Shown: positions 1-64,000 of the stretch, piece by piece
Layout: each line of letters begins with the position of its first letter
Position numbering within the stretch: position 1 is the first letter of the stretch
Assembly (NCBI RefSeq): GCF_034932065.1
Contig: NZ_JAYGHP010000002.1
Coordinates: 372,001 to 436,000, forward strand
Length of the DNA: 64,000 nt
Source: Crocosphaera sp. UHCC 0190
GTDB lineage: Bacteria > Cyanobacteriota > Cyanobacteriia > Cyanobacteriales > Microcystaceae
Direction: 5' to 3'
Position numbers and translations under genes: made by a program
The notes under the pieces: model-generated
What the model saw: the letters and a program-made list of their open reading frames with translations, nothing else
Database searches by the model: none
What the model was told of the DNA's origin: nothing

Positions 1-722
1 TGTGAGAGGTTTACTGAGTCATGAAAAAGGAAAAACCCTCTCAATTATCTTAGAATGCTTACAAAAATTAGGATATAATCCCTACTATGAAATTGTCAGC
101 GCACAATTTTTAGATGTTCCCCAAAAGCGGGATAGACTAATTATTATTGCTTGTCGTCAAGACTTAAATCTTATTCCGATTTTTCCTAAAAACAAGAATT
201 ATACTATTGCTTTAAGAGAAGCCTTAAAAGACTGTCCAAACTCCCTAGGTGTTGAATATAATTCTCGTAAAAAATCCATCATGGAATTAGTCCCCCCCCG
301 GTGGAAACTGGAAAAGTTTACCCCTAGAAATTCAAAAAGCATACATGAAAAATAGCTTTTATAAAGAAGGAGGAAGAACAGGGTTTGCCAAACGTTTATC
401 CTGGGATGAACCTTGTTTAACTATTACTTGTAGTCCCGCACAAACCCAAACAGAAAGATGTCATCCTGACCAAACTAGACCCCTAACTATTAGAGAATAT
501 GCAAGAGTTCAAACCTTTCCTGATAACTGGCAATTTAGCGGTTCTATAACCTCACAATATCGACAAATTGGTAATGCTGTTCCTGTGAATATGGCTTATC
601 ATGTAGGAAGATGTCTTATTAAAATGCTAACCGAGAAACTAGATAAAAAGACAATTATAGAAAGCATTAAAAGCCCCAAAAATCAAGTTAAACAATTATC
701 AATTCCTGGATTAAATCTTTAG
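1..722 (+). pseudogene. DNA C5-cytosine methyltransferase, 3' part, frameshifted
   Basis: This is the C-terminal part of a type II C5-cytosine methyltransferase; the catalytic half lies left of the window. The first reading frame (to 355) enters at the end of the ENV motif (VRGL) and carries motif VIII (QKRDR). The second frame (345-722) carries the conserved C-terminal helix and motif X (RQIGNAVPVNMA). The frames separate at a run of eight C at 292-299. With seven C, the join would read VPPGGNWKSLP, the usual target-recognition-region motif, and continue without a stop into the second frame. It is therefore one gene carrying a +1 error, a recent mutation or a phase-variable tract. No restriction gene follows it; rnc is next. 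The family call is firm, but whether the gene is functional is open. Confidence 0.8.
292..299 (+). repeat. poly-C(8) tract at the methyltransferase frameshift
   Basis: Eight consecutive C lie inside the methyltransferase gene. A length of seven restores the continuous reading frame. Homopolymer G/C tracts of this size are typical of slipped-strand mispairing sites, and also of sequencing or assembly errors. Confidence 0.8.
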
Positions 723-781
723 TATCATTAGGATATGATATTAATAGAGATTATTATCCTTGACAACTTCCGATCTAAATA

Positions 782-1492
782 ATGGCTTTCTTAGACCCTC
801 GACGAGACAAACAACTACGAAATTTCATCCAAAAACTCGGTTTATCTGATACCATTTCAGTCGACTGGGAATTACTCGATTTAGCCTTAACTCATCCCAC
901 AATTTCCAGAGATAAAAATTATCAACAACTAGAATTTGTCGGGGATTCCGTGGTCAGATTAGTTGCGGCTGAGGTACTATTAGAAAACTATCCTAACGCA
1001 CTGGTTGGAGAATTTGCCGCCATTCGTTCCATGTTGGTCAGCGATCGCGCCTTAGCGGAGTTTGCAGAGAGTTACGGGTTAGATCGCTATCTCCTCATCT
1101 CAGAAAGTGCGGCCCAGGATAAAATTGGCCGTGTATCTTGGTTAGCAGATGCCTTTGAAGGAGTATTAGGCGCGCTTTATTTAAGCACCCACACCATGAA
1201 TTTGGTGCGTCCTTGGTTAGACCCCCTTTTAATTGCCAAAGCGGTTGAAATTCGTCAAGATCCCGCCCTGCAAAACTATAAAGATGCCCTACAGGAATGG
1301 ACACAAGCCCAATACAAAATGCTGCCAGACTATCGGGTCACAGAACAACCCTTGAGCGGTGACATGGAGGCACGCTTTCTGGCCGAAGTTTGGCTAAAAG
1401 ACCGTAAATTAGGCACAGGTCAGGGCCGTTCCAAAAAATTAGCAGAGCAAGCGGCCGCTAAAGAAGCCTTTTTTGCCGTCGTGCATCAATAA
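782..1492 (+). CDS. rnc: Ribonuclease III
   Basis: Double-strand-specific endoribonuclease that processes rRNA precursors and structured mRNAs in the cytoplasm. The 236-residue protein has the RNase III signature (LEFVGDSVVRL, about residues 50-60) and the second acidic cluster (DAFEGVLGALY), which together supply the metal-binding carboxylates. A C-terminal double-stranded-RNA-binding domain ends in KKLAEQAAAKEAF. The length is normal for the family. The ATG at 782 opens the frame directly before the conserved N-terminal helix. Its stop (1490-1492) abuts the stop of the convergent gene that begins at 1493, so the two 3' ends touch with no spacer. Confidence 0.93.
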   Translation: MAFLDPRRDKQLRNFIQKLGLSDTISVDWELLDLALTHPTISRDKNYQQLEFVGDSVVRLVAAEVLLENYPNALVGEFAAIRSMLVSDRALAEFAESYGLDRYLLISESAAQDKIGRVSWLADAFEGVLGALYLSTHTMNLVRPWLDPLLIAKAVEIRQDPALQNYKDALQEWTQAQYKMLPDYRVTEQPLSGDMEARFLAEVWLKDRKLGTGQGRSKKLAEQAAAKEAFFAVVHQ

Positions 1493-2533
1493 TTAGTAGG
1501 AATAACTGCCCTCATACTCATCAACTTGAGGGGCCTGCATTCCGTACTGATTTTGTTGAGGGGCTTGATAGGGTTGGACTGGGTAATTAGGCTGATTGTA
1601 GCCATTGCCAGACTGGGAAGGTTGAGGATAGGCAGGAATTGGGGCCGGTGCCATGCCATTGCCGTAGGGGTTGCTGTAGGGTTGTGGGGGGGAAGAGGAG
1701 TAAGGGTTATTGTAGGGTGACTGATAAGGTTGACTCTGAGGGTTAGAGTAGGGGGAATTATAAGAGGGTGCCGGAGAATTGGTGTAGGGTTGGGGTGCAG
1801 GGGTAGGGCTTGATCTTCTGACGTTTGAGGGAGTTTGAAAGGTTCGTTGTGGTTGTCTCGGTAAGGTCGGGATAGACTCACCAACGGAGCCAGGAGATGG
1901 ATTTGACTCTAAGGCGGGAGATTCTTGAGAAAAGACATCGTCCAAGGCATTCTTCAAGGGATTATCTTGATTCGTACCGATCTTAAGGGGTTCGAGGTCG
2001 GGAAGTTTGATCGGTTGACTCGAACTTTTTGAAGGAGACATGGAAGGAAACAAAGAGCCGAGATCCTTAAAATTAGGAATCAGAGGTTGAAATTGCGGTG
2101 ACTGTTTCCTCTGGGAATTCTCTGGGGCGGTTTGAGCGGAGGGTTGTGGGTTGAGGGGATCAACTGACCCATTGGGGAGCAAGGAATTCTGAAGGTTAGG
2201 AACACCTAATGGGTTATTTAAGGGCAATTCCCCAGGAGGTTGAGGGGTATCGGCATTCAGGGAATTAGGATTAAGAGGGATCTGATCAGTTGTTGCCGGG
2301 AGGTTTTGCAGGTTCACCCCAATATCCAGGTTATTGCCGACCTCATCGCCTGTTTCCCCGAAGTTATCAGAGGCATTATCAATTAACCATTCTGGGTGAC
2401 GGGAATATTGCCATAAACTTAAAGCAACCAAGGCAACAATACCGAGGGGAACCCATACATTAACACGGCCTAGGGGCTTAAGTCCCGCGACAAAATAACG
2501 AAATGAAGAGGAAGATGGTTTAGGCTGACTCAT
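1493..2533 (-). CDS. Pro/Gln/Asn-rich membrane-anchored hypothetical protein
   Basis: No known family was recognised. Taking the ATG at 2533 (the open frame extends upstream only to a TTG at 2623), the protein is about 346 residues. It has a short cytoplasmic N-terminus, one membrane segment (about residues 20-40, GIVALVALSLW) and then a long low-complexity tail rich in Pro, Gln, Asn and Ser. The last 120 residues contain irregular PY repeats (NPY, SPY, QPY). This layout suggests a single-pass protein with a disordered periplasmic tail, possibly a cell-wall spacer or interaction scaffold; that role is inference. It converges on rnc with no gap between the two stops. Confidence 0.65.
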   Translation of the reverse strand: MSQPKPSSSSFRYFVAGLKPLGRVNVWVPLGIVALVALSLWQYSRHPEWLIDNASDNFGETGDEVGNNLDIGVNLQNLPATTDQIPLNPNSLNADTPQPPGELPLNNPLGVPNLQNSLLPNGSVDPLNPQPSAQTAPENSQRKQSPQFQPLIPNFKDLGSLFPSMSPSKSSSQPIKLPDLEPLKIGTNQDNPLKNALDDVFSQESPALESNPSPGSVGESIPTLPRQPQRTFQTPSNVRRSSPTPAPQPYTNSPAPSYNSPYSNPQSQPYQSPYNNPYSSSPPQPYSNPYGNGMAPAPIPAYPQPSQSGNGYNQPNYPVQPYQAPQQNQYGMQAPQVDEYEGSYSY

Positions 2534-2745
2534 AGGACGGACAAAGGTCTGGTCTTGCTCTTTTAAGTCTATCCTAGATTTTTCAATCGTGGCCCCCAAC
2601 TTTGACTTTCTTAGGATCAGCAAAACTCACAAAATCTCACTTATGTCTGAACAGGAATCCCAACCTAAGAGAAATCCAAGCTAAGCTAGATAAGTGAGCG
2701 ACTAGACTCATAGTTGGTAGTAGCCAAGAGGGGTATTTTAACTCC

Positions 2746-4044
2746 ATGCTGCGAATTATCACCCAGTTAGCTGAGGTACAAACGGAACTAGAAAGAATCC
2801 GCGATCGCCCTTACAGCGATGAGATTCAGGGCAAAGAAATTGCTGTGGGAGAAATTCTTGAAAGAATTAAACATCACGGCGATTTAGGTCTACTTGACCC
2901 ATGGCAGCGACCATTGAACCCAAAACAGTTACGGGTTAGTGGTTCGGAGTTAGATGCAGCTTATCAACAGATCCCCAAAGAGTTACTGGATGCCATTTCC
3001 CTTGTGGGTCAACAATTAGAGCAGTTTCATCGCCAACAACTTCCTAAATCTTGGGTAAAATTTGAGGAGGATGATGTCGTCCTCGGCCGACGCTACACTC
3101 CCGTTAAACGGGCCGGGCTTTATGTCGCAGGGGATCAAGCTTCTCGCCTCAGTCGGGTACTAATGCAAGGGATTCCTGCTAAAGTGGCTCAAGTGCCTCA
3201 GATTGTTTTGGTGACTCCCCCAGATGCTCAGGGAAAAATTCATCCTGATATTTTAGTCGCGGCTCAGATTACAGGGATTAATGAAATTTATCGCCTAGGA
3301 GGGGCCGCCGCGATCGGGGCTTTGGCCTATGGCACCCCAACCCTACCAAAAGTTGAGGTGATTACGGGAACGGGTGGTTTGGATGTCACCTTGGCCAAAA
3401 AAATGGTCTATGGCACTGTAGCCCTTGATCGGCCCCTGGATGCCTCAGAGTTATTCATTATTGCCGATCGCAAGGCCAATCCCAGCCAAATTGCGGCGGA
3501 TTTGTTGGCTCAGGTAGAACAAGATCCTAGTACAGCCGTGATCCTCCTCACCCCTGATCTACCCCTGGCCCAAATGGTTCAACAAAAGGTTCAGGAACAG
3601 TTACAAGATAATGCCCATGGGATTCTTGCGTCCAAGGCGATCGCTCACTATGGGTTAATTGGGGTGGTGGATTCTATCGGACAGGCGATCGCCATTACGA
3701 ATCAGTTTGCCCCTCAATCTCTGATCTTAGCCATGGCTGAACCTTGGGATTTTGTCGAACAAATTCGCGCCGTTGGCACTGTTTTGATGGGGGCAACTAC
3801 CCCGAAAGCCCTTGGTGATTATTTGGGAAGTTCTGGGGTGATTTTACCCCCGGCTGGATTGATTCGTTATGCTACCACAGTGGGGGTGGATACGTTTTTA
3901 AAGCCATCTAATTTAATTCAATATTCCCCTCTGGCACTGAAAAAAATGGCCCGCACTTTAGAACTTTTAGCTTTAGCTGAGGGCTTTCCGGCTAGTGCTG
4001 AAGCAATTCGACTTCGGTTACAAGGGGAAACTGATGAGGGGTGA
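2746..4044 (+). CDS. HisD-like protein lacking most catalytic residues
   Basis: Homologous along its whole length to histidinol dehydrogenase (432 residues, normal size), the zinc enzyme for the last two steps of histidine synthesis. Aligned by eye with E. coli HisD, the active site is largely gone. The zinc ligand His262 is Gln259 here (AQVEQDP). The catalytic Glu326-His327 pair is Gln324-Ser325 (FAPQSL). The GPSE motif is DASE (232-235). The zinc ligand His419 is Ser417 (GFPASAEA). The NHVLPT motif is replaced by GVILPP. The metal-ligand equivalents Gln256 and Asp358 remain. The frame is intact, so this looks like a retained paralogue with another or no enzymatic role, not a decayed gene. 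A true hisD should exist elsewhere in the genome. Automated annotation would call it hisD. Confidence 0.85.
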   Translation: MLRIITQLAEVQTELERIRDRPYSDEIQGKEIAVGEILERIKHHGDLGLLDPWQRPLNPKQLRVSGSELDAAYQQIPKELLDAISLVGQQLEQFHRQQLPKSWVKFEEDDVVLGRRYTPVKRAGLYVAGDQASRLSRVLMQGIPAKVAQVPQIVLVTPPDAQGKIHPDILVAAQITGINEIYRLGGAAAIGALAYGTPTLPKVEVITGTGGLDVTLAKKMVYGTVALDRPLDASELFIIADRKANPSQIAADLLAQVEQDPSTAVILLTPDLPLAQMVQQKVQEQLQDNAHGILASKAIAHYGLIGVVDSIGQAIAITNQFAPQSLILAMAEPWDFVEQIRAVGTVLMGATTPKALGDYLGSSGVILPPAGLIRYATTVGVDTFLKPSNLIQYSPLALKKMARTLELLALAEGFPASAEAIRLRLQGETDEG

Positions 4045-4084
4045 TCGGCAATTTTTCTCTTCACGCCCTCACTACGGGGATGTC

Positions 4085-4930
4085 TCAATATAAGTGGGTC
4101 GGTTTTTTTTGTAGATTTGAGGTGATGGGAGTTATTTGTTTAATAATTCCCATCAAATATTGATAATCGGGAATAGGGCCATTGGCCACATAGCCTGCTG
4201 AAGAAGGAATCATAGGAGGAGCGTTGCTTAAAGCTCGATATAAGGCTTCTTGCTCAATTTGAGACAGTTTTTCCGAAACTAAGATGGCTCCATTGGGAAC
4301 CTGGTGCTGGTCTTGAAACAATATCCGAAAGCCCTTTTGAGAGACTTGCGCCCGATAGGTATTATATTGCTCTAAAGACATGGCGGCGGCGGTCATTTCC
4401 CCACTGGCCACCCATTCTAATGCTTGTTTGGGGGTGGAGGCTAATCGAACTTCTGACAGGGTTAGTCCATAGAGATTATACAAGGCAAAATAATATCCTG
4501 TCGCTGAGCCTGGTTGTCCTAAGGCCACAGCTTTCCCATTTAATTGCTTTAAACTTTTGATGGGACTGTCTTGGCGGACAACAAAGACCGAACGGCTGTT
4601 TAATCCCCCTTCTAAGGGTAAAATGGGGAGATAATTTCCCTTGGATACGGCGACCGCTGCTAGACCGGGAGAAGCAACAACGATCTCCCAGGCGTTGTCG
4701 TTAATCTGATTAATCGCTTGACGCTCATTGTAGGTAGGTTCTAACTCAATAATGCTATTGAGTTCATTCTCTAAATACGTTTTGAGTTCTCCATAATTTT
4801 TCTCTAGTTTTTCACTGTCACCAAAACTCACTACCCCTAGGGTAATGCGCTCTGGAAACGGTTGTCTTGATTGACAGCCAAACAGGGTAATCAGAACCGA
4901 AATCAGTAATAAAGTGCGGGATAACATCAT
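4085..4930 (-). CDS. PhnD/phosphonate-type periplasmic binding lipoprotein
   Basis: Solute-binding protein of the PhnD/SsuA-like type II fold (281 residues). It starts with a lipoprotein signal (hydrophobic stretch, then LFGC at about residues 16-19), so it is probably tethered in the periplasm. It has the usual LGVVSFGD start of the mature domain and a central GKAVALGQPGSATGYYFA motif like those of phosphate/phosphonate-family binding proteins. No permease or ATPase gene is adjacent, so it is an orphan: it may feed a distant transporter or act as a sensor. The ligand cannot be predicted. Confidence 0.75.
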   Translation of the reverse strand: MMLSRTLLLISVLITLFGCQSRQPFPERITLGVVSFGDSEKLEKNYGELKTYLENELNSIIELEPTYNERQAINQINDNAWEIVVASPGLAAVAVSKGNYLPILPLEGGLNSRSVFVVRQDSPIKSLKQLNGKAVALGQPGSATGYYFALYNLYGLTLSEVRLASTPKQALEWVASGEMTAAAMSLEQYNTYRAQVSQKGFRILFQDQHQVPNGAILVSEKLSQIEQEALYRALSNAPPMIPSSAGYVANGPIPDYQYLMGIIKQITPITSNLQKKPTHLY

Positions 4931-5247
4931 GAATAATTATTTTTAAGAGCCAACGGACAAAATCATCGATTTTTTACAATTCATCAGCTTTATTAAATTT
5001 TGTTGATTAGGGAAGTAAACTTCTCAGGGATCTACGGGCATACTAGATTATGACCCTAGCAACTACTAATGTCATCATGATTACTTCTCTCTTACCCATT
5101 TTTTTGAGGGAGATGGCTTTTCATGTTAACTGATTGTAAACAAACTTTAAACTAGCTGTTCTCATCTTAGTTTACAATTTTTAGTAGCTAAAGTCTTAAC
5201 TCTTAGTGTTTTCAAGGATTCCTTCATGGCTTTTCAGGAATGAAACA
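4931..5247. other. Intergenic region between divergent genes
   Basis: This stretch of roughly 300 bp separates the divergent binding-protein gene and DUF3365 gene and must hold both promoters. It is AT-rich. I see no gene, strong hairpin or repeat in it. Confidence 0.5.
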
Positions 5248-6168
5248 ATGCTCAAAGATAATCAACTGTTAAAAAATCTTAAGATTGCGACAAAACTTAA
5301 TATTTTGCTGATAGCCATCTCGGTTATCATTGTCTTGCTCAGTGGGGGATTTTTATCGTTGATTCTCTCCCATAATGCTGAAAAAGTGGTCACAGACAAA
5401 GCTTTAGTGTTAATGGAAACCATGAGTGCTGTCCGTAATTATACTAGCACAAAAGTTAATCCTGAATTAGCTTCTCGATTAGAGACGGATAATCAATTTT
5501 TACCCCAAACTGTGCCAGCCTATTCAGCCCGTGAAGTGTTTGAATATTTTAGAGAACAAGGGGGTTATAAAGATTTCTTCTACAAGGAAGCGACCTTAAA
5601 CCCAACGAATTTAAGAGACAAAGCCGATCAATTTGAAACTGAAATTGTCGAAACATTTCGCAAGGATTCTAACTTAAAACAAACTTCAGGTTTCCGGTCA
5701 TTTAATAGTGGCGATATTTTTTATATTGCTCGGCCAATTAATGTTTCTAAAGAAAGCTGTTTGCGCTGTCATAGTACCCCAGATGTTGCCCCAAAAAGCT
5801 TGCTAGTCACCTATGGCAAAGATAATGGGTTTGGCTGGAAACTCCATGAAGTTGTCGGCATACAAATGATTTTAGTTCCCGCTAATAAGATCTTAGAAAC
5901 TGCCAAAAAACTTCAGATTTCTGTCACGAGTATTCTTGTCGTTTGTTTGTTGTTTGCTATTATCTTAATCAACTTCTTTCTGAAGTTTACTGTCACCACG
6001 CCATTGAAGAAAATGGCTCAGTTAGCCCAAAGAATTAGTACAGGAGATTTGAGCCAAGAATTTGAACACCCGTTTGATGATGAAATGGGAATGTTAGCCG
6101 CTTCTCTGAACCGGATGAAAGTCAGTTTAGAAATTGCGATGGATATGTTAAATTCCGAGGCAGAATAA
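5248..6168 (+). CDS. DUF3365 heme-binding membrane sensor with HAMP domain
   Basis: Membrane sensor of 306 residues. TM1 is near residues 18-40, followed by a periplasmic DUF3365 (Tll0287-like) domain with one c-type heme site CLRCH (Cys171, Cys174, His175), TM2 near 224-246 and a C-terminal HAMP linker (LAQRISTGDLSQEF). It stops straight after HAMP, with no kinase, cyclase or methyl-accepting domain, so it would need a separate output partner. Members of the family are heme-based redox or gas sensors. The ATG at 5248 has AGGAA upstream at good spacing; a longer GTG-started form (5206) is possible but less likely. It stands alone between a binding-protein gene and murE. Confidence 0.8.
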   Translation: MLKDNQLLKNLKIATKLNILLIAISVIIVLLSGGFLSLILSHNAEKVVTDKALVLMETMSAVRNYTSTKVNPELASRLETDNQFLPQTVPAYSAREVFEYFREQGGYKDFFYKEATLNPTNLRDKADQFETEIVETFRKDSNLKQTSGFRSFNSGDIFYIARPINVSKESCLRCHSTPDVAPKSLLVTYGKDNGFGWKLHEVVGIQMILVPANKILETAKKLQISVTSILVVCLLFAIILINFFLKFTVTTPLKKMAQLAQRISTGDLSQEFEHPFDDEMGMLAASLNRMKVSLEIAMDMLNSEAE

Positions 6169-6208
6169 CAGGAAACTAGAGAATAGTAAATAGATAAACA
6201 ATCTCTAT

Positions 6209-6292
6209 CTATAGCAATCCTAAATGATTGGTAAGACTCCCTAAAACCTATCCTGAGATATTTTCTCACAACTGAAATAGGAATTGCTATAG
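6209..6292. mobile_element. 84-bp MITE-like element
   Basis: Terminal inverted repeats ctatagcaatccta (6209-6222) and taggaattgctatag (6278-6292) match except for one extra base. They enclose about 55 bp without coding capacity. Short elements with such ctatagcaat ends are common in cyanobacterial intergenic DNA and are thought to be moved by transposases acting in trans. It sits between the 3' ends of the HAMP-sensor gene and the convergent murE, where it could also act as a hairpin terminator. Confidence 0.6.
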
Positions 6293-6318
6293 TATCCACT
6301 GTTCACCACTTATATTAA

Positions 6319-7812
6319 CTATCCTAATCGTAATTCCAAGGCTTTTCTCGCTTCTTCACGATCATCAAAATGAATCTTTTCAGTGCCTAAAATTTGATAA
6401 TCTTCATGACCTTTTCCGGCAATTAAAACCCCATCTCCTGGTTTCGCTTGTTGAATAGCGGTATCAATTGCCTCCGCGCGATCGCTAATAACTAACGGCT
6501 CTGCTGATTGAGTAATTCCTGTTAAGATATCCGCTAAAATTACTTGGGGATCTTCCGTGCGAGGGTTATCAGATGTTACTACCGAAATATCTGCTAATTC
6601 GGCAGATATTTTCCCCATTAAAGGGCGTTTAGTACGGTCACGATCACCACCACAACCAAAGACACAGATTATTTTACCCCTAATAAAAGGACGAGCAGCC
6701 TTAAGTAAATTTTCTAAACTATCAGGGGTATGGGCATAATCAACAATCACACTAATATCTTGTTTCTCACTAATTTGTATCCGTTCCATCCGTCCGGGAA
6801 CCCCTAAAAACTGGGGCAATTTTTCGATAATTGTCTTTAAATCTAGCCCAAAATTTAAGACAGTAGCCACGGCGGCCAATAGATTGGATAAGTTAAATTG
6901 TCCCACCAAGGGAGAATTAAAGGCTATGCTGCCTTTTGGGGTGTGTAATGTTCCCCCTACTCCCGTTGCTTGATAATTGAGATCGCTGGTATAAAAATCA
7001 GCCTTTGTATCATTGACACTATAACTCCAAACTGACTCTGAATCTAAAGTTTCAATGAGTCGTTTTCCATAGGAATCATCTAAATTAATAATTGCCCGTC
7101 CCTGTAAATATTCAGGGGTAAATAATAACTGTTTTGCCCCAAAATAATCTTCCATATTTTTATGAAAATCTAAGTGATCTTGAGTCAAATTGGTAAACAC
7201 GCTGACAGCAAAAGGACACTTTTTAACCCGCCCTTGGGCCAAGGCATGGGAACTCACTTCCATGACACAATATTGATTCTTAGCGGCGACTGCTTGGGCC
7301 AGTTGTTCTTGTAATTCTGTCGCAAAGGGTGTAGTGTGAACTGCCGTTTGTTGAAACCCTGGCCAACGGGTATATAAAGTCCCTAATAACGCCGTCGGAT
7401 ATTGACATTGAGCCAGGAAATATTCAATTAAATGGGTAATAGTTGTTTTGCCATTGGTTCCTGTTACTCCAATCATGTTTAATTGTTGGGCGGGATAATT
7501 ATAGAATGCAGCTGCCAAATCAGCCGCTACGGTGGTCAAATCTTCGGCAATGATGACACAATCATTAGGGTTTGGGGGAAATTTCGCGGCGGCTTGGGGA
7601 CTAATAATGGCGGCCACTGCTCCAACTTCTATGGCACTTTGCCAAAATTCACCCCCATCTACACGGGTTCCTGGCATTCCGATAAATAAGTCTCCCAGTT
7701 GACAAGCGTGGGAATTGGTAGAAATCCCTTTAATCTCCCGTTCTAAGGCTGCATGGTCAGGAATTTGCCCAAGGGTGGGAACTTTAGTTAATAATTCACG
7801 GAGTTTCATCAT
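6319..7812 (-). CDS. murE: UDP-MurNAc-tripeptide synthetase
   Basis: ATP-dependent ligase that adds the third residue, meso-diaminopimelate, to UDP-MurNAc-L-Ala-D-Glu during peptidoglycan precursor synthesis in the cytoplasm. The 497-residue protein shows the Mur-ligase P-loop GTNGKTT (118-124), the N-terminal substrate domain (STNS, GDLFIG) and the DNPRTEDP motif near residue 415 that marks DAP-adding rather than Lys-adding enzymes. Two adjacent ATG codons (7812 and 7809) could start it. It is followed on its 3' side by the MITE-like element. Confidence 0.95.
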   Translation of the reverse strand: MMKLRELLTKVPTLGQIPDHAALEREIKGISTNSHACQLGDLFIGMPGTRVDGGEFWQSAIEVGAVAAIISPQAAAKFPPNPNDCVIIAEDLTTVAADLAAAFYNYPAQQLNMIGVTGTNGKTTITHLIEYFLAQCQYPTALLGTLYTRWPGFQQTAVHTTPFATELQEQLAQAVAAKNQYCVMEVSSHALAQGRVKKCPFAVSVFTNLTQDHLDFHKNMEDYFGAKQLLFTPEYLQGRAIINLDDSYGKRLIETLDSESVWSYSVNDTKADFYTSDLNYQATGVGGTLHTPKGSIAFNSPLVGQFNLSNLLAAVATVLNFGLDLKTIIEKLPQFLGVPGRMERIQISEKQDISVIVDYAHTPDSLENLLKAARPFIRGKIICVFGCGGDRDRTKRPLMGKISAELADISVVTSDNPRTEDPQVILADILTGITQSAEPLVISDRAEAIDTAIQQAKPGDGVLIAGKGHEDYQILGTEKIHFDDREEARKALELRLG

Positions 7813-7951
7813 AATTATTGTTGGCAGAGGGTTTTTAGGAATAGATTATTAAACATTCTTCTAGGTTCCTCATATTGTACAAACTACCGTTGATTATGGG
7901 GAGCTTAGCCTAATTTTTGTTCGTTGATGGAAGTCCCTCATAATTCTCAAA

Positions 7952-7990
7952 AAAATGGAGTAAACTAGATATTTCTAGTTACTCCATTTT
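7952..7990 (-). terminator. Rho-independent terminator downstream of psbM
   Basis: Long inverted repeat (aaaatggagtaaactag against ctagttactccatttt, one bulged base) between psbM and murE. Read on the minus strand, the stem is followed by a run of six T, as expected for intrinsic termination of the psbM transcript before it enters the murE promoter. Confidence 0.75.
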
Positions 7991-8018
7991 CCAAGATTAA
8001 GCATTAGTAAAAAATTAC

Positions 8019-8126
8019 TTAAGATTCGGTTTCTTTGCGAGTTTGAATGAATAAAATCAGCAGAAACACGGTAGGAACTAGCACAAAAAGGATACTAGCA
8101 ATAAAACCAAGATCGTTAACTTGCAT
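8019..8126 (-). CDS. psbM: Photosystem II protein M
   Basis: Short gene for a 35-residue photosystem II subunit, one thylakoid-membrane helix at the PSII dimer interface. It starts [20 protein letters not shown], matching the conserved PsbM N-terminus (M-x-V-N-x-L-G-F-I-A), and ends after a short charged tail (QTRKETES). Its small size makes it easy to miss. It lies between the ferredoxin gene and murE on the same strand, with its own intrinsic terminator at 7952-7990. Confidence 0.93.
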
Positions 8127-8197
8127 GGATTTTCTTCCTCTTCGTCATCAAATAAAAACAACAACTCTTAGAATATCATTACAAAGGCCAATTCTAG

Positions 8198-8491
8198 TTA
8201 GGGTTTAGTTTTCACTGTCACCGGGCCATTAACGATGGTTTGACAGGCTAAACGATAGCTATCGGGCTTTTTCTTGAGGACACGCTGTTCAAAGTCGGTA
8301 CGAGGCGATAGATTTTCCATCCCTTCTACAATTTCAACAATACAAGTACCACACTGTCCATAACCCCCGCAGTTGGTCAATTTGCCTTTAAAGGTATAGA
8401 TATCGACTTTATTTTGCAGAGCTTTTTCCCGTAGGTTGGAACCCTGTGCAAATACTACCTCTTTATTCTCTTTGACAAAATTAATCGTCAT
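8198..8491 (-). CDS. [2Fe-2S] ferredoxin
   Basis: Ferredoxin of 97 residues with a beta-grasp fold. The four cluster ligands are Cys41, Cys47, Cys50 ([10 protein letters not shown]) and Cys83 (LACQ). The Cys-x5-Cys-x2-Cys spacing is closer to adrenodoxin/thioredoxin-like plant-type variants than to PetF (Cys-x4-Cys-x2-Cys), so it is probably not the main photosynthetic ferredoxin. The ATG at 8491 has GGAGGG four bases upstream, which decides it over the GTG at 8506. It lies between rbcS and psbM on the same strand; the redox partner is unknown. Confidence 0.87.
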
Positions 8492-8593
8492 CTGCCCTCC
8501 TGTCACTGTCAGTGTTAAACTAAACTTACTTCCTTAATATTAAGAAATTATAAGATATTTTGCGAAATGATCGATATCTGAAGAAAAAAGATA

Positions 8594-8628
8594 GAAAAAA
8601 GCCTACCTAAAAACTAGCGTAGGTAGGC
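8594..8628 (-). terminator. Terminator of the rbcL-rbcX-rbcS operon
   Basis: Stem gcctacct/aggtaggc (8601-8608 and 8621-8628) with a 12-base loop lies just after the rbcS stop. On the minus strand it is followed by TTTTTTC, fitting intrinsic termination of the Rubisco transcript. Confidence 0.8.
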
Positions 8629-8662
8629 GGTAAAATTTCGTCTCGAAGCTTTCTAAAACTTC

Positions 8663-8998
8663 TTAGAATGCACGAGTATTAGGCTTATGAACGATAAAGC
8701 TGGTAGTTTGACACTGTTTGATGTTGTCAAAACCAATCACACGAATATAAGCATTAGGATACTCAGAACGGCATTCCCGCACTTCAGCCAAGACTTCTTG
8801 AGGAGAAGACGCACTAAATAAAGGTAACTTCCACATTGTCCAGAAGTAGGTAGTGGGTTCGGGGGCTTCTTCAAATTCAACCCCAGGAATCATACCTTCA
8901 TCCAACAAATATTGAATCTGCTTAACGATTTGTTGATCAGTTAAAGGGGGTAAATAGGAGAGGGTTTCGTAACGACGCTCTTTAGGTAATGTTTTCAT
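8663..8998 (-). CDS. rbcS: Ribulose bisphosphate carboxylase small subunit
   Basis: Small subunit (111 residues) of form IB Rubisco, which caps the L8 core inside the carboxysome. It has the typical start ([19 protein letters not shown]), the conserved YWTMWKLP-like stretch ([13 protein letters not shown]) and the C-terminal YIRVIGFDN strand. It is the last gene of rbcL-rbcX-rbcS and is followed by a strong terminator. The four small-subunit-like domains of CcmM encoded nearby are relatives of this protein. Confidence 0.97.
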
Positions 8999-9030
8999 TG
9001 TTGGTTGATTCCTATCTCAGTTAATCACAG

Positions 9031-9426
9031 TTAAAGACAGTTTGAGTCATCACTCTCCGACTCAGGATGAGAGGATGAGGAGACAGAGGAAGAACTGGTA
9101 AGCCTCTCCAATAGCTGACGACGGTGTTCTACATTGGCCTGACTAATGCGATGACGTACCATCTGGGGAATGAATTCCAGCACTTCCGATGCTAGATATT
9201 CCCGCACTTTCAGAATTCGCAAGACTAACGCCTTATCTTCTGTCATTAACTCTTCAATAAATGGTTCTCCCTGTTGAATATTATGGGAGGACACATATTG
9301 CCTTAGCCAAATTGCTTGGTTAGGGTTAGTTTCAGATAATTGGTCGATGATAACGCGAACCGCTTGATAAGTCAGGTAACTTTGCAAAACCTCTGCTGTG
9401 TCATTAGCAATTTTCTTGGGATACAT
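9031..9426 (-). CDS. rbcX: Rubisco assembly chaperone RbcX
   Basis: Helical homodimeric chaperone (131 residues) that binds the C-terminal peptide of RbcL and helps assemble the L8 core. The N-terminus (MYPKKIANDTAEVLQSYLTY) and the QLSETNP and LRILKVREYLASEVLEF segments match the family. The last 20 residues are a Ser-rich, poorly conserved tail. It sits between rbcL and rbcS, the standard cyanobacterial arrangement. An inverted repeat lies between it and rbcL. Confidence 0.95.
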   Translation of the reverse strand: MYPKKIANDTAEVLQSYLTYQAVRVIIDQLSETNPNQAIWLRQYVSSHNIQQGEPFIEELMTEDKALVLRILKVREYLASEVLEFIPQMVRHRISQANVEHRRQLLERLTSSSSVSSSSHPESESDDSNCL

Positions 9427-9455
9427 GAGTACCTACCTGTCCTTCCTAGGACACT

Positions 9456-9498
9456 GTTGTTAGTTAATCGTGTTTGATATTCCCTAAAAACTAACAAC
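9456..9498 (-). other. Intercistronic hairpin between rbcL and rbcX
   Basis: Perfect 10-bp inverted repeat gttgttagtt/aactaacaac with a 23-base loop fills most of the rbcL-rbcX gap. It lacks a T-run, so it may stabilise the upstream rbcL message or attenuate read-through to rbcX and rbcS. That function is inferred from position. Confidence 0.5.
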
Positions 9499-9508
9499 TA
9501 ACCCTAAA

Positions 9509-10927
9509 TTAGAGTGTATCCATTGCCTCAAACTCAAATTTAATTTCTTTCCACAGTTCGCAAGCTGCGGCTAATTCAGGACTCCAGCGACAAGCTTCAC
9601 GAATAACATCATTACCTTCACGAGCGAGGGAACGACCTTCGTTACGAGCTTGGATACAAGCTTCAAGAGCCACACGGTTAGCGGTTGCACCAGGAGCATT
9701 ACCCCAGGGGTGTCCGAGGGTTCCACCACCAAACTGTAAGCAGGAGTCATCACCAAAGATTTCTACTAAGGCGGGCATATGCCAAACGTGGATACCACCA
9801 GAAGCAACAGGCATGGTTCCAGGCATAGAAGCATAGTCTTGGGTAAAGAAGATACCACGAGCGCGGTCTTCTTCAACGTAGTCTTCACGCATGAGGTCAA
9901 CAAACCCCATCGTGATGCCTTTTTCCCCTTCTAATTTACCGACAACGGTTCCAGAGTGGAGGTGATCACCACCAGATAAACGTAAACACTTGGCTAAAAC
10001 GCGGAAGTGAATACCATGATTTTTCTGACGGTCAATTACTGCGTGCATAGCACGGTGAATGTGCAGTAATAAGCCATTATCACGACAATACTTCGATAAA
10101 CTGGTGTTGGCTGTGAAACCACCCGTTAAGAAGTCGTGCATGATGATGGGAGTGCCAATTTCTTTGGCGAACTCGGCCCGCTTCATCATTTCTTCGCAGG
10201 TTCCGGCGGTTACGTTGAGGTAGTGACCTTTAACTTCGTTGGTTTCTGCTTGAGCTTTTTCGATAGCATCTTGTACAAACAAGAAGCGATCGCGCCAACG
10301 CATGAAGGGCTGAGAGTTAATATTTTCGTCGTCTTTGGTGAAGTCTAAACCACCCCGTAAGCACTCATAAACAGCGCGTCCGTAGTTTTTAGCAGACAGA
10401 CCAAGTTTGGGCTTAATGGTACAACCTAATAAGGGACGACCATATTTGTTTAATTTATCCCGTTCAACGGTGATACCGTGGGGAGGGCCAGGGAAGGTTT
10501 TGATTAAAGCAACAGGAAAACGAATATCTTCTAAACGTAATGCCCGTAATGCTTTGAACCCAAAAACGTTACCGACTAAAGAGGTGAGAACGTTGGTGAC
10601 AGATCCTTCTTCAAACAAATCTAAAGGATAAGCAATGAAGCAGAAATACTGGTTATCTTCGTTAGCAACGGGTTCGATATCATAACAACGACCTTTATAA
10701 CGATCTAAGTCGGTTAAGTTATCTGTCCAAACTGTTGTCCAGGTTCCGGTGGAAGATTCTGCTGCTACTGCTGCACCTGCTTCTTCAGGAGGAACACCCG
10801 GTTGGGGGGTCATGCGGAAGCACGCCAGAAGGTCGGTATCTTTGGGGGTGTAGTCGGGGGTGTAATAGGTCAGGCGGTAATCTTGTACGCCCGCCTTGAA
10901 CCCTGATTTAGCTGTAGCTTGTGCCAT
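9509..10927 (-). CDS. rbcL: Ribulose bisphosphate carboxylase large subunit
   Basis: Catalytic subunit (472 residues) of form IB Rubisco, fixing CO2 on ribulose-1,5-bisphosphate in the carboxysome. The active-site motif [11 protein letters not shown] contains the lysine that is carbamylated (Lys198 here, Lys201 in plants). The substrate Lys motif [11 protein letters not shown] and the loop-6 region ([10 protein letters not shown]) are present. GGAGGA precedes the ATG at 10927. It is first in rbcL-rbcX-rbcS, with about 400 bp of leader upstream. Confidence 0.98.
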
Positions 10928-11325
10928 TTAGTCATTCCTCCATGAATGGGCATCGTTAATTTCTCGTTTATCAGCGCGCGAGTCAGCCTCAACTCACTCG
11001 CAATAGAGAAAAATATTAGAAAGTTATTCGGTTGCAAGAAGTCTGCTCTGCTAACCGTTAATTCACTTATCTGCTTTTCGAGTCCTAATCATACCATGAG
11101 GGTTGATCGTTTTAACATTCTCTTTACGGCTAATTTTGTATTTTTCTATTACAATTTGTAGACAGTCTGATTAATTTAACTAATCATTCCCTAATACCGG
11201 ATTTATCGTAGTTCATTCGGTTTTCTCCCATATCAGATATTGGATCATTTATCCTAAAAAGTTTATAAATATTTACATTGTTTTCCTAAGTATGATGAGT
11301 ATTATTGCTTAGTGTTTCTGTTAAA
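10928..11325 (-). promoter_or_regulatory. rbcL upstream region
   Basis: About 400 bp between rbcL and the Uma2 remnant must hold the Rubisco operon promoter. A GGAGGA ribosome-binding site lies just before the start codon. A weak inverted repeat gcgagt/actcgc (10978-10983 and 11096-independent arm at 10996-11001) lies in the leader. The rest is AT-rich. I could not assign a transcription start. Confidence 0.5.
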
Positions 11326-11580
11326 TTAATCGTTTGTCCCATCAATACATAAACGAGGAATCCATAAACGAACATCTCCGACAAACAATTCGCCCTCTTG
11401 TTCCATTAAAGCAAGATTTAAGTAAGTACAAAAATCTACAACAAGACGGTTATGATTAGTTGTTCCCCCAGTCATAAGTACAATTTCTCCATCACGATAT
11501 TCATGCTTATCGGTAGATTCTTCTTTTAATTCTAAATATTCTTCTGGGGTATAAATCTGTTTTTCTGTAACAACTGTCAT
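11326..11580 (-). pseudogene. Truncated Uma2-family nuclease gene
   Basis: The N-terminal half of a Uma2 (DUF820) PD-(D/E)xK-like protein, a family greatly expanded in cyanobacteria. The recognisable parts are YTPEEYLELKEES, the HEYRDGEIV motif and GDVRLWIP. Full-length members are about 190 residues and carry a second acidic motif (YPDVMV) after this point. Here the frame ends after 84 residues with an unrelated tail, so the catalytic part is missing. The ATG at 11580 is preferred over the longer upstream frame because homology begins there. It lies in a decay zone between rbcL and ccmN. Confidence 0.7.
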
Positions 11581-11694
11581 CTGATTTGTCCTCAACTCCC
11601 CAAATTGTGCTAACTTTAGTTTAACAATTTTGGTTCTACCGAACTTGTCATCAGTACGACTTTTGATCACTATTTAAGTCAGGAAAGTAACATT

Positions 11695-11736
11695 ATGGGC
11701 GTTTGGGGTTACGAAGCGTTTGAAAATGAAAAATAA
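11695..11736 (+). pseudogene. Stub of a DUF4259-type gene
   Basis: A 13-codon frame, MGVWGYEAFENEK, preceded by AGGAAAG, matches the typical start of DUF4259 proteins (MG-W-G-xx-F-(E/D)-N). It then stops, and nothing of the rest of the domain follows before ccmN. It looks like the left-over 5' end of a deleted gene. Confidence 0.5.
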
Positions 11737-11759
11737 GGTGATCGCAACAAAGTCAAAAA

Positions 11760-12473
11760 TTAATCGTTTTTAGTAGAATCATCTGATGAAGAATTGTTTT
11801 GAAAACGGTTAAAAGCTTGACGTTCAGGAAACAATGTGCATAAAAGTTGATTAATATAAATCTGACCCACCACAGGAGCATTTTTAGTTTCAGGAGAAGG
11901 TTTAGGTGGTGTCGGAATTTCTGGCATTTCAGGCACTGTTGTCTCTGCTTCTAACCATAAATCTTCCATTTCTTCTATAAATGCGGGTTGTTTATCTTCC
12001 GTTATTTCTGGTTTAGGAAGAGAACCATTACTATCAGAAAGAGAACCGTTACTATCAGGAGGAGAACCATTATTTTCTGATTTTGTTTCTTGGGAAGTTT
12101 CAGCTTTTTCTGAAGTAAACCCGCGAGACATATCACCAATTAATGATCCCGCTTCGATGGTTGTTCCTGCTTCAATCGAAGTATTAATAATTGTAGCAGA
12201 AGAGCCAATACAGGCATTTTGACCAATTTTACCCTGACCAACCACCAACACCCCGGCCCCTAACATAGCACCAGATTCAATATAAATGTCTCCCTGATAA
12301 GCATTAATCAGGGTTCCCATACCAATGCAAGCCCCTTCTCGTATCACAATACGACTATTAGGCGCAGCTTGCAGGATGGTGCCTGGTGCCACAACTGCAC
12401 CCTCATGAATGGTAACGTCACCAATCACGCAAATATCTAACTGAGTCGGTGGATGAATAAGGGGTAAGGGCAT
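11760..12473 (-). CDS. ccmN: Carboxysome assembly protein CcmN
   Basis: Adaptor (237 residues) joining the CcmM-Rubisco core to the CcmK shell. Residues 1-120 are left-handed beta-helix hexapeptide repeats (IVIREGACIGMGTLI and similar). Next comes a Ser/Pro/Asn-rich linker with an SDSNGSL-type repeat. The C-terminal amphipathic encapsulation peptide (IYINQLLCTLFP, about 205-218) is what binds shell proteins in known CcmN. A short polar tail follows. It is the last gene of the ccmK2-K1-L-M-N operon. Confidence 0.93.
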   Translation of the reverse strand: MPLPLIHPPTQLDICVIGDVTIHEGAVVAPGTILQAAPNSRIVIREGACIGMGTLINAYQGDIYIESGAMLGAGVLVVGQGKIGQNACIGSSATIINTSIEAGTTIEAGSLIGDMSRGFTSEKAETSQETKSENNGSPPDSNGSLSDSNGSLPKPEITEDKQPAFIEEMEDLWLEAETTVPEMPEIPTPPKPSPETKNAPVVGQIYINQLLCTLFPERQAFNRFQNNSSSDDSTKND

Positions 12474-12528
12474 TACTATTACTAAGTAGTCAGAAGGGGC
12501 AAGATTGTCTTACCCCTTCTGTACATCA

Positions 12529-14511
12529 TTAAGGACGTTGGATAATCGTTTCTAAGACACGCCGTTTTGCTTGACTATCAATACCAATCAAACGGACGTA
12601 TTCCCCTTGATGTTCCGCTAAACAGCCTTCTAATGCTGCAATCACGTCGGATTCACGGTTACTATCAATGGGAGAACAACTTTGCCAAGACTTAGTGCGG
12701 AAACGCCGCTTATCTGCGTGTTCTGTGCCAATTTTATGTCCTTGAGACAGTAATGAACGGACTTGAGTAACGATTTCAGCCGTTAAATTACTGGTAGCAA
12801 CATGGCCATTGCCATTGCTCGAATAGCTACGGGTTGCAGGGGTAACGGTTGCGGTTGTTTTACTAGCACCACCACTGGATGCTTGACCTGGCCGTTGAAT
12901 AATGGTTTGTAAGACTCGTCGTTTTGCTTGGCTATCAATACCAATTAAACGAACATATTCTCCTTGATGTTCCGCTAAACAGCCCTCTAAGGCAGAAATT
13001 ACCTCAGATTCACGGTTACTATCGATGGGGGAACAACTTTGCCAAGACTTAGTACGAAAACGACGCTGATCAGCGTGTTCTGTCCCAATTTTATACCCTT
13101 GAGAAAGTAAGGAACGAACTTGGGCGATCGCTTCAGCACTTAACCCACGGCTGCTAGACTGAGACGTGCCGCCTTTGCTCACTCTGGGAGAGCCAACGGT
13201 TCCATTACTTTGAATTTTGCCCCCTTCTCCTGGACGATGAATCACGGTTTCGAGTACCCGTCGCTTAGCACTGGAATCAATGCCAATCAAACGGACATAC
13301 TCGTTATCATGTTCGGCTAAAACAGTTTGTAATTCCCGAATGACATCAGATTCTCGCTGACTTTCAATAGCCGGCCCGGTTAACCAAGAACTGGTACGGA
13401 AGCGACGTTGACTGGCATATTCAGTTCCCACTTTATAGCCTTGATGGAGTAAGGCACGAACTTGGGAGGTAATATCGCTATCCATGCCACCATTGCCGTT
13501 ACTGCCAGTCTTGTTGTGGCCATTACTGGTATTTTTGGTGGTAGTCAAGCGACTGGGTTCACCAGGGGTATCTTCAGGCCGTTGTACAATCACTTCTAGG
13601 ACACGCTTTTTCGCGTGGGTATCAACCCCGATCAAGCGGACATATTCTCCCTGATGTTCTTGTAAACACCCTTCTAATTCCCCTAAAACTTGGTCAGCAC
13701 GGCCGTTAAAACTTCCACCTGTTAACCAAGATTTGGTACGGAAACGTCGTTGATTGGCGTGTTCTACCCCAATGGTATACCCTTGGGACAATAGGGAACG
13801 GACTTGGGTTACAATTTCTGGACTTAAACTCATACTTGTCACCGAATTACTATAATCAATCTGATTAACGTCATTTATAGACTTTTCCAACTGCTCACGA
13901 ATGGGCATAATACAGGCTGAATTGTCAGCACATTGATAGCCAACTCGTAATGCTTCGTTGATTTCTACCACATGGTGGGCAAAGGCGCGATCGCCCTCTG
14001 TTACATCAGGGAGACGATCCGCCTGTTGTTGGTTTGTGATAACTGCACCAGAGGGGACGTATTTTCCTGGGGGTATTTCCACATCTTGAATCAAGGCGTG
14101 CATCATGACAATGCAACCCTGGCCCACTCTGGCATTAAATACCGTTGAACGAAAGCCAATAAAACAGCCATCGCCAATATAGGCTGGCCCGTGAATCAAG
14201 GCCATGTGGGTAATACAGACCTGTTTCCCGATCCAAACCGAATATTCTTGGCCGTCATCCCCCACAACCCGTCCTTTTTCTAAGCCATGAATGACCACAC
14301 CATCTTGAATATTGGTGCTTTCTCCGATCCAAAAAGGGGTTCCTTCGTCGGCACGGATGGATGTTCCTGGGGCAATTAAAACATTAGCACCCACTTGAAC
14401 GTCTCCAATCAGGTTAGAAAAAGAATGCACATAGGCACTTTCATCAATTCGGGGTTCCGCTAGGGTTTTTGACCAAGGTGTCGGGGGGGCCGCTGCTGTG
14501 CGGACTACCAT
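12529..14511 (-). CDS. ccmM: Carboxysome protein CcmM: gamma-carbonic anhydrase plus four RbcS-like domains
   Basis: Central organiser of the beta-carboxysome (660 residues). Residues 1-210 form a gamma-carbonic-anhydrase beta-helix that keeps the zinc ligands His75, His102 and His107. Cys194 and Cys200 correspond to the redox disulfide needed for activity in the Thermosynechococcus enzyme, so this CcmM is probably an active anhydrase. Four small-subunit-like repeats follow (each begins QVR(S/A)LL and contains RRFRT(K/S)SW), separated by Ser/Asn/Gly-rich linkers; they crosslink Rubisco. Met227 (start at 13833) just before the first repeat could start the short, repeat-only isoform known from other species. 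GGAGGA precedes the ATG at 14511. Confidence 0.96.
13831..13833 (-). other. Candidate internal start codon for short CcmM
   Basis: The ATG for Met227 lies at the junction of the anhydrase domain and the first RbcS-like repeat, with GGTGA eight bases upstream. It would give a 434-residue, repeat-only form. An internal start giving CcmM-35 is known in Synechococcus; use of this particular codon is inference. Confidence 0.45.
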
Positions 14512-14530
14512 GACAATTTAAGTCCTCCTA

Positions 14531-14574
14531 ATTATCAGTTATCAGTTCTTGGTTGTCAGTTGTCACTTATCAGT
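14531..14574. repeat. Degenerate tandem repeat (tatcagtt-like)
   Basis: Four to five imperfect copies of (t)tatcagt/tgtcagt lie in tandem in the ccmL-ccmM gap. Similar short tandem repeats are common between cyanobacterial genes; no function is evident. Confidence 0.55.
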
Positions 14575-14616
14575 CGGCAATGATGACTAACTGAAGACTT
14601 TTGACTACCTTCCGGT

Positions 14617-14916
14617 CTAATAATCGTCTTTTTTGCTATAAATTTGACGATTTTCTACGGTGATAGTATCAATAATCCCCACTACCATCGCATCAATGGG
14701 GCGTTGTTCCATTCCACTTTCGATGCGAGCAGCACTCCCTCTTGATACTAATACCCACTCATCAAACCCTGCACCAACCAGATCTCCGGCCACTTCATAC
14801 TTAGGAAGGGGTTGCCCTTGAGCATCAATAAATTGGAGCAACAAGAGCTTTGTTCCGGTTAAACTGCGGGTTTTGTGGGTACTGACAACGGTGCCTCGAA
14901 CTTTGGCAATTTGCAT
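14617..14916 (-). CDS. ccmL: Carboxysome vertex protein CcmL
   Basis: Pentameric BMV-family protein (99 residues) that closes the twelve vertices of the icosahedral shell. The N-terminus MQIAKVRGTVVSTHK and the core AGDLVGAGFDEWVLVSRGSA match CcmL/EutN proteins. It lies between ccmK1 and ccmM on the same strand, with a 19-base gap to ccmK1. Confidence 0.96.
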   Translation of the reverse strand: MQIAKVRGTVVSTHKTRSLTGTKLLLLQFIDAQGQPLPKYEVAGDLVGAGFDEWVLVSRGSAARIESGMEQRPIDAMVVGIIDTITVENRQIYSKKDDY

Positions 14917-14935
14917 TATGCTTGCTAATGACTAT

Positions 14936-15271
14936 TTATACCCGTCTCATAGGGGGATTCACACTTTCACGGAACTGTTCTACAGCTTCGGTGTAACGAA
15001 TGGGTAAAACATATTCGAGGTTTTCATGGGGTCTGGCAATAATATGGGTAGATAACACTTGTCCCCCATTAACTCGTCCCGCATTCTCAATACCAGCAGA
15101 CACAGAGGCTTGCACTTCTGACACATCGCCCCGCACAATCACGGTGACGCGACCACTACCGATTTTTTCATACCCAACTAAGGTAACACGGGCAGCTTTG
15201 ACCATCGCGTCAGCAGCTTCAACCACGGCAGGAAAACCCAGGGTTTCCAACATTCCAACAGCAATTGACAT
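14936..15271 (-). CDS. ccmK1: Carboxysome shell protein CcmK1
   Basis: Single-BMC-domain hexamer (111 residues) forming shell facets. It has the family start [20 protein letters not shown] and the pore-loop region of BMC proteins. It is nearly identical to CcmK2 over the first 90 residues but carries a longer tail ([11 protein letters not shown]), which identifies it as K1. AGGAG lies eight bases before the ATG. It is the second gene of the operon. Confidence 0.93.
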
Positions 15272-15331
15272 GATTTTTTCTCCTATGATGATACTTTCTG
15301 ATTTATTTGACCGTTTAAAGACAAAAAACGC

Positions 15332-15643
15332 TTAATAGGCCCGGAATGCTTCTACGGCTTCGGTGTAGCGAATGGGTAGGACATATTCGAGATTTTCATG
15401 GGGACGAGCAATAATGTGGGTAGACAGAACTTCTCCCCCATTAACTCGTTTGACAGCATCAACGCCAGCCGAGACTGAGGCTTGCACTTCTGACACATCG
15501 CCCCGCACAATGACGGTAACGCGACCGCTGCCAATTTTTTCATACCCGACTAAGGTAACACGGGCTGCCTTAACCATGGCATCTGCTGCCTCAACAACGG
15601 CAGGAAAACCCAAGGTTTCAATCATTCCAACAGCAATTGACAT
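15332..15643 (-). CDS. ccmK2: Carboxysome shell protein CcmK2
   Basis: Major shell hexamer (103 residues), first gene of the carboxysome operon. The BMC fold begins at [13 protein letters not shown]; the ATG at 15643 has GAGGGA upstream and matches the family start, so the 11-residue upstream extension is rejected. It ends shortly after YTEAVEAF, the short-tail form. K1 and K2 share long, almost identical stretches, indicating duplication with possible gene conversion. The leader upstream is rich in hairpins. Confidence 0.94.
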
Positions 15644-15693
15644 AGTGTATTCCCTCGCTTGAGCCAAACTAAACAACTTTACGAACAGATCTT

Positions 15694-15756
15694 CTCCTAA
15701 CCATTCGTTAGGAGATTTTTTAGCCTTGTTTAGGCTAAATATCCCTATTTATAGGG
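15694..15756 (-). other. Three successive hairpins in the ccmK2 leader
   Basis: Inverted repeats ctcctaac/gttaggag (15694-15714), tagcct/aggcta (15721-15737) and ccctat/ataggg (15743-15756) follow one another about 50-110 bases before the ccmK2 start. The first is followed by a T-run on the plus strand. They may structure the 5' leader or be operators. Confidence 0.5.
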
Positions 15757-15824
15757 TTCCCTAGCGCAATCCTTTGTTGCCAGTCGGCGGTCTGCTATCC
15801 TTGTCTTACAACAAGCTCTTAGGG

Positions 15825-15847
15825 CATAGACTTGATCTAAGTCTATG
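15825..15847. promoter_or_regulatory. 9-bp inverted repeat, candidate operator
   Basis: catagactt and aagtctatg flank a 5-base centre in the ccmK2/ndhF divergent region. The symmetry and position suit binding of a dimeric regulator or an RNA stem; no family consensus was matched. Confidence 0.4.
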
Positions 15848-16521
15848 GGGTTGGGTTGTTAGTTTTGACTGACTGCCATAAACCTAGTCCCACCGGAAAA
15901 AACCGACGGGGGTAGCTAACTTATCAACCTACATATATAAAGAATAGGGAACCTTGGCCCCTTTGACAATATAAATCACGATGATATTTTCTAATCTGAT
16001 GGTTAATGAAAGTTAATAGTTCAGGAGAAGACTCTTGAAGTTCTTACTCTATCAATGACTGAGACTTTCCAAGAAGGGGTCAGACTGTTTTATAATTTTT
16101 TCATCATGACTGTTGAAAACGCGAAACCCACTGACGGGCCAGAACTCAAACAAGATTCGTTTTTGGGTTATTATCCCTCTTATGGGAAATCATTATCTAG
16201 GGTTTGGGGAGATTCTCTAAGTAATAATACTTGAAAGACCCCTCAACTTTGGAGATAATAGTCTTGAAAAAAGCAATGGCTACAAAATAGCGAACTGAGT
16301 AACAGCGACTCCAACAAAGTTGACAATCATCAGGGGCAATGACTGATAAACTGTTGTCAGGCAAAGTGGCTGATTTTTTTTCCCAGAAATCAGACCCGAA
16401 TCTGATGATCGACATAAGTCGATTCTCTGATTGACCAAAATCATTAAACATGATAAAGAGATGAATTAGATAAAAAATCCGCTTCAAACTAATATTGTCC
16501 ATTCACAGTCCCTTAACTTAA

Positions 16522-18417
16522 ATGAGTGATTTTCTCCTACAAAATAGTTGGTTTATTCCTTTTTACGGTTTAATTGGTTCTTTATTAACCTTACCCTGGT
16601 CATTAGGCATTATTCGCCGCACGGGGCCAAGACCAGCGGCCTATTTAAACCTATTAATGTCTATTTTTGCCTTTATTCATGGCTCAATTGCCTTTAATCT
16701 CATTTGGCAAGGACAGACAAAACAATTAGTCTTTCAATGGTTGACCGTCGCTGATTTAGAATTATCCTTAACCGTGGAGTTATCCCCCGTCAGTTTAGGG
16801 GCCTTAGCAGTGGTCACAACCATTAGTCTTTTAGCCCAAATCTATGCCTTGGGCTATATGGAAAAAGATTGGTCTTTAGGGCGATTTTATGGCTTAATGG
16901 GGGTGTTTGAAGCGGCTTTAGGGGGAATTGCCTTAAGTGACTCTTTGTTACTCAGTTATGGACTATTAGAAATTTTAACCCTATCGACTTATTTATTAGT
17001 GGGTTTTTGGTATGCTCAACCTTTAGTGGTAACGGCAGCAAGAGATGCGTTTTTAACCAAGCGGGTTGGGGATATCATTTTATTAATGGGGTTAGTTGCT
17101 CTTTCTAGTTATGGGGAAGGCTTAACCTTCTCTCAGTTGGAAACGTGGGCTAATACCTCCCCTGTTGCTCCCCTCACGGCGACTTTATTAGGATTGTCCT
17201 TAATTGCCGGGCCAACGGGTAAATGCGCCCAATTTCCCTTAAATTTATGGTTAGATGAGGCCATGGAAGGGCCGAACCCCGCAGGTATCATGCGAAATTC
17301 CATTGTGGTATCAGCAGGAGCCTATGTTTTAATTAAACTGCAACCTGTATTTACCCTCTCTCCGGTGTCTGCTGATGCTTTAATTATTTTAGGCACAGTA
17401 ACGGCCATCGGTGCATCTTTGATCGCTATGGCCCAAATTGATATTAAACGGGCTTTGTGTCATTCTACCAGTGTTTATTTAGGGTTGGTGTTTATTGCGG
17501 TTGGTTTAGGCCATGTGGATATTGCCTTTTTATTGCTGTTTACCCATGCGATCGCCAAAGCCTTACTATTTATGAGTGCGGGGGCCATTATTCTCACCAC
17601 CAGCGATCAAAATATCACTGAGATGGGAGGGTTATGGTCACGAATGCCAGCTACCACAACCGCTTTTGTGGTGGGTTCATCGGGTTTAGTTGCCTTTTTA
17701 CCCATGGGGATGTTTTGGACATGGCAACGCTGGTTTGATGGCTCTTGGGAGGTTTCTAGTTGGTTATTAGGCTTATTGATGTTTGTTAATGCTTTATGTG
17801 CCTTTAATTTAACTCGTGTCTTCCGTTCTGTCTTTTTAGGAACCCCGCAAAAGAAAACCCGTCGCGCCCCGGAAATTCCCTGGCCCATGGCGTTACCCAT
17901 GGTAACTTTAACAATTTTTACCTTAATTGCACCTTTAGCACCCATTCGTTGGCCATTATGGTTATCGCCGACAACCCCTTTATTAGAAAATACTTCCTTT
18001 GCCGTTCAATGGGCAGTACCGTTATTGATGGTTTCTGGCTTAATTGGCTGTTTAGTGGGTATTTTGCGGCCTGTCAGTCGTGTTTGGGAAAGACTGACGA
18101 ACCGATATCTGCGATTTTTCCAAGATTTATTTGCCTATGACTTCTATTTAGACAGGGTTTATGAGGTGACTGTGGTAGCAGGGGTGGCAGGAATTGCCCG
18201 CTTGACTGCTTGGTTTGATCGCTATATTGTCGATGGGGCGGTTAATTTAGTCAGTTTGGTGACAATTTTTAGTGGCAATGCTCTTAAATATAATGTTTCG
18301 GGACAGTCGCAGTTCTATGTATTGACCATTTGGATCGGTGTGAGTTTATTGATGTGGTTTGTGTTGAGTGGTCAATGGTCAGTCATTACGAGTTTTTGGT
18401 CATCTTTTTTACCTTAA
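16522..18417 (+). CDS. NDH-1 proton-pumping subunit NdhF (NdhF3/NdhF4 type)
   Basis: Membrane subunit (631 residues, more than a dozen hydrophobic helices) of the thylakoid or plasma-membrane NDH-1 complex, homologous to complex I ND5/NuoL. The antiporter-like core is clear (ATLLGLSLIAGPTGKCAQFP, WLDEAMEGPNPAGIMRNS, and a Lys/His-containing helix around HSTSVYLGLV). The length fits the NdhF3/NdhF4 group of CO2-uptake complexes rather than the longer respiratory NdhF1. Divergence from ccmK2 supports a role in carbon concentration and, from remembered synteny in other cyanobacteria, favours NdhF4. The usual ndhD and cupA/cupB partners do not follow, so they must lie elsewhere. Confidence 0.82.
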   Translation: MSDFLLQNSWFIPFYGLIGSLLTLPWSLGIIRRTGPRPAAYLNLLMSIFAFIHGSIAFNLIWQGQTKQLVFQWLTVADLELSLTVELSPVSLGALAVVTTISLLAQIYALGYMEKDWSLGRFYGLMGVFEAALGGIALSDSLLLSYGLLEILTLSTYLLVGFWYAQPLVVTAARDAFLTKRVGDIILLMGLVALSSYGEGLTFSQLETWANTSPVAPLTATLLGLSLIAGPTGKCAQFPLNLWLDEAMEGPNPAGIMRNSIVVSAGAYVLIKLQPVFTLSPVSADALIILGTVTAIGASLIAMAQIDIKRALCHSTSVYLGLVFIAVGLGHVDIAFLLLFTHAIAKALLFMSAGAIILTTSDQNITEMGGLWSRMPATTTAFVVGSSGLVAFLPMGMFWTWQRWFDGSWEVSSWLLGLLMFVNALCAFNLTRVFRSVFLGTPQKKTRRAPEIPWPMALPMVTLTIFTLIAPLAPIRWPLWLSPTTPLLENTSFAVQWAVPLLMVSGLIGCLVGILRPVSRVWERLTNRYLRFFQDLFAYDFYLDRVYEVTVVAGVAGIARLTAWFDRYIVDGAVNLVSLVTIFSGNALKYNVSGQSQFYVLTIWIGVSLLMWFVLSGQWSVITSFWSSFLP

Positions 18418-18436
18418 TAATTATGCCAATTTTTGA

Positions 18437-18468
18437 GTGAGGAGGTGAGAACAAAATTTTCTCCTCAC
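18437..18468 (+). terminator. Hairpin downstream of ndhF
   Basis: Stem gtgaggag/ctcctcac with an A/T-rich 16-base loop lies 20 bases after the ndhF stop. There is no strong T-run after it, so termination is probable but not certain. Confidence 0.45.
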
Positions 18469-18567
18469 CCCATCAGTTTCAGAATCACCTGTCTAAAAAC
18501 AAGTGTTTTGAAAATCCCTTGTTGATTGATAATAAAAAGAGAGAATCAGTCAGAAAAGATATTAATA

Positions 18568-19560
18568 ATGAGTAGTCATCACACTATGAAAGTCGGGATA
18601 TTAGGGTTTGGGGGACTTGGACAAGCAGCAACCAGAGTTCTCACCCCGAAACAAGAAATGCTTTGGGTTGCTGCGGCCGACCTGAAAGGTTATGCTTATG
18701 ATGAGACAGGATTAGACCCAGATCAAGCGATCGCAACCTATCATCAACAGGGATCAATTGGTTATCTGGAACCCTATGGAACCCTCAGTAATAATAGTAT
18801 TCAGGATTTATTAGAAACGGCCTCAGTTGATGGTTATTTCTTGGCTTTACCTAACCTTCCTAATACGTTTATGGCAGATGTGGCTAGACAATTTATTGCC
18901 TCTGGGTGGAAAGGGGTATTAGTAGATGCCTTAAAGCGTACCAGTGCCGTTGAACAACTGCTAGAATTACAAAACGAGTTACAAGCCGCAGGTATCACCT
19001 ACATGACAGGCTGTGGGGCAACTCCTGGACTGTTAACTGCTGCGGCGGCCGTTGCTGCCCAAAGTTATACCGAGATTCACCGTGTTAAGATTACCTTTGG
19101 GGTGGGTATTGCCAATTGGGAAGCTTACCGTGCCACTATCCGCGAAGATATTGCTCATTTACCAGGGTTTGATGTGGAAAAAGCTAGGGCGATGAGTGAT
19201 GCTGAAGTTGAGGCGTTTTTAGACAAAACTAATGGCATCCTTACCTTAGAAAATATGGAACACGCTGACGATATCATGTTAGAGTTGGCAGGAATTTGTC
19301 CCCGCGATCGCGTTACTGTTGGTGGGGTTGTCGATACCCGTAACCCAAAAAAACCTTTAAGTACTAATGTGCAGATTACCGGACGCACCTTTGAGGGAAA
19401 AATTTCAACCCATACCTTTACTTTAGGGGATGAAACCAGCATGGCGGCCAACGTTTGTGGGCCAGCTTTTGGTTATCTCAAAGCAGGATTATCGTTACAT
19501 AATCGGGGAATTTATGGCTTATTTACCGCAGCAGAAGTAATGCCCCAATTTGTTAAGTAA
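18568..19560 (+). CDS. Rossmann-fold oxidoreductase, saccharopine-dehydrogenase-like
   Basis: Protein of 330 residues with an N-terminal NAD(P)-binding motif ([13 protein letters not shown]) and the domain arrangement of saccharopine-dehydrogenase-like and homoserine/DAP-dehydrogenase-like enzymes. A middle segment ([19 protein letters not shown]) probably forms part of the nucleotide or substrate site. The ATG at 18568 is chosen over the TTG at 18526; ATG 18586 is also possible. It stands alone between ndhF and radC. The substrate is unknown. Confidence 0.7.
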
Positions 19561-19566
19561 AAGTAG

Positions 19567-19583
19567 GGTGGGCAATGCCCACC
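19567..19583. repeat. Short palindromic repeat (ggtgggca/tgcccacc)
   Basis: A palindrome with 8-bp arms around one base lies seven bases after the oxidoreductase stop. A longer copy of the same core occurs downstream of trpB at 51078-51100, so this is a dispersed cyanobacterial palindromic repeat. Confidence 0.6.
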
Positions 19584-19679
19584 TGACAAGTTTAAAACAG
19601 ATCACTGACATATAGCAAAACATAGGTTATAAGGGAAAAATATCTAAAAACAGGTGTATTAATCCCTTGTGACAACATT

Positions 19680-20405
19680 ATGACCTATAGTTTGAGAATT
19701 GCCGATATTCCCTTGAGTGAAAGACCCCGCGAACGGTTATTATCTTCTGGGGCCCATAATTTAGCAACGGCTGAATTATTAGCCATTCTCTTAGGAACAG
19801 GACAAGGCAAAGGAAAACTTTCTGCGGTAGGATTAGGACAGTATATTCTCCAAGAATTAAGTCAACATCGCCGCGATCCCTTGGATCTTCTCAGAGATAT
19901 TAGTCCTCAAGAATTAATGGCTATTAATGGCATTGGACCCGCCAAAGCAACCACCATTTTAGCCGCAGTTGAATTAGGAAAACGAACCTTTCAAATCAGA
20001 CCAATGGAAAAAATTATTATTGAAAATCCTGTTGCTGCTGTCGCTGCTTTAAGTCATGATTTAATGTGGCAAACTCAAGAACGATTTGCGGTGGTTTTTC
20101 TGGATGTGAAAAATCGACTGCTCGGAACTAAAGTTATTACGATTGGTACAGCAACAGAAACTTTAGTTGCTCCCTCAGATATTTTTCGAGAAACCCTTAA
20201 ACAAGGGGCCATTAGCATTATTGTAGCTCACAATCATCCATCCGGTAATTTAGATCCTTCTCCAGAAGATATTGAGTTAACAGAACAACTTTTAAAAGTG
20301 GCAGACTCTTTAAATATTCCTGTGTTAGATCATTTAATTTTAGGAGAAGGCAATTATCAAAGTTTACGAGATATAACAGATTTATGGCAGCATTACCCCC
20401 AATAG
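19680..20405 (+). CDS. radC: RadC/JAMM-domain DNA repair-associated protein
   Basis: RadC-family protein of 241 residues. A helix-hairpin-helix ([16 protein letters not shown], 80-95) for DNA contact is followed by an MPN/JAB domain with the full metalloprotease-like JAMM motif: His184, His186, Ser194 and Asp197 ([14 protein letters not shown]). The metal site is intact. The biological role of RadC remains unsettled, since its original link to recombination repair was not confirmed. The start codon is the ATG at 19680, with no strong Shine-Dalgarno. Confidence 0.9.
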
Positions 20406-20506
20406 GCTTAAGGTAATTTAATGGCTGATTGTTCCCTAGTCTCTGTTCCGATGGAAGTCTAAATCTTATAATACATTTAATGACGACTTTAATATTTTGG
20501 TGATTA

Positions 20507-21208
20507 ATGCTAGTTCCTCTCACTCGTGAAGCGTTTGAAAAAATCATTCCCCCCATTGCCACGGGGGCCCAATATTCTTTTTATTGGGGGAAATTGTCCG
20601 ATTTATTAAGACGATTATTTATTTCATTAATTGTCCTAGTGGTAACTTGGTTATTGGGTACATTAGCCGGGGCAGGGGCAGAAGCCATTAAACTAATTTT
20701 TGATATTATTGCCGGACTATACTGGCTATGGTCGCCTGTTTTGTGGGCGAGTGTGCGTAATGGTAAATATCGTCGTTATCCTTATTGTGGTTTTTGGCGG
20801 GGAGAGGTGTTAGATGTATTTATTACGGAAGAATTGATCTCAGAAGAACAGACGGTTAATAAGTGGGGCGAATTAGTGGTAATTGAAAATCGAGAAAGAC
20901 GGATTAATGTGGAAGTGGGGGATCAAAAGGGGTTCAGCGCAACGGTACAAGCCCCCATACGTCGTCTTTATAGGGTCATTAAACCAGGACAAATAGCAGA
21001 AATGTTAATTTTGTCCAAACAACCGGATTTGAGCCGTATTGATAAGGTGACAGATGTTTATCTTCCTCAGCATAATTTATGGGTGGGAGATTATCCTTAT
21101 TTACGTCGAGATGTCTTTTTACAAGTGAGTGAAGAATTAGGGGGAAATGTTCGTGATGGTCAGACTAGGGGGGTTAAAACTCGTGAAATTCGACGACGTA
21201 GACGTTAA
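20507..21208 (+). CDS. Conserved cyanobacterial membrane protein of unknown function
   Basis: Protein of 233 residues with two closely spaced membrane segments (about 33-55 and 60-82), then a soluble domain (about 95-215) with a basic C-terminal tail (TREIRRRRR). I know relatives in cyanobacteria under the doubtful name phosphate ABC transporter permease; nothing in the sequence supports a permease. The topology suggests a membrane-anchored cytoplasmic domain. It lies between radC and the envelope cluster and probably forms its own unit. Confidence 0.7.
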   Translation: MLVPLTREAFEKIIPPIATGAQYSFYWGKLSDLLRRLFISLIVLVVTWLLGTLAGAGAEAIKLIFDIIAGLYWLWSPVLWASVRNGKYRRYPYCGFWRGEVLDVFITEELISEEQTVNKWGELVVIENRERRINVEVGDQKGFSATVQAPIRRLYRVIKPGQIAEMLILSKQPDLSRIDKVTDVYLPQHNLWVGDYPYLRRDVFLQVSEELGGNVRDGQTRGVKTREIRRRRR

Positions 21209-21335
21209 AATTTTGTCTTGGGAATGTCCCCGTAGTTGCCCTAAAAAAGATTACTGTCATCTTCAAGATTTTTATGGTAAAGTCTTTAGTTAATCCTTCT
21301 TCTTCCTCAAATTAACATTAACACTGCCCATCAAT

Positions 21336-22847
21336 ATGTTATTTAATTCTTCAATTTTTATTTTAGGGTTTTTACCCGTCACATTATTGATATTTTGGTT
21401 GTTAAGCAAATTTCGTTTAACCCAAGGGGTTATGATTTGGCTATTAATGAGTTCCCTATTTTTTTATTCTTATTGGAATATTTTTGCTCCGGCTGGCCAA
21501 GGACAAACAATTCAATATATTATCTTAATTGTTCTTTCAATTGTAATTAATCATCAGTTGGGATCAGCGATCGCATCTGCCCCATTGTCTAGTCAAAAAG
21601 CCAAATTGTTGTTGTTTTTAGGAACTTGTCTCAATTTAGGGGTGATTGTTTATTATAAATATGCTAATTTTTTACTGGGTTCCTTTAATCATATTTTTGC
21701 CAGCAATTATAATTTGGGACAGTTAATTCTTCCTTTGGGTATTTCTTTTTATACCTTTACTCAAATTGCTTACTTGGTTGACGCTTATCGAGGAGAAATC
21801 AAGGAAGAGAATTATGAATTACCTACTTATGGTTTATTTATTCTTTTCTTTCCCCAATTGATTGCTGGTCCAATTTTGCGCCATGATGAATTAATTCCTC
21901 AATTTCGTCGATTAAGAAATTTTATTTTTTCCTCTAAAAATCTTGCCCTAGGATTGACACTTTTTAGTATTGGATTATCAAAAAAGGTGATTATTGCCGA
22001 TACTTTATCTCCCTGGGTAAGAACGATTTTTGATCATGCTAATTCCCTCACATTTATTGAAGCTTGGGTGGGAGCATTGAGTTATACCTTTCAGTTATAT
22101 TTTGATTTTTCGGGCTATTCTGATATGGCCATTGGTCTAGGTTTAATGTTTAATATTGTTTTGCCAATTAATTTTGATTCTCCCTATAAATCTTTCTCAA
22201 TAATTGAGTTTTGGCGACGTTGGCACATTACCCTATCTAATTTCTTAAGAGACTATTTATATATACCATTAGGAGGAAGTCGTCGCGGAGAGTTTCGTCG
22301 TTATACTAATTTAATTGTTACTATGTTATTAGGGGGTTTATGGCATGGTGCAGGATGGACTTTTGTGGTTTGGGGAGGATTACATGGTTTGTATTTATCC
22401 ATTAATCATGGTTGGAAAAAGTTAAATATTTCTTTTCCTAAATACTTAGCCTGGAGCATAACATTTCTAGCAGTGGTTATGGGTTGGGTGATTTTTCGCG
22501 CTCAGAATTTATCCGATGGATTAACGATAATTCAAACGATGATAGGGATTAACGGTATTACCCTTCCTGGAGAAGCTCAAGGTAAACTTTCATTTTTAAG
22601 TTCTTTGGGAATTCAACTTCAATCCTGGAGTAAATTTAATTACTTACCTGAATTTTATGGTCAGAAAAGTTTGAGCATTTTGATAATATTTGTCTTGGTT
22701 TTAGCTGTTCTCAAGCTTCCTAATAGTCAAGAAATTACGGAAAAAATAAAATTTAAGTCTTGGTCAGCATTAGTATTAGGACTATTGATGACTTACTGTT
22801 TACTGTCCTTAAATCGTGTTTCCGAATTTCTTTATTTTCAATTCTAG
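21336..22847 (+). CDS. MBOAT-family membrane O-acyltransferase (AlgI-like)
   Basis: Polytopic membrane enzyme (503 residues) of the MBOAT/AlgI family, which transfers acyl groups, often acetyl, to exported polysaccharides. The conserved WRRWHITLSNFLRDYLYIPL segment and the catalytic-His region LLGGLWHGAGWTFVVWGGLHG (about 330-350) are intact. The gene immediately downstream encodes a membrane-anchored SGNH-like protein, the usual AlgJ/AlgX-type partner that completes transfer in the periplasm. Two glycosyltransferases follow, so a surface or exopolysaccharide substrate is likely. Confidence 0.9.
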   Translation: MLFNSSIFILGFLPVTLLIFWLLSKFRLTQGVMIWLLMSSLFFYSYWNIFAPAGQGQTIQYIILIVLSIVINHQLGSAIASAPLSSQKAKLLLFLGTCLNLGVIVYYKYANFLLGSFNHIFASNYNLGQLILPLGISFYTFTQIAYLVDAYRGEIKEENYELPTYGLFILFFPQLIAGPILRHDELIPQFRRLRNFIFSSKNLALGLTLFSIGLSKKVIIADTLSPWVRTIFDHANSLTFIEAWVGALSYTFQLYFDFSGYSDMAIGLGLMFNIVLPINFDSPYKSFSIIEFWRRWHITLSNFLRDYLYIPLGGSRRGEFRRYTNLIVTMLLGGLWHGAGWTFVVWGGLHGLYLSINHGWKKLNISFPKYLAWSITFLAVVMGWVIFRAQNLSDGLTIIQTMIGINGITLPGEAQGKLSFLSSLGIQLQSWSKFNYLPEFYGQKSLSILIIFVLVLAVLKLPNSQEITEKIKFKSWSALVLGLLMTYCLLSLNRVSEFLYFQF

Positions 22848-22865
22848 TTATTATAAACAAAAGCT

Positions 22866-24098
22866 ATGGGCAATTTTCGTTTGATTTTTTCTCGTTCAGA
22901 AACCTCTCTTAAACAAAAGAAAGGAAAAGCCTTGACTTGGAATACATACTCTCAATTTAATCTACTTTTTTTGAGTACATTAATGCTTAGCTTGACGGGG
23001 GTGTCTCTGGTTAATTTTATCGTTGATCCCTATGATATTTTTCGATATCATAATCCCCTTGAAGCTAAGTTAGTTAAACCTGAAAAATTGAATTATGATC
23101 GCTTATATAAAACTATCGATATTATTAATATCAAACCGGAAGTGATCATTCTTGGTTCATCAAGAGCTAAGCAAGGGTTAAATCCTAAGCATCCAGGATT
23201 TCCCACTGATAAAACTGTTTATAATTTAGGAATTGATGGCTCTAATACTTACGAAATATTACGTTATTTAGAGCATAGTTATGCTAATCAACCTAATTTA
23301 AAAAAAGTTATTTTAGGCGTTGATCATTATATGTTTAATGATTTTTACAAGCTCCAAGATTCTTTTGATGAAAATAGATTAGGAAAAACTCACATAACGG
23401 CCACAGATTTGCTAAATTCTCTCTTTTCTCAAGACGCTTTAATTGCCAGTAAAAATACTATTCAAGAGAATTTAAGTCTGTCAAAAAACACCCAAGATTT
23501 AACCTATGGTGACAATGGTTTTTTCCCTCACCGTGAGCCAAATGATGGTAAAACTCAATGGAGATTTACAAACACTATTAATCAATATTTTGGTTTTCAT
23601 AAACAATATAAGTTATCAGAAGCTCATCTCAATAACTTCAAAAAAATAGTCGAATTTTGTCGAAAAAACAATATCGAATTGATAGTTTTTATTTCCCCTT
23701 CCCACGTCACTCAATGGGAAGCGTTAAGAGTCACAAACAGATGGGACAGTTTTGAAAAATGGAAGCGAAAAATGGTTGAAATTACTCCTGTCTGGGATTT
23801 TTCTGGCTATAACTCCATAACAACCGAACCCATTAAGGATGTCATGACTAACTATGTTGATAACTCTCATTATACGCCCGGAATAGGTGACTTAGTGCTT
23901 AATCGTATCTTATCTCATGAAGTCAACCAGGTTCCTCAAGATTTTGGCTTTTTAATGACACCAGAGAATATCGATGCACACTTAGCTAAAATTCGGTCAG
24001 ATAGATCTCGATGGGCAAAAATTCAGCAAAATGAAGTAGAGTTAGTAGAAAATCTGAAACGGAACTTTGATAAATCACAAAAGTCTCAATTAAAATAG
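22866..24098 (+). CDS. Membrane-anchored SGNH-hydrolase-like protein, MBOAT partner
   Basis: Protein of 410 residues with one N-terminal membrane helix (about 32-53) and a periplasmic SGNH-like domain. Block I is ILGSSRAKQGLNP (nucleophile Ser in GSSR, 97-100), followed by VYNLGIDGS (block II region) and a late D-x-x-H-like segment YVDNSHYTPG. It starts 18 bases after the MBOAT stop and so is likely co-transcribed and working with it in O-acylation, as AlgJ does with AlgI. A second protein with the same GS-x-A and NLG-DG pattern is encoded at 32635. Confidence 0.75.
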   Translation: MGNFRLIFSRSETSLKQKKGKALTWNTYSQFNLLFLSTLMLSLTGVSLVNFIVDPYDIFRYHNPLEAKLVKPEKLNYDRLYKTIDIINIKPEVIILGSSRAKQGLNPKHPGFPTDKTVYNLGIDGSNTYEILRYLEHSYANQPNLKKVILGVDHYMFNDFYKLQDSFDENRLGKTHITATDLLNSLFSQDALIASKNTIQENLSLSKNTQDLTYGDNGFFPHREPNDGKTQWRFTNTINQYFGFHKQYKLSEAHLNNFKKIVEFCRKNNIELIVFISPSHVTQWEALRVTNRWDSFEKWKRKMVEITPVWDFSGYNSITTEPIKDVMTNYVDNSHYTPGIGDLVLNRILSHEVNQVPQDFGFLMTPENIDAHLAKIRSDRSRWAKIQQNEVELVENLKRNFDKSQKSQLK

Positions 24099-24115
24099 GG
24101 TAATTTTAGAGAAAA

Positions 24116-25105
24116 ATGTTAGATCATCAACAAGAATCAGTCACTTTATCCCGTATTCGTCATCGTTTAGCTGTTTTAGTTCCCTGTCGCAATGAAGGGT
24201 TAACTATCGCTAGAGTGGTGAAGCAATTTCGCGCTGAACTACCAGAAGCGCAAATCTACGTCTATGATAACCGTTCAACTGATGATACCGCAGTACAAGC
24301 GCAAGCCGCCGGGGCCATTGTTCGCTATGAACCCCAACCAGGGAAGGGTAATGTGGTTCGACGGATGTTTGCTGATATTGATGCAGATGTTTACATTCTT
24401 GTTGATGGAGACAATACCTATGAGGTGGCAGCAGTGCGGCCACTGATTACCCAACTTTTAGACAATCAGTTAGATATGGTGGTTGGGGCCCGTCGTTCTG
24501 CGGCTAATAATAAGGAAGCTTATCGTTTGGGTCATCGCAGTGGCAATCTTTTTCTCACAGGGGTTGTTAAGCTATTATTTGGCGCACAACTTAAGGATAT
24601 GCTCTCAGGATATCGTATCTTTTCTCGTCGTTTTGTCAAGTCATTTCCTGCTCTTTCCAGTGGGTTTGAAATTGAAACGGAATTAACAGTTCATACCTTA
24701 GAATTAAAGCTTCCTTTTACTGAAGATTATATTTTATATGGTTCTCGTCCCCCTGGTTCAGAAAGTAAATTGAAAACTTTTACCGATGGTTGGCGAGTCT
24801 TAGGAACAGCAGTATTACTATTTAAAGAGGTTCGTCCTTTTCTCTTTTTTAGTATCATCTCTATTCTCTTGGGAGCTATTTCTATTTTATTAGGCATTCC
24901 CATTTTTATGACTTATTTAAAAACAGGATTGGTTCCCAGGTTTCCCACCGCTATTTTAGCTGCTACGATCATGTTACTGGCTTTTTTAAGCTTTACTTGT
25001 GGTCTAATTTTAGACTCAGTTGCTCGTGGCCGAAGGGAAGCAAAACGGATGACTTATCTTTCCTATGCTTTAACTGATAATAATAAAATTGCTCCCCCTT
25101 ATTAA
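24116..25105 (+). CDS. GT2 glycosyltransferase with C-terminal membrane helices
   Basis: Family-2 glycosyltransferase (329 residues). The N-terminal GT-A domain has VPCRNEG, YDNRSTDDT and a DVYILVDGDNTYE stretch carrying the D-x-D metal site; MLSGYRIFSRRF is the acceptor-side motif. Two hydrophobic helices (about 242-265 and 282-302) anchor it. It resembles dolichol/polyprenyl-phosphate sugar synthases. It starts 17 bases after the SGNH-like gene, probably in the same operon. Confidence 0.85.
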   Translation: MLDHQQESVTLSRIRHRLAVLVPCRNEGLTIARVVKQFRAELPEAQIYVYDNRSTDDTAVQAQAAGAIVRYEPQPGKGNVVRRMFADIDADVYILVDGDNTYEVAAVRPLITQLLDNQLDMVVGARRSAANNKEAYRLGHRSGNLFLTGVVKLLFGAQLKDMLSGYRIFSRRFVKSFPALSSGFEIETELTVHTLELKLPFTEDYILYGSRPPGSESKLKTFTDGWRVLGTAVLLFKEVRPFLFFSIISILLGAISILLGIPIFMTYLKTGLVPRFPTAILAATIMLLAFLSFTCGLILDSVARGRREAKRMTYLSYALTDNNKIAPPY

Positions 25106-25179
25106 CACCATGATTTGCTAGACGGTGACTTATTTGATTTTGTTGTTATTACTTAAAGTGCAGGGTGTGAGTGCGAATC

Positions 25180-26184
25180 ATGAAAGAGTTATTGATTTCT
25201 CAGGTATCAACAGTTCAGGAAATTATTCCTTTTAACCCTGAAATCTCTATTATTGTTCCCATCTTTAATGAAGCAGAAACCTTAGAAAACTTAATCGATA
25301 CTATTGCTACTTATTTAAACCATCACCTTTCCTATGAGATTATTTGTATCGATGATGGTTCCCAAGATGGTTCAACAGAAAAGTTACGCCAGTTAGCGAA
25401 CCAAAGAACTGATTTAAAAGCAATCATTCTACGGCGAAATTATGGTCAAACTCCTGCTATGGCCGCCGGGTTTAACTACGCTCAAGGGAAAATTATTGTC
25501 ACCCTTGATGGAGATCTACAAAATGATCCGGCTGATATTCCTCGCTTAATTGCTAAGCTCAATGAAGGCTATGATTTGGTCAGTGGTTGGCGGCAAAATC
25601 GTCAGGATGATGCTTTAACTCGTCTCCTTCCCTCGAAGATTGCCAACTGGCTCATTGCTAAACTAACGGGGGTACAACTTCATGATTATGGTTGCTCTCT
25701 TAAAGCCTATCGCGCAGAATTAGTGGCCGATCTGAATCTTTATGGGGAATTACATCGCTTTTTGCCGGCCTTGGCTTATATTGAAGGGGCGAGAATTACG
25801 GAGTTACCTGTCGGTCATCATCCCCGTCGCTTTGGGAAGAGTAAGTATGGCTTGGGGCGCACCTTTCGGGTTATCATGGACTTGTTGACTGTTGTCTTTA
25901 TCAAAAGGTTTTTGACCCGTCCCATGCACGTTTTTGGTCTGTTTGGCTTGGGTTTAATGACTTTGGGAATGTTCTTTGGTGGCTATTTAACAGTTCTCAA
26001 GTTATTGGGGGAAAATATTGGCACTCGTCCTCTCTTAATTTTGGCAGTCTTGTTAACCCTAACTGGGGTACAATTGTTAAGCTTTGGGTTATTGGCTGAG
26101 TTGGTCATGCGGACTTACCATGAATCCCAAAAACGCCCCATTTATCGGGTTCGGGAAATCATTGGTCACAGAGTAAAGGGTTAA
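25180..26184 (+). CDS. GT2 glycosyltransferase, polyprenyl-phosphate-sugar synthase-like
   Basis: Family-2 glycosyltransferase (334 residues), closer to GtrB/DPM-type enzymes: IVPIFNEAETL, IDDGSQDGSTE, the D-x-D-type TLDGDLQNDP and the acceptor motif HDYGCSLKAYR, then two C-terminal membrane segments (about 243-265 and 280-305). It probably makes an undecaprenyl-phosphate sugar for an envelope glycan. The ATG at 25180 is preferred over the GTG nine bases upstream. It ends two bases before the Tab2-like gene. Confidence 0.87.
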   Translation: MKELLISQVSTVQEIIPFNPEISIIVPIFNEAETLENLIDTIATYLNHHLSYEIICIDDGSQDGSTEKLRQLANQRTDLKAIILRRNYGQTPAMAAGFNYAQGKIIVTLDGDLQNDPADIPRLIAKLNEGYDLVSGWRQNRQDDALTRLLPSKIANWLIAKLTGVQLHDYGCSLKAYRAELVADLNLYGELHRFLPALAYIEGARITELPVGHHPRRFGKSKYGLGRTFRVIMDLLTVVFIKRFLTRPMHVFGLFGLGLMTLGMFFGGYLTVLKLLGENIGTRPLLILAVLLTLTGVQLLSFGLLAELVMRTYHESQKRPIYRVREIIGHRVKG

Positions 26185-26186
26185 TT

Positions 26187-27056
26187 ATGGGTAAGGTTTG
26201 GGAACTAGATTTTTATTCACGACCAATTTTAGATGAAAATAATAAGAAGCAATGGGAAGTTTTGATTTGTGAAACTCCTACCGATACCAAGCGATCGCCG
26301 GATAGTTGTTTTCGCTATACTCAGTTTTGTACCCCGACAACGGTTAACTCTCTCTGGCTCAGAGAAGCGATAGAAGCAGCGATTAAAGAAGCGGGGGAAA
26401 CCCCTAGCAAGATTCGCTTTTTTCGTCGTCAGATGAATAATATGATCGTCAAAGCTTGTGAGGATGCAGGTATCCCCGCAGCACCGAGTCGTCGGACTTA
26501 TGCCCTTAATCAGTGGTTGAGATTACGTCAATCTGAGTTTTATCCCAGTTATCCTGGTTATGACCCAAAAGCCGTTCAATCCGCTTCCGTGAACTATCCT
26601 CCCCTAGATGCTATTGCTCTACCGGATGCCGTGCGGGGAGATAAGATGGATAAGTGGGCGTTTGTTACCCTGGAAGCGGCTGCCCTCGAAGATATGAATG
26701 AGTGGAATATTGGCTTTGGGGAAGGATTTCCCATTTCCTTGGCAGGATTATCTTCTGATACCCCTATTCCTGGCCTAATTATCTTCTCACAACGCGCTCT
26801 CCCTCTGGCGGGTTGGATGTCAGGACTGGAATTAGTCTCCCTTAAGTTGCAAGCACTACCCCGACCCCTCATTCGTTTGGAAACGGGCTTAAGTGATAGC
26901 TGGATTTTGGTGAATTTGACGGATGACCCTAGTTTCGCTGAAGGTCAAGGGTTTGAAGCTACCAAGGAGAAGGCCCAAGGGGTTCATTTTCTCGCTATTC
27001 AGTCTAGTCCTGATGTAGAATCTTTTGCCGGGTTTTGGTTGTTAAAAGAAGAATAG
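26187..27056 (+). CDS. Tab2/Atab2-family RNA-binding protein (DUF1092)
   Basis: Cyanobacterial homologue (289 residues) of Tab2/Atab2, which in algae and plants binds A/U-rich leader RNA and promotes translation of photosystem I psaB and related mRNAs. The N-terminal MGKVWELDFYSRPILDE and the mid-protein segment KIRFFRRQMNNMIVKACE are characteristic. It follows the glycosyltransferase by two bases, but the functions are unrelated, so co-transcription may be accidental. RNA binding in this organism is inferred from the family. Confidence 0.85.
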   Translation: MGKVWELDFYSRPILDENNKKQWEVLICETPTDTKRSPDSCFRYTQFCTPTTVNSLWLREAIEAAIKEAGETPSKIRFFRRQMNNMIVKACEDAGIPAAPSRRTYALNQWLRLRQSEFYPSYPGYDPKAVQSASVNYPPLDAIALPDAVRGDKMDKWAFVTLEAAALEDMNEWNIGFGEGFPISLAGLSSDTPIPGLIIFSQRALPLAGWMSGLELVSLKLQALPRPLIRLETGLSDSWILVNLTDDPSFAEGQGFEATKEKAQGVHFLAIQSSPDVESFAGFWLLKEE

Positions 27057-27433
27057 GCGTTGCCTGTTTCCTGAATGCACATCTTGACGGGAAACAAGGA
27101 GTTTACAGGCGCACACAGATTCCCAATCCTACCGTTACTATCATTCGATAGTATACAAAAAAGTAGTATGGTTTGTCAACCCCTTTCTTTCGTTATTTAA
27201 TGAGAAAGATTCTTAAAATAATTGTTCACTGTAAACTATTTTAAGAGCATTTGGTATCAAGGAATACGGTTTTGAGGTGAAGAATATATATCAAAAATAC
27301 AAATGTATTACATATTTTTTGTAACGTTAGGCTTATTATAAAATTTCAATTGAACGAATAACAATCACAGGGTATCGTTTAGATGGTATTTATTCGGTAA
27401 AATGTTTTATTTATCAATAAAAATCAAAAAATT
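27057..27433. other. Intergenic, hairpin after the Tab2-like gene
   Basis: Very AT-rich 377 bp. A 7-bp inverted repeat tactatc/gatagta (27136-27153) with a 4-base loop, followed by an A-rich run, is the only structure I see. The rest should hold the promoter of the TAXI-like gene. Confidence 0.4.
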
Positions 27434-28753
27434 ATGCAAGAATCTATTTTTAGAAAATCTGCCATTCCCGTTGCTATCGGCAGTATTATTATGGTCATTA
27501 TTTTTGGCATAGCCTGGTTTAGAGATCAAAATGATGTTTATACTTTAACCCTAGCAACAGGCAGTAAGAGTGGTCAATATTATGCCTTTGGACAAGCCTT
27601 ATCAAAGGTTGTTAGCAGACATAACCCTCATCTGAAAATTAAAGTAATAGAAAGTAGTGGTGCAGTCGAAAACGTTCAATTACTCCAAGACAATAAAGTT
27701 CAATTAGCCTTTGTTCAAAGTGATACCAATGTCAGTCCTTCAACCAAGGCAGTGAGCTTTCTTTTCCCGGAAATGTTTCATCTGATTGCCCGTAAAGATT
27801 CTGGAATTAAAGAAATCAAGGACTTAGAAGGAAAGGGAATTGCTTTGATGCCGCAAGGGAGTGGTTCTTATACCATGTTTTGGGTATTAAGTGAGCATTA
27901 CCAATTAGATAAAACCCGACTGCAAACAAATTCAATGATGCCATTAGAAGCACATGAGGCATTAAATCAAGGAAAAGTTGATGCTTTATTTCGTTTAGTT
28001 GCCTTGGGGAATCCTGCGGTAATTGAATTATTACAAAATCCCCAATTAGAATTAATTCCAATTGATCAAGGTGCCGCCCTGAAATTAAATTTACCAGCTT
28101 TAGAAGAAATTTCAATTCCCAAAGGGGCTTATAATGGTTCTGTTCCTATTCCACAGCAAAATTTACCAGGGGTTGGAGTGCGGGCAGTTTTAGTGACTCG
28201 TAAGGAAATTAAGCAGGAAATTATTTTTGAAATTACCCGAATTTTATATGAAGCGAGAAATGATTTAGTTAAGGAATTTCCCCAAGCAGCCATGATCAAT
28301 GAACCGAATAATTATCGTAATTTAGGATTTTCGTTTCATCCAGGGGCGTTAGATTATTATAATCAAGGTCAACCCAGTTTTATTGTGGAATATGCTGAAC
28401 CGATTGGGTTATTTGTATCTGTATCGGTTTTGTTTATTTCAGGAATTTGGCAATTACGTTTATGGTTAAAAGGAAAGCAAAAAAATCGGGCTGACCTTTA
28501 TAATTTACAATTACTCGGAATTATTGCAAAAATTCAGACTATTGAAGATGTAAACCAATTAAACGCCATACGATATCAATTATTAGAGATGTTAGAGAAA
28601 GTGATTATTGATTTAGATAAAGATCTTATTTGTTCTGAGTCTTTTCAATCCTTTACCTTTCCTTGGCAGGTGGCTTTATCCAGTATCCATCAGAGGGAAA
28701 CTTTATTAATTAGAAAACAACAGCAAAAAATGATTATTGTCGATGAAAATTAA
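27434..28753 (+). CDS. TAXI-family (TRAP-type) solute-binding protein, membrane-anchored
   Basis: Protein of 439 residues with an N-terminal membrane segment (about 9-28) and a periplasmic TAXI-type binding domain (LATGSKSGQYYAFGQALSKV, LEGKGIALMPQGSGSYT). A second membrane helix follows at about 328-346, then a 90-residue cytoplasmic C-terminus. Ordinary TAXI binding proteins are soluble and sit beside TRAP permease genes. Here both membrane anchors and the absence of any permease suggest an orphan sensor or anchored binder. The ligand is unknown. Confidence 0.75.
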   Translation: MQESIFRKSAIPVAIGSIIMVIIFGIAWFRDQNDVYTLTLATGSKSGQYYAFGQALSKVVSRHNPHLKIKVIESSGAVENVQLLQDNKVQLAFVQSDTNVSPSTKAVSFLFPEMFHLIARKDSGIKEIKDLEGKGIALMPQGSGSYTMFWVLSEHYQLDKTRLQTNSMMPLEAHEALNQGKVDALFRLVALGNPAVIELLQNPQLELIPIDQGAALKLNLPALEEISIPKGAYNGSVPIPQQNLPGVGVRAVLVTRKEIKQEIIFEITRILYEARNDLVKEFPQAAMINEPNNYRNLGFSFHPGALDYYNQGQPSFIVEYAEPIGLFVSVSVLFISGIWQLRLWLKGKQKNRADLYNLQLLGIIAKIQTIEDVNQLNAIRYQLLEMLEKVIIDLDKDLICSESFQSFTFPWQVALSSIHQRETLLIRKQQQKMIIVDEN

Positions 28754-28815
28754 AACCGATTAGGGGTAAACAGCAAATAAACATCTTCTAGTTTAAATCG
28801 TTTTCATGGGTATCC

Positions 28816-29790
28816 CTATTGAACCGATAACCCTTTAGAAGCTAACCAATCTTTGTTATAAATCCGAGACTGATAACGGGCCCCACCATCACATAACACA
28901 GTTACGATGGTATGGCCTGGCCCCATTGCTTTGGCTAAAGCGATCGCCGCCCCCACATTAATCCCCACAGAGCCGCCCATAAATAAGCCTTCTTGGTACA
29001 TTAACTGATAGATGACTCTCAAAGCTTCATGGTCATCAATTTGAATGGCATCATCAATAGGAACCCCTTGCATATTAGCGGTAATGCGACTGTTACCAAT
29101 ACCCTCAGTAATAGAACTGCCTTGAGGATTAATTTCCCCTGTTTTCACATAACTGTAGAGTCCGCTGCCCATGGGATCAGCAACAATACATTTGATCTCA
29201 GAGTTCTTCTCCTTAAAAAATAATGCCCCCCCTGCGTAGGTTCCCCCGGTTCCGGTCGCTGATACCCAAGCATCAACTTTCCCATCGGTTTGCTGCCAAA
29301 TTTCGGGGCCTGTGGTTTCATAATGGGCCAATCGGTTGGCTAAATTATCAAATTGGTTAGCCCAAATCGCGTTATCTAATTCTTGGGCAACTCTACCCGA
29401 AACTTTGACATAATTATTCGGGTCTTTGTAGGGAACAGCAGGAACTGTCCGTACTTCGGCCCCCAATGTTCTCAAAAGGTCAATTTTCTCTTGAGATTGG
29501 GTATCTGGAATAATAATTAGGCATTTATAACCTTTGGCATTACAAATATGGGCTAACCCGATACCCGTATTCCCTGCGGTACCTTCGACGACGGTTCCCC
29601 CAGGTTTGAGGAGGCCTTTTTTTTCTGCATCTTGAATAATATATAAGGCAGCCCTATCTTTAACGGAACCCCCAGGATTAAGAAATTCTGCTTTGCCTAA
29701 AATTTCGCATCCGGTTTCTTCACTAAAACTGTTGAGTCGAATTAGGGGTGTATTGCCAACTGTACCAATAAAGCCGTCTTTAATATCCAT
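28816..29790 (-). CDS. cysK: Cysteine synthase (O-acetylserine sulfhydrylase)
   Basis: PLP-dependent enzyme (324 residues) making L-cysteine from O-acetylserine and sulfide. PLP Lys44 lies in NPGGSVKDRAALY, and the cofactor loop is GTAGNTGIGLAH. The C-terminal region is of the CysK/CysM/CBS type without extra regulatory domains. The ATG at 29790 has AGAGGA just upstream and matches the conserved start MDIKDGFIGTVGNTPL; the 35-residue upstream extension is rejected. The exact paralogue (CysK or CysM) is not certain. Confidence 0.85.
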   Translation of the reverse strand: MDIKDGFIGTVGNTPLIRLNSFSEETGCEILGKAEFLNPGGSVKDRAALYIIQDAEKKGLLKPGGTVVEGTAGNTGIGLAHICNAKGYKCLIIIPDTQSQEKIDLLRTLGAEVRTVPAVPYKDPNNYVKVSGRVAQELDNAIWANQFDNLANRLAHYETTGPEIWQQTDGKVDAWVSATGTGGTYAGGALFFKEKNSEIKCIVADPMGSGLYSYVKTGEINPQGSSITEGIGNSRITANMQGVPIDDAIQIDDHEALRVIYQLMYQEGLFMGGSVGINVGAAIALAKAMGPGHTIVTVLCDGGARYQSRIYNKDWLASKGLSVQ

Positions 29791-29906
29791 AATCCTCTGT
29801 ATTGTCCGACAATCCCTATTGATCAATAGTATCAGATGCTTACGGCAACACCAACCCCAGAAATTTTTGCTACAATTAGAGTCTATGATCATCAATCGGT
29901 TAATTT

Positions 29907-30125
29907 ATGGCAAAACGATTAAAGCGATGGGAATCCCCCCGTCGTCAAGGACGTAATGATAAGGGACGCGGAGGAAGCGCAAGACAGCGACAACTCAGAA
30001 AACAGCAACAAATGTTACGCAAAAGGCTGAAATCTGACTCAGATAGGAAGAAACAAATTAGAGACAAGGAAGAGAAGTTAAATCCTCTTCCTTTTCGTTT
30101 TTTAGAAGTAAAAAGAATCAGTTAA
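29907..30125 (+). CDS. Small very basic hypothetical protein
   Basis: A 72-codon frame from ATG 29907 encodes an Arg/Lys/Gln-rich protein (start MAKRLKRWESPRRQGRNDKG) with no recognised domain. The composition suggests nucleic-acid binding or disorder. A strong intrinsic terminator (30066-30103) lies inside the last third of the frame, so either the gene ends on its own terminator or the true product is a short RNA and the frame is incidental. It diverges from cysK and converges on the cruA-like gene. Confidence 0.5.
   Translation: MAKRLKRWESPRRQGRNDKGRGGSARQRQLRKQQQMLRKRLKSDSDRKKQIRDKEEKLNPLPFRFLEVKRIS
30066..30103 (+). terminator. Intrinsic terminator overlapping the small basic ORF
   Basis: Perfect 9-bp stem aaggaagag/ctcttcctt with a 10-base loop is followed by ttcgtttttt. 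It is one of the clearest Rho-independent terminators in the window. It lies within the reading frame 29907-30125. Confidence 0.8.
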
Positions 30126-30130
30126 ACCCG

Positions 30131-32041
30131 TTAAACACTATTTTTTTTTCCTACATTCTTTAAAGCATCTAACGTAAAGTCAAAATAAGATCCTAACCAC
30201 CTTAATATATCTTGGGTTCCTGCCATTTCCCAAATCCAAAGTAATAAAGTGGGATTCGTTCTAGCTGCTTTTAAAGCGAGTCGGGTAAACATTAACCAAG
30301 TCGTTTTGTCCTTAATAAAGGTTTCAGAAACATCAGAAGGAGAGTCTGCTAATAACCCAAAAAAGGTATTTAACATGGAATTAATTTGCTGTGGAGGCAA
30401 GGTTTTTCCGGTGGGAACCATCATCCCTTTAGAAAATAACCAAGTTACCGCCACATTACTTTGATAAGCGCGAATTTGGTTTAAATTTTTAGCGGTTAAA
30501 TTATCATTTTTTAACGCCTTTTCTAATAGACGAGTTAACCTGCCTAAGTTGCGAACTAAAGAACCAAATCCTGTAAAAATTAAGGGAGATTGTAAGGAAG
30601 CAGAATCCCCAATGGCTAATAATCGATCAAAGGCTACTTTGCGATCACTTTTCCCAACAGTAAAATGACCGGGAATATAGCCAAAAGTGGGTTTTTTCCA
30701 GGTTAATTCTTCTAAGTTACAACGACGATATTCTGGTAAAATATGGAAAAAATCTTCATACATTTCCAACAACGAACCAGGGTTATCAGGATGAACTTGA
30801 TGATAATGAAATAGATAAAAGGTTAACTCTTTATCCTCCCCTGGAAACAATTCCCAAATCAACTGTCTTCCGCGAGAAATATCCCCATGAGAATTTAATA
30901 CATCCCCATATCTTGCGTCCCAAACTTCCTCAGATAATCCTTCAATTACTGCTCCAACGGTAGGACAAACACTATCAAATGTCCGTTTACCATTAAGTTG
31001 CCAAGCAATAGGTGAAGTCGTACCCATCGCATCCATCAATAATCTGCATCTAACTTTTTTGGTTTCTGTTGTTTCCAAATCAACTAAGTTAACTGTTACC
31101 CCATCAGGATCAATATTCGCTTTAATAAATTCTGTTCTCTCCCAAATATCTCCTCCCGCTTTTCTTAATTTATCCCCACATAATCCCAAAAATTTAGTCG
31201 AATCAATGGCGATATTTAAAACTGTCGGTGTATGCAAAATATTGGCTTTCAGATGAGAAGGATTATTGCCATCAAAAAATTTACTAAATCCATCGATATA
31301 TTCTCGCGCAATAATCGATTCAAATTCATCTTTTGTGAATAAACCTAACTCAATTAAACTCTGAAATTCTGACCGAGAAATATTCCATTCTCGGTTCATG
31401 CGTCCAAAGACTAACCGTTCCACCAATAACACCCGATAGCCCAATTGTGCCATGACGGCTGCATGAATCGCCCCCAATGCCCCCCCAAGATAAATTAGGT
31501 CATAGTTGGTCAAAGTTGTTTCATCGAGGCTCTTTTGCTGAAAAATGACCTGTTTGGGTTGTTGTGGGTTCTTAACATTTTCTCGCCACCGTTTTTCCCA
31601 CCAGTAAACTCGCTGTAAGTCTGTCTCCCCTTGGGGCATTTTACGGAAAAAATGCACCGTTTTAGGATAATAAGGGGTTAAGGCTGCAAAAATTGATGTT
31701 TCTGAGAGATCTAATTCTGGTAATTCAGGATATTGCTGGGGAAACTCCTGTCTCATCTCTTGCTGCAACTGCATACAAACGTACTGTTCACGAGGGAAAG
31801 GTTTTTCACCCCAGCGAAAGATTTTCAGATAGGTAGTTCTTTGTACTGACCAGACAAAAATTGATAATTCCGTTTCAGGAATCCCCTGAGTCGAAGATGA
31901 AGATTGATCTACAACTTGCAAACGAATACCATCTGGTGTGATAATTTTCTTTCCCACGACTGGTGTCCACTGCTGTTGTAACCAGCGACAGACAAGGGGA
32001 GTATCAGGGGTTGGAACTTCGAGGTAGAGAATTTCTTGCAT
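30131..32041 (-). CDS. cruA: Lycopene cyclase, CruA/CruP family
   Basis: Flavoprotein of 636 residues related to lycopene cyclase CruA, which forms the beta-rings of carotenoids in cyanobacteria lacking CrtL. A Rossmann dinucleotide motif lies near residue 185 (LIYLGGALGAIHAAVMA). It also has the family segments GRMNREWNISRSEF and LLAIGDSASLQSPLIFTGFG. The length fits CruA; the shorter paralogue CruP shares most motifs and is said to lack cyclase activity, so CruP is not excluded. Known CruA enzymes carry bound chlorophyll. It stands alone and converges on the small basic gene. Confidence 0.78.
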   Translation of the reverse strand: MQEILYLEVPTPDTPLVCRWLQQQWTPVVGKKIITPDGIRLQVVDQSSSSTQGIPETELSIFVWSVQRTTYLKIFRWGEKPFPREQYVCMQLQQEMRQEFPQQYPELPELDLSETSIFAALTPYYPKTVHFFRKMPQGETDLQRVYWWEKRWRENVKNPQQPKQVIFQQKSLDETTLTNYDLIYLGGALGAIHAAVMAQLGYRVLLVERLVFGRMNREWNISRSEFQSLIELGLFTKDEFESIIAREYIDGFSKFFDGNNPSHLKANILHTPTVLNIAIDSTKFLGLCGDKLRKAGGDIWERTEFIKANIDPDGVTVNLVDLETTETKKVRCRLLMDAMGTTSPIAWQLNGKRTFDSVCPTVGAVIEGLSEEVWDARYGDVLNSHGDISRGRQLIWELFPGEDKELTFYLFHYHQVHPDNPGSLLEMYEDFFHILPEYRRCNLEELTWKKPTFGYIPGHFTVGKSDRKVAFDRLLAIGDSASLQSPLIFTGFGSLVRNLGRLTRLLEKALKNDNLTAKNLNQIRAYQSNVAVTWLFSKGMMVPTGKTLPPQQINSMLNTFFGLLADSPSDVSETFIKDKTTWLMFTRLALKAARTNPTLLLWIWEMAGTQDILRWLGSYFDFTLDALKNVGKKNSV

Positions 32042-32197
32042 TTTGATATGTTAAGAAAACCAAAATTAAGCAAAAGTACAGAGTAGAGTTGCTTGAAAGT
32101 ACGCTAGACTTTCCGTTACTGTATTCTGAAAGTACACTTTAAAAAAGTTTACATTTTCTTGGTCGATCCGGATTATTCAATATTTTATTTACCCGTT

Positions 32198-32431
32198 ATG
32201 CATTATCCCATTCCAGCAAGTCGTGAAGAAATATTTGCTTTAAGAAGCAGACCAGTCGATGAAGAAATGATCGCAGTGGCTATCACTGGGGTTGTCAAGC
32301 TTGCCCGTTCTCAGGGACAATCCTTAGATGATTTAACGGCTGAAGTCTTGCAAGAAGATCCCCTGTTAGATCGGGTTCAACGTCGTTGGTTGAGTAATTT
32401 AGTGGAACAGGCATGGCAGGCATTGCCATAA
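32198..32431 (+). CDS. Small conserved-looking hypothetical protein (77 residues)
   Basis: ATG at 32198 (a longer TTG-started frame begins at 32159). The product is acidic and mostly helical (DEEMIAVAITGVVKLARSQGQSLDDLTAEVL), without membrane segment or known motif. The codon use and even charge pattern look like a real gene. It diverges from the cruA-like gene. I do not recognise a family. Confidence 0.6.
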   Translation: MHYPIPASREEIFALRSRPVDEEMIAVAITGVVKLARSQGQSLDDLTAEVLQEDPLLDRVQRRWLSNLVEQAWQALP

Positions 32432-32634
32432 AAGGGCAAGTTGTGCTTATCCGGCAAAATTAAAACAATCTTTAAATTTCCCCAATCAATTAAACGTTAA
32501 AAACTTATCAAACTCAGGACAACAAAAACAGCACTCAAACACCTATAATAACCCCAGAGAATCGAGGCATAAGGCTGTTAATCACTGCCCTTGATTAGCT
32601 AAACTGCAACAATGGTATATCTTGTTATAGGCTC

Positions 32635-33594
32635 ATGTGGAAACCCTTAAAACTTGCTCCTTGGGCGATCGCAGCTAGTGCGGCCTGGTCTTTAGGCTTC
32701 ATTTATAATGTCTATTATGGTGGTGAATTAAGCTGGTTACGGGCCATGTATTTGGAAAAAATGTCCCTCGCGGCCCAAATTCAAACTTCCCCCAGATTAA
32801 TCATTACAGGGGGGTCAGGGGCCCATCATTCCATTAATTCTGAGGTACTTGAACAAAAATTAGGCATTAGGGTCTTCAATTTGGGGTTAGATGGCCCAGT
32901 GGGACTTGATGTTATTCTCCCCAGTGTTCTCGAAGCAGTTCGTCCAGGGGATATTGTTCTCTTAATTCCCGAAGACTTGATTTTGCTAGATGAGGACGGG
33001 TTGCTTGATCGTTCGGCCCCCTTTGGTATTGCCATCGGACAGCCAGGACTAGGGAACATTCCTCCCAGACAATTAATTGAAAGCTTCTGGATGCAGGGTA
33101 TTCCTACCCTCCGAGCCGTAACTAAATCAACGGTAGACTTAGTAGAAAAGGGTCGTATGACAGGATATTATTCCGATCCCTTAACTTCCCATGGCGACCC
33201 CAGTACCACAAAATATCGTGAGGGTAAATGGTGGACAAGGACAATTGACAACTCTATTTCTCCCCATGCGGTTCAACGAATTAGCCAATTTCGTCAAGAA
33301 TTAGAAGCTAAAGGTGCAACTTTAGTTCTATCTTTACCTTGGGTTTATAATAGTCATGATCCAAAAAGTATGGGAAATATGGAAAAAATCACGCAAAAAC
33401 TAAGTCAAATTGCCCCCTTAGTTTATGATAAAAATGATTATAATTTGAAAACAGATTCTAGTTTATTCGCAGATACTCATTATCATCTTTTGCTTGAAGC
33501 TAGAAAGATTCGCTCTCAAGCATTAGCTGAACAACTCAAACCGGTTCTTAAGGAATTAGAAGTTTTACCCGCTCAGAATTTTGATAAACAATGA
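32635..33594 (+). CDS. SGNH-like membrane-anchored protein
   Basis: Protein of 319 residues with an N-terminal hydrophobic anchor (about 9-26) and an SGNH-hydrolase-like domain: ITGGSGAHHSIN (nucleophile-like Ser61), then VFNLGLDGP and a late FADTHYHL carrying a D-x-H-type dyad. It has the same block order as the MBOAT partner at 22866, so the two are distant relatives. Its stop overlaps the start of the HTTM-DCC gene by four bases (ATGA), showing translational coupling and a likely joint function at the membrane. The substrate is unknown. Confidence 0.65.
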   Translation: MWKPLKLAPWAIAASAAWSLGFIYNVYYGGELSWLRAMYLEKMSLAAQIQTSPRLIITGGSGAHHSINSEVLEQKLGIRVFNLGLDGPVGLDVILPSVLEAVRPGDIVLLIPEDLILLDEDGLLDRSAPFGIAIGQPGLGNIPPRQLIESFWMQGIPTLRAVTKSTVDLVEKGRMTGYYSDPLTSHGDPSTTKYREGKWWTRTIDNSISPHAVQRISQFRQELEAKGATLVLSLPWVYNSHDPKSMGNMEKITQKLSQIAPLVYDKNDYNLKTDSSLFADTHYHLLLEARKIRSQALAEQLKPVLKELEVLPAQNFDKQ

Positions 33595-35441
33595 ACCCTG
33601 AAACTCCCTCAAAATTAACTAAAATTTTTGGTTTAGATTTACGCTCCTTGGCGGTTTTTCGCATGGGTTTGGCTTTAGTCGTCATGGCTGATTTATTAAG
33701 TCGAGCTAAGGGAATTAATGCCCATTATACCGATGCCGGTGTACTTCCTAGAGAAATATTAACTCAACAACTACTTCATCCTTGGTATTGGTCTTTTCAT
33801 TTAATTAGTGGTGATTTTTTCTTCCAAGTATTTCTCTTTTTAATCGCTTTTTTAATTGCCTTAGCTCTATTAGCAGGTTATCGTACCCGACTGGCTATTA
33901 TTGCAACTTGGGCTTTAAATGTTTCCTTGCAAAATCGTAATCCTGCTCTGATTTTTGCGGGAGATGATGTCTTAAGAGCCATGCTATTTTGGGCAATGTT
34001 TTTGCCGTTAGGTTGTGCTTATTCCCTCGATAGTGCCTTAAATTCTTCCCCTAAACCATTACCAAAACGGTTTGTGAGTGGGGCAACCTTTGCTTTTATT
34101 GTACAACTTATTTTTATTTATACTTGGTCAGCCGCTTATAAAACCAAAAGTGAGCTTTGGTGGCCTGATGGAGATGCCGTTTATTATTCTTTAAGTTTTG
34201 ATCAATATGCTACAGAATTTGGTCATTTTTTATTAGGGTTTCCTATTCCTATTCTCAGAATTTTAACCTTTGGTGCTTTAATTTTTGAATGGGTTGGCCC
34301 GTTTATTATTCTGATTCCTTTTCGCACTAGCTTTTTCCGATGTTTAGGGATTATTTCTTTTATTTTCTTACATCTTGGCTTTGAATTATCCTTTTCTATT
34401 GGGGTTTTAAGTTATCTGAGTGTGGTCAATTGGTTGACCTTAATTCCCACTGAATTATGGGATAAGGGAACGCAACTAATTAGCACCACTGCACGGAAAG
34501 GATTAACTATTTATTACGATGCAGATTGTGGATTTTGCAAGAAAGTTGTTCATTTTATCAGGACATTTTTGATTTTGCCAGGAACCCCTTTATTAATCGC
34601 TCAAGATCATGAATCTATCTATGCAGATATGTTAGAAAAAAATTCTTGGGTTGTAGTTGACTGGGAAAATAAACGTCATTATAAATTTGAAGCGATAGCT
34701 TATGTGGTTAGTTTATCCCCTATTCTCTATTTGTTTGCCCCTCTTTTGCGTTGGCAACCTCTGATGAATGTTGGCACAAAATTTTATGAAACCATTGCTT
34801 CAAATCGTAAATTTGCGGGTAATTTTACTCGTCCTTTCAAGTTTCGTCCTTTGCAAGTAAATTCATCCCTACCCTTTAATATTATTACTTTATTTCTGCT
34901 GTTTTTAACCACAATGTGGAATCTGCAAAGCTTTGTCGATCAAACCGTTGCTCGTCGTCCCTTGAAAGATGATTGGATTAATAAAACTCATCACTTTTTA
35001 AATCGTAAAACCTTTCAAACAATCAATATAATTGGTTATATAACTCGTTTAGATCAGTCCTGGAGTATTTTTGCTCCTGCACCCCCAAGAGATGACGGTT
35101 GGCACGTGATTGTCGGAAAATTAAAGGATGGAACGGAAGTCAATATTCTTGATGAAAAGCGTCCTATTAGTTGGGACAAACCTACATTAAAAAATCGTCA
35201 AACCCTCTATCAAACCATTCAATGGCGCGTTTATTTTATTAATTTGAATCGGACAATGGGCAAAAAATTGTATCCCCATTTTGCTGATTATCTTTGTCGA
35301 GAATGGAATAAAAAACATTCAACAGATCAACAATTAGAGAGTTTTGAAATTTATTTTATGGACGAAAGAACTGTCCCCCCAGGAGAAACCCAAAGAGTCG
35401 AAAAGAAAAAAGTTTGGCAACAATCTTGTTCTGGTGAGTAA
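33591..35441 (+). CDS. HTTM membrane enzyme fused to a DCC thiol domain
   Basis: Protein of 616 residues. Residues 1-290 form a multi-pass HTTM domain like vitamin-K-dependent gamma-carboxylases (early FRMGLALVVMADLLSRA, YTDAGVLP, LQNRNPALIFAGD). Residues 304-400 are a DCC (DUF393) thioredoxin-like domain with DADCGFCKK (Cys313, Cys316). After another membrane segment, the C-terminal 160 residues resemble the periplasmic tail found in some HTTM proteins (SIFAPAPPRDDGW). The fusion suggests a redox-assisted membrane reaction, but bacterial HTTM enzymes are mostly uncharacterised. It is coupled to the SGNH-like gene by a 4-base overlap. Confidence 0.78.
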   Translation: MNPETPSKLTKIFGLDLRSLAVFRMGLALVVMADLLSRAKGINAHYTDAGVLPREILTQQLLHPWYWSFHLISGDFFFQVFLFLIAFLIALALLAGYRTRLAIIATWALNVSLQNRNPALIFAGDDVLRAMLFWAMFLPLGCAYSLDSALNSSPKPLPKRFVSGATFAFIVQLIFIYTWSAAYKTKSELWWPDGDAVYYSLSFDQYATEFGHFLLGFPIPILRILTFGALIFEWVGPFIILIPFRTSFFRCLGIISFIFLHLGFELSFSIGVLSYLSVVNWLTLIPTELWDKGTQLISTTARKGLTIYYDADCGFCKKVVHFIRTFLILPGTPLLIAQDHESIYADMLEKNSWVVVDWENKRHYKFEAIAYVVSLSPILYLFAPLLRWQPLMNVGTKFYETIASNRKFAGNFTRPFKFRPLQVNSSLPFNIITLFLLFLTTMWNLQSFVDQTVARRPLKDDWINKTHHFLNRKTFQTINIIGYITRLDQSWSIFAPAPPRDDGWHVIVGKLKDGTEVNILDEKRPISWDKPTLKNRQTLYQTIQWRVYFINLNRTMGKKLYPHFADYLCREWNKKHSTDQQLESFEIYFMDERTVPPGETQRVEKKKVWQQSCSGE

Positions 35442-35531
35442 GGCGATCGCTGAATTTCTCTCATGAGATATTTTTGGGTAAATTTTAACTTAACACCATA
35501 CTCTAAAAAAATCAGAGAAAATATCCAATAA

Positions 35532-36896
35532 TTATAATGTTTGTGGGCGAAATTCATATAAACAGTAACGGTTACGCCCTGTAGCTTTCGCTTGATACAA
35601 TGCCTGATCAGCAGCTTTAATCAGTTTTTCTGGAGAAACATGAGCAGTGGGAATAGTAGTTGCTACCCCCAAACTTAAGGTAACATAGGGACTGCACTGG
35701 GAACAACAATGAGGAATCTTTAAATTTTCTACTCCTAAACATAGCTGTTGAGCAACTTTTTCTGCCCCTAAACTATTAGTATTAGAAAGAATAATGACAA
35801 ACTCTTCACCACCAAAACGAGCCACTAAATCCGCTGGACGCTTTACTAACTGTTTCATCAGTTTAGTGACTTTTTGTAGACATTTATCTCCCGCTTGATG
35901 AAAATAACAATCATTGTAGAGTTTGAAATAATCAACATCGCCTAAAATCAAAGAAATAAACTTTCTTTCTCTGGCTAATATTTTCCATTCTCGTAATAGA
36001 TATTCATTAAAATAACGACGATTATAAACTTGAGTTAATTCATCAACATTCGCTAAATATTCTAGCTCTTTTTTAGCCTGTTCTAACTCTTGAGTTCTTT
36101 GAATTACTTTTTCTTCTAATGTTTGGGAATATTCTTTGAGTTTTTCATAATATTGAGCCGTTTGAATGGCGGCAGCGGCTTGAGAGGTTAAAGACGTAAA
36201 TAACTTTAATTCTTCACTTGTATAATTAGTGGGTTGAACATGACTCACTTTAATCACACCAATGGTTTGATTTTGTACTTTTAGCGGCGCACAAATGAGG
36301 GATTTGGTGTTTGGATCATCAGCAATATATCGAGAATCTTCACTAACATTATTGACGATTTCTGCTTTTCCAGAACGCAACACATGACCGGAGATACTGC
36401 TAATAGTTCCTTGACTCTTGTAGCAGATTTTCCCTTGATAGGAAAAAACTTCTAATTCTCCTCGTTGATTCAAAAACTTGAAGGAAATATTATCATTTTT
36501 TAGCAGCTTATTAGTTTCTTCAACAACCACATCCATGATTTCTTGAAGGGTTAAACAAATAGAGAGTTTATGGGAAATATCTGAAAGAAAATTGATTTCT
36601 TCATACTTTTCTAATGTCTCAATAGCTAAGGATTTTTTTTCAAATTCCTGATAAGCAGCATGAGTTAACATCTGAGCAATAATTTGTGCCGTTTCTTCTC
36701 CATGAATTTGCCCAAGAATTTGCTCATTAAGGGTAATTGGATAATGACAAGGAAAAACGCCATTAAACTCACCCAAAACCATATTTCCTTGCTCATCAGT
36801 GATGAGGAAGGAAGTATTTAAAGCTAAACTGAGATTTTTAATCAGGGAACAAAGCTCCGGTTTTGCCAAAAGCTTTTTCAATTTAACCTGAATCAT
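35532..36896 (-). CDS. GAF-GGDEF diguanylate cyclase
   Basis: Makes the second messenger c-di-GMP from two GTP. The 454-residue protein has an unassigned N-terminal domain (1-95), a GAF domain (about 100-250), a coiled linker (250-278) and a GGDEF domain. The active motif GGEEF is at 362-366, and an RxxD product-inhibition site (RPAD, 353-356) lies five residues before it, so activity and feedback look intact. It is 34 bases downstream of the response-regulator gene and probably co-transcribed with it; the multi-GAF kinase gene is upstream on the same strand. Confidence 0.9.
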   Translation of the reverse strand: MIQVKLKKLLAKPELCSLIKNLSLALNTSFLITDEQGNMVLGEFNGVFPCHYPITLNEQILGQIHGEETAQIIAQMLTHAAYQEFEKKSLAIETLEKYEEINFLSDISHKLSICLTLQEIMDVVVEETNKLLKNDNISFKFLNQRGELEVFSYQGKICYKSQGTISSISGHVLRSGKAEIVNNVSEDSRYIADDPNTKSLICAPLKVQNQTIGVIKVSHVQPTNYTSEELKLFTSLTSQAAAAIQTAQYYEKLKEYSQTLEEKVIQRTQELEQAKKELEYLANVDELTQVYNRRYFNEYLLREWKILARERKFISLILGDVDYFKLYNDCYFHQAGDKCLQKVTKLMKQLVKRPADLVARFGGEEFVIILSNTNSLGAEKVAQQLCLGVENLKIPHCCSQCSPYVTLSLGVATTIPTAHVSPEKLIKAADQALYQAKATGRNRYCLYEFRPQTL

Positions 36897-36930
36897 GATC
36901 GGTTAGGGCGAAGGTCTGCAACTCTTTTAA

Positions 36931-37317
36931 TTATACTTGATTGATTCCCAAAATTTCTTTAGACTTCTTCAGCACTTCTTTGGGACGGAAGGGTTTAGTA
37001 ATATATAAGTCTGCACCGACGGCTATGCCATTGTCTCGATCAAATGCCTGTCCTCTCGCCGTTAAGAGAATGATATAGATATCAGCAATTTTCAGGGTTT
37101 GCTTGACTTGTTCACAGACTTCTAACCCACTCATTTGGGGCATCATCACATCTAAAAATACTAAATCAGGTTGTTCTTTTTGAATAATTTCTAGAGCCTC
37201 TGTGCCATTTCTTGCTGTTAATATTAAAATTTCATTTTCTTCTTCCAATTCCTCTAAAATTTGCTCCATCAAAATCAGAATATTCGGTTCATCATCAGCT
37301 ATTAAAACTTTTTTCAT
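36931..37317 (-). CDS. Single-domain response regulator (CheY-like)
   Basis: Receiver domain of 128 residues without output domain. The phospho-acceptor is Asp56 (FLDVMMP), with acidic pocket DDE (8-10), Thr86 and Lys108 (ITKPF), all intact. It lies between the genes of the multi-GAF histidine kinase and the diguanylate cyclase, which makes it the likely phosphate acceptor of that kinase. How it would act on the cyclase (by binding) is inference. Confidence 0.92.
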   Translation of the reverse strand: MKKVLIADDEPNILILMEQILEELEEENEILILTARNGTEALEIIQKEQPDLVFLDVMMPQMSGLEVCEQVKQTLKIADIYIILLTARGQAFDRDNGIAVGADLYITKPFRPKEVLKKSKEILGINQV

Positions 37318-37368
37318 TGTGTTTTGTTAAAATAAAGAGTCAGTTAAACAAAAAAGCAGACGCAGAAA

Positions 37369-37394
37369 TTAACCTTTTGTTAACAAAAGGTTAA
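37369..37394. promoter_or_regulatory. Perfect 26-bp palindrome before the response-regulator gene
   Basis: ttaaccttttgtt followed directly by its reverse complement lies 52 bases upstream of the response-regulator start, in the gap after the kinase gene. With no loop it suits a dimeric DNA-binding protein better than an RNA hairpin. There is no T-run to suggest a terminator. Confidence 0.55.
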
Positions 37395-37456
37395 TGTTGA
37401 GAGATAAAAAAATATCTTAAACAGAGTCATGATAATTTTTTTTTGATATTTTTCAA

Positions 37457-40400
37457 TTAAGTTAATTGATTAATGGGCAGTTTAACAAAGAAAATTGTGC
37501 CTTTTCCTAATTGACTTTCTAACCAAATTTGTCCACCATGTCGTTCAATAATTTGTTTACAAATTGATAGTCCTAATCCCGTTCCTCTGGGTTTATTGGT
37601 TAAAATATTCCCCACTTGTTGAAAAGGCTCAAAGACTTTGCCATAATCATTGTGCGCGATTCCGATACCCGTATCCGTGATCTTAATCAATAAATCTTGG
37701 TGATTTACCCTTGCTTGACAGGTAACTGAGCCAATTTCCGTAAATTTAACGGCATTAGAAAAAAGATTAATAAATACTTGAATTAAGCGATCTTCGTCCC
37801 CAAAAATCAGTGGTAAATCTGGTGGGAAGTCTTGCAATAAAGACAAATTTTGATCTTCAAACAGATAAGATGTTGCGGCGATCGCCCTTTCTAAAATTAG
37901 GGAAGGAGAGACTTGAGAAAAGTGCCATTCCACCTTACCTGCTTCCATTTTAGCCATATCTAAAACATCATTAACTAAACTGGTGAGGCGTTCTGATTCT
38001 GAAACAATAATATCAAGGTTTTGTTTCACCCGTTCCAGTGCTTTTTCAGTTGCCTGATCCTTCAGATTAAGCTGGGGAAAAATGACCTTATATAGTTTAT
38101 CTCGAATCAAAGAAGCAAACCCTAAAACAGAGGTTAAAGGCGTTCTTAATTCGTGGGAAACCGTCGCCAACAAATCATCTTTTACCCGTTCTGTCTCTCG
38201 TTCTTTGGTAATATCTCGAATTAAAATTACTGCCCCTAAATATTCTTCCCTCTCTTCTCCTTGTTCTTTAATAATATTACTAGCCAAGGCTTGACCAATG
38301 CGTTCTTGGGACAACTTAACTTCTCCCGTAATCACCTCTTTTTGGTCAAGTTTCTTTTGTTCGATCAGTGCCGATAATTCCGCTGGAAACACCTCATGGG
38401 CCTGCCTTCCTTGTGGGGCTTCTGTTAGATTAAACATGGACAGTAAGGCTGGATTAAAACGGGTAATTTTTCCTGAGTTATCGATAACTAACAAACCATC
38501 TCCCAAATTATCCACAATAGCATTAAGATCAGCCAGGGTACTTTGTAAGACATCAGACTGCTGTTGAGTCTGGGTTAATAATTCTGTTTGATCGATGGCA
38601 ACCCCTAACTGGTTAGCCACCTGTTTCAGTAAGTTCACCTCTCGTTTTTGCCAAGAACGGGGGCCCGTATTCTGATAGACCCCTAATAGTCCCCATAATT
38701 GATTTCTCACAAAAACAGGCACTACCACGAAGGCCCTCACTTGAAATTGCGCCAAAATATCAATATGACATGGGGTTAATCCAGCTTGATAAATGTTACG
38801 AATCGCCCAGGTTTCGTGGTGACGATATCTCCCCCCTTGAGTTTCTTGAAGATAGGTGTCTTCCCACATCGGTTTTTCCCCGAATTCTCCCGTTAAAGGT
38901 TTCCAACCTTCCCCAAGGGACTCATAAAGAAATTCACCATCCCAATTGTCCAAGAAACGATAAACCACCACGCGATCGCACTGCAACATCTGTCTCACTT
39001 CTTCCGTGGTGGAATAAAAGATTGATTCGAGATCTAAACGTTGACGAATACGCTTAATTACCCTAGCTAATGCCTTTTCTTGGGCGGCAATTTGGGCTAG
39101 ACTTTGTTTTTGTTGCTGCACTTGCTCTAAGGCGTTTTCCAGGGCTTGAGAGCGTTCTTGGGTTTGTTTTAATAATTCGGCTTGTTGTAAGGCTACGCTG
39201 AGGTTAGTAGCAATTTTGGTAATAAACCCCTTTTCTGAGGTTTTCCACTGACGGGGGCCCGAACATTGATGAATACATAATAACCCCCAGAGTTCCTCCC
39301 CTTTCAGTAAAGGGGCCACTATATTTGCCCGCACTTGAAACTGGGCCAATATGTCTCGATAACAGTCTGATAAGTCAGCTTTTTCTACATCATTAATAGT
39401 ACAAACATGACTTTGTTGATAATAGGGCGCACTATGTCTGGCAAAACAATTATCTTCCACTTGGGCCGTCAAAGCGGAAATATATTCGGCGGCCACATCT
39501 TCTGATACTAATTCTGCTAGGGAAAATTCTGAATCAGGATCAAATTGAAACACGGCGACTCGATCTGCTTTGAGGAGATAACGGACTTCCGTGACAGCAG
39601 TTTGAAAAATGGTATCTAAATCGAGGGTACGACGAATTTTATCAATGACTTCAGACAAGGCCCGTTCTTGTTGCACTGCGATCGCCTGTTCTTGAGCATA
39701 GTCTTGAATTTGTTGTACATAAAAAGTTTGTTGCAGGGCAATACTGACATGGTGGGCCACCTGTTGTAATAACTGCACTTCATCGCTTTGCCAATTTCGG
39801 GACTGGGTATGTTCAAACCCTGCGAGTAGTCCCCAAAGTCGTAACCCTTGGAACAGGGGAACGACGGCCATGGATTTCACCCCAAAGCTTTCTAAGATTT
39901 CCAGGTGACAACGAGAGGAGCGATCATCTGTTTCAATATTATTAATGACACAGGTATGATTTTCTTGAAATCTTCCCCCTTGGGTTTCTTGTAAATATTC
40001 ATCATCCCAACGACGGCCCACTAAAGCTAAAAATTCCCTAGGATCTGATTCAAAGATAAATTTACCCCCATAGTCGGGATCAAATTGATAAATGGCAATA
40101 TGTTCTACCCCTAAGAGTTTTTGCACTTCTGTGGCGGCAGTTTGAAAGATGGTATTTAAGTCGAGGGTTCGACGAATTTTATCGATTACAATGGCCAGCG
40201 ATCGCTCTTTTTGGTTAGTCTTAGCGAGGGTTTCTGTTTGTTGTTTTAAGGCGGTTTCTAGGGCTGTTTGTAGTTGTTCTTCGTGTTGTTGGGTTTGGGC
40301 TAATAAGTTGGCTTGTTGTAGGGCAATGCCTAGGTTTACTCCCACTTGTACCATAAAATTGATTTCTGCATCTTCCCAGTGACGAGGCCCTGAGTTTTGA

Positions 40401-41443
40401 TAAGCGGCTAATAACCCCCAAAGGCAGTTATTTTTGTAGAGGGCAACAATAATATAAGCTTGGGCTTCATATCTTTGGATTAGTTCGATATAACAATCAG
40501 GAAATCCTGCTTGATAGATGTTATCACAGACTCGCAATAGGTCTTGAGGGGTAAAGATTCTCCCTTCTGTGCTTTGTAAGTAACTGTCGCTTAGTTCAGG
40601 GTTTCCTAATAATTTGAGGCGACATTCAGCAATTCTGGCACCAATGGCCAAATCTTCTTGTTGTTTGCTGAGTAAAGATGTCCAGCCCTCTCCCACAGAT
40701 TCCATGATAAACTCTCCACTGTAATCGTCATGGAGGCGATAAATAGCTACTCGATCTGCTTTGAGGAGTTGACGGGCTTCTTGGGTAGCTGTGGTTAAAA
40801 TGGTATTAATATCAAGCGATCGCCGAATTTTATCAATAATTTTGGCAATGGTTTCCTGTCGCTGTACAGCTTGCTCTACTGCTTCATTTAAGTGTTTTGC
40901 TTGATTTTGTTGTTTTTGGTACATTTCGGTTTGTTCTACGGCGATACTTAAATGAAGGGCGATCTGTTGCACAAACAGAATTTCTGTCTCTTCCCAATAA
41001 CGGGGTTGTGAGCAATGATGAATCAGCAACCGTCCCCAAGGTTGTTTTCTTTTGTAGATGGGAACCACAATTTGCCCTTGACAATCCCATTTTTGCACCA
41101 GGGAACAATAGCGATCTGGTAAAATAACTGATTGAAAATCATTGACTAACCACAGTCCGTCGGGTTGGGCATAAATTTGATAAGCTTCTTCTAATTTATG
41201 ATCCCAGGGCAACTGTTGACTAGCGTAGATATCAGGCGATCGCCCACTTCCCTCACTCACCCACCCCTGATGATTCGAGTCTAAGGGATAAATGCCTACC
41301 CGATCTGTCTTTAATAGCTGTCGAACTTGATTGGTCGTCAATAGAAAAATCTGCTCTAATTCTACGAATTCCTGGATTTTTTTGACTATTTCTCTTAAAA
41401 ACTCCTGCTGAGCCATTAATAAAGGGTTTTGCTTCATTGGCAT
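37457..41443 (-). CDS. Five-GAF sensor histidine kinase, probable multi-cyanobacteriochrome
   Basis: Soluble hybrid-sensor kinase of 1328 residues: GAF1 (about 21-170), GAF2 (200-375), GAF3 (417-570), GAF4 (597-752), GAF5 (792-950), PAS (968-1080), HisKA with His1097 (SHELRTP) and an HATPase domain (N-box near 1230, DTGIG 1257-1261, GTGLGLS). Four GAF domains keep a Cys at the bilin-attachment place: Cys317-Tyr, Cys512-His, Cys694-Tyr, Cys892-His. GAF4 also has DNCF (664-667), the DXCF second-cysteine motif of blue/green types. GAF3 and GAF5 carry W(D/E)D-x-YLQETQGGR-(F/Y), as in red/green types. GAF1 lacks the Cys. Light sensing is inferred. It is followed by a response regulator and a diguanylate cyclase. 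Confidence 0.88.
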   Translation of the reverse strand: MPMKQNPLLMAQQEFLREIVKKIQEFVELEQIFLLTTNQVRQLLKTDRVGIYPLDSNHQGWVSEGSGRSPDIYASQQLPWDHKLEEAYQIYAQPDGLWLVNDFQSVILPDRYCSLVQKWDCQGQIVVPIYKRKQPWGRLLIHHCSQPRYWEETEILFVQQIALHLSIAVEQTEMYQKQQNQAKHLNEAVEQAVQRQETIAKIIDKIRRSLDINTILTTATQEARQLLKADRVAIYRLHDDYSGEFIMESVGEGWTSLLSKQQEDLAIGARIAECRLKLLGNPELSDSYLQSTEGRIFTPQDLLRVCDNIYQAGFPDCYIELIQRYEAQAYIIVALYKNNCLWGLLAAYQNSGPRHWEDAEINFMVQVGVNLGIALQQANLLAQTQQHEEQLQTALETALKQQTETLAKTNQKERSLAIVIDKIRRTLDLNTIFQTAATEVQKLLGVEHIAIYQFDPDYGGKFIFESDPREFLALVGRRWDDEYLQETQGGRFQENHTCVINNIETDDRSSRCHLEILESFGVKSMAVVPLFQGLRLWGLLAGFEHTQSRNWQSDEVQLLQQVAHHVSIALQQTFYVQQIQDYAQEQAIAVQQERALSEVIDKIRRTLDLDTIFQTAVTEVRYLLKADRVAVFQFDPDSEFSLAELVSEDVAAEYISALTAQVEDNCFARHSAPYYQQSHVCTINDVEKADLSDCYRDILAQFQVRANIVAPLLKGEELWGLLCIHQCSGPRQWKTSEKGFITKIATNLSVALQQAELLKQTQERSQALENALEQVQQQKQSLAQIAAQEKALARVIKRIRQRLDLESIFYSTTEEVRQMLQCDRVVVYRFLDNWDGEFLYESLGEGWKPLTGEFGEKPMWEDTYLQETQGGRYRHHETWAIRNIYQAGLTPCHIDILAQFQVRAFVVVPVFVRNQLWGLLGVYQNTGPRSWQKREVNLLKQVANQLGVAIDQTELLTQTQQQSDVLQSTLADLNAIVDNLGDGLLVIDNSGKITRFNPALLSMFNLTEAPQGRQAHEVFPAELSALIEQKKLDQKEVITGEVKLSQERIGQALASNIIKEQGEEREEYLGAVILIRDITKERETERVKDDLLATVSHELRTPLTSVLGFASLIRDKLYKVIFPQLNLKDQATEKALERVKQNLDIIVSESERLTSLVNDVLDMAKMEAGKVEWHFSQVSPSLILERAIAATSYLFEDQNLSLLQDFPPDLPLIFGDEDRLIQVFINLFSNAVKFTEIGSVTCQARVNHQDLLIKITDTGIGIAHNDYGKVFEPFQQVGNILTNKPRGTGLGLSICKQIIERHGGQIWLESQLGKGTIFFVKLPINQLT

Positions 41444-41913
41444 CCGATAACTCAGGGAAATATCACATAATCCAAATTATAGTTTAATCTAAAATTAATT
41501 AATTGATTACTATTTTTATTTTTAAATGTTTAAAAACAACACCCCAGTCTTACTCTCCGGTTTTATTCCTCTCTTTTGTGAGACTATCTGGAGGTATCGA
41601 ACAACCCCTTAACTCTTAACAAACTCAAGACAAGGGCTATTGATTGACTCCCATTTTACCCATTTGAGGAATGATCCGTTTTCTGACTGGGTGTTGTTGT
41701 CGGATACGAGACAGACGTTTAGTTTAAACAGCGTTAACTTACCTCTTGGTTTTACTGATGTTCACTGGGCTGTTTGATCTGCCAGGGAAGCTTTACCTTG
41801 CTTCAATTACCAATATATCAACTTCCTTTCCCCCTTGACAGCTTTTGTAACAAAGCTTCATATTTGATGATTACTGGTGAAGTTTTCAGGCTTACTTAAG
41901 AGGAATTGGATTT
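41444..41913. other. 470-bp intergenic region upstream of the multi-GAF kinase
   Basis: No gene, tRNA or strong terminator was found. It should contain the kinase promoter. The stretch around 41580-41800 is less AT-rich than the flanks and could encode a small RNA, but I see no clear stem followed by a T-run. Confidence 0.4.
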
Positions 41914-42429
41914 TTAACTATTTTTTTCTTTCAAATTACAATGTTTTTGCAGTAAAGATAAAGCCAATTCAAAAGAGTTTGGTTGAGTTTGCACTGCATA
42001 AGCTTCCCGTTCTAAATCTTGGCGATGAATATCAGAATATTGTTGAAAAAAAGGACGAGCATAATTAATCGGTTCAACCTCTAATCTTAAGGTTGTTATT
42101 TTACCTTTTCCAGCGCAAACTTGAGCAGCATGAACCGATTCATGAATAAGAGTTGGGAGAGAAATATTGAGATCAAAAACCACCGGATTAATCCAAATCT
42201 TTTTAGTTTCTACCTGTAATAAGCCATAGGCTCCTCTTTGGGGTGGTAAAGCAAAAATCACTTCAAATCCTGCTTTTTCTAAGTCTTTTTTCAAGGTTGT
42301 AAACTCTAAACTTTCTCTCGAAGCTTGGACAATAATAGAAGGATTTGGTAAGCCTTGATTATCGTAATATTGTTGAGGCAAGAAATGGAAAAATAGCCAA
42401 CCAGAAACCCCTAAAAAGTGAATTAACAT
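41914..42429 (-). CDS. Putative zincin-like (HExxH) protein
   Basis: Protein of 171 residues with an N-terminal hydrophobic anchor or signal segment (LIHFLGVSGWLFFHFL) and a central HESVH motif (TLIHESVHAAQ), the zinc-binding helix of gluzincin-type peptidases. A downstream Glu in DLEREAYAVQ may be the third ligand. This pattern suggests a small membrane-attached metallopeptidase. I recognise no named family; the function is inferred from the motif only. It stands alone between the kinase and the phycobilisome genes. Confidence 0.65.
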   Translation of the reverse strand: MLIHFLGVSGWLFFHFLPQQYYDNQGLPNPSIIVQASRESLEFTTLKKDLEKAGFEVIFALPPQRGAYGLLQVETKKIWINPVVFDLNISLPTLIHESVHAAQVCAGKGKITTLRLEVEPINYARPFFQQYSDIHRQDLEREAYAVQTQPNSFELALSLLQKHCNLKEKNS

Positions 42430-42869
42430 TTGTCCTTAAAGCTCTGTCAAGTATTTAGTTTTTTGGTAGCGCATTAGTTTCTTATTTTAATGTAGGATTA
42501 AGTCTCGAAAATTATTTTATCAAACATAGATAAATAAAGCATTGGGATCAGGAAGGGATCAAGGGATAAAAGAAGAAAATTCAGGGAACTAAAAAGAATG
42601 TATAGGCTGATATTCATTGTCAATGAGAAAATTTTGAGGAATGATGTAACTTAGCCCCTAAATATTCAGTAAAATATAAAAATCTGCTGAAATTTTTCAA
42701 ATTGTGGTCGAAGTTCTTTCATAGAGAAAAGCGACAACCCATGATAGGCTAAGGAAAATCCCTAAGCTCAACCAGCTTTAACGTTTTCATCAAAGCATAT
42801 TCAGTAGCCAGCTAAATCAACCTGATCGGGCTGTCATTAATCCCAATGTACCCAGTAACCTAAACTAAC
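42430..42869. other. Intergenic region upstream of the CpcD-like linker gene
   Basis: About 440 bp of AT-rich DNA between divergent genes, expected to contain the promoter of the linker and lyase genes. No gene or strong inverted repeat was seen. Confidence 0.4.
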
Positions 42870-43310
42870 ATGGCGACTAACAACGACGCAAATAACCGTG
42901 TTTTTCTATATGAAGTGGTGATTCAACCCCAAATGGCGGCACTTAACCAAATTAACGGTTTATTTCAACGTCGGGGGAAATTTTACTTAAAAGTCCCTTA
43001 TAAACGGATGAACCAAGAAATGCAACGGATCACCCGCTTAGGAGGCAAAATTGTGAATATTATGCCTGTTAATGCTCTCAATGAGCTACCGATTAAACAG
43101 AAAATTGAATTGCCCTGGTGGGTTGAAATTATAACAACACAGCCCCGTTGTTTGTATTATTTTGGCCCCTTTGACAGTCCCGAAGAAGCCCAAATTAATC
43201 AAGGGGGTTATGTGGAAGACTTAAAAGAAGAAGGTGCAAACGGTATTACCATAAAAATCAAACAATGTCAACCCCCAATCTTAACTCAAGAGTTGAATGG
43301 GGATGTCTAA
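42870..43310 (+). CDS. CpcD-domain linker fused to DUF1816
   Basis: Protein of 146 residues in two parts. Residues 8-60 form a CpcD-type phycobilisome linker domain (RVFLYEVVIQP, then GKFYLKVPYKRMNQEMQRI), as found at rod ends or in FNR. Residues 78-135 form a DUF1816 domain (LPWWVEIITTQPRCLYYFGPF, GYVEDLKEEGA). Typical CpcD is only about 80 residues, so this is a fusion that may cap rods or tether another factor to the phycobilisome. It is 33 bases upstream of the CpcS-like lyase gene. Confidence 0.82.
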   Translation: MATNNDANNRVFLYEVVIQPQMAALNQINGLFQRRGKFYLKVPYKRMNQEMQRITRLGGKIVNIMPVNALNELPIKQKIELPWWVEIITTQPRCLYYFGPFDSPEEAQINQGGYVEDLKEEGANGITIKIKQCQPPILTQELNGDV

Positions 43311-43343
43311 AAACTGTTAAAAGTAACGGGAGTCATCAAAATT

Positions 43344-43943
43344 ATGGACGCATTAGAATTTTTTCAAAATAGTTCAGGAAAATGGCGATCGCAGCGCACC
43401 ACCCATCATTTAGCCTTTAGACGGGCAGAAATTGGCAACTCAGAGATTTATGTAGAAGCTCTTGGGCCGGATCATCCAAAAATTGCCGAAATTTGCCAAC
43501 TGCACGACTTTGATCCCGCTTTAGCCATTGGGGGTGCGTTTGTCAGTTGGGATGGTTCCATGGCCTGGGATAAAGAAGACGAAAATCACGAAGGCAACAC
43601 CATTTTTGCCTTAATCCCCGATGCTGATAATCCGAGAGAGGGAATGCTCTTAAGAGAAAGGGGTTATGCAGAAATTGTCCCCATTGCCGGCCGTTATCAG
43701 ATAGATGAGGATAATGCCCTAGTGTTGGTGACAGAATACGACACCATGAGTACCATTGAAAGGTTTTGGTTTGTAAATCCTGACCTAAGATTGAGAACCA
43801 GTACGGTACAACGGTTTGGGGGCTTTAATACGGCGACGTTTTGCGCGGAAATGCGTCAGGAAGACAAGGGCAATGACTCCGTTGATGCCGTCGTCGGCAA
43901 CGTCTCAACCCTCAATCCTTGCTATTCCATTACGGGTTGGTAG
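43344..43943 (+). CDS. cpcS: Phycobiliprotein lyase, CpcS/CpeS family
   Basis: Chromophore lyase (199 residues, ten-strand lipocalin-like barrel) that attaches phycocyanobilin to Cys84-type sites of phycobiliproteins. The N-terminal FFQNSSGKWRSQRTTHHLAFR and the SWDGSMAW and RFWFVNPDLRLRTS segments match the CpcS group. It follows the CpcD-DUF1816 gene closely and precedes cpcG. Which CpcS type (CpcS-I or the partner of CpcU) cannot be decided here. Confidence 0.88.
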   Translation: MDALEFFQNSSGKWRSQRTTHHLAFRRAEIGNSEIYVEALGPDHPKIAEICQLHDFDPALAIGGAFVSWDGSMAWDKEDENHEGNTIFALIPDADNPREGMLLRERGYAEIVPIAGRYQIDEDNALVLVTEYDTMSTIERFWFVNPDLRLRTSTVQRFGGFNTATFCAEMRQEDKGNDSVDAVVGNVSTLNPCYSITGW

Positions 43944-44127
43944 AGAAGGGTGAGAGGTGTGGGAGGTTTAATAGAAGGTAATTTCTCCCTTGTTTCCCCC
44001 CTCTTCTTTCTCCTTCCCTTTCTAATTAATTGTAATAATTGTTAATATTACTCGGCTTAACGTCCCCAACTCCCTTATGATTAGGATTACAGTTTTTAAG
44101 AATTTGTAAAATAACGGAGGTTCAAAC

Positions 44128-44880
44128 TTGGCTCTTCCTCTTTTAGATTACGCGCCAAAATCCCAAAATGCGCGAGTAGAAGGATACCTGGTACCAGGAG
44201 ACGAGCAACCGATCGTCTTTACCACAGAAAATCTCCTCTCTCCAGGAGAAATGGGTAATCTGATCGAAGCGGCTTACCGCCAGATCTTTTTCCATGCGTT
44301 TCAGTGGGATCGGGAACCTGTCCTAGAGTCCCAACTCCGTAATGGACAAATTACCGTGCGGGACTTCATTCGTGGTTTGTTACTCTCTAAGACGTTTATC
44401 AACAGCTTCTACGAGAAAAATAGTAACTACCGCTTTGTTGAACAGTGTGTTCAACGGGTACTCGGCCGGGATGTCTACAGCGAACGGGAAAAAATCACTT
44501 GGTCTATTGTCGTTGCGACCAAAGGATACGGCGGTTTCATCGACGAATTGCTCAATAGTGATGAGTATCTAGAAAACTTCGGTTATGATACCGTTCCTTT
44601 CCAACGTCGTCGTAACTTACCTGGACGCGAAGCGGGTGAAACCCCCTTCAATATCAAGTCCCCCCGTTATGATGGCTACTATCGCACCATTTTGGGCTTC
44701 CCCCAAATCGTTTGGCAAAACGAAATCCGTCGTTACGTTCCTCAAGACCAAAAAGCCAAAGCAGGAGATCCTTCCAACTTCTTAGGAGTAGCACGGAGTC
44801 TTCCCAGTGCTAAAGGAAACCCCACTGGCAGGGTTTCTACCGGAAGTCTGGATTATATGGCGGCTGTTCCTCGTCGTTAA
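44128..44880 (+). CDS. cpcG: Phycobilisome rod-core linker CpcG
   Basis: Linker (250 residues) attaching phycocyanin rods to the allophycocyanin core. It opens with [20 protein letters not shown], the CpcG signature, followed by the Pfam linker domain ([16 protein letters not shown]) and a short C-terminus without a membrane helix. It is therefore the core-attached CpcG1 type, not the photosystem-I-associated CpcL type. The start is an unusual TTG at 44128, fixed by a strong GGAGG seven bases upstream and by homology. Confidence 0.95.
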
Positions 44881-44909
44881 TTAAACGGCGTTATTCTGAA
44901 GCTTAAGGC

Positions 44910-44986
44910 TTAGGGAAAGTTGCGGATGGGCAGGATGATTAAGTCAACTCGACGAAGTTATGCTGTGGATCTGTGGCTTTCCCTAA
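44910..44986 (+). other. Long-loop stem downstream of cpcG
   Basis: A 10-bp perfect inverted repeat ttagggaaag/ctttccctaa encloses 57 bases and is followed by tttt, 30 bases after the cpcG stop. It may be the 3' end of the cpcG message or a short structured RNA. Confidence 0.4.
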
Positions 44987-45061
44987 TTTTATTGGTGAGT
45001 TTTTTCAAGAATTAATGATAGTTAATCAATGCTATAATTTCTCGAAAAATGATTGATTTGA

Positions 45062-45142
45062 CTAGGTTTAACCTCTTCGGGAGCGAGAAGTCCCCGCATA
45101 AGGAACGCAGTCGCTACGCGGAATGCGTGGGTAGTTCACGAC
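45062..45142 (+). mobile_element. IS200/IS605-type right-end relic
   Basis: The stretch containing cgggagcgagaagtcccc, an internal stem (ccccgcat/atgcgtggg) and the final gggtagttcac resembles the right end of cyanobacterial IS200/IS605 elements, where the 3' end of the TnpB guide RNA lies. No tnpA or tnpB gene is present, so it is a solo end left after decay or an unusual excision. The assignment is from memory of such ends, not a search. Confidence 0.5.
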
Positions 45143-45175
45143 AATAATATAAAATTCATCTGACCTTTTTTATCT

Positions 45176-46000
45176 ATGACCAATCCTTCCCCCATCAATA
45201 TTTTAATCAGTAATGATGATGGCATTTTTTCCCTCGGTGTCCGCACCCTGGCCAATACCCTGGCCGAAGCAGACTATAATGTCACTGTTGTTTGTCCTGA
45301 TCGAGAACGCTCGGCTACAGGTCATGGCTTGACTCTACATCGTCCCATTCGGGCAGAAATTGTCGAGGATTTTTTTGCTCCGACAATTGCTGCTTGGTCC
45401 TGTTCAGGAACCCCCTCAGACTGTGTAAAATTAGCCTTGAGTACCCTACTAGAAACCCGTCCTGATATCATTGTTTCAGGCATTAATCATGGCTCCAATT
45501 TGGGTACAGACGTTCTTTATTCAGGCACTGTATCAGCAGCTATGGAAGGCATTATTGAAGGCATTCCTAGTGTTGCCATTAGTTTAGCCAGTTTTTCTTC
45601 CCGTGAGTTTCAACCCGCCGCCAATTTTGCCTGTACCCTAGTCAAACAGTTGGCCAGTCATCCTCTTCCCGAAAGTACCCTACTTAATGTTAATGTTCCT
45701 CCCGTGGCCTCAAATGCGATCGCTGGTGTAATGATCACCCGTCAAGGGTTGCGTCGCTATGTGGAAAATTTTGAGAAGCGTATCGATCCCAGAGGAAAAA
45801 GCTACTATTGGTTGGCCGGAGAGTTAGTCACAGAAATAGAACAACCGGATCATATTCATCTTCCTCCCGACATTCCCACCGATGTCCAGGCCATTCAACA
45901 TAATTACATTACCATCACTCCCCTGCAATACAATCTCACTGATGTAGCAGGTTTCGAGTATTTACACAGAACTCGCTGGGTAGGCACTTATCTCAATTAA
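45176..46000 (+). CDS. surE: 5'/3'-nucleotidase SurE
   Basis: Metal-dependent nucleoside-monophosphate phosphatase (274 residues) linked to stationary-phase survival. The metal site [13 protein letters not shown] (10-22), the SGTPSDCVK motif and [19 protein letters not shown] are all intact. Its start lies about 35 bases after the IS-end relic, so that relic sits in its promoter region. Confidence 0.94.
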
Positions 46001-46062
46001 TCTCGTCAATAACTGATGACAATTTATGATATTCTAATTCAATCGCAGTCTTATTTAAAACC

Positions 46063-46653
46063 ATGTCATCGTTCCAATTCAACCAAGAAAGCGATCCAGA
46101 AGATATCGATAGTGTGACCTTAACTGACGAAGACGGTCGCACTCTAGAATGTTATGTAGAAAACGCGATCGAAGGAGACGATGGAACTTATCTCTTGCTG
46201 ATGCCTGTAGATATTCCTATTGTCGTTTTGGTCTGGGATGAAGAGGATCAAGATGTTGAGGACACCGAAGAAATTACTAATGCTGTCTTATTAGAAGATA
46301 AAATCGAAATCGAAGAGATTTTCCCTGACGCTAAAGCTGTGTTAGCGGAACTCGATTTGACCCTAAAATTAACGGCCTTTACCCTAACGGTAGTGGGGGA
46401 ATTACCTCCTATAGAAGATGATGGCATTTTAACCCTAGAATTAGAAACAGATGGGCCAGCCTTAGACTCAGAAGAGTTACAATTTCTCAAAGATTTTTAT
46501 CATCAAGATCAAAAATACTCAATTTATACTCCCTTGTCTCCCTTACTCTTTTTGGCCAAATATAATTTGCTGGGAGAAGTAGAATTAGTGTCTCCTGAAG
46601 ATGAGGAAATGCAAGCAATTTTAGAAGAATTATTATTTGATGACATGGAGTGA
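46063..46653 (+). CDS. Acidic DUF3727-type protein
   Basis: Protein of 196 residues, very acidic (many Asp and Glu), conserved in cyanobacteria and plastids but without known function. It begins with a DUF1292-like strand region (VTLTDEDGRTLECYVENA, then DGTYLLLMPVDIPIVVL), and the C-terminal half carries the DUF3727-like part (YSIYTPLSPLLFLAKY). It has no membrane segment. It lies 62 bases after surE and may share its transcript. Confidence 0.72.
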   Translation: MSSFQFNQESDPEDIDSVTLTDEDGRTLECYVENAIEGDDGTYLLLMPVDIPIVVLVWDEEDQDVEDTEEITNAVLLEDKIEIEEIFPDAKAVLAELDLTLKLTAFTLTVVGELPPIEDDGILTLELETDGPALDSEELQFLKDFYHQDQKYSIYTPLSPLLFLAKYNLLGEVELVSPEDEEMQAILEELLFDDME

Positions 46654-46803
46654 TGTAAGGGTGTGAGGGAATGAGGAGGTGAGGAGAAAGTTTTCCCATT
46701 ACCCCATTACCCCAATTTGGAATCATCTTTTGATTTGTTGCGTCTGTTAAGATAATCGTCAATTGGTTACAGTATTGGGTGATTGTGTTAGGAGTGAGCA
46801 GGG

Positions 46804-48033
46804 ATGTTAAGTCAAGAGTCTATCTTAGGAGTCACTAAAAATCGCTACAATTACTATCTTTCTGACATTATCCGTCAACGGGCCTGGGTAGAAATCGATC
46901 TAGGGGCCTTAACTCACAATGTCAAAGAAATTAAGGGTTTATTGTCCCCAAAAACCGCTTTAATGGCTGTGGTGAAAGCAGATGCTTATGGTCATGGGGC
47001 CATTACCGTGGCCCAAACTGTGCTTAATGCAGGGGTTAATGGCTTGGCCGTTGCTACTTTGGGAGAGGGGATCGAATTACGAGAAGCCGGAATTACTGCC
47101 CCGATTCTTATTTTAGGGGCTATGAATACTCCTGAAGAAATTGCGGCGATCGCTCATTGGAAATTAGAACCGACTCTTTGTAACCCCCAACAGGCCTTAA
47201 TTTTCTCCCAAACCCTCTGCCAATTTGGGGAAACCTTACCTGTGCATCTAAAATTAGACACGGGAATGTCCCGTTTAGGAACCCCTTGGCACCAAGGGAC
47301 GGAATTTGTCAAATTAGTGCAACAATTACCCTCATTAACCCTGGCCAGTGTTTATTCTCATTTAGCAACGGCCGATGATCCTGATCCCACCCAGATGAAA
47401 TTACAACATCGACGGTTTAAACAGGCGATCGCCCAACTCAAAACCCAAGGAATTCAACCCCCTTGTCTTCATTTTGCTAATTCTGCTGCCACATTGGTTG
47501 CTCCTAATTTACACTATGATTTAGTTAGAGTAGGGTTAGCCTTATATGGTTTGTATCCTGCCCCTCATTTGCGTTCCCAGGTTATGTTAAAACCTGTGTT
47601 ACAGGTAAAGGCGAAAATTACGCAAATTAAAGCGATTCCTCCGGGTACGGGGGTTAGTTATGGTCATCAGTTTGTCAGCGATCGCCCGATGAAAATTGCG
47701 GTGGTGAGTATTGGTTATGCCGATGGAGTTCCCCGTAATTTATCGAACCGTCTTCAAGTCTTAATTCGGGGACAACGGGCCTGTCAAATCGGGGCCATTA
47801 CAATGGATCAATTGATGTTAGATGTTACTCATCTTCGCAATTTACAAGTGGGAGATGTTGTTACTTTAATTGGCAAAGATGGAGAGCAAGAAATTACAGC
47901 AGATCATTGGGCAAGTTTATTAAATACGATTTCTTGGGAAATTCTTTGTGGGTTTAAACATCGATTACCAAGGGTGAGTGTTGAGAATTGGCAACCGAAA
48001 ACTGTTGTTAGTAATAATAGGAAATCCGGTTAA
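46804..48033 (+). CDS. alr: Alanine racemase
   Basis: PLP enzyme (409 residues) making D-alanine for peptidoglycan. The PLP Lys58 lies in AVVKADAYGHG, and the catalytic-Tyr region GVSYGHQF and the C-terminal SWEILCGFKHRLPR are present. The length is slightly above usual because of a 25-residue N-terminal extension; an ATG further in is not excluded. Its stop overlaps that of the convergent yhaV-like toxin gene by four bases. Confidence 0.95.
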   Translation: MLSQESILGVTKNRYNYYLSDIIRQRAWVEIDLGALTHNVKEIKGLLSPKTALMAVVKADAYGHGAITVAQTVLNAGVNGLAVATLGEGIELREAGITAPILILGAMNTPEEIAAIAHWKLEPTLCNPQQALIFSQTLCQFGETLPVHLKLDTGMSRLGTPWHQGTEFVKLVQQLPSLTLASVYSHLATADDPDPTQMKLQHRRFKQAIAQLKTQGIQPPCLHFANSAATLVAPNLHYDLVRVGLALYGLYPAPHLRSQVMLKPVLQVKAKITQIKAIPPGTGVSYGHQFVSDRPMKIAVVSIGYADGVPRNLSNRLQVLIRGQRACQIGAITMDQLMLDVTHLRNLQVGDVVTLIGKDGEQEITADHWASLLNTISWEILCGFKHRLPRVSVENWQPKTVVSNNRKSG

Positions 48034-48527
48034 ATTTCCGCATTAACTGCTTTCTCTAAACGATTAGTTTCACTTTTTGCATCTTTGAGTAAGTCATTCC
48101 AATCGTCTGGGGGATTACCACTTAAGAGCATTTTCTTAAAAACTCGATAAGCGTCCGTATTACTGTCATAAGCTCGCTTAGAGTTTTCATCGTTAACCCA
48201 GACGAAAACAATGATTTTGCTCTCTTGATGATATCGAAAAAACAGTCGGTACTGCTGAAAAAATTTAGCTCTAAACCAGTGCTTGTAATCGTCACCAAGG
48301 GTAGTGCCTTGACGATAATCACTACGGGTTGGATCTTGAGGAATCACATCAAATACCAGCTTTACTATGGCAGCTAGACGCTTGGTAGCATTTTTCTTCT
48401 TGTAGTCTTGAGGATACTTCTGACGCAAATTTTCAACCTGCATCAAAAGTTCTTCAAACTGATTAAGAAAGAGAGGATGAGCAAATAGGTTCCAACCATT
48501 AATTACTAGGGGCTGATTTACGGACAA
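48030..48527 (-). CDS. yhaV: YhaV-family toxin
   Basis: Type II toxin (165 residues), a RelE-superfamily ribonuclease that cleaves mRNA. The N-terminal LVINGWNLFAHPLFLNQFE and the RAKFFQQYRLFFRYHQESKIIVFVWVNDE-type core match YhaV. It starts with TTG two bases after the antitoxin stop, so translation is coupled. Its 3' end overlaps the end of alr, which ties toxin and cell-wall gene transcripts in antisense. Confidence 0.88.
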   Translation of the reverse strand: MSVNQPLVINGWNLFAHPLFLNQFEELLMQVENLRQKYPQDYKKKNATKRLAAIVKLVFDVIPQDPTRSDYRQGTTLGDDYKHWFRAKFFQQYRLFFRYHQESKIIVFVWVNDENSKRAYDSNTDAYRVFKKMLLSGNPPDDWNDLLKDAKSETNRLEKAVNAEI

Positions 48528-48529
48528 AC

Positions 48530-48862
48530 TTATTCATCCTCATCAGAAAGTGGTGCATCAAGATCAACATCCACTTCAGCAACCAAAGACTTAACACGAC
48601 TTACTAAGTCAGAGCTAATCCCTTGTAAGTGTTGGGGATTTTTTTCGATATCTTGTGCAATAAAATTCAGAAACTTGCCAAGTATAGGATCGCTTTCTGT
48701 CTGGTCAACGCGAGAAATCACGACTTGACCGTCAGACTGTATGCTGTAACCTATCTTATCACGCTTATTCAAGACAAGAGCTTTGCGGACAGGCTCAGGG
48801 ATTGTCGTCTGATAACGATCCGTCAGAGTAGATTCTGAACATGGAGTTGATGTTAAAGCCAT
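48530..48862 (-). CDS. prlF: PrlF-family antitoxin
   Basis: Antitoxin (110 residues) with an AbrB/SpoVT swapped-hairpin DNA-binding domain (STLTDRYQTTIPEPVRKALVL, 10-32) and an acidic C-terminus that should wrap the toxin. The order antitoxin then toxin with a two-base gap is standard. It probably represses its own promoter. The promoter region before it (48863-48953) is short, next to the cysteine desulfurase gene. Confidence 0.88.
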   Translation of the reverse strand: MALTSTPCSESTLTDRYQTTIPEPVRKALVLNKRDKIGYSIQSDGQVVISRVDQTESDPILGKFLNFIAQDIEKNPQHLQGISSDLVSRVKSLVAEVDVDLDAPLSDEDE

Positions 48863-48953
48863 AGCGACTTCTCAACCTGTTAGTTAAATTATATCTCTAA
48901 GGTAATGCAATTGCATTGTCTTGTCAAGGTGACAAAAACCAGATAGATTTCCT

Positions 48954-50141
48954 TTACTTGCAGCCTGAGACAGTGACTAATTCAGGAATTAAGCGGTTGA
49001 GAACTTGTTTAAGCACCATGGCTGTCCAATCAATATCAGCTTCGGTGGTGTGCCGTCCCAAAGTTAAACGAATGCCGCCTAACGCTTCTGTTTCCGAGTA
49101 ACCCATGGCTAATAAAACGGGACTGGGGCTTAATTTACCACTATGACAAGCAGATCCAGAACTAATGGCAATGCCAGCTAAATTTAACTGACGCACTATC
49201 GTTTTACCTGTAATATTTTCTGGATGAAGATAATCGCAAGGCGCGGCGATCGCAAAACTAACATGATGAGGCAGACGATATAATCTATCCCCTGTAGGAA
49301 CTAAATAAGGACAATCAGCCATCAAATCAAACAGGCGATCGCGTAGTCCGATTAACCGAGGGGTTTCTCTTTCCCTTTCCTCTGCGGCCAATTCAGCAGC
49401 CACCCCAAACCCTGCAATAATAGGAACTGCTTGAGTGCCTGAGCGCAATTTGCCTTCTTGTCCCCCCCCACCGAATAAGGGGGTAAGTTTAATGCCTGGA
49501 CGCACATATAAAGCCCCGGCCCCTTGCACCCCATAAATTTTGTGGGCAGACAAGGACAATAAATCAACATTGAGTCGTTGTACATCGACCGATAATCTCC
49601 CTGCCCCTTGAACAGCATCAGTATGAAAGAGAATACCGTGATAATGAGCAATTTTTACCAATTCTTCGATGGGTTGAACCGTTCCCACCTCACTTTGTCC
49701 GTAGATAATGGATACTAAGACAGTATTAGGTTGAATCCCTGCGCTTAAGTCGAGGGGATTAATTCTACCTTGACGGTTAACAGGTAAACGGGTAATTTGC
49801 CATCCTTCTTGTTCTAACCGTCTCACCGGTTCAGCAATGGCAGGATGTTCAACCGTCGAGATGATAATATGTTGCGGCGTGGTGTAACGTCTAGCAATGC
49901 CAAAAATAGCCAAATTATCGGCTTCTGTTCCCCCTGATGTAAAGATAATGGATTCAGGATCAGCCGCATTGATGAGGTGAGCAACTTGAACTCTAGCGGT
50001 TTCCATGACCATAGCTGCCCGTTGCCCCCACAGATGTAAACTGGAGGGGTTGCCCCATTGCTGTGTCAGGATTTCATTGACTTGAGTAATGACCTCTGAG
50101 CGAGGGGGCGTGGTGGCACTATAGTCAAGATAGATTTGCAT
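48954..50141 (-). CDS. Cysteine desulfurase (IscS/NifS type)
   Basis: PLP enzyme (395 residues) that removes sulfur from cysteine for Fe-S cluster and thio-modified tRNA synthesis. It has PLP Lys201 (SLSAHKIYG) and a catalytic Cys332 on a long mobile loop (SSGSACHSGKLSPSP), which makes it group I (IscS/NifS) rather than SufS. No iscU or other Fe-S gene is adjacent. It is upstream of the toxin-antitoxin pair on the same strand. Confidence 0.92.
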   Translation of the reverse strand: MQIYLDYSATTPPRSEVITQVNEILTQQWGNPSSLHLWGQRAAMVMETARVQVAHLINAADPESIIFTSGGTEADNLAIFGIARRYTTPQHIIISTVEHPAIAEPVRRLEQEGWQITRLPVNRQGRINPLDLSAGIQPNTVLVSIIYGQSEVGTVQPIEELVKIAHYHGILFHTDAVQGAGRLSVDVQRLNVDLLSLSAHKIYGVQGAGALYVRPGIKLTPLFGGGGQEGKLRSGTQAVPIIAGFGVAAELAAEERERETPRLIGLRDRLFDLMADCPYLVPTGDRLYRLPHHVSFAIAAPCDYLHPENITGKTIVRQLNLAGIAISSGSACHSGKLSPSPVLLAMGYSETEALGGIRLTLGRHTTEADIDWTAMVLKQVLNRLIPELVTVSGCK

Positions 50142-50233
50142 TATGTTCTTTAGGGATGAGCTGGGGTGGGGTTAAAACAGAACTTAGATGACTGGTAACG
50201 AGTAATAAAATTGATGATTATATAGTTTGATTT

Positions 50234-50614
50234 TTAACGGCCGGGTTTACATACATTATAATCTTCATGGGAGATCACCGCCTCTGGGGTCAAGAAATTT
50301 CCATGATCGCGGCAAATTAAACGATAATGTCGGGTCACTGGAATACTAATGACAAAGCGATCATGTCTTAGTCGTTTGCCATGAAATTCTCGATAATCCT
50401 GTTGGTTAGCCAGGCCCTGAAGGATTTGACGGGCTTTGAGTACCACATTTTTAGGAAATGGCCTTAAGTCAATGGGATCTTGCGTAAATGTCTCTTCCCA
50501 AGCGTTTTTTTGTTGTTTTTTCTCTTCCCAAATGGTTTGTTCATGAGCGCACCGATGACAGATTTGACCATAACCTTTATGACCACAGGGAAAACTCTTT
50601 TTTCGTCTGGACAT
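50234..50614 (-). CDS. Zinc-ribbon protein with a RelE/ParE-like C-terminus
   Basis: Protein of 126 residues. The N-terminus has a treble-clef or ribbon pattern (FPCGHKGYGQICHRC, four possible metal ligands). The C-terminal half (about 55-120) has strand-helix features and basic residues like RelE/ParE toxins (HGKRLRHDRFVISIPVTRHYRLICRD). No antitoxin gene is adjacent. It could be a stand-alone RNA-binding protein. The zinc site is probable, the toxin-like fold tentative. Confidence 0.55.
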   Translation of the reverse strand: MSRRKKSFPCGHKGYGQICHRCAHEQTIWEEKKQQKNAWEETFTQDPIDLRPFPKNVVLKARQILQGLANQQDYREFHGKRLRHDRFVISIPVTRHYRLICRDHGNFLTPEAVISHEDYNVCKPGR

Positions 50615-50902
50615 AATAACCTTTTAGGCATACAATGCTCGCCGCTAATTTGCTAAAAATGAATCCCACTGACTTTGATGGGGGTCTTAAAATATGACAC
50701 CTAAGCCAGTTTAGAAAAATATGATACAGTTTTATACCATTTCTCTTGAGTATCAATCGATTGGTATTATCTAAGTAAGCACACAAAATTAATTTTGTTT
50801 AGGCACTTATCTAAGCGGGAACAGGTAAGAACCTTGTCAAAGGGCGAATGTAGACAATAACCATGTACTGCCTGTTTCCTACTATATATTCAGGATACAA
50901 GG

Positions 50903-51010
50903 TTAGATGATCTCAGCGCAAAGGGTGTTGAGAAAATGCAACAACTCAGCAACATCAGGATATTCTTCAGGCCATGAAAACTGACTAAGATCATCAACAA
51001 CTTGAATTAC
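50903..51010 (-). pseudogene. Start-less 35-codon remnant
   Basis: An open stretch reads VIQVVDDLSQFSWPEEYPDV and continues to a stop in a protein-like composition, but an in-frame stop lies directly before it and it has no start codon. It looks like the 3' end of a lost gene. The family was not recognised. Confidence 0.3.
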
Positions 51011-51077
51011 TTAAGGCTTTTAACCTATAAAGTTAAGTTTTTGTCAAACAAAATTTACATTTATTTATTTATAATTG

Positions 51078-51100
51078 TAGGGTGGGCATTGCCCACCCTA
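51078..51100. repeat. Palindromic repeat downstream of trpB
   Basis: Arms tagggtgggca and tgcccacccta (11 bp) around one base lie three bases after the trpB stop. The same core occurs at 19567-19583. It may end or stabilise the trpB message, though no T-run follows. Confidence 0.65.
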
Positions 51101-51103
51101 AGT

Positions 51104-52345
51104 TTATTGACTACCTAAATATTTAGCCACAGTTTGCACATCTTTATCTCCCCTGCCCGAACAATTAATAATAATACGGGGACTACCTTCTAAGCTGGGA
51201 CAAAGATTTTCTAAATAGGCGATCGCATGGGAAGTTTCCAAAGCAGGAATAATACCCTCTAACTGCGATAAACGCTGAAAAGCCGCCACAGCTTCGGCAT
51301 CAGTTACACTGTAATATTCAGCGCGGTTAGCATCTTTAAGATAACTATGTTCTGGCCCCACTCCAGGATAATCTAAACCAGCACTGATAGAATGGGCTTC
51401 AATGACCTGTCCTTCCGTATCTTGTAATAAATAACTCATGGCCCCATGTAACACCCCAGGACGACCTTTTGTGAGGGTTGCAGCGTGTTTTCCAGAGGCA
51501 ATACTTTCCCCTGCTGCTTCTACTCCAATAATGCGGATTGAGGTATCTTTAAGAAACTCATAAAATAACCCCATCGCATTTGATCCACCCCCCACACAAG
51601 CGAGTAAAATATCAGGTAAACCGCCCCATTTTTCCCTGCATTGTTGACGGGTTTCTTGGCCAATAATATGATGAAAATCTCGGACAATCATGGGATAAGG
51701 ATGAGGCCCGGCCACCGACCCTAAAATGTAATGGGTTGTCTCTACATTTGTCACCCAGTCTCTAATCGCTTCTGAGGTTGCATCTTTAAGGGTTCCGGTT
51801 CCTGCTTCTACAGGTTGAACCGTGGCCCCTAATAGTTTCATGCGGAACACATTCAAGTTTTGGCGTTCCATATCATGAACCCCCATATAAATGACGCATT
51901 CTAGGCCAAAACGGGCGCAAACTGTCGCTGTAGCAACCCCATGTTGTCCGGCCCCTGTTTCGGCAATAATACGCTTTTTGCCCATGCGTTTCGCTAATAA
52001 TACCTGTCCCAAGGCGTTATTAATCTTATGGGCCCCTGTATGGTTCAAATCTTCCCGTTTTAGGTAAATTTGGGGGCCTGTACCATCAGGACGGGCATAA
52101 TATTCGGTTAAGCGTTCTGCAAAGTACAAAGGACTCGGCCGGCCCACATAATCTTTTAATAATTGGGATAATTCTTGTTGAAAGTCTGGGTCATCCTTGT
52201 AACGATTATAGGCGGTTTCCAGTTCGCTGAGGGCTGGCATTAAGGTTTCAGGGACATATTTCCCCCCATAACGGCCAAAGCGTCCTAATGCGTCGGGATA
52301 TTGGGTTTGTGTCGATGATGATGGGGTAATGGGTGTGGTTGTCAT
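51104..52345 (-). CDS. trpB: Tryptophan synthase beta subunit
   Basis: Condenses indole and serine to L-tryptophan (413 residues, TrpB1 type). PLP Lys107 is in [12 protein letters not shown]; the start [16 protein letters not shown] and the phosphate-binding loop [10 protein letters not shown] are conserved. trpA is not adjacent; scattered trp genes are usual in cyanobacteria. It diverges from the SUI1-like gene. Confidence 0.97.
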
Positions 52346-52464
52346 TGTAGTTTGATCTAACTATGGCGAGTCTAATTGATATTATGCCGTAGGGGCTTAA
52401 TATTATTAAGCCCCTAGATCTTGATAAGATTAAGATCCATTGTAGTTATTTTTTGCTGATCACT

Positions 52465-52809
52465 ATGTCTTCTAAATCTAAGCAGTCTAAGTCTATTATT
52501 TATCAAGAGTTTGGTAATGCTTCCAACTCAGAAGCGTTAGAACGGACGGTTCGAGATGTTCCACCACCGCAACAAAATATTAGGGTACAGTCTACCCGTT
52601 CGGGACGCAAGGGAAAAACTGTCACTGTTATTACAGGGTTTCAACATTCACCAGAAACTTTAAATAAGTTACTTAAACAGTTAAAAAATCAATGTGGTAG
52701 TGGGGGAACTATCAAGGAGGGGGACTTAGAAATTCAAGGAGATCATCGTCAGAAATTAGTGCAAGTTTTGGGTGATTTAGGCTATAAAGTTAAAATTAGT
52801 GGAGGTTAA
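52465..52809 (+). CDS. SUI1/eIF1-like translation factor (YciH family)
   Basis: Protein of 114 residues with an N-terminal polar region and a C-terminal SUI1 domain (VTVITGFQHSPETLNKLLKQL, CGSGGTIKEGDLEIQGDH, LGYKVKISGG). Relatives affect start-codon discrimination in initiation. The ATG at 52465 is preferred to the TTG 12 bases upstream. Confidence 0.88.
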   Translation: MSSKSKQSKSIIYQEFGNASNSEALERTVRDVPPPQQNIRVQSTRSGRKGKTVTVITGFQHSPETLNKLLKQLKNQCGSGGTIKEGDLEIQGDHRQKLVQVLGDLGYKVKISGG

Positions 52810-52854
52810 GCTAAGACGCATTTTGAAGTTTTTTTAATCAAGCGTAAGCAAAAA

Positions 52855-52918
52855 AATTGTTACTTTGATTGGGGGTGAGGCCAAATTATTCGGTTGGTTG
52901 CCTACCAGCTAAGATTAA
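52855..52918 (+). repeat. Duplicated 3' end of the coiled-coil gene
   Basis: About 64 bases match the 3' end of the next gene (53322-53385) with only about four differences, and the copy would encode the same LFGWLPTS ending and stop. No upstream part of the gene remains. It marks a recent local duplication or deletion. Confidence 0.75.
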
Positions 52919-52962
52919 CAGGTTATCCCTTATCCTAAAAAAATTAATTTACCTCATCAGCC

Positions 52963-53379
52963 ATGACTACCAACCCCCAAACAACCGTCACTTATACCCT
53001 CGAAGAAGTTCTAACTCGCTTTGAACAGAATGTGAATAAACAGTTTGCTGAAGTTAACAAGCAGTTTGATCAGGTTAACCAGAAGTTTGACGAGGTTAAC
53101 CAGAAGTTTGACGAGGTTAACCAAAAAATGGATAAAAAGTTTGATGAAGTTAATCAGAAACTCGTTAAACTTGAAATTGGTCAAACAGAACTTTCTGGTG
53201 AAATTAAAACCCTAGATCAAAAACTTTCTGGTGAAATTAAAACCCTAGATGCCAAAGTAGATGGTATTAGCAAAAGACTCGATAATCAAGAATTTATCAA
53301 TCGTGGTGTTTTAGTCGCTTTAATTGTTGCTTTGATTGGGGGTGCGGCCAAATTATTTGGTTGGTTGCCTACTAGCTAA
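52963..53379 (+). CDS. Coiled-coil protein with C-terminal membrane anchor
   Basis: Protein of 138 residues: a conserved head (TVTYTLEEVLTRFE), a long coiled coil built of near-identical heptad-like units (EVNQKFD repeated), then the motif LDAKVDGISKRLDNQEFINR and one membrane helix (about 112-130) at the C-terminus. It is a tail-anchored layout. A paralogue with the same head, LDA-x-V-x-GI-x-KRLD-x-QEFINR motif and anchor lies at 59531. I know no function. The heptad units could vary by slippage. Confidence 0.7.
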   Translation: MTTNPQTTVTYTLEEVLTRFEQNVNKQFAEVNKQFDQVNQKFDEVNQKFDEVNQKMDKKFDEVNQKLVKLEIGQTELSGEIKTLDQKLSGEIKTLDAKVDGISKRLDNQEFINRGVLVALIVALIGGAAKLFGWLPTS

Positions 53380-53460
53380 GATTAGTAGTTTTTCGGTTGG
53401 TTAAACGAAGTGAAACCCAACAAATTATGATCAGAGAAGAATGAAATTATATTGCTTTTT

Positions 53461-53499
53461 CCTAAGCTAAAACGCATTAAAAATACGTCTTAGCTTAGG
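53461..53499 (-). terminator. Large hairpin downstream of pgk
   Basis: Arms cctaagctaaaacgcatt and aatacgtcttagcttagg (mostly paired, loop about 3 bases) lie seven bases after the pgk stop. The core agctaaaacgcatt recurs at 55297 and as a half-site at 52808, so it is also a local repeat family. Confidence 0.6.
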
Positions 53500-53505
53500 G
53501 TAGAA

Positions 53506-54708
53506 TTACGCTTCGTCTAAGGCAGCAATACCGGGTAAAACTTTACCTTCGAGCAGTTCTAAACTCGCCCCACCTCCGGTAGAAATGTGGCTCATTTTAT
53601 CAGCAACTCCCACTTTTTCAACGGCAGCAACGGAGTCACCCCCCCCAATAATGGTAGTTGTTCCTGTGGCAGTTAACCCGGCTAAAGTATGAGCGATCGC
53701 ATCAGTTCCGGCCGCGAATTTATCAAATTCAAATACCCCCATTGGGCCATTCCAAATTACTGCTTTACAATCAGCTAAAGCATCTTGAAAGACTTTAATA
53801 GAATCCGGGCCAATATCTAACCCCATCCAACCGTCTTCAATGTTTTCAATGCTGGCAATTTTAGCATTGGCATCTTTAGCAAAGTTATCCGCTAAAACCA
53901 CATCGGTAGGTAACAAGAATTGTACCCCTTTTTCTTTCGCCTTAGCTTCCAAAGATTTCGCTAATTCTAACTTATCTTCTTCCACTAAAGACTTACCGAC
54001 ACTTAAGCCACGGGCTTTATAGAAAGTGAAAATCATGCCCCCACCAATGAGCAATTTATCACACTTTTCGAGTAAAGTTTCAATGACTCCAATTTTACTA
54101 GAAACCTTAGAACCGCCGATAATAGCAGCTAAAGGACGTTGGGGGTTTTCAATGGCCGCTTGTAGATAAGTGAGTTCTTTTTCAATCAAATAGCCAGCAA
54201 CACTGGGGCTAAGATAATGTGTTACCCCTTCTGTAGAAGCATGGGCGCGGTGGGCGGTACCAAAAGCATCATTAACGTATAAATCAGCATTAGCTGCCAA
54301 TTTTTTCGCAAATTCTGGGTCATTGCCTTCTTCTTCGTTATGGAAACGCAGATTTTCCAACATGGCAACCTGACCATTTTCCAGTTTAGCAATGGCAGCA
54401 GTAACCGAGTCACCCACACAATCATCACACATGACCACAGGTTGCCCTAATAACTCAGACAAACGGGCTGCTACAGGGGCTAAACTCATGCTAGGGACTA
54501 CTTTACCCTTGGGACGGCCCATGTGGCTACAAAGGATAACTTTCGCCCCTTTGGAGATTAAATCTTTGATGGTTGGCAATGCCGCGCGAATGCGAGTATC
54601 GTCAGAAATGCTTGCACCATCTAGGGGAACGTTAAAATCAACTCGGACTAATACACGCTTTCCGGTGAGGTCAGCGGCCGATAAATTTGCTACAGTCTTC
54701 TTAGGCAC
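53506..54708 (-). CDS. pgk: Phosphoglycerate kinase
   Basis: Glycolytic and Calvin-cycle enzyme (400 residues) converting 3-phosphoglycerate and ATP to 1,3-bisphosphoglycerate. Conserved [11 protein letters not shown], the SHMGRPKG substrate loop and the [12 protein letters not shown] nucleotide region are present. The start is probably GTG at 54708 (protein begins [14 protein letters not shown]) because GGAGG lies about nine bases upstream; a TTG six bases earlier is less likely. Confidence 0.96.
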
Positions 54709-54879
54709 AGTCAATTTCCTCCGAATGATTGCTGAATGATTCTAAAAAAAAGATTAAATCAGCTTGTGACCAAACACAACTACAACCGACCCCTGAGACA
54801 ATAAAAAAAGAAGACAGGGGACAGGCGGTCGCTCTGTTGCTGATTGTACCGGAGTGGGTATCCAGGAGATAGATAAGTT

Positions 54880-55293
54880 ATGTTTAATACGGTGTTGTTC
54901 TCTGTGGATCAGAGTCGAGAGGCTCGTGAAGCGGCTGAAACGGTGGCGAATCTCGTCAAAACCTATAATAGTCGTTTGGTGTTGTTATCCGTTGTCGAGA
55001 AGTCTCCTGACGGGGAAGGAATTTCTCAAGGCGGGGTGATGACTTCGGCCGAAGCTGTGGCTAAATTATTACAAGGGGCCCAAGCTTTGTTTGCGGAAAA
55101 AGGCATTGAGGCAGATGTGATTGAACGGGAAGGAATGCCCTCTTTTACTATCTGTGATGTGGCTGATGAAGTCAATGCGGATTTAATTGTTATGGGATGT
55201 CGAGGACTAGGGTTAACCTCGGAAGGGGCCTCAGAAAGTGTAACAACTTTAGTGATTAATCTAGCCCCTTGTCCGGTTTTAATTATTCCTTAA
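54880..55293 (+). CDS. Universal stress protein, UspA family
   Basis: USP of 137 residues with a Rossmann-like fold. The ATP-binding G-2x-G-9x-G-(S/T) motif is present in the GCRGLGLTSEGASESVT region. It starts MFNTVLFSVDQSREA. It diverges from pgk. A perfect palindrome follows its stop. The function within the family is not predictable. Confidence 0.9.
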   Translation: MFNTVLFSVDQSREAREAAETVANLVKTYNSRLVLLSVVEKSPDGEGISQGGVMTSAEAVAKLLQGAQALFAEKGIEADVIEREGMPSFTICDVADEVNADLIVMGCRGLGLTSEGASESVTTLVINLAPCPVLIIP

Positions 55294-55296
55294 TCA

Positions 55297-55325
55297 GCTA
55301 AAACGCATTTTAAATGCGTTTTAGC
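55297..55325. repeat. Perfect palindrome after the usp gene
   Basis: gctaaaacgcattt and its reverse complement flank a single T, four bases after the usp stop. The core is shared with the pgk hairpin (53461-53499) and a half copy at 52808-52824. It may work as a bidirectional terminator. Confidence 0.65.
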
Positions 55326-55418
55326 AAGGCAATACGAACGGTACACTCTAATTTATTCTCTGTTGCCTGTTGCCTAAAACCAGAAAACTTTGTACCTCAC
55401 CAGTATGAGAACTGCTAT

Positions 55419-56342
55419 ATGTCAGTTATTCTGTCTCTTATTACAGCCTTAATTGCTTTTTTAATTGCCTTCCAAAAACCGAATTTAATGGGAGAAAATC
55501 AGCAAAATAAGGTGAAAAATATTGCGCTACTCCTGGGAATTTCAGCAAGTCTTTTCTCAATCTATCAAATTATTTTTCGTTTTTTAGTGATTCTTCCTGC
55601 GGGAGAAGTAGGAGTGATAGAAGTTTTGGGAAAAGTCCAGGAAACACCTCTTAATTCTGGGATTCATTGGATTAGTCCTTTAGCAAAAGTGACCAAGTTT
55701 TCCACGAGATTACAAGATATAAAAGAAACAGTAGATGCAACTTCCAAAGAAGGATTAAACTTAAATTTAGATGTGAGTTTTCAGTATAAAATTAATCCGC
55801 AACAAGCTGGAATCATATATCAAACCATTGGTACCGATGAAGAAGCAATTTTAATTCCCCGTTTTCGTTCAATCATTCGTCAAATTACCGCCAGTTATGA
55901 AGCGAGAGATATTTATGGAGAAAAACGCGCTTTAGTTGCCCAAAAATTACGAGAAGATCTCAACCAAAGTTTAGCCCCATTAGGGTTTATTGTTGATGAA
56001 GTTTTGTTGAGAAATGTAATTTTACCCCAAGCCATTCAAAAAGCCATTGAAGAAAAATTGGAAGCCCAACAAGAAAGTCAAAAACAACAATTTATTAATG
56101 ATAAAGAACGACAAGAAATCGCCTTTGAATTAGAAAAGGCAAAACAAGAGGCAACTCGTAAAAAAATCGAGGCCCAAGGCATTGCTGACTCCCAAAAATT
56201 ATTATCTCAAGGATTAACTGACCAATTAATTAAATTAAAAGCGATTGAAGCGACAGAAAAATTAGCAAAATCCGAAAATTCCAAGGTAATTATTATTGGG
56301 GGAGGAGATGATAAATTGCCTTTACTTTTACAAAATCCTTAA
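55419..56342 (+). CDS. SPFH/prohibitin-family membrane protein
   Basis: Protein of 307 residues: two N-terminal hydrophobic segments (about 2-18 and 33-55), an SPFH/band-7 domain (AGEVGVIEVLGKV to RNVILP, about 62-220), a charged coiled coil (221-275, EAQQESQKQQFINDKERQE) and a short Gly-rich tail (IIIGGGDDK). Prohibitins form large rings scaffolding membrane microdomains or protease regulation. The ATG at 55419 is chosen; the frame before it overlaps the palindrome and lacks homology. Confidence 0.85.
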   Translation: MSVILSLITALIAFLIAFQKPNLMGENQQNKVKNIALLLGISASLFSIYQIIFRFLVILPAGEVGVIEVLGKVQETPLNSGIHWISPLAKVTKFSTRLQDIKETVDATSKEGLNLNLDVSFQYKINPQQAGIIYQTIGTDEEAILIPRFRSIIRQITASYEARDIYGEKRALVAQKLREDLNQSLAPLGFIVDEVLLRNVILPQAIQKAIEEKLEAQQESQKQQFINDKERQEIAFELEKAKQEATRKKIEAQGIADSQKLLSQGLTDQLIKLKAIEATEKLAKSENSKVIIIGGGDDKLPLLLQNP

Positions 56343-56366
56343 ATTTTTCAGTCATTAATTAGGAGG

Positions 56367-57773
56367 TTAATTTTGAATCGTTTCCTGGCTAGTAACAGAT
56401 GCTTCTCTAATCGGACGGCCATCTTTTAAGTCTAAAATACGACTCACAGCAATGCGATCGCCTGGTTTGACCCCAGAAATAACCTGATAAGCTTGACCTT
56501 GAATCGCCCCGACTTTGACGGGAATTTGTTTGGCAATCAAACTATCCTGAGATTTTCCCGATTGGGCCACATAGACAAATTTTTGCCCCCCCAAACTGGT
56601 AACGGCAGTCGTCGGCACTAAAACCCCTGGTTGGGTATCCCAAATCACCCTAGCCCGCACATATTGTCGATCGCGTAAGCTACCATCATTACGAAAGGCC
56701 ATTTTTACGAGGATCGATTGAGCATTTTGTTGGACTAAAGGAGCAATATAGGTAATTTGACCTTGAACCCCAGGACTACCATCTGCCTTAATCATTTCTA
56801 CCGGAAGCCCTTTCCGTAGGCGATCGCGGTTTTCCGTGGGAATATTCACATTCAAGAAAAAGACTTGATTATCTGTCACCGTGGTGATGGTTTCACCCAC
56901 ATTCACATTATCGCCAATTTTATGAGTATTAAAAGCACCCACCACCCCATTGATGGGAGCAGTCAGGAAATTATAGTCTAAGGTGACAGCAGTTGACCCC
57001 TGTTGTCCCTGAGCTTGGGTAATAGCAGATTGACGACTATCCACATTAGCTAAGGCTTGATCTACCCTTCTCTCCGCCGCTACAAAATTCTGTTGAGCCG
57101 CTTTTAACGCTTGAGCAGAAGCATCACGGGTTTTAATTTGGGATTTTAACTGGGCCTGAGTAGCATTTAAGGTGCGTGTCGCTTCATCGAGACTTTCTTT
57201 CGTCACCACATCTTCTGATTCTAAGAATTTCGCCCGCCCAAAATTTTTCTCCGCTAAGATCAATTCTGCTTGTACCCGTTGCACATCTGCTTCCGTACCG
57301 GCCAAAGTTGCTCTGGCATTTTCAACATTGGCCCTAGCTTGATCCCGTTCTGCTTCTCTTTGCCGAAATTCCGCTTCTGCTGCCCGTAAATCGGCTCTTG
57401 CTACATTCAAACTCCCGGTGGCTGCTGCTAATTGTTCTTTTTGCTGTTGAGGTTCAATTTCTATCAGTCTCTGTCCCTGACTCACCCTGTCCCCCTCCCC
57501 GACCAAAATACTGACAATGCGCCCATTAGTACGACTGGGGGCTAAGTCTACCCTCTGTCTCGCTTCGAGGTATCCGACAAAGGCACTACTATTAACCAAG
57601 GTGGCGGTTTGGAGGGTTTGTAATTCCACAGGAAGGGCTTGAGGGGCGGTGGCTTGGGGGGTTTCTGTGCCACACCCTGTCACTAAGGAGGAAATCATGA
57701 AAATGGTTCCGAGCCATTTCTGAGAAGATGGAAGGGGTTTGTGTGCCATTGCTCTGATGATTGCTGAAGTCAT
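56367..57773 (-). CDS. RND-type efflux adaptor lipoprotein (HlyD/MFP family)
   Basis: Periplasmic membrane-fusion protein (468 residues). The lipoprotein signal is VTGCGTE (about residue 34), followed by a biotinyl-lipoyl half (LVGEGDRVSQGQRLIEI), a long alpha-helical hairpin (about 115-245, Ala/Gln/Glu-rich), then the second lipoyl part and the beta-barrel (GDNVNVGETITTV). It normally links an inner-membrane RND pump to an outer-membrane channel, but no pump gene is adjacent. A GUN4-domain gene is upstream on the same strand. Confidence 0.88.
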   Translation of the reverse strand: MTSAIIRAMAHKPLPSSQKWLGTIFMISSLVTGCGTETPQATAPQALPVELQTLQTATLVNSSAFVGYLEARQRVDLAPSRTNGRIVSILVGEGDRVSQGQRLIEIEPQQQKEQLAAATGSLNVARADLRAAEAEFRQREAERDQARANVENARATLAGTEADVQRVQAELILAEKNFGRAKFLESEDVVTKESLDEATRTLNATQAQLKSQIKTRDASAQALKAAQQNFVAAERRVDQALANVDSRQSAITQAQGQQGSTAVTLDYNFLTAPINGVVGAFNTHKIGDNVNVGETITTVTDNQVFFLNVNIPTENRDRLRKGLPVEMIKADGSPGVQGQITYIAPLVQQNAQSILVKMAFRNDGSLRDRQYVRARVIWDTQPGVLVPTTAVTSLGGQKFVYVAQSGKSQDSLIAKQIPVKVGAIQGQAYQVISGVKPGDRIAVSRILDLKDGRPIREASVTSQETIQN

Positions 57774-57816
57774 TTAGAATTTAGCAGAAGAAACCTAATT
57801 TTACTTTGAAGTTTCT

Positions 57817-58443
57817 TTAAGGTTGATAATTAAAGGGTTTTCTAGGATCAGAATAGTTAACGAGACGGCACTCTACCATTCTTTGGGTGAGGGCTGTATA
57901 ATTCAGTCTTCCCCCGGTAATTTGGTATTCTGAACGGGGGTTAGGAAGATGACCTAGAGGGGCATCTAAACTGTAGTCGAGGTTTTGTTTAAAGGCTACC
58001 CATTGACCGTCTTTACGCCATCCTATTCTTGTGCCAAAATCATCGTAAGCATCGCTGGCTAATAAGCGTCCTGGCTTGTTTCCGGTTTCAACAAAAATGG
58101 AAAATTGAACACTAAAGCCAAATCTCCCCTGAGAATATTCTTTCCAGAGTTGATCAATGGTTTTGAGATCCCAACAGGGCATTGTGGCAATATCGTCACG
58201 GGACATCCAACCTTGTTCATCTCGCTTGATCGACTGTAAAATTAAGGTATTGGTGATTTCATTGGCTTTGAGCCATTCTTGCTTTTCTAGGCGGTTTCTC
58301 AGAGGACTAAAATCAACTCCGGTTTCTGGTGAAATTAAGGATTGATCATTTTTCGGCATTTCTTGGGCAGAAATAGCTGATAGAGAAAGACAACTAAAAA
58401 CAAACGCTAACAAAAGTTTAGGGAATGGGGCCGTCATTTTCAT
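57817..58443 (-). CDS. GUN4-domain protein with signal peptide
   Basis: Protein of 208 residues whose core (about 45-165) is a GUN4 domain, the porphyrin-binding fold (DFSPLRNRLEKQEWLKANEI, FGTRIGWRKDGQWVAFK). Ordinary GUN4 is cytoplasmic and activates Mg-chelatase. Here a typical secretion signal (MKMTAPFPKLLLAFVFSCL, cleavage expected after SAISA) precedes it, so it is probably periplasmic or thylakoid-lumenal. ATG 58443 or 58437 starts it. It is 43 bases upstream of the adaptor gene on the same strand. The role is unknown and probably differs from chlorophyll synthesis. Confidence 0.78.
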   Translation of the reverse strand: MKMTAPFPKLLLAFVFSCLSLSAISAQEMPKNDQSLISPETGVDFSPLRNRLEKQEWLKANEITNTLILQSIKRDEQGWMSRDDIATMPCWDLKTIDQLWKEYSQGRFGFSVQFSIFVETGNKPGRLLASDAYDDFGTRIGWRKDGQWVAFKQNLDYSLDAPLGHLPNPRSEYQITGGRLNYTALTQRMVECRLVNYSDPRKPFNYQP

Positions 58444-58601
58444 TATCAAAATACCTAATGGTTTCAAAAATTTATCTTCAATGTTGTTTCTAGCCGTTAT
58501 TTTAACCTGCCTTTGGATTAAGCCGATGAAGGTAAAAGTCTCTAAGGGTAATTTTTCGCTAACATATGATAACTTAAAGACGTTCTTTTTCTGTATGATT
58601 G

Positions 58602-59483
58602 ATGCGCTTATTTATTGGACTCGTTTTAGGAACTTTTTTGTTGGTCGTTGCAATCTCATTTAAGAGTTTTCCAATTTATGCGACCTCAAACCCCACTCAA
58701 GATTATGCTCAATATCTCTGGTCTGTTCATCATCAGGAACGACCTGAGCCTACTGACATTTTAACCCAATTACCCACTAAGAATGATGTTGTCACCGGAG
58801 AAATGATCAGTTACGGCAACCTAGGGGGAAAACCAATCAATGGTTATTTGGCCTCTCCCATAAAGCGCGATCGCCCTTTACCTGGCATTATTATCATTCA
58901 TGAATGGTGGGGACTCAATGACAATATTAAAGCTATGACGCGGCAAATTGCCGATCAGGGCTATAATGCGTTAGCGGTAGATCTTTATGAAGGAGAATTC
59001 GCTGATACCCCAGAAAAAGCCAGAGAATTAGTTACTAATGCTCAAAATAATAGCGATCGCCTTAAGCAAAATCTGATGTTAGCTTATCAGTATCTAGAAC
59101 AAACGCAAAAGGCCCCAAAAATTGCCTCTCTGGGTTGGTGTTTTGGGGGCAGTTGGTCATTGAAAACGGCTTTATTATTCCCAGATAAACTTGATGCTGC
59201 GGTGATTTATTATGGAGGGGAATTAGAAACAAATCCCGAAGTTTTAAAACCGTTACAAATGCCGATTTTAGGAATTTTTGGAGAATTAGATCAACGGCCT
59301 TCTCCCGAAATGGTAAACTCCTTTGAAACTGCCTTAAAATCTCTGAATAAACAAGCTGAGATCTATATTTATCCTAATGCGGATCATGCTTTTGCTAATC
59401 CATCAGGACAAAGATACAATCCAGAAGCTGCCATTGATGCTTGGGAAAAAACCTTACAATTTCTCTCAAAACATCTTAACTAA
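58602..59483 (+). CDS. Exported dienelactone-hydrolase-family protein
   Basis: Alpha/beta hydrolase (293 residues) with an N-terminal signal or anchor (about 4-22). The dienelactone-hydrolase catalytic triad is visible as Cys in GWCFGGSW, Asp in GELDQRPS and His in NADHAFANPSG. The N-terminal part contains the oxyanion-region IIIHEWWGLNDN. The natural substrate is unknown; most members are not true dienelactone hydrolases. ATG 58602 is preferred to the TTG just before it. Confidence 0.85.
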   Translation: MRLFIGLVLGTFLLVVAISFKSFPIYATSNPTQDYAQYLWSVHHQERPEPTDILTQLPTKNDVVTGEMISYGNLGGKPINGYLASPIKRDRPLPGIIIIHEWWGLNDNIKAMTRQIADQGYNALAVDLYEGEFADTPEKARELVTNAQNNSDRLKQNLMLAYQYLEQTQKAPKIASLGWCFGGSWSLKTALLFPDKLDAAVIYYGGELETNPEVLKPLQMPILGIFGELDQRPSPEMVNSFETALKSLNKQAEIYIYPNADHAFANPSGQRYNPEAAIDAWEKTLQFLSKHLN

Positions 59484-59530
59484 TAAGTAATACAGTCAAA
59501 AGGAAATATATCTAATTAGGAGTTTAAACC

Positions 59531-59869
59531 ATGAGTCAAACACCCATAACAGTTACTTACTCCTTAGAGGAAATCTTAAAGGAAATCAATGGTAAGTTAG
59601 ACAAGATTGATGAAAAATTTGAAACTAAGTTTGAGAAATTTGAAGCTAAACTAGACAATCTTCAAAAAAACGTCAGTGATTTGAGAACTGAGACTCAAGT
59701 GGGAATTGAATCACTCAAAGGAGAAATGAAAACCCTTGATGCAGAAGTTAAAGGAATTAATAAACGATTAGACAGTCAAGAATTTATCAATCGTTCGATA
59801 GGGGTTGGGTTTATTCTAGCCTTTGGGACAGGGGTGATTAAGTTATTTTTCCCGAACTTTCTTCATTAA
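59531..59869 (+). CDS. Coiled-coil protein with C-terminal membrane anchor (paralogue)
   Basis: Protein of 112 residues with the same plan as the one at 52963: a VTYSLEEILKEI head, a charged coiled coil (EKFETKFEKFEAKLDNLQ), the LDAEVKGINKRLDSQEFINR motif and one C-terminal membrane helix (about 92-108). The coil is shorter and without the heptad-unit repeats. It lies between the hydrolase gene and pyrB. I know no function. Confidence 0.68.
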   Translation: MSQTPITVTYSLEEILKEINGKLDKIDEKFETKFEKFEAKLDNLQKNVSDLRTETQVGIESLKGEMKTLDAEVKGINKRLDSQEFINRSIGVGFILAFGTGVIKLFFPNFLH

Positions 59870-59939
59870 TTACGCCAAAAGTAATAGAATAATAAGGTTA
59901 TCGATTTGTTCCCTGTGACAACCGAAATAGGACTGTCAA

Positions 59940-60932
59940 ATGACTTGGACTCGACATCATGTTTTGGGGTTAGCTGACTGGGTAAAGGATGAATACGATA
60001 CCCTTTTACAAACGGCCTCTAGTTTCCGTGAAGTGTTGTCTCGACGCACGAAAAAGGTTCCGGCCCTTCAGGGACTGGTAGTAACAAATATGTTTTTTGA
60101 ACCTTCTACCCGTACCCGTAGCAGCTTTGAATTAGCGGCCAAACGTCTCTCTGCTGATATCTTAAATTTTGCCCCAGGAAGTTCTTCTTTGACCAAGGGA
60201 GAAACCATTTTAGATACGGCCAAAACTTATCTGGCCATGGGAACAAATATCATGGTGATCCGCCACAAAGAGGCAGGAGTGCCTCAGGCGATCGCGGCGG
60301 AAATGGATCGTTTAGACACAGGGGTTAGTATCCTCAATGCGGGAGATGGACAACATGAACATCCCTCCCAAGGGTTATTAGATTTATTTACTATCTGTTC
60401 TTTATTAGATTGTGATAAACCCCGATTAGAGTTATTAAATGGCAAAAAAATTGCGATTGTTGGAGATATTTTACACTCCAGGGTTGCCCGTTCTAATATT
60501 TGGAGTCTAACAGCAGCAGGTGCTAATGTCCATTTAGTAGGCCCACCAACTTTGGTTCCTGAATGGTTTAAAGGGATGAAAAATGACTCTCATTCTGGGG
60601 AATTATTCTTACATTGGGAATTAGAACCTGCTTTGGAAAATGCAGATTTTGTCATGACTTTGCGCTTACAAAAGGAACGAATGACGGATTATTTATTACC
60701 CAGTTTAAGAGAGTATCATCAACTGTATGGAATGACTCGAAATCGCTTACAATTATGTCATCCTGATGTTAAAATACTTCATCCTGGGCCGGTTAATCGT
60801 GGGGTAGAAATTAGTTCTGATTTAATGGATGATCCTCAATTTAGTTTAATTCAACAACAGGTTACAAGTGGTATTGCTGTGAGAATGGCTTTATTATTTT
60901 TGATTGGGACTTCTTCTGAAATGGTTGAATGA
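59940..60932 (+). CDS. pyrB: Aspartate carbamoyltransferase catalytic subunit
   Basis: First committed enzyme of pyrimidine synthesis (330 residues). The carbamoyl-phosphate site [13 protein letters not shown] (55-67), the HPSQ motif (EHPSQGLLD) and the aspartate-side loop near HPGPVNRG are conserved. No pyrI regulatory subunit is adjacent. It converges with the restriction enzyme gene, ten bases away. Confidence 0.96.
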
Positions 60933-60942
60933 TTATTAGTAT

Positions 60943-61788
60943 CTAGATTTTAAAATCCTGTTGACTAACAATAGATTCAATGCCTAAAAATTCCTGATAA
61001 ATTCTGCTTTTGTATTCTTCCCCAATTTCATTAATAGCAGAAATAAAGGCTTGATAGGTTCCTAATCCTCCAATTTTATCCCAAAATTCGTCACCAATCA
61101 AAACAACTTCATCGGTTTGCATATCAAACCATCTTGAGGGAAAAGACCAACTATAATCTTCTTTTCTACCATAAGGATTATAGGAAAGTGCAAAATATGC
61201 ACCATCAACTTTTTTGGGTGTCATTGCGTGTAATTTAAGAATTTTTTCCTTGCTCACTTTTGTTTGATCACTATTGGGTAAAGGTGCTTTTAATTCAAAG
61301 GCATATTTCTCTTTTGTTAAAGGATTTTCGGCATAAATATCACAAACAACTTGAACCGGAATATTTTCTCCCTTTCCTTTCATAATATAAGATAATTCTT
61401 GTTTCCAATTAGGGGTTATTCTTGGTTGATCTAGTTTTGGGTGTTCTAGATTATTAAGAACTTCTGTAATGCGTCTTAATCTTTCAGCTTTAATACATCC
61501 TTTAATGGTATGACCCATAATTCCATATCCTAACCCTTCTTGTGCAGCAACAACGGCTAACTTTTCCCAAACTTTACCAAAAGGAGTAACAAATCTTCTT
61601 TCAAAATGTGAACCTTTAAAAATTTCATCAGGAACTAAAGCTGCATATAAAGGTTTTGCTGCTCTATGTTTTTCTGGAAGGAAAGGATCTTGAATAAGCA
61701 CTCTATTCATAACTTTGTCCATCATCTCTTGAATGACAGATTGAATAGCAAGCTTCATTTTCTGCTCTCTTTTTAAGTTACTCATCAA
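60943..61788 (-). CDS. Type II restriction endonuclease, TdeIII-like
   Basis: Restriction enzyme of 281 residues. The PD-(D/E)xK core is visible: Asp150 (VVCDIYAEN) and Glu165-x-Lys167 (YAFELKAPLPNSDQTKVSKE). The N-terminal and C-terminal segments (FKGSHFERRFVT, SWSFPSRWFDM) fit my memory of the TdeIII family, whose members recognise GGNCC. It starts two bases after the C5-methyltransferase stop, forming an R-M operon. The specificity is inferred from family resemblance and is untested. Confidence 0.8.
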   Translation of the reverse strand: MMSNLKREQKMKLAIQSVIQEMMDKVMNRVLIQDPFLPEKHRAAKPLYAALVPDEIFKGSHFERRFVTPFGKVWEKLAVVAAQEGLGYGIMGHTIKGCIKAERLRRITEVLNNLEHPKLDQPRITPNWKQELSYIMKGKGENIPVQVVCDIYAENPLTKEKYAFELKAPLPNSDQTKVSKEKILKLHAMTPKKVDGAYFALSYNPYGRKEDYSWSFPSRWFDMQTDEVVLIGDEFWDKIGGLGTYQAFISAINEIGEEYKSRIYQEFLGIESIVSQQDFKI

Positions 61789-61790
61789 AA

Positions 61791-63161
61791 TTATAGGATA
61801 GTTTTTAGTAAAGATTTAGTGAGATGATAAACAACTGGAACTGATACGGCATTCCCTAATTGTTTTTTAGCTGTATTTTCATTATCTGCTAAAATAAACC
61901 AATCTGGAAATCCTTGTAACTTAGCATAATCTCGACTCGATAAAGGTTTATATTTCTTTTTAAAATATATTTCTTGAATAAAATTTTCTTTATAAATTTT
62001 ATGATCTTGACAAGTAAAAGATTGAGTCGCAATATAATCTCTTGTTCCCGTTGCTGTTAAAGTTGCAAGAACGTCAGAATGAGGTAAAAATATTTTAGAT
62101 ACTCCATTAATTCCTGAAGAAATCTTTGAATTAACGAAATCATAGCCTTGATCTTTAACAGTTTTTAGTATTTTCTTTTTAATTAGTTTTTCCAATTCAT
62201 TTTCTTGTAAATTAGTGATAAGTTCTCGTAGAATTTCTAAGGTTAAAGGATTACCATCTTTATCCCCATATTTCTTTTTTCGTCTATTCCTCAAAATAAT
62301 TTGACAAATTTTTTTCTCTCTTTCAGTTGTTCTAATTAAGTCCCAAGAATGAATTGTTGTGTGACCATCTCTAATATCTGAAAACATAAAAAAGTCATTG
62401 AGTTCATCAATTTTTTGAAAACGACCTCTAGAAACCGGAATTTTTCCCTCAAATAAAATATCTGGATCAAATTTCTTTTTATTTAATTTCTGTTGTGAAA
62501 TACCAGGAATAATTTGATAAAGTTTAGGAGTATTAGCTAAGGGTTTGGGAAAAGAAAAATTAGCATAATTTTCAATTATTTTGTTGATTCCTATAATAAA
62601 AACTCGATCTCTATCTTGTGGTAAACCAAAATCATAGGAATTAAGAATAGCATAAGTCACCCAATATCCTGATGCTTCTAATTGATTAATAATACTTTCA
62701 AAACTTACTTTATTTCTCGGTTCAGTTAAACCTTTAACATTTTCAAAAATAAAAGCTTTCGGTTGGTGATTTTTAACTAATCTAATCACATCAAACCAAA
62801 GTTTACCTCTAGGATCTTCAAACCCTTTTAATTTACCAGCAATTGACCAGGGTTGACAAGGCACTCCCCCAACCAATAAATCAATCTTATCAGGAAGATT
62901 TGTAATTCTAGTAAGATCTCCTAAGTTAATTTCTTCCGAATTACAATAACTAATAAAATTCTTTTGATAAACTTTAATTGCTTCCGTATCAATTTCAGAA
63001 TATCCTAAACATTTTCCTCCGAGTTGTTCTAGGGGAATGCGAAATCCTCCAATTCCCGCAAATAAATCAATAAATGTAAATTTCGTTTGACAAAACGTTA
63101 ATGATATTGGCTTAAAAGCCTTAAATAATTCTAGTTGTTGATGATTTTCATGGGTTTTCAT
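61791..63161 (-). CDS. DNA C5-cytosine methyltransferase of the R-M pair
   Basis: Complete C5-methyltransferase (456 residues). Motif I is DLFAGIGGFR (32-41), motif IV GGVPCQPWS with catalytic Cys102, motif VI ENVKGL (140-145), motif VIII QDRDRVFIIG and motif X QLGNAVSVPVVYHL. A target-recognition region of about 180 residues lies between VIII and X. It methylates the site cut by its partner to protect host DNA. It follows moaA by 23 bases on the same strand and has lower GC than its neighbours, hinting at transfer. Confidence 0.93.
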   Translation of the reverse strand: MKTHENHQQLELFKAFKPISLTFCQTKFTFIDLFAGIGGFRIPLEQLGGKCLGYSEIDTEAIKVYQKNFISYCNSEEINLGDLTRITNLPDKIDLLVGGVPCQPWSIAGKLKGFEDPRGKLWFDVIRLVKNHQPKAFIFENVKGLTEPRNKVSFESIINQLEASGYWVTYAILNSYDFGLPQDRDRVFIIGINKIIENYANFSFPKPLANTPKLYQIIPGISQQKLNKKKFDPDILFEGKIPVSRGRFQKIDELNDFFMFSDIRDGHTTIHSWDLIRTTEREKKICQIILRNRRKKKYGDKDGNPLTLEILRELITNLQENELEKLIKKKILKTVKDQGYDFVNSKISSGINGVSKIFLPHSDVLATLTATGTRDYIATQSFTCQDHKIYKENFIQEIYFKKKYKPLSSRDYAKLQGFPDWFILADNENTAKKQLGNAVSVPVVYHLTKSLLKTIL

Positions 63162-63184
63162 AGACTTAACAGTATCTTAATATA

Positions 63185-64000
63185 TTATCCACCAATTTGA
63201 GACATGGTACGTTGATAAATTCCTGTTTCGGTTCCTGAGTCCCTTTGTTTATAATTAATCTCTGGTTTAATATGTAATAAATGAGCAACTTTTTCTTTTA
63301 TTTCTGTTGTATCTGTTCCCTGTCTTAAGAGGGTTTTTAAATCAATTTGTCCCGTTTCATTTAATAAGCAAGGCCGTAACCAACCATCCGCAGATAAACG
63401 CATTCGGTTACAGCGATCGCAGAAACATTCAGACATCTGACTAATAAATCCTAATGTTCCTTTTGAACCTGGTATTTTAAAGACATCTGCGGGGCCATTT
63501 CCTTTAATATTACTCTCCATTAATCCCCATTTATCACGAATTTTTTGTCTTATTTCTTCTGAGGGAACCCAAGGGTTATCGCTGAATAATTCGGCATTAC
63601 CAATGGGCATAAATTCAATAAAACGGATGTGCCAATTTCGTTCTATACTTAAGGCAGCTAAGTCTTCAATTTCGTTTTCATTGACCCCAGGAATGACAAC
63701 GACATTTAATTTTAAGGGGTCAAAACCGACTTGATAAGCGGTTTGAATCCCATTCCATGTTTGTTGCCAAATACCCCTTTTATTGTAACCGATAATTGTC
63801 TCAAATGTCTCTGGTTTTAAGGAATCTAAACTAATATTAATTCGTTTTAATCCCGCATTATATAAATCTTGGGCCATGGATGATAATAAAAACCCATTGG
63901 TAGTCATTGACAGGTCTTCGGTTGCGGGTAAAGCGGCTATATCCTGAACTAAATCTACCACACCAGGGCGTAATAATGGTTCTCCTCCTGTAAGGCGAAA
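63185..64000 (-). CDS. moaA: GTP 3',8-cyclase MoaA, C-terminal part
   Basis: Radical-SAM enzyme of molybdenum-cofactor synthesis, cut by the window edge, so the N-terminal Cys-x3-Cys-x2-Cys cluster is outside. The visible part begins [13 protein letters not shown], carries the second Fe-S site [15 protein letters not shown] with a further Cys (RPCLL), and ends in the conserved Gly-Gly tail (SQIGG) needed for activity. The reading frame is open to the last base. The restriction-modification pair follows it. Confidence 0.95.

Follow-up and report, generated by a model that had tools for sequence, protein, structure and literature searches.

The locus described here probably encodes a relay from light input to a second messenger, in which a kinase (K) would act through a lone receiver (R) on the N-terminal domain (NTD) of a diguanylate cyclase (D) and, through it, on the GGDEF domain. 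This was the best explanation that we found for three genes within the window, a stretch of 64,000 nucleotides of Crocosphaera sp. UHCC 0190. The R-NTD partnership and the exchange of the output domain are supported by comparative genomics; phosphotransfer, contact between R and the NTD, the sign of control, the colors sensed, and a docking role of the NTD are what we infer in addition.

All three genes were on the minus strand, as are the domains given below, in the order K (1328 aa; 37457..41443), R (128 aa; 36931..37317), and D (454 aa, NTD-GAF-GGDEF; 35532..36896), with gaps of 139 bp between K and R and 34 bp between R and D. ORF calls and Pfam (Response_reg in R, GAF and GGDEF in D) confirmed the arrangement reported in the first-pass annotation, namely a kinase with five GAFs, followed on the same strand by a stand-alone receiver and a cyclase of the GAF-GGDEF type. 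Rfam gave no match at the gathering threshold over positions 30000-48000 of the window. Scans around the locus returned 16 promoter sites (17.8 in shuffles) and 9 terminator sites (6.1 in shuffles, sd 1.9).

The Pfam domain string of K was five GAF stretches, a PAS domain (aa 972-1082; 38198..38530), and a HisKA-HATPase_c transmitter (aa 1088-1325; 37469..38182), with H1097 in SHELRTPLT and the N and G boxes present. The PAS domain, the insert-loop cysteine of GAF2 (C274), and the NTD of the cyclase had been absent from the first-pass annotation. Its bilin-type cysteines in GAF2 to GAF5 were all found: C317 (GAF2, CY), C512 (GAF3, CH), C694 (GAF4, CY), and C892 (GAF5, CH). When 12 five-GAF kinases were aligned (that of the window and 11 others), the canonical cysteine was kept in 10/12 for GAF2, 9/12 for GAF3, and 12/12 for GAF5, and both cysteines of the GAF4 pair (DXCF and canonical) were kept in 12/12, so that the cysteine pattern is conserved and not due to chance. 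The best E-values to solved cyanobacteriochrome (CBCR) chains were 5e-62 for GAF5, 6e-44 for GAF2, 1e-42 for GAF3, and 2e-43 for GAF4, and a GAF tree with known cyanobacteriochromes, a check that had been proposed earlier, placed GAF3 and GAF5 in clades with such domains. By sequence, GAF2 to GAF5 are CBCR domains. The presence of several CBCR classes inside one kinase, also claimed earlier, was upheld by motifs, PDB matches, and the GAF tree; the color classes appear to be more diverse than first described, probably comprising insert-Cys, far-red-like, DXCF, and red/green types. The host genome had one bilin reductase match.

GAF1 (aa 10-178; 40910..41416) is degenerate, as had been noted: the canonical cysteine was lost in the window, and the corresponding column held no conserved cysteine in the 12 orthologs, in which GAF1 was poorly aligned. 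In the GAF tree, it joined the GAFs that come first in other kinases, via a very long branch (2.5). GAF2 (aa 193-386; 40286..40867) carries, besides C317, an inserted 29-aa loop with C274-R-L-K, a CXXK motif (codon of C274, 40622..40624). The loop cysteine was present in 12/12 orthologs (shifted by one column in one of them), and the strict CXXK/R motif was present in 6/12; within the GAF tree, all nine rows of the GAF2 clade (100/99) had a loop of 27-29 aa with CXXK/R. The fold model of GAF2 (pLDDT 83.5) had its best PDB matches in 3w2z, which we take to be AnPixJg2, and 6oap. The second cysteine in the CXXK loop points to an insert-Cys domain, presumably of the near-UV/violet type. UG1, UG2, VO1, and UB1, which are insert-Cys CBCRs, have their second cysteine in a CXXR/K insertion loop (PMC5240096, excerpt), and GAF2 shares this motif with them; the distance from the cysteine to the DXCF tyrosine, by residue numbers, is 14 in GAF2 versus 28 in UG1.

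A red/green identity had been claimed for GAF3 (aa 410-580; 39704..40216), and it was rejected on the basis of the GAF tree, in which this domain belonged to an eight-row clade with the far-red JSC1_58120g3 (100/99). The best PDB match was 6xhg, with 148.6 bits versus 145.6 for 6bhn (NpR6012g4). JSC1_58120g3 is described as a far-red domain that binds BV/DHBV and not PCB (PMC10151467, excerpt). By grouping, GAF3 is probably of this far-red type, and would be expected to share its color and verdin preference. GAF4 (aa 590-763; 39155..39676) does have the DXCF motif (DNCF) attributed to it; C666 of this motif is 28 residues ahead of C694, a distance that also applies in the TePixJ alignment. Its best PDB match was 6oap, followed by miRFP670nano, and TePixJ chains scored lower. 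No clade of GAF4 with TePixJ was found in the GAF tree, in which a 100/99 branch separated the 28-row group of GAF4 from TePixJ, 6oap, and miRFP670nano. GAF5 (aa 786-961; 38561..39088) was of the red/green type assigned to it, with C892, E-values of 5e-62 to 6bhn (NpR6012g4) and 2e-58 to 5dfx (Slr1393g3), and a place in a 13-row clade with Slr1393g3 (98/90). A wider group of 24 rows around GAF5 took in AnPixJg2, NpR6012g4, and the far-red clade.

R has D8, D9, the phospho-acceptor D56, T86, and K108, in agreement with the earlier description of a CheY-like receiver with an intact phospho-site. Among 88 aligned receivers, D56 and K108 were found in 88, T86 in 87 (serine in one), and D8 and D9 in 87 (a gap in one). 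D has the active site GGEEF at 362 and the inhibition site RPAD at 353, five residues ahead, both of which had been claimed; with GG[DE]EF and an RxxD I-site, it is a diguanylate cyclase by sequence. GGEEF was present in 28 of the 29 NTD-GGDEF proteins examined, and the I-site was present in 23. The GGDEF catalytic domain (aa 278-445; 35562..36065; Pfam, comparative loci) is the exchangeable part of D. The NTD (aa 1-115; 36552..36896) recurs, next to R-family receivers, in class III cyclases and in histidine kinases, and that of D was the sole NTD match in its genome. Comparison of the NTD family (approximately 115 aa) with Pfam gave no clear model, and no match at all for the NTD of the window; a PocR match was found in 1/10 members (E 0.0021). 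The best match to PDB sequences was at chance level (E 0.09), and a single-sequence AlphaFold model of aa 1-260 of D (pLDDT 34.6) was left out of the fold search. Given the weak PocR match, the NTD might be a ligand sensor instead.

The three genes occurred together far beyond this genome. The family sample comprised 50 genomes, that of the window among them. The kinase was matched at E ≤ 1e-150 in 21 of these (own genome counted), and D orthologs (E below 1e-95) were found in exactly the same 21, of which 20 also had the receiver. Genus g11 was split into three genomes with the kinase and D and four with none of the three genes. The Synechocystis-like genomes G044, G045, and G047 kept all three genes, though unlinked. 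In the order sample (242 genomes), the receiver was found in 86 and the NTD in 93 genomes: both in 84, the receiver only in two, the NTD only in nine, and neither in 147, so that the two were jointly present or jointly absent in 231/242 genomes, counts that are not independent because relatives are akin. A hand tally by genus (n = 109) gave both in 44, the receiver only in one, the NTD only in five, and neither in 59. Kinase-bearing genomes (E ≤ 1e-130) had the receiver in 29/29 cases, versus 86/242 overall. There were 121 NTD matches in the order sample, with the genes of G168 and G260 counted as two pieces each. The NTD was within 6 kb of 67 of the 101 receivers (34 receivers had none at this distance), and such a pair was present in 58 of the 84 genomes with both. 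Some genomes keep both the receiver and the NTD in unlinked positions. The NTD was found in 0/29 loci obtained from a contig scan with the kinase, only two of which (L030 and L046, with Chamaesiphon counted as a cyanobacterium) were cyanobacterial by name. Gene order and co-occurrence supported the functional link between kinase, receiver, and cyclase that had been claimed.

The NTD-GAF half is fused to a GGDEF domain, a class III cyclase, or a histidine kinase, depending on the lineage, as judged from sequence. Among 51 distinct loci with a CBCR-GAF kinase, a count that omits the window and L069 (whose kinase spans two split ORFs), the partner was NTD-GGDEF in 23, NTD-class III cyclase in 13, an NTD-histidine kinase in one, and an unclassified NTD protein in two, with none in view in 12. 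Nine NTD proteins beside other receivers had a class III cyclase (six) or HisKA-HATPase (three) by Pfam. A tree of the NTD-GAF half (70 rows, excluding proteins with unclassified output [L068, L112, and L115] and those under 200 aa) required two output changes over three states, the minimum possible. In a quick kinase tree (82 rows, without histidine kinase stretches under 180 aa), GGDEF and class III output changed three times among 43 CBCR kinases (30 GGDEF, of which five were labeled from a D elsewhere in the genome, and 13 class III); a single clade of class III kinases was not rejected (p-AU 0.34). The proposed link to c-di-GMP stood for this lineage, with its GGDEF domain, but not for others, in which a class III cyclase accompanies a like kinase and receiver. 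We lean toward the view that R pairs with the NTD as a connector, general to cyanobacteria and so far undescribed, with variable kinases and catalytic domains, and that the CBCR operon has swapped class III and GGDEF domains and, with them, cAMP and c-di-GMP.

In the proposed relay, four bilin-binding GAFs (near-UV/violet, far-red, DXCF in the blue/green range, and red/green) would set the state of K, which would phosphorylate, or dephosphorylate, R at D56. Phosphorylated R would work in trans on the output protein through its NTD, and the stalk made up of NTD and GAF would gate the GGDEF dimer, so that c-di-GMP would track the light spectrum. Motility or aggregation may be the final effect, as had been suggested. 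Elsewhere, the R/NTD pair would be a reusable connector that gates a class III cyclase (presumably producing cAMP) or a second histidine kinase. Against this relay, two loci (L110 and L113) had a kinase and receiver with no NTD protein in several kb beyond, 34 of the 101 receivers lacked an NTD within 6 kb, and certain loci had, next to R, a hybrid kinase that includes a receiver portion.

A branched system, in which R serves another target (e.g., a pilus or phycobilisome regulator), D answers its own NTD/GAF ligand, and the genes are merely co-expressed, seems unlikely. It is consistent with the lack of a Pfam output domain in R, with the GAF and faintly PocR-like NTD of D, and with six loci of f8/f9/f20 (L142, L143, L148, L150, L166, and L167) that had R near kinases and no NTD in 12-13 kb; against it, the receiver and NTD were concordant in the order sample even when unlinked and whichever the output domain. 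We give still less weight to a mostly vestigial GAF array with GAF5 alone working, i.e., a plain red/green kinase comparable to Slr1393, of which the last GAF has been studied. GAF1 is indeed degenerate, 3/12 orthologs lost the cysteine of GAF3, 2/12 lost the canonical cysteine of GAF2, and the Synechocystis-like kinases (L076-L078) had one or two strong CBCR GAFs, but GAF2 to GAF5 all bear cysteines in the window, and the second cysteine of GAF4 and the loop cysteine of GAF2 occurred in 12/12 orthologs.

Chromatic acclimation, with K tuning the adjoining phycobilisome genes and c-di-GMP being secondary, is very improbable. Such genes are neighbors of K in the window (CpcD-DUF1816, CpeS-type lyase, and CpcG linker; 42870-44880, plus strand; Pfam) and adjoin the kinase in L067, and CpcG and CpeS homologs were close to a D homolog in L116. 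However, the operon has no DNA-binding output, and all three genes were found only in L067 among 20 family loci, with another linker group in L075.

If true, the relay would offer a testable route from light color to a second messenger via a free receiver, and lone receivers, the targets of which are often unknown, would gain in the NTD a possible partner domain. Multi-color integration could be studied to advantage in a single kinase that combines domains of the insert-Cys, far-red, DXCF, and red/green types. The connector reading, if true, would mean that one inherited full-spectrum sensor leads to cAMP or c-di-GMP by lineage; the choice of messenger (c-di-GMP or presumed cAMP) behind one sensor would be changeable via one domain exchange, and the NTD-GAF half would serve as a ready part for color-controlled cyclases.

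Ses proteins have the sensor and GGDEF/EAL on a single polypeptide, and CyaC carries its own receiver; we know of no lone receiver or NTD in AphC-CyaC. The in-built receiver of CyaC thus differs from the separate R of the window, and SesA/SesB/SesC and Cph2, with sensor and GGDEF/EAL in one polypeptide, have neither kinase nor receiver. Cyanobacteriochrome or phytochrome GAFs control c-di-GMP in SesA/SesB/SesC and Cph2 (PMC5871770 and PMC4284465, excerpts), and in Anabaena the photoreceptor kinase AphC is said to phosphorylate and activate the adenylate cyclase CyaC (PMC4284465, excerpt). In Anabaena PCC 7120, phosphorylation by CdgK, a CHASE-PAS hybrid kinase, raises the activity of CdgS, a diguanylate cyclase with its receiver fused to GGDEF (PMC9927289, excerpt); identity with this pair was ruled out by the separate 128-aa receiver of the window. 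Dgc2 of Leptolyngbya boryana was likewise rejected, being CHASE2-PAS-GGDEF (PMC10581220, excerpt). Neither the trio nor a messenger exchange behind it was described among the literature matches listed (titles and abstract openings, with subscription papers mostly outside).

JSC1_58120, presumably from Leptolyngbya JSC-1, shares the clade of GAF3 through its g3 domain. All three motif strings of L107_d2 were identical to those of JSC1_58120g3, and the L107 kinase belongs to a K-R-NTD operon with an NTD-GAF-class III cyclase as output, versus GGDEF in the window. The GAF5-PAS-histidine kinase part of K appears to be orthologous to Slr1393 of Synechocystis PCC 6803 (GAF array-PAS-histidine kinase, red/green GAF3), because the last GAF of L076 (G047) was the sister of Slr1393g3 (100/99) and this kinase matched aa 511-1324 of K at 49%. 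The Synechocystis-like kinases L076-L078 had three GAFs versus five in K, and of these three, two were degenerate or matched only weakly; in their genomes the receiver and D were unlinked, whereas they are adjacent in the window.

The kinase (41443-37457), the lone receiver (37317-36931) and the cyclase (36896-35532) were found on the minus strand at the positions and in the order proposed in the first-pass annotation, and Pfam assigned five GAF stretches, PAS, HisKA and HATPase_c to the kinase, Response_reg to the receiver, and GAF and GGDEF to the cyclase. The kinase H-box (H1097), N-box and G-box were all intact. The receiver residue set (D8/D9/D56/T86/K108) and the cyclase motifs GGEEF and RPAD were also intact, in agreement with the earlier reading of the phospho-site and of the active and inhibition sites.

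Across 50 genomes of the family, including that of the window (kinase, E ≤ 1e-150; cyclase orthologs, E below 1e-95), kinase and cyclase orthologs occurred in the identical 21 genomes, and the receiver in 20 of these 21. Two genomes were exceptional: G039 had no receiver and a broken cyclase gene, and G014 carried the receiver plus a short piece of kinase that matched at a looser threshold, with the cyclase ortholog absent. Within genus g11, kinase and cyclase were present in three genomes and none of the three genes in four. The trio was unlinked, with all genes retained, in three Synechocystis-like genomes (G044, G045, G047). All fetched loci with a cyanobacteriochrome (CBCR) kinase, the receiver and a GGDEF or class III (adenylate/guanylate) cyclase bearing the N-terminal region of our cyclase (NTD) showed the order kinase-receiver-cyclase (35/35); in L110 and L113, the stretch of several kb fetched past kinase and receiver encoded no NTD protein. 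In the order-wide set, the receiver was found in 29/29 kinase-bearing genomes (kinase, E ≤ 1e-130). In some draft genomes (L067, L068, L069), stops or frameshifts interrupted genes of the trio, through assembly error or decay.

The receiver family also adjoined proteins with a similar NTD (approximately 115 residues) and GAF but other C-terminal ends. Among nine such proteins scanned with Pfam (a tenth was a kinase without NTD), the output was a class III cyclase in six and HisKA-HATPase in three. No clear relative of the NTD was found in Pfam or PDB. Among 242 genomes of the order (receiver, E ≤ 1e-36; NTD by profile, E ≤ 1e-6), the receiver was present in 86 and the NTD in 93; 84 genomes had both, 2 the receiver alone, 9 the NTD alone and 147 neither (Fisher test ignoring kinship, P about 1e-51). 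A hand tally per genus gave 44, 1, 5 and 59, respectively (P about 1e-23). An NTD was located within 6 kb for 67/101 receivers and within 20 kb for 84/101, and at these thresholds the window genome had a single NTD match and a single family receiver, adjoining each other. In 11 loci (L128-L133, L136-L139, L165) the receiver came after a kinase without CBCR GAFs and an NTD-GAF-histidine kinase, a predicted two-kinase system on the same receiver-NTD connector; Pfam classed the L128 kinase as a PAS hybrid kinase.

The 51 distinct fetched loci with a CBCR-GAF kinase (52 rows, G274 appearing twice; window left out) had as output NTD-GGDEF (23), NTD-class III (13; 11 in family f2, genus g15, and 2 in f14, g99), NTD-histidine kinase (1), an unclassified NTD protein (2) or none in view (12, several of them unlinked or at the end of a contig). 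Among fetched loci, NTD-GGDEF was confined to loci or genomes with a CBCR kinase, except L116, which had no kinase in view and whose genome was absent from the kinase matches. The L109 five-GAF kinase matched the window kinase at 63% over GAF5-PAS-HK, and the receiver of this locus matched the window receiver at 68%; the output was a class III cyclase with NKFVGD and DYTAIGD motifs, which we take to be of adenylate type. In the NTD-GAF tree, class III proteins of CBCR operons branched between most GGDEF ones and the remainder; in the kinase tree, two class III groups lay near different GGDEF kinases (SH-aLRT 89 and 84), a single clade not being rejected. As judged from sequence, these observations indicate at least one exchange of output within a conserved sensor-receiver operon. 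Class III versions were also seen beyond the order (L144, L146) and alongside kinases without CBCR GAFs, which hints that GGDEF may be the derived state.

The GAFs were compared with solved (PDB) structures and placed in a 66-GAF tree, built in careful mode with seven reference domains. GAF5 was of red/green type, as annotated: its nearest structures were NpR6012g4 and Slr1393g3 (names per PDB entry titles), and it shared a 13-row clade with the latter (98/90). The nearest structures for GAF4 were 6oap, a dual-sensor kinase, and miRFP670nano, an NpR3784 derivative, with TePixJ chains lower; its DXCF motif was confirmed, the DXCF and canonical Cys both being kept in 12/12 orthologs. GAF4 and GAF1 fell in a 28-row group separate from all seven references. 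GAF1 lacked a bilin Cys, consistent with the degeneracy noted before, and it resembles a DXCF domain that has decayed, since eight other kinases (L070, L075, L098, L100, L101, L102, L107, L109) retain the DXCF Cys in their first GAF. GAF3, annotated as red/green, instead grouped with JSC1_58120g3 (8-row clade, 100/99), also its nearest structure by a small margin over NpR6012g4. PDB titles describe JSC1_58120g3 as far-red absorbing, with dihydrobiliverdin, and an excerpt of one paper as incapable of PCB binding (PMC10151467). GAF2 formed a separate 9-row clade (100/99), with 5zoh/3w2z (AnPixJg2) and NpR6012g4 as nearest structures; its fold model (mean pLDDT 83.5) was good except in the loop (pLDDT 54-68), with 3w2z the top match. 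This clade had a 27-29-residue loop with C-X-X-K/R in 9/9 members (29 residues and C-R-L-K in GAF2); the loop Cys was kept in 12/12 closest orthologs (one displaced by a column) and the strict K/R in 6/12. According to excerpted text on insert-Cys domains, their hallmark is a CXXR/K motif within an insertion loop, and their dark states are near-UV to violet (PMC5240096). Extra Cys residues stood shortly upstream of the canonical sites of GAF2 (C306; 12/12 orthologs) and GAF3 (C498; 11/12). A seven-GAF relative, the L070 kinase (8658-13925, minus strand), combined, by motif, three DXCF GAFs with a near-DXCF, an insert-Cys, a degenerate and a red/green GAF.

From knowledge of the family, light would set the state of the kinase, which may charge or discharge the receiver, given the intact residues and the occurrence of the receiver in 29/29 kinase genomes. 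The receiver would act on the NTD, with which it co-occurs across three outputs, and NTD-GAF would gate the catalytic dimer. In other cyanobacteria, excerpts of two papers place aggregation and motility under c-di-GMP or light-regulated cyclases (PMC5871770, PMC4284465). Precedents exist for cyanobacteriochrome kinases, for diguanylate cyclases and for photoreceptor-to-cyclase relays, and the window kinase is apparently a member of the Slr1393 orthologous group. Among the matches listed in the literature searched, we found no description of such a kinase combined with a free receiver, of the NTD connector or of the messenger exchange.

Just past the operon, on the opposite strand, were genes for a CpcD-DUF1816 protein, a CpeS-type lyase and a CpcG-type rod-core linker (42870-44880, plus strand). 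Because the window encodes phycobilisome linkers and this lyase, and the genome had one ferredoxin-bilin reductase match, we infer that the host is probably a phycobilisome-bearing cyanobacterium. In L067 these three genes likewise adjoined the kinase; in L116, homologs of CpcG and CpeS lay close to a cyclase homolog. A gene convergent with that of the cyclase (33591-35441, plus strand) encodes a 616-aa protein, part of which is DCC1-like thiol oxidoreductase; its homologs adjoined the cyclase gene in L059, L060, L062, L063 and L065, with a broken copy in L068.
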